From a virus: DNA of 22,908 nucleotides. Under the pieces are notes generated by a model that was given only the letters and a program-made list of their open reading frames with translations, did not search any database and was not told the DNA's origin. The first letter of the stretch is position 1. Every line of letters starts with the position of its first letter. The position numbers and the translations under genes were made by a program. Below are positions 1 through 22,908 of the stretch, one piece after another. The stretch is from the IMG/VR virus record IMGVR_UViG_3300028393_000353, positions 1-22,908 of that record. One strand, 5' to 3'.

Positions 1-1005
1 CCGTTTTTAGGAGCTTTAATAGGAGGAGGTTTTGCTGTTAGTCGTTTAATAAAAGGAGATTTAGCTGGAGCAGCACTTGAAGCTGTTTCCGGATTAGGAT
101 CAGCTGCTACCGCTATACCTGCTACAGCTCTCTTAGTAGCAAAAGATGTATATACAGATGTTTACGGTGTTAAACCAGAATCAGATCCACAAGTTAAAGA
201 CAGATTCAAAGAAGTAAAAGACGAAACAACAAAAGCAGCTACAGACTTCGTTAAAGGTATAGGTGAAAAAAATAAACCTAAAGACGAACCTAATGAAAGT
301 ACAACTTCTACAGTAGCAAACAATAATAGTGATAATACTACAGCAAATAGCAACACATCCAACGTAACTAATAACACTACAACAGCAGCAGCAGATAATA
401 CATCTAACGTAACAACTAGTAATAATACAGCAGATAATACATCTAATGTAACTAATAACACTACAACAGCAGCAGGTAATACATCTAACGTAACAACTAG
501 TAATAATACAGCAGATAATACATCTAACGTAACAACTAGTAATAATACAGCAGATAATACATCTAACGTAACAACTAGTAATAATACAGCAGATAATACA
601 TCTAACGTAACAACTAGTAATAATACAGCAGATAATACATCTAATGTAACTACAGCTTCATCACCTGCAATGCAATCAGTAGCACCTGCTATACAAGCCG
701 CGACACCAAGCGTTCAACCAGCAACATCTACACCCTCTTCACCGAGCAACGTAAAAGATAATCATGGAGACATACTCAAGCAAATTGCTGATAATACAGA
801 TAAAACTACAGATGGATTGCAATTTGTAGGACAAGCAATAATGAAATTAGCACAAATAATGAATAATAAAACTGATAACAGTTCTCCTTCTTCACCTATA
901 TTTATTAACGGAGGACAACAATCTGAGCCACGACCATCTGCCGCTGAAGTTGCTCGTAATAATAACAGTAGAATAAGCGATGTTAGAAACAGTTTACCTT
1001 TCTAA
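1..1005 (+). CDS. Phage structural protein, C-terminal part; possible tape-measure protein end (5' truncated)
   Basis: The frame is open from base 1 to the TAA at 1003-1005, so the gene starts before the window; 334 residues are visible. Residues 1-55 are Gly/Ala-rich and hydrophobic (GALIGGGFAVSRLIKGD, then an Ala/Leu-rich stretch), like the membrane-active segments of tape-measure and some other tail proteins. Residues 60-100 are charged. Residues about 105-220 are a disordered Asn/Thr/Ser tract made of repeats. Then comes a Pro/Ser/Ala linker and a short amphipathic helix around ILKQIADNTDKTTDGLQFVG. In T4 the tape-measure gene lies directly before the tube-cap genes, and a tube-cap-like gene follows here. 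That position is why I suggest a tape-measure C-terminus; family membership is inferred, not shown by a diagnostic motif. Another virion structural protein is the main alternative. Confidence 0.55.
   Translation, partial: PFLGALIGGGFAVSRLIKGDLAGAALEAVSGLGSAATAIPATALLVAKDVYTDVYGVKPESDPQVKDRFKEVKDETTKAATDFVKGIGEKNKPKDEPNESTTSTVANNNSDNTTANSNTSNVTNNTTTAAADNTSNVTTSNNTADNTSNVTNNTTTAAGNTSNVTTSNNTADNTSNVTTSNNTADNTSNVTTSNNTADNTSNVTTSNNTADNTSNVTTASSPAMQSVAPAIQAATPSVQPATSTPSSPSNVKDNHGDILKQIADNTDKTTDGLQFVGQAIMKLAQIMNNKTDNSSPSSPIFINGGQQSEPRPSAAEVARNNNSRISDVRNSLPF
352..654 (+). repeat. In-frame tandem repeat array (81-bp units followed by 39-bp units)
   Basis: Two 81-base units lie at 352-432 and 433-513. 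Each joins a 42-base variant (ending Thr-Thr-Ala-Ala) to a 39-base unit. Three further 39-base units follow at 514-552, 553-591 and 592-630, with a partial copy at 631-654. The 39-base unit encodes DNTSNVTTSNNTA. The copies at 394, 514, 553 and 592 are identical at DNA level; the one at 475 starts GGT instead of GAT. Units are multiples of three, so copy-number changes keep the frame. The near identity points to recent expansion by slippage or recombination. Confidence 0.93.
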
Positions 1006-1022
1006 CTTAAGTATTAATATAT

Positions 1023-2048
1023 ATGGCTGATATAATAGATCAATTAATTAGTGTTGGTGGTGGCTTAGGAGGTAATAAAAATGATTATAGCACCAGCAAT
1101 AACTACAATGTTGTTTCAGATTATACATGGACATTAAGCAATAGGCTTAATAAAAATACATCTGGCGCTTTAAATGAAGTACCGTATATATTTCTTACTG
1201 AACATGCCGTTAATGAATCTACTATAACAAATCAAATTGCTTATTACGGTTCAGGTACTTTAGGTATAGGACAGGATAATACCGATCCAACTTTAAGACC
1301 ATACGATTTCTTATTCCCTCGTAATCCAACAGGAAATACATACAGGTTTCCTTATTTTTCTGATGTTAATTTTCAGATTGATACAACATGGGAATCGTTA
1401 GATTCAGCTGAAGAAGGAGCAAACGGAGTTCAAAGTTTTGCCGGTGCACTTATCGGAGATAAAAAAGCCAACGCTATAGGAGATACAGTAAAAAAAATAG
1501 CTAAGGTGGGTGCATTTGCTGTGGCTGCTACTAATAGTAAAGTCGGTGTAATGGATAGACCAAAGTTATTTAGTCAGCATGAGTTTAGAACATTAAATGT
1601 TAAATTTCCGCTTTTTAATACTAAAGACCCTGATGATTGGAAAAAGAATAGAGCTCTATGTTGGGTTTTAATTAATCAAAACTTGTTTATTAAACAAAGT
1701 ATTATGACAGGTGTACCTCCTGTTTATTATGAAGCCGTAATACCAGGTCAGCATTATAGTTATGCAGCTTATGCTAATAACATAACTATTAACAATAGAG
1801 GTAATATGCACCTTTTACAAGATGATAAAGGAAACAACGTTGTAGTACCTGACGCTTATGAAGTAAATATAACGTTAAAAGATATGGTAATGCCAAGTAG
1901 AAATTTATTTCAGCACATCGATAAAGCCACTCAACAAGTAACTGTAAGAACAGCATCTAATAGCAATAGTAATCCTACTACTACTAATAGTAAAAATGGC
2001 ACCAATACATATGCAAAAGCTGAAACAACTAAAAAAACTACAGTTTAA
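1023..2048 (+). CDS. Probable tail-tube cap / baseplate tube-initiator protein (gp48/gp54-like)
   Basis: A 341-residue protein. It is close in length to T4 gp48 and gp54, which join the tail tube to the baseplate, and it lies in the expected place between a possible tape-measure end and gp53. The body is a mixed alpha/beta, Tyr/Phe-rich domain with a conserved-looking end at residues 277-297 (EVNITLKDMVMPSRNLFQ). A beta strand followed by a Ser-Arg-Asn-Leu type motif is, from memory, common at the C-terminus of tube-initiator proteins. Residues about 305-341 are a Ser/Asn/Thr/Lys low-complexity tail, similar in style to the repeat tract in the gene before. An internal Gly/Ala-rich stretch (about 140-175) looks like a flexible or hydrophobic loop. 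The assignment rests mainly on position and size. The gene ends in tandem stops (TAATAA). Confidence 0.45.
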   Translation: MADIIDQLISVGGGLGGNKNDYSTSNNYNVVSDYTWTLSNRLNKNTSGALNEVPYIFLTEHAVNESTITNQIAYYGSGTLGIGQDNTDPTLRPYDFLFPRNPTGNTYRFPYFSDVNFQIDTTWESLDSAEEGANGVQSFAGALIGDKKANAIGDTVKKIAKVGAFAVAATNSKVGVMDRPKLFSQHEFRTLNVKFPLFNTKDPDDWKKNRALCWVLINQNLFIKQSIMTGVPPVYYEAVIPGQHYSYAAYANNITINNRGNMHLLQDDKGNNVVVPDAYEVNITLKDMVMPSRNLFQHIDKATQQVTVRTASNSNSNPTTTNSKNGTNTYAKAETTKKTTV

Positions 2049-2061
2049 TAAACTTAATTAA

Positions 2062-2412
2062 ATGAAACAAAACAGCATAAAAAGTTTACCATCGTTAAAC
2101 AACGAACATCTTGAAAATATTTTTAATGTTTATCAAGACAAAGATGGGTTTTATTATTATAATTTGTTACAATCTGTAACAATACCTGATAATTTACCTG
2201 CTGGTTTTTATAAAACTTATTTTCCCGTTCCTGGTGATACTTGGCCTAATATTTCATATAAGAATTATAACACACCTAATCTTTGGTGGATTATAATAGC
2301 TACAAACGGAATACATAACCCGGTTCAAAATCCAACAGTAGGTAAAAAAATTAATATATTAAAATCAAATTATATACCTATAATATTACAACAGCTTACA
2401 ACACAAAAATAA
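2062..2412 (+). CDS. 53: Baseplate wedge subunit gp53-like
   Basis: A 116-residue protein that matches T4-type gp53 in size and sequence character. In T4, gp53 is a wedge component that clips neighbouring wedges together in the baseplate inner ring. Recognisable features are the N-terminal YYYNLLQSVTIPD segment (residues 31-43), then a LysM-like core with PGDTWPNISYKNY (58-69) and LWWIIIATNGIHNP (74-87), and a closing KINILKSNYIPIIL segment (96-109). The Gly-Asp-Thr-Trp and Leu-Trp-Trp motifs are the family signature as I know it. It starts 13 bases after the previous stop and is followed by the hub-like gene after tandem TAA stops, so these genes are probably co-transcribed. No Shine-Dalgarno is present; the start is preceded by TTAATTAA. 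Confidence 0.82.
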   Translation: MKQNSIKSLPSLNNEHLENIFNVYQDKDGFYYYNLLQSVTIPDNLPAGFYKTYFPVPGDTWPNISYKNYNTPNLWWIIIATNGIHNPVQNPTVGKKINILKSNYIPIILQQLTTQK

Positions 2413-2416
2413 TAAT

Positions 2417-4093
2417 ATGAATATAGTTAAAGATGCTGTATTTACTCAAAGATTTAATCAGTTAAAACATGAGTTTGAAATTTATTTAGATAACGGTAGC
2501 GGTACCCCTTACCCTATCAACCCAAACGCTATTATTAATTTATCTATACAGGAAACTCTAGTAGAGTGGAGCACTAGAGGAGTCTTAACTTTTTCATATA
2601 ATCCTGAATCAGGAAGTGAAAAATACGATAATGCTACCGGTCAATATGAAAGTGCTACTACCGGTATTTCATTACCTAATGGACCGCAAGCTTATGTTTT
2701 TAGAAACGACGGTAACGATTTATTACGTATAAGAATAAAACCTATTTTAAACGATAATAAATCTCCTAGTAATATTAACAGTATATTAAAAGATATAGAC
2801 CCTGTTATGTGGTCCTTGTCATATTTATTTTCTATTTATGATGTAGAAGATGTTGAATCTCCTCCTGGAGCAACTAATGCAGCATCTAGTATGATAAAAT
2901 GTTTAAAAGTATATTTTAATGATTTTTGGTATCAAAAAATGAGTACATATAATTTAGAGTATTCAACTGGGTTTTCGGATAAAGCTACTTCTACTCAAAG
3001 TACCCCTGGATCAATTTATAGTAACCCTGCAAGTATTCTTACTGGAGATGCAATGCAGGAAATTATTGAACAATCTTTAGAAGGAGTCCCTCATGCTGAG
3101 AACCCTATTGATAAAAATAATTGGGATAAAGGTGCTACAAATATTTTTTATACAGCTCCTACTGAAACTACTGCATATGATAGTTTAATGTACATATATA
3201 ATTACCATTCTAGCACAGTAAAAAATACAGGTCAACCACAAAGTACCGATGATTCTACTCCTGATATACCTCATGATTTTTGTATTTTAACTAAAGAGCG
3301 TGGACCTACACAGTACGATGTTGGTCAATTTAGTTTAAAATCAATGGCTAGTTATTACGAAAAAGCCGGTAAAAACGAACCCGGTGAATATCAATATGAA
3401 CATTTTTACTTACAAAGTTACGGAGACACAAAATCAAGATCGAGCAAAACAATGAGATCTCCTACTAGCAATAAAAATAGTAGCTCTGTAGATATGAAAC
3501 TTTCAAAATATAATATAATAAAAAGCTATCAATTTGTTGATATTGCTGCTATTACAAATTCAAATAGTTTTTGTACAACACCGGTTCATTCTTTCGACTT
3601 TAATCAGAGAATATTCAATGTAGATTTTGAAAATAATAGTGTGCAATCTGCTCGTACATTTATGGTTAATAACTATATTAATAATCTATATACTCAAGGT
3701 GGTCAAGGTCTCGGCGCTAATGATTTATTTTTAATAACTTTAGATAAGGATAAACAGTCTAAAAACGTTAAACCTGTTTTTACTCCATACGGAGACGATA
3801 TAATCTTAAGACAAACACCCGGGCTACAAACTCTACTTAAGATAGGTGTATATCATAATGCTTGTATTAATTTTCGTGCTTTAGGTTTACCATTTAGAGA
3901 ACCAGGTACGTTTATTGCTATTGATAAAACCGAAGGAGTTGATCCTAGCGCTTTTGCGGATAAGTTCTTTGGTCAATGGCTAATAATAGATGTAAAGCAT
4001 GTATTTGAAACAGAAATGTACTATAATGATATTACAGCTGTTAAGATAAATAGATATGCTCCTCTAGACCCACAATTTAACGATATTATATGA
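2417..4093 (+). CDS. Probable baseplate hub protein (gp27-like)
   Basis: A 558-residue protein with no transmembrane segment or signal peptide. The N-terminal 100 residues are beta-rich (FEIYLDNGSGTPYPI, then INLSIQETLVEWSTRGVLTF), like the tube-shaped domains of hub proteins. The middle (about 195-370) is Ser/Thr/Asn-rich and probably loops. The C-terminus contains GTFIAIDKTEG (near residue 496) and GQWLIIDVKHVFETEMYYND with ITAVKINRY (about 519-546). That pattern, where a surface returns 'location of ligand, then tube-like strand', is typical of hub proteins related to gp27 / late-control-D folds. Neighbours (tube cap, gp53) support a central baseplate role. The exact T4 equivalent is inferred. 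The stop overlaps the next start (ATGA at 4090-4093), suggesting translational coupling. Confidence 0.5.
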   Translation: MNIVKDAVFTQRFNQLKHEFEIYLDNGSGTPYPINPNAIINLSIQETLVEWSTRGVLTFSYNPESGSEKYDNATGQYESATTGISLPNGPQAYVFRNDGNDLLRIRIKPILNDNKSPSNINSILKDIDPVMWSLSYLFSIYDVEDVESPPGATNAASSMIKCLKVYFNDFWYQKMSTYNLEYSTGFSDKATSTQSTPGSIYSNPASILTGDAMQEIIEQSLEGVPHAENPIDKNNWDKGATNIFYTAPTETTAYDSLMYIYNYHSSTVKNTGQPQSTDDSTPDIPHDFCILTKERGPTQYDVGQFSLKSMASYYEKAGKNEPGEYQYEHFYLQSYGDTKSRSSKTMRSPTSNKNSSSVDMKLSKYNIIKSYQFVDIAAITNSNSFCTTPVHSFDFNQRIFNVDFENNSVQSARTFMVNNYINNLYTQGGQGLGANDLFLITLDKDKQSKNVKPVFTPYGDDIILRQTPGLQTLLKIGVYHNACINFRALGLPFREPGTFIAIDKTEGVDPSAFADKFFGQWLIIDVKHVFETEMYYNDITAVKINRYAPLDPQFNDII

Positions 4094-4347
4094 CAAACTA
4101 CTACACATCAATAGACATAGTTAATGGACAGTATGTTGGCACGGTTTATAATTCAAACAATAATGCTGAAATTTATAAATCAAAAACGTATACTAGTCAA
4201 CAACAAGTAACAGATGATGTAGATAATTTTTTAGCATCATTTAAACCTGTTAATAAAACACCTACCGGTAGTTATACACCAGGATATACAAATACAGCTA
4301 TTTTAAGACCTATAGTAGCATCTCCAGCAAGATGCTGCGGTAATTAA
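4090..4347 (+). CDS. Small uncharacterised phage protein (85 aa)
   Basis: I do not recognise this protein. It is 85 residues, rich in Tyr, Asn and Thr, soluble by composition, and begins with a strand-like stretch (YYTSIDIVNGQYVGTVYNS) followed by KSKTYTSQQQVTDDVDNFLASF, which looks like a helix. The C-terminus (RPIVASPARCCGN) carries a Cys-Cys pair two residues before the end. The start codon overlaps the stop of the hub-like gene (ATGA), so it is probably translated by coupling and may act with that protein. Its TAA shares bases with the stop codon of the convergent clamp-loader gene. A baseplate accessory role is only a guess from position. Confidence 0.6.
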   Translation: MTNYYTSIDIVNGQYVGTVYNSNNNAEIYKSKTYTSQQQVTDDVDNFLASFKPVNKTPTGSYTPGYTNTAILRPIVASPARCCGN

Positions 4348-5261
4348 AATAATTTTTGCAAATTAATACAGCAGCTAAACCAATTAATTTCTTTATCGAT
4401 AACAATACTATCTTTATACATATAATCAGAAATTAATATTAATACATCGCTATTAATAGTCTCATTCATACTATAAACAACTTCAAACATTTCCTTTAAT
4501 AGATGTAAATAATCTCCAGAAAATTCTTGCTCTCTTTCAATTACATATTTACGCAACTCAATTAAGCTAGTCTTTGCTTTAATTTTTTGTACTACATTTT
4601 CAGCAATATTTTTAACATGGTTATCCTTAACGACTAAAGTACCGGTATAGGAAAACTTCTGTATATCATTAATAATACGACGAAGATCAGGATAACCTTT
4701 TCTTACAAGTTCTACTAGTTTTGTTTTTTCTTCATTAGGTACAGTAATACCCTGCTGTTTAAGAACATGAACAACTCTATTTAAAACTCCATCGAGAGGC
4801 GGTGCAAGATTATAAATTTGACAACGAGATTGAAGAGCTGGTATTACCTTAAAGAGATAATTGCATGTAAAAATAAAACGTGTATTTTCAGAATATTCTT
4901 CAATTACATTACGAAGAGCTTTTTGAGAGTCTAATGATAAAGCATCACATTCATCGAAAAGAACTACTTTTAGTTTACCATCTAAAGATTTAGTAGATGA
5001 AAATCCAATTACTTTAGATCTAATAGTATCAATACCATTTTCATCCGATGCATTAATATAAAGATATTGACAGTCTAGTACATTACTAACAATAATTTTA
5101 GCTAACGACGTTTTACCTGTACCTGGTGAACCAGCAAAAAGAAGATTAGGTATTTCTTCTTTTTCTTTTAAAGAGACAAAATATTCTTTTTCTTCTTTAT
5201 TCAATACAATATCATCCAGTGTTTTAGGACGATACTTTTCTACCAGCAGCTCTTGAAACAT
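4344..5261 (-). CDS. 44: Clamp-loader ATPase, gp44-like (replication factor C small-subunit type)
   Basis: A 305-residue AAA+ protein, close to T4 gp44 (319 residues). In T4 gp44 and gp62 load the gp45 sliding clamp onto DNA for replication and late transcription. Visible motifs: the N-terminal VEKYRPKTLDDIV box (residues 8-19), Walker A GSPGTGKTS (44-52), Walker B VVLFDECD (99-106; Asp103, Glu104), sensor-1 FTCN (131-134) and the arginine-finger SRC motif (145-147), which are the clamp-loader hallmarks. The C-terminal 120 residues are helical, as expected for the collar domain. It is last in a minus-strand block after dUTPase, with a 15-base gap containing TATAATAG (minus strand) four bases before the ATG. 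No gp62 or gp45 gene is visible in this window. The 3' end overlaps the convergent plus-strand gene. Confidence 0.92.
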   Translation of the reverse strand: MFQELLVEKYRPKTLDDIVLNKEEKEYFVSLKEKEEIPNLLFAGSPGTGKTSLAKIIVSNVLDCQYLYINASDENGIDTIRSKVIGFSSTKSLDGKLKVVLFDECDALSLDSQKALRNVIEEYSENTRFIFTCNYLFKVIPALQSRCQIYNLAPPLDGVLNRVVHVLKQQGITVPNEEKTKLVELVRKGYPDLRRIINDIQKFSYTGTLVVKDNHVKNIAENVVQKIKAKTSLIELRKYVIEREQEFSGDYLHLLKEMFEVVYSMNETINSDVLILISDYMYKDSIVIDKEINWFSCCINLQKLF

Positions 5262-5265
5262 GTAG

Positions 5266-5273
5266 CTATTATA
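5266..5273 (-). promoter_or_regulatory. ATAATAG start-proximal motif (clamp-loader copy)
   Basis: TATAATAG (minus strand) four bases before the clamp-loader ATG, in the 15-base gap after the dut stop. Confidence 0.42.
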
Positions 5274-5276
5274 CGC

Positions 5277-5792
5277 TTACTTACCGGAAGATCCAAAACC
5301 TTTTTCACCACGATCAGTTTCTGTAACTTCTTCTGTAAACTCAACATACTTTTCATCTACAGCAATTAAGGGATAAAGTACAAGCTGCGCTACACGATCA
5401 CCTTTCTTTACTTGATAATCAATATCAGAACTATTAATAAGCCTTACACCCATATCCCCACGATAGTTATTATCAATAATACCATTGAAGGCTGAAATAT
5501 TATGCTTAAACTGAAGACCGGAGCGACTCTCAATACGAATCCAAAAACCAGGAGGTAATTGACCAAGCTTTAAACCAACCGGTACAATAACGGCTCCTTT
5601 AGCAGGTACAACAATATCTTCAACAGCCGTTACATCATACCCTGAATCACCAAAAATAGGATCGTTATGATTACGCTTTGGCAGTACTGCATCGGGATGT
5701 GTCTTAACAAACTTAAACTTATAAAGCTCTGTTAATGCCTCTGGATTTGTTTGCTGTAAAGTTTGTAATTCTTGTGCTGTCATATTACTCAT
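5277..5792 (-). CDS. dut: dUTPase (dUTP diphosphatase)
   Basis: Trimeric-type dUTPase, which hydrolyses dUTP to dUMP and pyrophosphate, keeping uracil out of DNA and feeding dTTP synthesis. With the start at 5792 it has 171 residues. All five family motifs are present in order: SGYDVTA (50-56), RSG (90-92), IDNNYRG (106-112, with the uracil-stacking Tyr), KGDRVAQ (130-136) and the C-terminal arm RGEKGFGSSG (161-170). About 35 residues precede the usual domain start. The frame could begin at a GTG at 5819, but that would overlap the upstream small gene by 35 bases. I prefer the ATG at 5792, which overlaps that gene's end by eight bases; an ATG at 5783 is also possible. No frame damage is seen. 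Confidence 0.93.
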   Translation of the reverse strand: MSNMTAQELQTLQQTNPEALTELYKFKFVKTHPDAVLPKRNHNDPIFGDSGYDVTAVEDIVVPAKGAVIVPVGLKLGQLPPGFWIRIESRSGLQFKHNISAFNGIIDNNYRGDMGVRLINSSDIDYQVKKGDRVAQLVLYPLIAVDEKYVEFTEEVTETDRGEKGFGSSGK

Positions 5793-5949
5793 TAATAAGT
5801 TGACGTCCAGTATATTCACCCTGTTTTACTTCACCGATTGGTGATTGACCAGGCTTAACAGCATTAGCTTGAAGCCAAGCAATAAGAGCATCAGTTTTTT
5901 CTCTTGGAACAATGAATGTTCCGTACATAGTATTTACAGTAATTTCCAT
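5785..5949 (-). CDS. Small uncharacterised protein (54 aa) upstream of dut
   Basis: A short minus-strand gene from ATG at 5949 to TAA at 5785-5787. The product begins MEITVNTMYGTFIVPREK, continues TDALIAWLQANAVKPGQSP and ends GRQLINE. It has the balanced amino-acid makeup of a real protein and fills what would otherwise be the only sizeable non-coding stretch of this block. Its last eight bases overlap the preferred dut start, suggesting translational coupling. It is the first gene after the divergent promoter region. I do not recognise a family; similar short proteins with a TFIVP strand and an aromatic helix occur in other large phages as far as I recall, but this is not secure. Confidence 0.7.
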   Translation of the reverse strand: MEITVNTMYGTFIVPREKTDALIAWLQANAVKPGQSPIGEVKQGEYTGRQLINE

Positions 5950-6001
5950 ATATACAATATATTAATAGATAGTTTAAGAATATCAACTATAAGCTTAATT
6001 A
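5950..6001. promoter_or_regulatory. Divergent intergenic region, presumed bidirectional promoter
   Basis: These 52 bases separate a minus-strand block (small protein, dut, clamp loader) from a plus-strand block (terminase small subunit, fibre tip, chaperone). Transcription of both should start here or just inside. The sequence is almost entirely A/T, with TATACAATAT near the minus-strand start and ACTATAAGC about 12 bases before the plus-strand start. I see no unambiguous -35/-10 pair and no clean T4 late promoter (TATAAATA), so only the regulatory role of the gap is inferred. Confidence 0.35.
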
Positions 6002-6505
6002 ATGTTAATGTCCGACTCTATTGACACACTACTTAACGAATTATCATCGTTTAGTTTACCCGTTACCCCTAAACCGTCTACACAAAGTATGAATGTAGAT
6101 GATTCAAATATTAATGAGTATATTGTTAAAAGAACTAGTCATTTAATAGATACTAGTATAGATGCTATCGATGATATTAAAGATTATATCGTTCAAGGGC
6201 AAAATCCCGATGAACTAGCAGCTTTATCAGAGCTTATATCTGCTGCTACAAAAAGTATAGAAGCATTAAACAGAATTAATCTTTTGAACAAAAAAGCGGA
6301 ATTTGATAAACAATTAAAAGAAATGGATATTAAAGGTAAAAAAGAAATAGCCGGTAATTTACAAGGTAATACCACTGTTAATAATACACTGTTTGTAGGA
6401 TCTAGAGAAGATATTTTTAAAAAACTTTTAAGTGAAGTAGATAGCGAACCTATTCAAGCAACAGTAATTGATTCAGTTGTTGTAGAGGAAAAAGAAGATA
6501 AATAA
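6002..6505 (+). CDS. 16: Terminase small subunit, gp16-like
   Basis: A 167-residue protein (161 if the second ATG at 6008 is used). T4 gp16 recognises viral DNA and stimulates the large terminase during packaging. The order of elements matches gp16: an acidic, disordered N-terminus (1-35), a central helical hairpin (about 36-112; two long amphipathic helices, one around DYIVQGQNPDELAALSELIS), then a short C-terminal segment VNNTLFVGSREDIFKKLL (126-143). That last segment parallels the NATVFMGSPTELMDEI stretch I recall in T4 gp16. An acidic tail ends the protein (VEEKEDK). The gp17 large subunit does not follow; a fibre-tip gene does, which is unusual. Tandem stops TAA-TAG close the gene and form part of an ATAATAG motif before the next start. 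Confidence 0.72.
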   Translation: MLMSDSIDTLLNELSSFSLPVTPKPSTQSMNVDDSNINEYIVKRTSHLIDTSIDAIDDIKDYIVQGQNPDELAALSELISAATKSIEALNRINLLNKKAEFDKQLKEMDIKGKKEIAGNLQGNTTVNNTLFVGSREDIFKKLLSEVDSEPIQATVIDSVVVEEKEDK

Positions 6506-6508
6506 TAG
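6501..6508 (+). promoter_or_regulatory. ATAATAG start-proximal motif (fibre-tip copy)
   Basis: AATAATAG seven bases before the fibre-tip ATG. Here the motif includes the tandem TAA-TAG stops of the gp16-like gene, so this copy may partly reflect stop codons. Confidence 0.35.
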
Positions 6509-6515
6509 ATAACGT

Positions 6516-6989
6516 ATGGCTAATATATTTACACCGGTAATACCTGCAACAGGACCTTGGACAATTAACAGAGAAGATTGTATAGGGGATTCTTTAGGTT
6601 ATATTAATGCTAATACAAACTATTTTGGTACACAGATTGTTGCGTTGTCAACAAACGTGAGTAGTATTTCATCTACTCTTACTAACCTTAATACAGTAGT
6701 AACGACTCTTTCATCTAGTTTTAAATCCAGCTTATCATCTAACGGATGGCAAAAATTTCCATCAGGGCTTATTATGCAGTGGGGCTATGCTCTAATAAAT
6801 GCTAATCCAGTAACATATAGCTTCCCTATAGCTTTTCCAAATAAAGGATTTCAAATATATATTTCTCAAGACGCTGATGCAAGTCAACCGGTAGCAGGCG
6901 GTCAGATTATAAGTAGTACTCAGTTTAAATTACGCTCAATGGGAGGATCAACTCAGGACGGTATATTTTGGTTTGCTATTGGTTGTTAA
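6516..6989 (+). CDS. Short tail-fibre / receptor-binding tip protein with gp53-like C-terminal domain
   Basis: A 157-residue protein with three parts. The N-terminal 45 residues (PWTINREDCIGDSLGYINANTNYFGTQI, split here by my reading into a capping segment) probably attach to another tail protein. Residues 45-76 are a Ser/Thr-rich heptad stretch (LSTNVSSISSTLTNLN onward), likely a short trimeric coiled coil. Residues 77-157 are a beta-rich tip with GWQKFPSGLIMQWG (77-90), SFPIAFPNKGF (102-112) and the closing FWFAIG (151-156). This is the signature of the C-terminal domain found at the end of many phage side-tail fibres. The next gene is a tail-fibre assembly chaperone, the usual partner. It is much shorter than typical fibres, so it may be a tip subunit rather than a full fibre. 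Confidence 0.75.
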   Translation: MANIFTPVIPATGPWTINREDCIGDSLGYINANTNYFGTQIVALSTNVSSISSTLTNLNTVVTTLSSSFKSSLSSNGWQKFPSGLIMQWGYALINANPVTYSFPIAFPNKGFQIYISQDADASQPVAGGQIISSTQFKLRSMGGSTQDGIFWFAIGC

Positions 6990-6995
6990 TCTAAC

Positions 6996-7361
6996 GTGAA
7001 ATATTCACCATCAACAAAAGGTTTCTATATTACAGAAATTCATGTTGATAATATTCCATCAGATTGCATTGAAATTACACAAGAAGAATACGCTTTAATA
7101 TATGAAGCACAGTGTAATAATACTCAGATTATTTTAAAATCTGATAAAAATTCAATATTAATTGAACCGTCTTCAAATATTACTTGGGAAGAAATACGGT
7201 CTATTAGAAAAGTTTTACTAACCGAAACAGATTGGATTGATCTTCCAAACACACCTGTCAAAAACAAACAAGCATGGCTAAATTACAGAACTACTTTAAG
7301 AAATATACCTCAAAGTTATCATACTCCCTCCGAAGTAGTTTGGCCAAAAAAACCGTGCTAA
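6996..7361 (+). CDS. Tail fibre assembly chaperone (Phage_tail_APC-type)
   Basis: A 121-residue protein starting at GTG, six bases after the fibre-tip stop. The N-terminus (YSPSTKGFYITEIH, then IPSDCIEITQEEYALI) matches the usual opening of tail-fibre assembly proteins, where a short strand pair precedes a helix. The C-terminal half carries the chaperone signature: IRSIRKVLLTETDWIDLPN (67-85) followed by NKQAWLNYRTTLRNIPQSY (89-107) and a final VVWPKKP. Such proteins help fold or trimerise the fibre encoded just upstream, so this pair forms a functional unit. The stop codon shares bases with the stop of the convergent nrdA gene. No Shine-Dalgarno is visible; GTG is the only initiator near the conserved N-terminus. 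Confidence 0.82.
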   Translation: MKYSPSTKGFYITEIHVDNIPSDCIEITQEEYALIYEAQCNNTQIILKSDKNSILIEPSSNITWEEIRSIRKVLLTETDWIDLPNTPVKNKQAWLNYRTTLRNIPQSYHTPSEVVWPKKPC

Positions 7362-9007
7362 GCTTCACAACTCGAACAAGTAAGTATTGAACGAGCAAGC
7401 TCTTGTGCAGGGTTAGCACTTCTCTGATAGTAAAGACTTTTAAGACCCATTTCGTGAGCAAAGATATAAAGTTCACTAACTTCCTTTGGCTTAGTATTAG
7501 GAGGAATCATTACGTTTAATGATTGACCTTGATCGATATACTTTTGACGACCAGCAGCCTGAATAATAATTTCTTTTTGTGAGATTTCTCCAAAAGTTTT
7601 AAATACATCCTTTTCTTCTTGAGTAAGAAAATTTAAACTTTGTACAGAACCACCTTTTTTAAGGATAGTCATCCAGGTATCGTCATCATCTTTACCTTTA
7701 TCTTTAAGAAGCTTTTTAAGATAGGGGTTTCTATATGTAAACTTACCTTTCGCTAAATCCTTAACAAAGTAGTTACTATTAAGAGGTTCAATAGACGGAG
7801 ATACTTGCCCAAGAATAAAGGAACTAGATGTAGTAGGTGCTATAGCAAGAGTAGTAGAATTACGACGACCATATCCTTTAAGGAGTGGTGGTTCTCCGTA
7901 TTCTTTAGCTAACGTCTCAGAAGCTAAATCTGCTTTTTCACGAATAAATTTCCAAATTTGATTATTGAGCATCTTAGCAGCCATCGATTCAAAACCGATC
8001 ATTTTAAGCTGAAGAAGAGAATGCCAACCAAGAACACCAACACCAAGAGCACGCTGATTAATAGCGAAGTTTCTAGGATGTTCCATAAACTTCATTCCTT
8101 CTGTTTTATTAATAAACTCAGTCATTACTGCATCAAGAAAGTAAACTAGAGTTTCAACAGCATCTGTATCCTTCCATTCTTCCCAACGTTCTAAATTAAG
8201 AGAAGAAAGATCACAAACAAAAGATTCATCAATTCCGTTTGATAGCATAATCTCAGTACAAAGATTACTATTATTAATCTTTAGACCTTTATCCTTATAA
8301 ACTTTAGGGGCCTGCTTATTAGCGTTATCACTAAAGTAAATATAGGGATAGCCTGACTCAAAGCGTTTTTTAATGACTAGGCCCCAGATAGTACGCTTCT
8401 CTTTATCACCCTCTATCATTAATTTCATCCACTTATCAGAAATACAAACACCAATAGAAAGATTCTGAATATCATCTCCTTCTCCTCTTATCTTTAAGAA
8501 CTCTTCAATATCAGGATGATCAATAGGTAGATAAGCAGCAAATGATCCACGACGAACGTTACCCTGAGAAATATAATTTGTTAAAGACTCAAATACGGTT
8601 AACTGATGATGTACCCCTGTCGCTTCACCTCCTGATGATATAGGTGTACCTCTAGGACGGATGGCACCAAAGTAACCGGATGTACCTCCACCTACTTTAG
8701 ACATAACTCCAATTTCAGCTACTTTATAGAGAATATCATCCATATCATCATTTACATACGAACCAAAACATGAAATAGGTAGACCTCTAATACGACCAAA
8801 ATTAGACCAGATAGGAGATGCTAGAGAGTAAAAACCTCTATGCATATAATCTTCAAACTTATCAGCGAAGCCTGGAAGATTTAAATAGTGCTCAGCTTTT
8901 TCAGCAATATCCTTAATACGTTGTTCGGCGGTTTCTCCTTCTATAAGGTAACCTCGGCTGAGAAATTTTCTCGAATCCTTATTAAGCCAATAAATGTCTT
9001 TGTTCAT
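7358..9007 (-). CDS. nrdA: Ribonucleotide reductase class I, alpha subunit (short form without ATP cone)
   Basis: Catalytic subunit that, with NrdB, reduces ribonucleoside diphosphates to deoxy forms. It is 549 residues, against about 760 for E. coli NrdA. The missing part is the N-terminal ATP-cone region; the protein starts directly with the catalytic segment (WLNKDSRKFLSRGYL). Key residues are present: Cys80 of the redox pair (PISCFGS), the glycine-rich loop KVGGGTSGYFGAIRPRG (104-120), Asn248-x-Cys250-x-Glu252 (NLCTE) of the active site, Cys265 (CDLSSLNL), the radical-transfer pair Tyr526-Tyr527 (LYYQR) and the C-terminal CSSC (544-547) for thioredoxin/glutaredoxin exchange. It therefore looks functional. 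Without the cone, the usual dATP shut-off is presumably absent from this subunit. It lies 40 bases after nrdB, with AATAATAG (minus strand) seven bases before its ATG. Confidence 0.95.
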   Translation of the reverse strand: MNKDIYWLNKDSRKFLSRGYLIEGETAEQRIKDIAEKAEHYLNLPGFADKFEDYMHRGFYSLASPIWSNFGRIRGLPISCFGSYVNDDMDDILYKVAEIGVMSKVGGGTSGYFGAIRPRGTPISSGGEATGVHHQLTVFESLTNYISQGNVRRGSFAAYLPIDHPDIEEFLKIRGEGDDIQNLSIGVCISDKWMKLMIEGDKEKRTIWGLVIKKRFESGYPYIYFSDNANKQAPKVYKDKGLKINNSNLCTEIMLSNGIDESFVCDLSSLNLERWEEWKDTDAVETLVYFLDAVMTEFINKTEGMKFMEHPRNFAINQRALGVGVLGWHSLLQLKMIGFESMAAKMLNNQIWKFIREKADLASETLAKEYGEPPLLKGYGRRNSTTLAIAPTTSSSFILGQVSPSIEPLNSNYFVKDLAKGKFTYRNPYLKKLLKDKGKDDDDTWMTILKKGGSVQSLNFLTQEEKDVFKTFGEISQKEIIIQAAGRQKYIDQGQSLNVMIPPNTKPKEVSELYIFAHEMGLKSLYYQRSANPAQELARSILTCSSCEA

Positions 9008-9014
9008 GTTGTAT

Positions 9015-9022
9015 CTATTATT
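9015..9022 (-). promoter_or_regulatory. ATAATAG start-proximal motif (nrdA copy)
   Basis: AATAATAG (minus strand) seven bases before the nrdA ATG and about 25 bases beyond the nrdB stop, so independent of that stop codon. Confidence 0.45.
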
Positions 9023-9047
9023 TTAATCTCAAAATCCTAGACAACAA

Positions 9048-10018
9048 CTAGAATAAATCATCTTCTGAAAAAGACTGCGATTTCTTTGAGTATTCAACAG
9101 GACGACTATGAAAAAAGTCTGTCATATTATTACCGAGCAATTCTTCATTAAACCAATTTGACTTTTTGATTAATTCACTATCAATATCAAAAGCAGAAGG
9201 AAACCCGATACCTTTTAATGATTCGTTAATTCTACCTTTAATAAATTCTTTAAGAATAGGAGCTGATAACCCCTCTTCCTTTACTCCGTTGACCATCCAA
9301 TCAACAATTTTAGCTTCAGACTTATAAGCCTCTTGAGCTTCATGAAGAATGCGTTCTTCGAGTTCCTTATCAAAAAGTTCAGGATATTCTTCTCTAATTG
9401 TATTAATAATCTTTGTACCAACAATACCATGAATGTTTTCTTCATTGCGTGTATATTTAACTTTTGATCGGTGTCCTTAAGAACATTCTTAAAGCGTGCA
9501 AACCAGTTGATTACATAGAACTGTGAGAATAAAGAAACGTTTTCAACAAAGAGAGTAAAAAGAATAATAGCATAGAGATACTGCTTCTTTGAGTCCTTGT
9601 AGAACTTATGAGTATACTTACGAAGATATTTGACTCTTCCTTCAATCCATTCAAGCTTTAAGTTCTCTTCAAATACATCTTCGAGCCCGAGTATAGAAAG
9701 TAGGCGCTCGTAAGCGTTGTTATGAATAACCTCCGTATTAGCCATAACATAACCTAAATCCTGAAAGCAAGGTTGAGGAAGATTTTCCCCGAGCTTAGCC
9801 CAGAATGTCTTAACAGCAATTTCAATTTGTCCAATAGCTGATAAAGTACGAATAACAATTTCTCTTTCTTGTTCTGTTAGATTTACTTTAAACTGCTGAA
9901 CATCAGCTTTAAAGGAAAACTCTTTGTCTGTCCAGAATCCATTGTGCATAGACTCAATAAATTCGTCAGTCCATTTATAATTGTTAGGTTTGCGTGAGAT
10001 TTGTTCGTCGAATATCAT
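9048..10018 (-). CDS. nrdB: Ribonucleotide reductase class I, beta subunit, interrupted by a one-base frameshift
   Basis: Radical-generating partner of NrdA. Read from ATG at 10018 the frame is correct through residue 185 (ending KDTDQ), then shifts near 9462-9466; the shifted frame continues to TAG at 9048. Joined, the product is about 323 residues, a normal length for phage NrdB. Metal ligands in the first part are Glu66, Glu96, His99 and Glu159, with the radical Tyr103 (TEVIHNNAYERL). The last two ligands, Glu194 and His197 (EENIHGIVG), lie after the shift. The C-terminus (WFNEELLGNNMTDFF, then EDDLF) is typical of the tail that docks on NrdA. Without correction, translation reads 60 out-of-frame residues and stops at 9281, giving a product lacking two ligands. 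A sequencing indel, a recent mutation or recoding could explain this; an indel is most likely. Confidence 0.9.
9461..9466 (-). other. Frameshift site in nrdB
   Basis: On the minus strand the site reads GAT CAA AAG TT, with a run of four A at 9465-9462. Adding one A (CAA AAA GTT) restores an uninterrupted NrdB reading (DQKVKYTRNEENIHG). The same result would come from a -1 ribosomal slip after the CAA codon. The local sequence does not fit the classic X-XXY-YYZ slippery heptamer, so recoding is not well supported. Confidence 0.85.
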
Positions 10019-10078
10019 AAATTATTGTTTGCGGTACATAGGTCGAGTGTATTATTTTTAGTATATAGAATTTTTAAT

Positions 10079-10097
10079 GCGTTTCTACTTTAAACGC
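10079..10097. terminator. Weak hairpin at the end of the 185-residue unknown gene
   Basis: The six-base stem GCGTTT (10079-10084) pairs with AAACGC (10092-10097) around a seven-base loop and includes the stop codon of the minus-strand gene. On the minus strand it is followed by A-rich rather than U-rich sequence, so it is not a textbook intrinsic terminator. It could limit transcription or stabilise the RNA between this gene and nrdB. The rest of the 71-base gap (10019-10089) shows nothing I can name. Confidence 0.25.
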
Positions 10098-10647
10098 GTT
10101 TATTCTTTGGAAGATCTTTCCAGTGATCGTTCTTCTCACTCCATTCTCTACCATTTGATATTTTAACATTTTTATCTGTTAAGTTTACATCAGCATTAAA
10201 GTTTTTTTGAGTTTCTTTAGCTTTAACTGTTTTAGGCTCAGCAGAAACATTATTATCGTATTTTAAACTGTCAGGTACTGGTCCACGATTAATACCATCA
10301 TCTTGAAGAACAAGTATATCAATAGGTACTGTCATAGGGTTACGATAAAGACCAGGGGCGTATTCAACAATAATATCTACGTAAATATTATCAGGAGATT
10401 CTGTACCACCTCTATAATTTTGAGTAGTAGTAGGATATATACTCTTTATAGCTGATACTCTAAGATTAAGATCAAAACTAGGATGCATACAAGCTTCAAC
10501 CATTTCAACGAAATTACGCGCTTTACTTCTAAAGAAGTCATGCTTTAAAGCATTCTTGTGAAATGTTATACGATCTCCGATCATAAAACCGCCCTGCTGG
10601 TATCTTTCCATTAAATTTTCAAGTACTATATTAAACTTTGTTTCCAT
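10090..10647 (-). CDS. Uncharacterised phage protein (185 aa)
   Basis: I cannot assign a function. The N-terminal two thirds look like a compact domain: a helix (FNIVLENLMERYQQ), a GGFMIGDRITF strand, then a helical stretch (FFRSKARNFVEMVEACM), DLNLRVSAIKSIYP and a strand pair around NIYVDIIVEYAPGLY and MTVPIDILVLQDDG. The last 50 residues are charged and Asn/Lys-rich, probably disordered, ending WKDLPKNKRV. Proteins with an 'RYQ-GGF-GD' opening, followed by a 'LNLRVSA' and 'EYAPGLY' core, occur in other T4-like phages as far as I remember, still without a known role. It is the first gene of the minus-strand block leading to nrdB and nrdA, so it may be expressed with DNA metabolism genes. The ATG is preceded by AAATAATATC. 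Confidence 0.75.
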   Translation of the reverse strand: METKFNIVLENLMERYQQGGFMIGDRITFHKNALKHDFFRSKARNFVEMVEACMHPSFDLNLRVSAIKSIYPTTTQNYRGGTESPDNIYVDIIVEYAPGLYRNPMTVPIDILVLQDDGINRGPVPDSLKYDNNVSAEPKTVKAKETQKNFNADVNLTDKNVKISNGREWSEKNDHWKDLPKNKRV

Positions 10648-10693
10648 ATTTGTGATATTATTTAAGCGTTTCTTACCCTAAATAATAGTATAA
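10648..10693. promoter_or_regulatory. Divergent intergenic region, presumed bidirectional promoter
   Basis: These 46 bases separate the start of the minus-strand RNR block from the plus-strand baseplate block. The plus side ends AATAATAG (10681-10688) five bases before the gp25 ATG, where no upstream stop codon could explain the motif. The minus side carries AAATAATATC near its own ATG. TTTAAG occurs about 33 bases before the gp25 ATG, and also about 29 bases before the ATG in the other divergent gap. Promoter function is inferred from gene orientation; no consensus pair is clear. Confidence 0.35.
10681..10688 (+). promoter_or_regulatory. ATAATAG start-proximal motif (gp25 copy)
   Basis: AATAATAG five bases before the gp25 ATG, in a divergent gap with no upstream stop codon on this strand, so it is not an accident of tandem stops. 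Confidence 0.45.
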
Positions 10694-11188
10694 ATGGCTA
10701 TTAAAATTACACAACTACAAGATATTGCTAGTACATACGGTAATTTAGGTTATAGTTATAAAGATTTATCTTTAGATATTAATAAAACTAATATTATAGC
10801 TCCTGGTATTAATTACCCAATACCCGGCTCAGATATTAAAGTAAGTTATGACGAATATGCTATAACTAATTCTCTTACTAATTTGTTTAATACGTTTCCT
10901 GGGCAACGATTTTTATTTCCTGAATATGGCTTAAGTTTCTATCAATATTTATTTGAACCAATAACAGAGTATAATGCTCAGTTAATCGGTATGAATATTT
11001 TTAATAGTATAAAAAAGTACGAATCAAGAGTTACACCTACAAACGTTGACATTATTGCAGATCCTGATAACAATCAGTATATTATTACTATAAATGTTAA
11101 TATACCTCTTATTAACGTAAGTACAAGTATTAATTATAGTTTTAATATTCGAAGTCAAAAATTTATAAATATTACTAATATTGAATAA
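10694..11188 (+). CDS. 25: Baseplate wedge subunit gp25-like
   Basis: A 164-residue protein of the gp25 / 'baseplate wedge lysozyme-like' family, which in T4 sits in the inner baseplate and, with gp6 and gp53, starts sheath assembly. The family signature is clear: a core with IKVSYDEYAITNSLTNLFNT (48-67), then PGQRFLFPEYGLSFYQYLFEP (69-89), corresponding to the conserved PG-R-P-G-L-FEP stretch. After it come a helix (NAQLIGMNIFNSIKKYESRV) and a C-terminal beta sheet ending NYSFNIRSQKF. The gene is followed eight bases later by gp6, the standard partner and order in T4-like phages. The start is set by the divergent gap and an AATAATAG motif five bases before the ATG. Length is slightly above T4 gp25 (132 residues). 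Confidence 0.88.
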   Translation: MAIKITQLQDIASTYGNLGYSYKDLSLDINKTNIIAPGINYPIPGSDIKVSYDEYAITNSLTNLFNTFPGQRFLFPEYGLSFYQYLFEPITEYNAQLIGMNIFNSIKKYESRVTPTNVDIIADPDNNQYIITINVNIPLINVSTSINYSFNIRSQKFINITNIE

Positions 11189-11196
11189 CAATTTAT

Positions 11197-13029
11197 ATGG
11201 CAAACACCACAGTTACACCTCCACAAAACAAATTTGATATACCACCCGGTGGGTATGTAGCTTTTGATGCTATGTCTTTAAGACAGCTTATCATTGATCG
11301 TTTAAACGAACAGAATGTCTTTACAGATCAAAATTATATTGGTTCAAATTTAGCTTCTATTATTGATATTGTTTCATATTCTTATAATACTCTAATTTAC
11401 TATCTCAACAAAACATCTAACGAAGCTATGTTTACTGAAGCACAGCTTTACGAAAATATTAATAGAATTGTAAAACTTATTGATTATTCCCCGGTAGGGT
11501 TTCAAACTTCAACTTTAACCTTTAACTGTTCAGCTTCAAATTTACCTATAGGTCTTCATACAATACCACGTTACACGTATCTTACAACAAATAATATTGT
11601 TTATTCTTTTAATAAAGATATAACTTTTGCTAAAACCGCTGATGGTATAATTGAACCATTAACAATACTATCTCAAAATAATTTACTATATCAAGGAAGA
11701 TATATAGAACATCCCACTTACTCTGCTGCCGGAGATTCTAACGAATTAATAATTGTTAATCCAGGTAATAATGTACCTGATCATTTTAATTTCGATGTTT
11801 TTGTTAAACCTGCTGCAACAGGTATTTGGGAACAATTTACAAATACCCCTAATTTGTTTCTTGAAAAAGGTTCAGCTAAAAAATATCAAATACGTTTAAA
11901 TCAAAATTATAATTACGAAATAATGTTCGGTGATGATATAAATGGTATTAAGTTAAAAACCGGAGATTTAGTAGGTATATATTATATAGCTTCATCCGGT
12001 AAAGCAGGAGAAATTGGACCTAATACAATTGATAAGTCTGTATTAGCTACTTTTAATACTATTCAATTTAATCAAATTAAAAATGATATATTTATAAACA
12101 AATATAATTATCTTACTAATATTACTTTAAATAATTTAAGCTTTACTAACACAAGTAATTCAACCCCTTTTAATCAACCTGAATCTCCTGACGATATACG
12201 TAAAACAGCTCCAGCTAATTACCGTAGTCAATTTAGACTTGTAACCACAAATGATTATGAAACATTTGTAAATACAAATTACTCTAATTTAATTTCTGAT
12301 GTAAAGTGTCTCAATAATAATGATTACATAGCTGGTTACTTACAGTATTATTATAACATTGGTATTACTAACCCCAACTTAACTGAACGCGCTTTATTTA
12401 ACCAGGTATACTATTCCGATGCTTGTAATTTTAATAATATTTACTTACTTGTTGTACCACAAAGCTCAAATACAAAACCAACTTACCTTCTACCAGCGCA
12501 AAAACAGTTAATAAAAGCAGGTATATCAACAAATAATGTAACTACAACCGAAACTGTTTTTATTGACCCTGTTTTTAAAGCTGTAGGTATAGGTATTTCA
12601 TCATCAGCTTCTACATTATCTCCAACTACAGATGAGAGTTTATGTTACCTAGACGTTCATAAAGTACCTTCTTCTTTAAGAAACAATCAATCTATTATTA
12701 ATGATATCGTAAAGATATTTACAAATTACTTTAGTGTAAATAATAACAGTTTAGGACGAACAATTGGTACTCGTCAACTCACTCAACAAATTCTCGATGT
12801 AGATGGTGTACAAACATTTTACACTACAAGAAAAGACGATAGTACTATTCTTACAGAAGGTTTGTCTCTAGTAGTTTATAACCCTATTTACCCTGTTGCA
12901 GATAATAAATTTATTACAAATAATTTAGTAATGCAAAATTTTGAATATACTTATTTTAATAATATTGACACTCTTGTAAATAAGATAGTAATTGCGTCTC
13001 CTACTAATCTTAAGCAAACAGTACTATAA
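11197..13029 (+). CDS. 6: Baseplate wedge subunit gp6-like (baseplate J family)
   Basis: A 610-residue protein, close to T4 gp6 (660). In T4, gp6 forms the inner ring of the baseplate as wedge heterotrimers with gp7 and gp53. The N-terminus matches the family: SLRQLIIDRLNEQNVFTDQN (residues 27-46), then NLASIIDIVSYSYNTLIYYL and EAMFTEAQLYENINRIVKLIDYSP. A central beta domain carries IMFGDDINGIKLKTGD (about 247-262), the Phe-Gly-Asp...Gly motif found in baseplate J proteins. Then comes the PANYRSQFRLVTTNDYETFV helix-strand unit, and near residue 524 the TRQLTQQILDVDGVQTFYT end. It follows gp25 with an eight-base gap and ends with tandem TAA stops just before the first giant gene. Identity is secure from architecture and gene order. 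Confidence 0.88.
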   Translation: MANTTVTPPQNKFDIPPGGYVAFDAMSLRQLIIDRLNEQNVFTDQNYIGSNLASIIDIVSYSYNTLIYYLNKTSNEAMFTEAQLYENINRIVKLIDYSPVGFQTSTLTFNCSASNLPIGLHTIPRYTYLTTNNIVYSFNKDITFAKTADGIIEPLTILSQNNLLYQGRYIEHPTYSAAGDSNELIIVNPGNNVPDHFNFDVFVKPAATGIWEQFTNTPNLFLEKGSAKKYQIRLNQNYNYEIMFGDDINGIKLKTGDLVGIYYIASSGKAGEIGPNTIDKSVLATFNTIQFNQIKNDIFINKYNYLTNITLNNLSFTNTSNSTPFNQPESPDDIRKTAPANYRSQFRLVTTNDYETFVNTNYSNLISDVKCLNNNDYIAGYLQYYYNIGITNPNLTERALFNQVYYSDACNFNNIYLLVVPQSSNTKPTYLLPAQKQLIKAGISTNNVTTTETVFIDPVFKAVGIGISSSASTLSPTTDESLCYLDVHKVPSSLRNNQSIINDIVKIFTNYFSVNNNSLGRTIGTRQLTQQILDVDGVQTFYTTRKDDSTILTEGLSLVVYNPIYPVADNKFITNNLVMQNFEYTYFNNIDTLVNKIVIASPTNLKQTVL

Positions 13030-13035
13030 TAAAAA

Positions 13036-16000
13036 ATGTTACAGGCTAACTTTACAATAACACCCTCAGCAGGATTTGTTAACGCTACTCAATTTACCGT
13101 AACAAATTTAACTACAGCTAGTAACTCTATATGGAAATATATATGGAATACTGGTTTTAGTAATGAGCTTATTTACAATACAACAAGCCCTGTATTTACA
13201 TACCCGTACCCAGGTACATATACTGTCGGGTTAACAGCTACTGACTATGATGGTAATAGCAGCACTTTTAAACAAAGTGTATATATTGATTTAGCGTATA
13301 GAGATTATGTTACTTTTACTAAAATACCTGAACAGTATGCAAGCCCTGGAGCACCAACTCTAACACCGTTTGAAGTATCTTTTATTAGTACAGATATAAA
13401 CAATATACCTGTAATTGATCTTTACGCAGCTAATTCCGTTTCTACTCCTTATCAATTTGTACCTAACAAATGGGGATTTTTAACACCTACTTGGTATTTT
13501 ACTGACACTAATTCAAATATAGTAACATCCGTTACAGCAACACCTGTACCGCTATATGTAAATAATACAGTAGTAGCAGTATCAGGTTCAGTACAATTTT
13601 ATTATATAGATTCTAAAAGTGCAGGTAACCCTATTAATAACACACCGGTTCTTATAACAGCAACCTTACAAACATCTGGTTTTACAAATCCCAACGATTC
13701 AAATATATATTCATATCCATCATACGCTAATAATGAAACTGTACGTACCGGTTTAATATGGCTGATTAATGACCCACTACCTAGTTATCTTAAAGTTACA
13801 GCTAATTATTTACACGATATTGATTCATATCAATATAACGGAATAAAAATTCCTTTTTTAGTTACATGTCATTCAGATAGATCCTTAGTAGTACCAGGAT
13901 CAAAATCTTATACTAGTAATGTTCTTTTTTCCTATCCTACTTCTAATACCGTAGGTAATAAAGACCCGATACAGATTACATTATCAGGTATAGATTCATC
14001 CCTCTACACTATAGAAGATACGTCTTTATATTTTCAATCTTTAGATCAAAATTATAATGATATAGGTGGTTATATATTTACAGGGGTTACAGTATTATCA
14101 TCTATAGATGAAACCGCTATTAATGTTAACGCGCTCGTATACTCTGGAGATGTAAAAACAACAGACGTGTTTCCTTACCCTCATGGTTATTCTCCTAATA
14201 CATCTATTTGGGTCTCTAATCCTGAACAAAATACCCTCAATAAAATTACTTTAACACCATACAATAATGACAATAAAACAATTGAATATTTTAAAAATAA
14301 AGGCTTATTAATAGAAGGATATATAAAAGAAGTTCAAGTACCATCTTTAACAGGAACTAGTACATTTAACTACAACTTAACAGGGTTTTCAGGTATATAT
14401 AGTATGGCTATTGACCCTATAGACTACAGTGTTGTAGCTGCTGATACCGAACTTAATTGTTTATATAGATTTGATAATACCGGTAACCTTATTAATAAAT
14501 ACAGTTTTGATGATTACGGTAGTTATAATGTTAATGAGCTTACTTTTAAAACATGGCAATTTAATATACTAGATTTAAATTTTTATGACTCAGTATTTAA
14601 ATTAGATAGCTATATTGATGGAGTAAAACAATATGTTTCTACTAACCCTAATAATTTTATTGTTGCTATAGACGGAGTAGTACAACCTACAAGTTTATAT
14701 GTTGTATCTGATAACACATTAAGATTTACATCTTATGATTCTCTTCCTCCTGGCTCAGTTACTTTATCTATTACACAAATATTTTCTCCTCAACTACCTG
14801 ATTCTTATATTTCATCTATATGTTATTGGAATTTTACAGTTACAGATTCATCTACTATAGTTTATAATTTAGGTAATTCGGCAAGTTTAAATAGCGACAG
14901 TAATTATTATATAGTAACAATAGACGGTATTATGCAATCACCGTCTTCATATACTATTGATACTTTTAGTAATAGTATTGTTTTTGTTGATACAAATATA
15001 CCGGCTAATGTACCGGTACAGATATGGTATTTACCTTCCCTAACTAACCCAACAACTCAGACTTATAATTTATCAACACCTTCAAACACTATATTTCTAT
15101 CTAACAATATACCAATTACTAATGTAAATACAAATTTTTTGATTAATATTGGAGGTGTATATCAAGATTCTTTAACTTATGAGCTTGACACAGTTAATCA
15201 AAGTTTGTTATTTGATTCAATATTACCTGCCAATACTGATATTTTTATTACGTTAGCTAACTCAAAAAGTTTAGACTACTCGCCAGCAGGTACACCGGTT
15301 TCCGTTTCTTTAGATAAAAATTCTAATATATGGGTATCTTTATTTAACAGTGCCTATGTATTAAAATTTGATTCAAATTTTAATTTACTTTTTGCTACTA
15401 GCCCTTACGAATTAACTAATATATCTCCGTTAGCTGAATTTGATAGTGATTATTTACTTAAACCCCCTGTTTTAGAAACCGATAAAAATAACAATTGTTG
15501 GGTTACGTATTCTCACCCACTTTGTAGTTTACTTATACAATATAATTTAAGCGGTACACCAATTAACTTAATTAATTTAAACGACCCACTTCCAACAAAT
15601 TTATCTATTGATCAAAATTTTCAATATAGCGTACCTGTAAGTTTAGCTATTGATCAGGATAATAATATCTGGGTAGCAAACAGTTATAATGTTTTATCAG
15701 CAGACGGGGACATTAGGCTTTACGATAGCAAAACTTTACGAGTAAAAACTGTTATACCCAATATAACAAGACCTAGTGATATTACTTTAACAAGAAAAGG
15801 TAATATTTGGTTTACACATAGTATCAGAGGTTTAGGGTATTACGATATAGTAAGACAAGAATTATATTTGTGGTCAGCTAGTAGAGTAGGTGACGACCAT
15901 CTTACATTAAAACAAAGCCCTGGTTTACCAGGAAATATTAATGAAATAATAGACCCTGATGAATTAGTTAATATGGTACCGGGATCTAACATACCTATTC

Positions 16001-17094
16001 TTAATAACTACAGTGACGATGAAGAGTTTAGCGGTATAGCTGTAGATGTTTATGATAGACTATGGGTAATTGATTCTTATAAAAATACTGCATGGGTATA
16101 TCTATCCGCCATCCCTGCAGCTATTTCTAACGAACAAAGAATAATAAAAATACAACCTAACAACACTATCGGCTACTATTTAAATAATAATGCATTCACA
16201 TACACAGAATCCGGTAATTTTAACTATCAATCTGCACAAGCAGCCGGAGATTGGACCGGTAATAAATGGTATCAAAAATATACTTCTTTATCCTCTCTTT
16301 CATCAATTTCTATATCAGGTACATCTGTACCGTTTAAAGTTAAAGACTTTATTAACGAAAATCAAATAACAATTTTAAATAATTCTTTTAATACCGCTGA
16401 ACATTATCACTCTTTAGCATTACCTGAAAATTTACATTCTAATAAAGCTTTATTTGAGCAATTTTTACCCGCAGTAGTAGGCAACGGTACAGTAACTAAT
16501 AGTCAAGATCTCGGTAAAACCGTTTATGAAAAAATAGCTAACTTCGTGCAAAATCATTCTGATATTGATACATGTAATATATCTCAATTATTATCACTAG
16601 CAGCAGCAACAGATGTAATTGCAAATGAATATGTAACAGATTACCCATTTGAAATAAGAGATATGGTTAATACATTATCAATATCAAAAGCAAAGCTTAT
16701 CGGTGTAAATGAAATTACATCTCAAATTTTACAAAACACTGGTAACAAATATAATACAACTACAGATTATGTTACAGCGGATAGCACTATTATAGCTCAA
16801 AATGCATTTGATAAATCAATACAAATTATAAAAGTACCAAAACAAAATTTAACAACTGTTTACCCTCTATCGTCGTTTATTGGTTATGGACTTATACAGC
16901 CAATTACACAAAATTATAATTTTTATAATTTAGGTTCATATAATAATAATTTTTTCGATAGCATAATAGATTGGAATTCAGATCAAACTACTCTATCCCC
17001 GACAATGTCAACATTTGAAGATTGGTACGGAGACAATGGAATTGTTGAAAATACCTTTAGATACTTGTTAACTAAGAATCTCTTTCTTAAATAA
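13036..17094 (+). CDS. Giant modular baseplate/tail structural protein with PKD, beta-propeller-like and fibre-type modules
   Basis: A 1352-residue protein just after gp6, in the position of gp7 in T4. Residues 3-92 form a PKD-type Ig domain (YPYPGTYTVGLTATDYDG). Repeated propeller-like blades with an N-I-W-V core centre on Trp392, Ala468, Trp766, Trp822, Trp879, Trp925 and Trp1010 (for example AIDQDNNIWVANSYN), suggesting a six- or seven-bladed beta-propeller of NHL/Vgb type. Between the second and third blades, residues about 510-740 hold three tandem modules with an IDGV-x-Q motif (Asp546, Asp630, and Gly706 in the third), common in tail fibres. The C-terminal 250 residues are helical, then Tyr/Phe/Asn-rich, ending TFEDWYGDNGIVENTFRYLL. 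Structural and likely baseplate periphery (gp7-like) by position; sequence homology to gp7 is not established. No signal peptide or membrane segment. Confidence 0.6.
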   Translation: MLQANFTITPSAGFVNATQFTVTNLTTASNSIWKYIWNTGFSNELIYNTTSPVFTYPYPGTYTVGLTATDYDGNSSTFKQSVYIDLAYRDYVTFTKIPEQYASPGAPTLTPFEVSFISTDINNIPVIDLYAANSVSTPYQFVPNKWGFLTPTWYFTDTNSNIVTSVTATPVPLYVNNTVVAVSGSVQFYYIDSKSAGNPINNTPVLITATLQTSGFTNPNDSNIYSYPSYANNETVRTGLIWLINDPLPSYLKVTANYLHDIDSYQYNGIKIPFLVTCHSDRSLVVPGSKSYTSNVLFSYPTSNTVGNKDPIQITLSGIDSSLYTIEDTSLYFQSLDQNYNDIGGYIFTGVTVLSSIDETAINVNALVYSGDVKTTDVFPYPHGYSPNTSIWVSNPEQNTLNKITLTPYNNDNKTIEYFKNKGLLIEGYIKEVQVPSLTGTSTFNYNLTGFSGIYSMAIDPIDYSVVAADTELNCLYRFDNTGNLINKYSFDDYGSYNVNELTFKTWQFNILDLNFYDSVFKLDSYIDGVKQYVSTNPNNFIVAIDGVVQPTSLYVVSDNTLRFTSYDSLPPGSVTLSITQIFSPQLPDSYISSICYWNFTVTDSSTIVYNLGNSASLNSDSNYYIVTIDGIMQSPSSYTIDTFSNSIVFVDTNIPANVPVQIWYLPSLTNPTTQTYNLSTPSNTIFLSNNIPITNVNTNFLINIGGVYQDSLTYELDTVNQSLLFDSILPANTDIFITLANSKSLDYSPAGTPVSVSLDKNSNIWVSLFNSAYVLKFDSNFNLLFATSPYELTNISPLAEFDSDYLLKPPVLETDKNNNCWVTYSHPLCSLLIQYNLSGTPINLINLNDPLPTNLSIDQNFQYSVPVSLAIDQDNNIWVANSYNVLSADGDIRLYDSKTLRVKTVIPNITRPSDITLTRKGNIWFTHSIRGLGYYDIVRQELYLWSASRVGDDHLTLKQSPGLPGNINEIIDPDELVNMVPGSNIPILNNYSDDEEFSGIAVDVYDRLWVIDSYKNTAWVYLSAIPAAISNEQRIIKIQPNNTIGYYLNNNAFTYTESGNFNYQSAQAAGDWTGNKWYQKYTSLSSLSSISISGTSVPFKVKDFINENQITILNNSFNTAEHYHSLALPENLHSNKALFEQFLPAVVGNGTVTNSQDLGKTVYEKIANFVQNHSDIDTCNISQLLSLAAATDVIANEYVTDYPFEIRDMVNTLSISKAKLIGVNEITSQILQNTGNKYNTTTDYVTADSTIIAQNAFDKSIQIIKVPKQNLTTVYPLSSFIGYGLIQPITQNYNFYNLGSYNNNFFDSIIDWNSDQTTLSPTMSTFEDWYGDNGIVENTFRYLLTKNLFLK
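14560..15280 (+). repeat. Three tandem fibre-type modules within the giant protein (protein-level repeat)
   Basis: Three copies of a roughly 80-residue module begin near residues 510, 595 and 670. Each has a strand ending in (I/V)DG(V/I)xQ or a variant, then a Tyr-x-(I/L)D-type strand, then a hydrophobic strand with PAN or PPG near its end: NFIVAIDGVVQPTSLY, YYIVTIDGIMQSPSSY and NFLINIGGVYQDSLTY. The third has Gly for Asp. DNA copies are diverged, so this is an old duplication. Confidence 0.75.
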
Positions 17095-17100
17095 TTTATA

Positions 17101-20100
17101 GTGAGCACCGGTGTACAACAATTTTTAAGTAAGTATTCTCAGCCTTTATCATATACACCGTTAAATGATAAAAATATACCACTTTCATTTAAACAATGGA
17201 TTAATGCTCATCAAGGCATTATACCAGGTAGTGAATTTGAACAATACAACACGTATCTTTTAAACTGGTTTAATAAAAATAGTACATCTCAAACAAGTAC
17301 AAAAACTCATATACAGGTTAATTATCTTTTATTATTAAAACAATTACAGCTTTTCTTTTCACAAGAAGAAGCTGAAAATTGGTACAATAACGTCGATGTA
17401 ACTAATGAAAAAGAATTACTACTCGCTATACCTTATTTTGCTAAAAAACTTAAAGAAATATCTTTGTATTATTTACGTCTTAGAAAAGCAATAAAAGAAA
17501 CAAGATTTCTTTATAATCAAGTAGGTACGGAAGTCGGTACTATAAGTCAAATTCAAAATTATATACTTAACAAGTATACACAAAAACCAAATCAAATAAT
17601 TGAATTACCATCTTCAGTTTGGAATGCATCTCCAGCTTTAAGCGCTGTAAAAGACACATTAACAATACAAATAGAAGAATTATATGACACTCATAGCTAT
17701 TTTGATCATACAGCATCTATACCCACATCAGCTTATTTTAATTTAAATAATCCAAATTTACAAACTTTTTTAACAACAAAAGGTCTTTCATTAACATCAA
17801 CAAATTGGATTTATAATTTAGGTGTTTATTCTCTATCAGCCGACATAGCTAATACATCTACTATATTATCCGCAACTAGTGCATATCAACAAACATTATA
17901 TGATAATATTTTAACTCTTAGCAATCAGTTAGCTGAAAAATATATAGGACAGGAAAAATATTTTGTAACTCTAACTACTCCTCCTAGTACACAAAAAGAT
18001 TTATACGATATACAAATTCTAAAAGGAGATAATTCTTTTTATTGGCCTAGCGGTGCGTATCCAACACAAGGTATTAATAGCCCTCGATACGAAACTATTG
18101 CACTAAGCGCAACTAATCTTAATACATTAGGTACAGCTGGTACCAGTGTTGATTTAGCTGATACTCTATTTGTAGTATCAGATTTAGGTGTACAGGCAGC
18201 CTGGTTATATAATAAAATACACGATCATTCATTAGTTAATATGCAAGCTTTAATTAAAGCTGGAGATAAGACTATATTTCGTTACCCGTTTCCTGGTTAT
18301 GGTGTATCTGCTGAAGATATACAATGGTCCGGTTTTAGTTTATCAGCTGATTCAAGATATTTTTATCTCGATGATAATATAAAACAGCTTGTACTAGATG
18401 CTTATTGGACAACAGATATTACCACTCTTACTTCAACAAATATATTAAAACTTAACGATACAACTCTTGTAGCTAATAAGGCTTACGCTAGTATAGATTA
18501 TAATCAAGCTGATAAAATTAGAGTTTGGGATAATCCACCAGCATATAATAGTGCTAGTTATAATACTTATAATAATTCATTAAGTGGTGCATGGCTTTAT
18601 AAATTTAATAAAACCGATATATCTATAGCACCAAACGGTAATAGTACAATAGTTTGGCCTTATGAACAAATAGACCCGACACAAGATTATCCTGATTACT
18701 ATCAAAGCAACTTATCCAATATTTGTACCCCAACATATGTACAAAATATTAATGTACCATACGCTATTGCCGGTAACGCTTTATCGAGTGCTGACGTAAT
18801 TTATAAAATTAAAAAATATAACGATACAATTGACAACGCTATAGAGTGTTGCTGGTTATACGGACAATCAGTATCTTTATATTCATATTCTAGCGCTTTC
18901 AATTATATTGAAAAAGCTCAAACAATTCAGCAAACAAGTTTACAAGGTATTTTAAAGCCTGGTACCTTTACATATTTTACCTGGCTTGGTCCATCTTATA
19001 CAGTAAAAATTAGTGATGTGTTTCCTACATTACAACATCAATCCGATTGTAAGTTTATTACAACTCCCAATACAACGTATCAAGATCACAATCTTTGTAC
19101 ATGTAAACAAGTTTTATTTACCCCGTTCGGTTGCCCCGGTGATAGCTATTCTGATTATCCTTATCAAGGAGATTTTATAGCTATTGATACCCAATTACCA
19201 AGTAAATTTAATCTTGATACCTATCATGGTTTTGGTGGCTCTTATCCTTATTATAATTCTACAAATTCATTTGCTTGGTATAGAACTAATACCAAAAAAG
19301 GATGGGGTAACGGTCAATGGGTTAAAGGCGGTAAAAATGCTATTATAGGACTACAACCCGCTGATGATATGACATTTGTAAAAGGTATTCGTTACGTATA
19401 TTACCGCGCTGATGATACACGAAGCAATAGTACATTACCTGAACTTGTTCTTCGATACAATTATAATAACCCTACATACAAAGGTATATGGGTTGGTGCA
19501 ACATACGATACTATTACTAATACTTGGTATAGTAATAACAAAGCATCTTATATGACTATTAACCCTGGAGACAATATAATTTATTCTAGAGCTAATAGTA
19601 CAACATTTGATCTTGTACACCAAGTAACTACAAACGAAACAGTAGCTCAAAATTTAAGTTCTAACTGGTCTAATTATGATTTTTTAACTATTGGTAATAG
19701 TATCATTGGTACACCACAACAAGTAACAGTTTCTTATCCAGTTATTAATTTAAATAATACACAGTCTCCACCTGTACTCTCACAAAATGTTAATTCTTAT
19801 ATTTGGTCATTAAAAGCGCCAAATAATATAATAACTTTTTATAAAGATACACCATCATTTACGTTTACACCATACATTACTGGTTTATATACAGTTAATG
19901 TAAGCGCTATTACCAATCAATTATCTAGTAATAATTTTTATAATAGCGGTGCACCTTTAGTTAATTATGTTCCGGTAAGTTCTTTACCCGGTACTTATCC
20001 AAGTAATGCTTCAGACTCTAATCTTATAAATTATCTTTCAAAAACATATAACTATAATGCTAATAATTTAACCATTTTAAGCAAGACTACCGCTACTCCT

Positions 20101-22548
20101 GTATCAGCTTCTTATAATAATCTACCAACACTTTCTATTGTATACTGTCTTAATAGTTATATTTTTCCATTTTCTAATATACCGGCTATTACAGCTGTAT
20201 CATCCTCTCAGGTACAAATGCCCTCTATTACAAGTATTAATACACCCGTTCCAGGATTTGTACTTAATACACCTTTAAGTGGTTGGGATTATAATACATA
20301 TAAACCAAAAACATCTAAAACCAGATTTAATGACTCCGGAGCAGTACCTTTTTGGGGACAAATTTATTTACAAAAAAATATTAATACTAAATATAAAGGT
20401 ATTGAATCTTGGGGAACACCAATAAGATTAAAAGATAGTTATAATCTTTTAACTCAACCTGAATTTACTAATATACAACTTAACGCTGGTAGTTATATAG
20501 AATACACTCGTACATACCCAAGCAACTTAAATTGGATACAACCATTAGATTTATATCACTACGTTAATACAGCATATTGGGCTAATTTAAAATACGATAC
20601 AACATTAAACTCTAATTTATCTTATCAACTTAATAATATTAATACAACTGTTGTTGTTACCCCGGATACAGAAGCAACAACATTAGTGTTTGATAACTTT
20701 ATAAACAATAACCCTGTAGAAGTATTTTATTTTGCACAGAATTCATTCTTGTGGTCAATAACTGCTACCCCTACTATTGCAAATACGGTTTATACGGATC
20801 CAACAGTTACATTAGGTATTACAGCATTAAACCCTTGGGGTAATTTTTCTAATATAAACAACCCTACTGTAGCAGCATTTCCTTCATTTGAAAACCTTTA
20901 CAGTAATAATGATATTGGTTTTTTTACTCCAAGTAACTTAGGTATATCTGTATACAATGATCAGTATTACACAACTTCTCTTAATACATCATCAAGCGCA
21001 TTAACAGGTTATTTTGAAGATAGTGGTTCAATAGTTAATAGTAGAGGGCTTACATTAACAGACCCTTCAACACCCTACTCAGTAACTCTTGAAGATAATA
21101 CATGGCTAAAAGAAATTACATTATCTAGTCCTACAGCCGGTAATATTAGAAATAGTATATTTAAAAAATATCAAAAATTTGTACCTTATCAATCTACATA
21201 TGAAACTAATCCTAACGTTAGTGTTGGTTTAATTTTACCAAACTCAAGACAAACTCCTTGGGGCGGTAAAGAAGATTCAACATGGACAGATACAAAAAAT
21301 AACAATACATCTTTTACAGGAGTAGCTAATACAAATCAATGGTTTGGTTCTCAAATATTAAAGCAGAATCAAATTCAACTCGATAATTGGTGTACAGATA
21401 TTTACGGCAATCAATATGGGTTATATAAAGATATAAAAAATATTAAACCAGCTGATCGTAGAGATATTACAGGAGAGGTATGGGTCAGAAGCAATAATCA
21501 GTTTGTATCACCTGCATCAATAAGTTTATCAGGTATTTTCAACACATATATTGATACCAGTAGCTTATATAACGATTTAACTGGAACCGGTATACGTAAG
21601 ATAGATACGTTCTTTGATGTGTTATATGTTGAAACATCCGGAGCTGTTATTTTTGAAAAAATAAATTACGATTATACTACTGGTATTATATCAAGCTACG
21701 CTAACGAAACAAGAAGTATAACATTTGATTTACCGTCTCTTAGTTCTGTTTGGCCGTTTGCTACAATAATTCTACCTTGGACAACAAATTCTAGAATCGG
21801 TGAAACATGGTTCCTGCCAAATGAACAGAAAGTAATATTATCGATGTGTGGTTTATCAGGAAATATATTGCTTCCCGAGCTTTATCAAATAGATCTAAAC
21901 TCGCTTGAATTAAAATTAATTTTTCCCGTTACAAAAGATGATATAAAAACATTACAAACAAACTTAGTACTAGATAATACAATACTATCAATTGATTATC
22001 CTGTTTTATCGTATGACGACTTTAAAAAAGAGTTTGTTATAGCAGTTACTGGAAAAGATACTAATAATAAAGATAACCTTTTTGAGTTTAGTGTAAATTA
22101 TTTACCGACAAGTACACTTAATACAGTTACCGTATATACTCCTACTGTACATAATATATCATCAGATTTACCAATATTAACGTCTCCTCGCTCTATTACT
22201 ATTTACGATACTGATACGTTAGATTATAATTTAACTGTATCTAACGGACCAGCAAAGTATGAAGCAGTATACCTACCATCGTGGGTAACATTAACAAATG
22301 AAGGATATCTCACTGGTGAACCACCAGCTATTTCAAGCCCTGTATATCATTTTGCTACAATTGCTGTAACTAATGCAAACGGAACTGTTTATTACAGTAT
22401 AGCAATTAAAGAAATTGTCAATTACAACTTAGAATTACTTTACGCATCTCTCAGTACAACAAACACTGGTTATCTCAGTGGTTATGTATTAGAGCAGACA
22501 CTAAGCGGTACCAATATTGTAACAGGAAGAATAAAGCTACACGATTAA
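17101..22548 (+). CDS. Giant tail/baseplate structural protein (1815 aa) with Ig-like modules and a cysteine cluster
   Basis: The largest gene here, starting at GTG six bases after the previous stop. Residues 1-170 are helical and charged (LKEISLYYLRLRKAIKETRF), likely the part that docks on the baseplate; similar helical openings occur, as I recall, in very large virion proteins of marine T4-like phages. The rest is beta-rich, high in Ser/Thr/Asn/Tyr/Trp. Six cysteines lie close together: 583, 584, 650, 666, 668 and 678 (LCTCKQVLFTPFGCPGDSYS). Residues about 873-937 resemble a PKD/Ig strand set (FTFTPYITGLYTVNVSAIT). Residues about 1695-1768 look like a He_PIG-type Ig domain (LPSWVTLTNEGYLTGEPP). 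It sits between the other giant protein and a fibre-like gene, so a baseplate periphery or fibre-anchoring role (gp7/gp10-like by position) is the best inference. Function is unproven. Confidence 0.6.
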   Translation: MSTGVQQFLSKYSQPLSYTPLNDKNIPLSFKQWINAHQGIIPGSEFEQYNTYLLNWFNKNSTSQTSTKTHIQVNYLLLLKQLQLFFSQEEAENWYNNVDVTNEKELLLAIPYFAKKLKEISLYYLRLRKAIKETRFLYNQVGTEVGTISQIQNYILNKYTQKPNQIIELPSSVWNASPALSAVKDTLTIQIEELYDTHSYFDHTASIPTSAYFNLNNPNLQTFLTTKGLSLTSTNWIYNLGVYSLSADIANTSTILSATSAYQQTLYDNILTLSNQLAEKYIGQEKYFVTLTTPPSTQKDLYDIQILKGDNSFYWPSGAYPTQGINSPRYETIALSATNLNTLGTAGTSVDLADTLFVVSDLGVQAAWLYNKIHDHSLVNMQALIKAGDKTIFRYPFPGYGVSAEDIQWSGFSLSADSRYFYLDDNIKQLVLDAYWTTDITTLTSTNILKLNDTTLVANKAYASIDYNQADKIRVWDNPPAYNSASYNTYNNSLSGAWLYKFNKTDISIAPNGNSTIVWPYEQIDPTQDYPDYYQSNLSNICTPTYVQNINVPYAIAGNALSSADVIYKIKKYNDTIDNAIECCWLYGQSVSLYSYSSAFNYIEKAQTIQQTSLQGILKPGTFTYFTWLGPSYTVKISDVFPTLQHQSDCKFITTPNTTYQDHNLCTCKQVLFTPFGCPGDSYSDYPYQGDFIAIDTQLPSKFNLDTYHGFGGSYPYYNSTNSFAWYRTNTKKGWGNGQWVKGGKNAIIGLQPADDMTFVKGIRYVYYRADDTRSNSTLPELVLRYNYNNPTYKGIWVGATYDTITNTWYSNNKASYMTINPGDNIIYSRANSTTFDLVHQVTTNETVAQNLSSNWSNYDFLTIGNSIIGTPQQVTVSYPVINLNNTQSPPVLSQNVNSYIWSLKAPNNIITFYKDTPSFTFTPYITGLYTVNVSAITNQLSSNNFYNSGAPLVNYVPVSSLPGTYPSNASDSNLINYLSKTYNYNANNLTILSKTTATPVSASYNNLPTLSIVYCLNSYIFPFSNIPAITAVSSSQVQMPSITSINTPVPGFVLNTPLSGWDYNTYKPKTSKTRFNDSGAVPFWGQIYLQKNINTKYKGIESWGTPIRLKDSYNLLTQPEFTNIQLNAGSYIEYTRTYPSNLNWIQPLDLYHYVNTAYWANLKYDTTLNSNLSYQLNNINTTVVVTPDTEATTLVFDNFINNNPVEVFYFAQNSFLWSITATPTIANTVYTDPTVTLGITALNPWGNFSNINNPTVAAFPSFENLYSNNDIGFFTPSNLGISVYNDQYYTTSLNTSSSALTGYFEDSGSIVNSRGLTLTDPSTPYSVTLEDNTWLKEITLSSPTAGNIRNSIFKKYQKFVPYQSTYETNPNVSVGLILPNSRQTPWGGKEDSTWTDTKNNNTSFTGVANTNQWFGSQILKQNQIQLDNWCTDIYGNQYGLYKDIKNIKPADRRDITGEVWVRSNNQFVSPASISLSGIFNTYIDTSSLYNDLTGTGIRKIDTFFDVLYVETSGAVIFEKINYDYTTGIISSYANETRSITFDLPSLSSVWPFATIILPWTTNSRIGETWFLPNEQKVILSMCGLSGNILLPELYQIDLNSLELKLIFPVTKDDIKTLQTNLVLDNTILSIDYPVLSYDDFKKEFVIAVTGKDTNNKDNLFEFSVNYLPTSTLNTVTVYTPTVHNISSDLPILTSPRSITIYDTDTLDYNLTVSNGPAKYEAVYLPSWVTLTNEGYLTGEPPAISSPVYHFATIAVTNANGTVYYSIAIKEIVNYNLELLYASLSTTNTGYLSGYVLEQTLSGTNIVTGRIKLHD

Positions 22549-22549
22549 A

Positions 22550-22557
22550 TATAATAG
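22550..22557 (+). promoter_or_regulatory. ATAATAG start-proximal motif (fibre gene copy)
   Basis: TATAATAG six bases before the fibre-like start. It is one of five near-identical copies, the others at 6501-6508 and 10681-10688 on the plus strand and 5266-5273 and 9015-9022 on the minus strand. All lie 4-7 bases before an initiation codon, where a Shine-Dalgarno would normally be. It could be a translation-initiation element or a -10 promoter element giving a very short leader. Confidence 0.45.
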
Positions 22558-22563
22558 TTACCC

Positions 22564-22908
22564 ATGTCCGATTTAACAATTTCACAATTAACAGAACTTG
22601 TATCTCCCTCAGCTACTACTGATTATTTACCTATACATAGCTCTGTGTATAAAACGACACAGAAAATTAATATTGACAATGCTGTTAAAGCAAGTAAGTA
22701 CGGTACTTATAAAGTTTTAAGCTTAGATAATAATACAGGTAACGTCATTTTAACTGGTAATTATATTACGTTAAATACTAATAATGTTACTATAAATCGT
22801 AACGGTACAGGGTCACTTAATACAGCAACTGATATTACTGCAGGTAGAGATATCTATATTGCTAATAATCTTTCCACCGGTAATACACTTACCGCGTTAA
22901 GTGCTAGA
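22564..22908 (+). CDS. Tail-fibre-like structural protein, N-terminal part (3' truncated)
   Basis: An open frame from ATG at 22564 runs off the window, giving 115 residues. The opening MSDLTISQLTELVSPSATTDYLPIH with KTTQKINIDNAV a little later is a common N-terminal cap of phage tail-fibre and tail-spike proteins, where it attaches the fibre to the tail. It is followed by repetitive Asn/Thr/Gly-rich beta strands (NNVTINRNGTG, ITAGRDIYIANNLSTGNTL) typical of fibre shafts, often ended by an endosialidase-type chaperone domain outside this window. The gap before it (15 bases) carries TATAATAG (22550-22557) six bases before the ATG. It continues the late structural operon that starts at gp25. Confidence 0.72.
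   Translation, partial: MSDLTISQLTELVSPSATTDYLPIHSSVYKTTQKINIDNAVKASKYGTYKVLSLDNNTGNVILTGNYITLNTNNVTINRNGTGSLNTATDITAGRDIYIANNLSTGNTLTALSAR

Follow-up and report, generated by a model that had tools for sequence, protein, structure and literature searches.

The 1352-residue protein encoded directly 3' of the gp6-like gene (13036..17094; this and all features named below lie on the + strand) is likely a baseplate wedge subunit, and it combines two nested insertions, namely a predicted seven-bladed beta-propeller within the chain and, in one inter-blade loop of this propeller, an arm of three modules of tail-fibre type. With moderate confidence we regard it as the equivalent of T4 gp7 and P2 gpI, placed at the corresponding position as the partner of gp6 and provided with a modular, probably host-facing decoration. 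The C-terminal core would be the anchor in the wedge and the N-terminal PKD and Ig-like sandwiches the shaft, and the NHL-type propeller would be a removable head inserted between shaft and anchor, with the arm in one of its inter-blade loops. The propeller and its fast-diverging arm would be held at the baseplate periphery, where, before the sheath contracts or while it does so, they may contact the host surface, possibly a receptor, or a partner fibre. T4 gp7 is present in about six copies per baseplate, and presumably about the same number applies to the propeller protein. In the usual view wedge subunits make up the conserved engine, and variation is a matter of the fibres; in the present case two modules, one nested in the other, are separately lost or gained in a protein at the wedge position.

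Gene order and probable wedge identity

The window, i.e. the whole stretch of 22,908 nucleotides that was analysed, comes from a large uncultured virus of bacteria. Its genes for a gp25-like (10694..11188; PF04965 at E 1e-12, phrog_261 at E 7.2e-23) and a gp6-like baseplate wedge protein (11197..13029; phrog_219 at E 2.5e-34) precede the reading frame of the 1352-residue protein, which is followed by that of an 1815-residue protein (17101..22548). A preliminary description of this DNA had given the length of the protein correctly and had placed it next to gp6, and the latter extends to the IMG/VR relatives: gp6 lies directly upstream in all 59 testable loci and gp25 is nearby in 52 of 53, as counted with HMMs or a single query at set cut-offs, loci with too little flank being left uncounted. 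In this gene order after gp25-gp6 or W-J, and in the putative register of the C-terminus with Tail_P2_I, the protein resembles T4 gp7, P2 gpI and TssG, but the sequence match is weak. In P2, gene I follows W-J; the gene after gp6 is annotated as the wedge initiator in Bellamy, and in Ci1 it is gp7, judged by its homologues.

The segment in register with Tail_P2_I/gpI comprises residues 1129-1225 (16420..16710). It reached an hhalign score of 22.5 at a probability of only 3%, whereas column shuffles averaged 12.4 (sd 2.2, maximum 20.0, 0 of 150 as high); the reversed sequence scored 11.3 and the N-terminal core 16.9. When the Tail_P2_I profile was run against 1946 ORFs, the top four rows were C-termini of the propeller family, at E 0.14 and worse. 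Pfam PF09684 (Tail_P2_I) matched 2 of 48 members (best E 0.012), and two unrelated families matched more of them (5 and 3); at the record level there was a match in 1 of 49, on one contig with E 2.8e-5, below the cut-off. T4-like gp7 itself scored only 20.3 against Tail_P2_I (probability 0.6, without a shuffle null), so that the direct comparison with T4-like gp7, which stayed within the shuffle null (probability 0.2), has little power. A scan of IMG/VR with P2 gpI retrieved only near-identical P2 copies among the best 80 loci. From position and register together, we infer that the protein may belong to the gp7/gpI group.

A different assignment, which we think doubtful, makes the 1352-residue protein a wedge accessory that is specific to the lineage and clamped on gp6, with its 1815-residue neighbour as the true gp7; propeller and arm would still be peripheral decorations. 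A giant gp7 is possible, as the gene after gp6 in cyanophage Bellamy is an annotated wedge initiator of 4067 residues, and the N-terminus of the neighbour is strongly conserved and shows a weak match to Tail_P2_I over a local stretch of 25 columns (score 18.3; 60 shuffles with mean 13.0 and maximum 21.3). Against T4-like gp7, neither of the two proteins rises above the null. However, the neighbour is the next gene downstream in no more than 43 of 52 loci, whereas the 1352-residue protein follows gp6 wherever this could be tested, and it is the latter that possesses the long in-register match.

The C-terminal core (residues 1089-1352, 16300..17091) is kept in relatives without the propeller, as is also seen in the AlphaFold2 model of one of these, L055. 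It had been described as helical and baseplate-like; according to the models it is partly helical, but not throughout. A sequence search of the C-terminus against the PDB gave no match up to E 10, and PHROGs gave scattered weak matches only. In structural comparisons with VIA, the lists are filled by N-terminal sandwiches or propellers, so that the fold of the C-terminus is barely sampled.

Shaft, propeller and inserted arm

The N-terminus starts with a PKD domain (residues 1-86, 13036..13293), as had been proposed: PKD_4 matches residues 17-83 with E 1.2e-6 and 28.9 bits at a Pfam cut-off of 27, and the core model of L055 aligns to the PKD structures 2c26 (Z 13.7 over 85 residues) and 4jrw (Z 13.0). 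It is followed by an Ig/macroglobulin-like beta-sandwich shaft (residues 87-373, 13294..14154), for which VIA aligns strings of Ig-like domains to the L055 model, with large rmsd.

The predicted seven-bladed NHL-type propeller spans residues 388-1076 (14197..16263) with the arm inside. The preliminary description had noticed it at 14160-16120, which corresponds to residues 375-1028, from seven repeated blade cores, and all seven residues (W392, A468, W766, W822, W879, W925 and W1010) are found at these places. In Pfam, NHL and Reg_prop are just above the cut-off on one blade (NHL at residues 867-885, E 3e-4). A profile of 22 relatives matches designed NHL propellers (Pizza6, 7.5e-18) and the NHL domain of PknD (6e-7) in the PDB; as the model also aligns to whole propellers, the signal is more than chance. 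This AlphaFold2 model of residues 300-1352 has a mean pLDDT of 82.6 and a pTM of 0.58, which leaves the domain placement unsure. Its best match is 1l0q (Z 30.6, 2.5 Å, 284 residues, spanning 388/389-1076), and the designed seven-bladed v31WRAP-T aligns with Z 27.9 and 2.5 Å over 278 of 286 residues, in line with the closed propeller that had been suggested. The possibility that the tryptophan repeats belong to separate Ig domains is rejected on the basis of the model and the propeller fold matches. The Foldseek list contains NHL, Vgb and WD propellers side by side, and the number of blades is therefore based on VIA, on the strands and on the seven motifs. The closing strand would lie near the nearly invariant motif GDWTGN. 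A tail-complex chain of cyanophage A4 (9k09_U) appears at Foldseek rank 24 with a query TM of 0.19. The phiKZ protein gp131 (4GBF) is absent among the VIA matches listed, which excludes nothing.

Vgb lyases and lactonases are among the fold neighbours of the propeller, and the propeller could in principle have an enzymatic function, for instance as a Vgb-lyase-like head or as one that degrades surface glycans. We consider this very improbable, as many of the neighbours are non-enzymes and the Pfam Vgb_lyase score of 13.1 bits is far under the cut-off of 50.

The fibre-type arm occupies residues 500-747 (14533..15276), as placed by module profiles and loop mapping. It had been thought to project from one blade; it does lie inside the propeller, but in the D2-A3 connection between blades 2 and 3 and not in a blade. 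D-A loops also contain all 36 loop expansions of more than 15 residues in 59 propellers. Between blades two and three, a gap of about 300 residues with three tandem IDGV-x-Q modules had been described; the measured gap is 298 residues, and the motif I-[DG]-G-[VI]-x-Q occurs at 545, 629 and 705, with an additional IDGVKQ at 527 within module 1. The module HMM delimits residues 504-588 (14545..14799), 596-672 (14821..15051) and 673-745 (15052..15270), the bounds being taken from L281, a copy of the protein, with its numbering minus one. The modules are homologous to one another in profile comparisons with the database size fixed at 1000: the module 2 profile reaches a best E of 2.2e-18 on module 3 sequences, and the module 1 profile one of 2.1e-13 on module 2; the weakest comparison was that of the module 3 profile with module 1 (median E 0.38). 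All 48 arm-bearing ORFs scanned, which include redundant loci, have three modules per arm. The arm diverges faster than the rest of the protein, the mean pairwise identity over 91 pairs being 54.1 for the core, 50.8 for the propeller and 35.2 for the arm.

The description of the modules as fibre-type is borne out by their relatives in ORFs with matches to tail-fibre families. One ORF with four modules (L279) carries Peptidase_S74 (8e-13) and phrog_1980, and single, weaker modules are present in tail-fibre ORFs of L040 (Collar), L011 (Gp53-like_C) and L033 (phrog_4492). Against the PDB the modules gave only weak matches, the best one being a spore filament subunit (E 0.013). In the T4-like and Bellamy proteins compared, neither the module profiles nor that of the family gave a clear match. 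Two arm-bearing phages, L037 and L035, have arm triplets in further ORFs as well, among them their homologues of the 1815-residue protein. L037 has similar triplets in three different ORFs, with 74 and 62% identity to that of the propeller, as pairing between triplets would lead one to expect. This agrees with another reading, in our opinion rather unlikely, that propeller and arm form a structural socket for another tail fibre or for the downstream giant protein, and not a receptor-contact head. L055 and L085, which have no propeller, also lack the giant neighbour at its usual place, but L060 has lost the propeller and kept the neighbour, and the fast divergence of the arm likewise speaks against a socket.

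Gain and loss of parts among relatives

The search yielded 153 heavily overlapping loci, 138 with a complete protein, and collapsing near-copies left 62 relatives (L002, which is identical to the window, was left out). Among these, 45 have the propeller without the arm, 14 have both, and three (L055, L060 and L085) lack the whole propeller and keep the rest, the segment absent in them corresponding to residues ~374-1088 (14155..16299). In a quick tree the propeller-less clade (SH-aLRT support 100) is nested within the arm-bearing clade (96 and 99), so that propeller and arm were lost together. One clade of arm carriers plus propeller-less proteins, a grouping picked after the tree was seen, was rejected with p-AU 1.2e-6. 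The alignments held 58 of 59 propeller proteins (A3, L137 out), 38 (A4), 13 of 17 arms (A8), and 48 (A5) and 45 (A6) of 61, the latter two without L137 and selected short, insert-bearing or near-duplicate termini; tails of L022 and L079 beyond the family were trimmed.

All data come from metagenomic contigs, and an assembly or gene-prediction artefact might be suspected, but its probability is negligible: the same architecture is present in dozens of diverged contigs, and the propeller-less form in three complete loci from two metagenomes and one partial locus from a third. A search by tblastn of cultured phages with the window protein, L055, the distant L070 and the arm found no relatives, and bacterial and archaeal genomes gave one weak match only, in the NHL part.

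That the pieces are lost or gained as whole units points to exchangeable parts with which these viruses touch their host. Weighed against the preferred gp7/gpI-equivalent reading is that three relatives manage without a propeller. Going further, one might tentatively think of a plug-in wedge system, in which the propeller is a head inside the gp7/gpI-equivalent, the three modules form a closed knob in the head's variable face, and copies of this triplet are also placed on other virion proteins of the same phage; an element for host or partner contact would then be gained, lost and duplicated as one unit without redesign of the wedge. The three natural states on one scaffold, i.e. no propeller, propeller, and propeller with arm, provide a comparative set for the role of a baseplate propeller, which for phiKZ gp131 is unconfirmed according to the accessible text (PMC4901313).

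Propellers in known phage proteins

Propellers in phage tail proteins are already known, and the nested arm-in-propeller arrangement is a new variant. Going by the accessible descriptions, gp131C of the Pseudomonas myophage phiKZ is a peripheral baseplate protein whose propeller is likewise seven-bladed (PMC4901313, PMC6115969), and a receptor role was proposed but not confirmed (PMC4901313); in phiKZ the propeller is C-terminal, whereas here it is inserted inside the protein coded after gp6 and bears an arm. The receptor-binding proteins gp45 of Staphylococcus phage phi11 and gp61 of 80alpha are described as using a propeller as putative receptor-binding platform of the baseplate too, but they are trimeric, five-bladed proteins of siphophages with a coiled-coil stem (PMC4901313, PMC7048315). 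A large structural protein of phAss-1 shares N-terminal Ig-like domains and a predicted beta-propeller, but is presented as a putative capsid protein with a C-terminal propeller, and the accessible text mentions no inserted arm (PMC10607447). The large myovirus CBB also has propeller proteins, one of which was detected in the virion, but these are of Kelch type, and the accessible text mentions no wedge position or insert (PMC5259590). Among the literature matches listed, mostly from outside subscription journals, no title or abstract start suggested this protein family.

Outside the phages, the archaeal S-layer protein 1l0q likewise combines a YVTN propeller with PKD, but it is a cell-surface protein and its PKD comes after the propeller in the chain. 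In BFVD, the propeller-less core is matched best in fold by A0A6J7XER1 from an uncultured Caudovirales phage (E 9.8e-32 over 1172 alignment columns), which is annotated, for its PKD only, as 'PKD domain containing protein'.

Phage, gene and predicted fold

The window is a 22.9-kb IMG/VR record of an uncultured T4-like phage. Its gp6 has only distant relatives in cultured phages, mostly Synechococcus phages, other cyanophages and Klebsiella phages (all below 60% identity, and below 30% among the matches listed). The gene studied here (13036-17094, 1352 aa) lies directly downstream of gp25 (10694-11188) and gp6 (11197-13029). At positions 1-1005 there is a long Asn/Thr-rich repeat in an ORF truncated by the window edge, and 6516-6986 is a small ORF of tail-fibre type (Gp53-like_C, E 1.2e-15). 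Two overlapping minus-strand ORFs (9048-9296 and 9281-10018; 82 and 245 aa) resemble ribonucleotide reductase beta by eye; their counterpart is one ORF of 323-324 aa in the propeller-less relatives L055, L060 and L085, and the split in the window may be a sequencing error or a real break.

The preliminary description proposed a beta-propeller interrupted by three tail-fibre modules, and the residues it named in the 1352-aa protein all proved correct on re-checking. Pfam recognises an N-terminal PKD and an NHL match at 867-885, and a PDB search with a profile built from 22 relatives finds designed NHL propellers along with other NHL domains. An AlphaFold2 model of residues 300-1352, based on 58 aligned sequences (mean pLDDT 82.6, pTM 0.58), was aligned by VIA-align 2 with 1l0q, a seven-bladed propeller (Z 30.6, 2.5 A, 284 residues), and with a designed seven-bladed propeller (Z 27.9); these matches cover residues 388/389-1076. 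Foldseek by itself listed propellers of several types (NHL, Vgb and WD), at query TM-scores below 0.2 because the model is long. As we read the strands of the model, the arm formed by the three fibre-type modules would sit in the connection from strand D of blade 2 to strand A of blade 3. The model of the propeller-less L055 protein (620 aa, pLDDT 82.1, pTM 0.58) shows, from N to C, PKD, sandwiches and a C-terminus of helical and mixed structure. The PKD part agrees well with PKD structures (Z 13.7, 1.4 A, 85 residues), and the remaining sandwiches match only as generic Ig-like strings.

Natural variation of propeller and arm

IMG/VR scans with three queries gave 32, 287 and 352 confirmed stretches (best 80 of 287 and best 80 of 352 taken), and a scan with a propeller-less protein gave 3. 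The 153 loci included 138 with a complete protein, or 62 once near-copies were collapsed. By profile position, 14 of these 62, the window included, bear the arm, with 242-274 aa inserted behind one shared position (window residue 499), and 45 have the propeller without it. The other three (L055, L060, L085) lack the equivalent of approximately 374-1088 with smooth flanks; the partial locus L053 lacks it too. The nearly invariant motif GDWTGN.WYQK (1071-1081) is absent wherever the propeller is absent, consistent with its location at the closing strand.

Loops were compared across 59 propellers, with strands taken from the window's model, and a loop counted as expanded when it exceeded the median by more than 15 aa. 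All 36 expansions belong to just three D-A loops out of seven; the other D-A loops have none, nor do the 6 A-B, 7 B-C and 7 C-D loops. The D-A loops of a propeller all lie on one face, and the B-C loops of that same face are nearly constant in length. Five armless relatives (L051, L059, L079, L110, L111) carry a small insert of 16-20 aa exactly at the arm site, possibly an arm remnant, an arm start or a plain long loop.

In a quick tree of the core, i.e. the protein without its propeller (636 columns, SH-aLRT support), the propeller-less proteins form a single clade (100). Its sisters are two arm-bearing proteins (96), and the group that encloses them all (99) comprises 12 arm-bearers and the 3 proteins without a propeller. 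This nesting among arm-bearers implies a joint secondary loss of propeller and arm. The arm-bearer L010 groups with armless L019 and L020 (100) and the arm-bearer L037 with armless L017 (94), whereas the arm tree places L010 with L005 and L034 (90/92) and L037 with L003 (81/77), which suggests arm transfer. On the propeller tree, armless L017 groups with six arm-bearers (97), and its place there fits arm loss rather than transfer. A single clade of all arm carriers and the propeller-less three was rejected (p-AU 1.2e-6).

Two further variants were observed. In L062 the protein is encoded by two ORFs (3077-4333 and 4337-6283), broken near the propeller start (profile 401/404); either the half with head and anchor could be made as a polypeptide of its own, or the reading frame could be interrupted. 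In L022 (7983-13661) a long tail rich in Thr and Pro is fused to it, giving 1893 aa in total, and the terminal stretch of this tail resembles the PKD part.

Four of the phage contigs, including the window's near-identical contig and propeller-less L060, encode a second protein of 1287-1507 aa (L154:5343-9464, L155:4108-8628 and L157:4940-8800 on the minus strand, L156:3426-7559 on the plus strand). NHL matches fall within it, over the cut-off in 3 of 4. The family profile does not match this protein, and the L154 copy found no match among cultured phages.

Arm modules and possible role

The three arm modules are homologous to each other. Each of the 48 arm-bearing family ORFs that were scanned, a set with redundant loci, has exactly three; other ORFs contain one, two or four. 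Some of these other ORFs match Peptidase_S74, Collar, Gp53-like_C or tail-fibre PHROGs; others, among them a 660-aa ORF of L037 (with PKD) and one L283 ORF, contain modules and match no tail-fibre family. The arm diverges fastest, the mean percent identity over 91 pairs being 54.1 for the core, 50.8 for the propeller and 35.2 for the arm.

Passages on known phages describe a five-bladed propeller in phi11 gp45 as a putative receptor platform and a seven-bladed one in phiKZ gp131C at the baseplate periphery, its role speculated and unconfirmed (PMC4901313, PMC7048315, PMC6115969), as well as Kelch propellers in phage CBB (PMC5259590) and a phAss-1 structural protein with Ig and propeller domains (PMC10607447). 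Phage structural and adhesion proteins with propellers are already known; a removable fibre cassette in a removable propeller of a wedge-position protein was not found described in the literature searched. These precedents, together with the fast arm divergence, the joint loss and the fibre kinship, favour a role of propeller and arm in host contact. The triplet would also fit fibre-holding or self-pairing, as it recurs across several proteins of one phage: L037 has it again in a 1913-aa downstream protein and in the 660-aa ORF, with 74% and 62% identity to the propeller's triplet, compared with 27-44% between the latter and the other 13 propeller arms. The downstream protein of L035 also carries a triplet (25% identity to that of L037; middle module weak, E 0.001).

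The arm (14533-15276) matches phrog_21488, whose function is not annotated (E 2.9e-10), and, sub-threshold, DUF4183 (E 0.0018). The arm profile also hits the spore filament subunit 9n0b (E 0.013), and a distant link between spore appendages and phage fibre modules is possible.

Probable position in the baseplate wedge

Directly upstream of the family gene is gp6 in all 59 relatives with enough flank, gp25 is near it in 52 of 53, and in 43 of 52 the next gene downstream encodes the 1815-aa neighbour. The same place is occupied by gp7 (by its homologues) in Ci1, by I in P2 and by the annotated wedge initiator in cyanophage Bellamy. An equivalence of TssF/TssG, gp6/gp7 and gpJ/gpI is proposed in a passage of PMC6300606.

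The profile of the C-terminal core aligned with Tail_P2_I, the gpI family, from the first LP through the RGT region with a score of 22.5; 150 column shuffles averaged 12.4 (sd 2.2) and reached at most 20.0. Scores for comparison were 11.3 with the reversed profile, 16.9 with the N-terminal core and 20.3 with T4-like gp7. Against a gp7/gpI equivalence, however, the hhalign probability to Tail_P2_I is 3%, of 48 members Pfam Tail_P2_I matches 2 and two unrelated families match 5 and 3, and Tail_P2_I matched 1 of 49 records, below the cut-off. The family protein had no match to T4-like gp7. When 1946 ORFs were scanned with a P2_I profile, the four top-scoring rows were the family C-terminus (three proteins, one in two copies; E 0.14 and worse), and the N-terminus of the 1815-aa neighbour was among the low scores too. 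We think that the family protein is likely, though not proven, to be the gp7/gpI equivalent.

The Bellamy wedge initiator (L160:571-12774, 4067 aa) contains a YHYH domain (E 9e-21) and is another decorated protein at this place.
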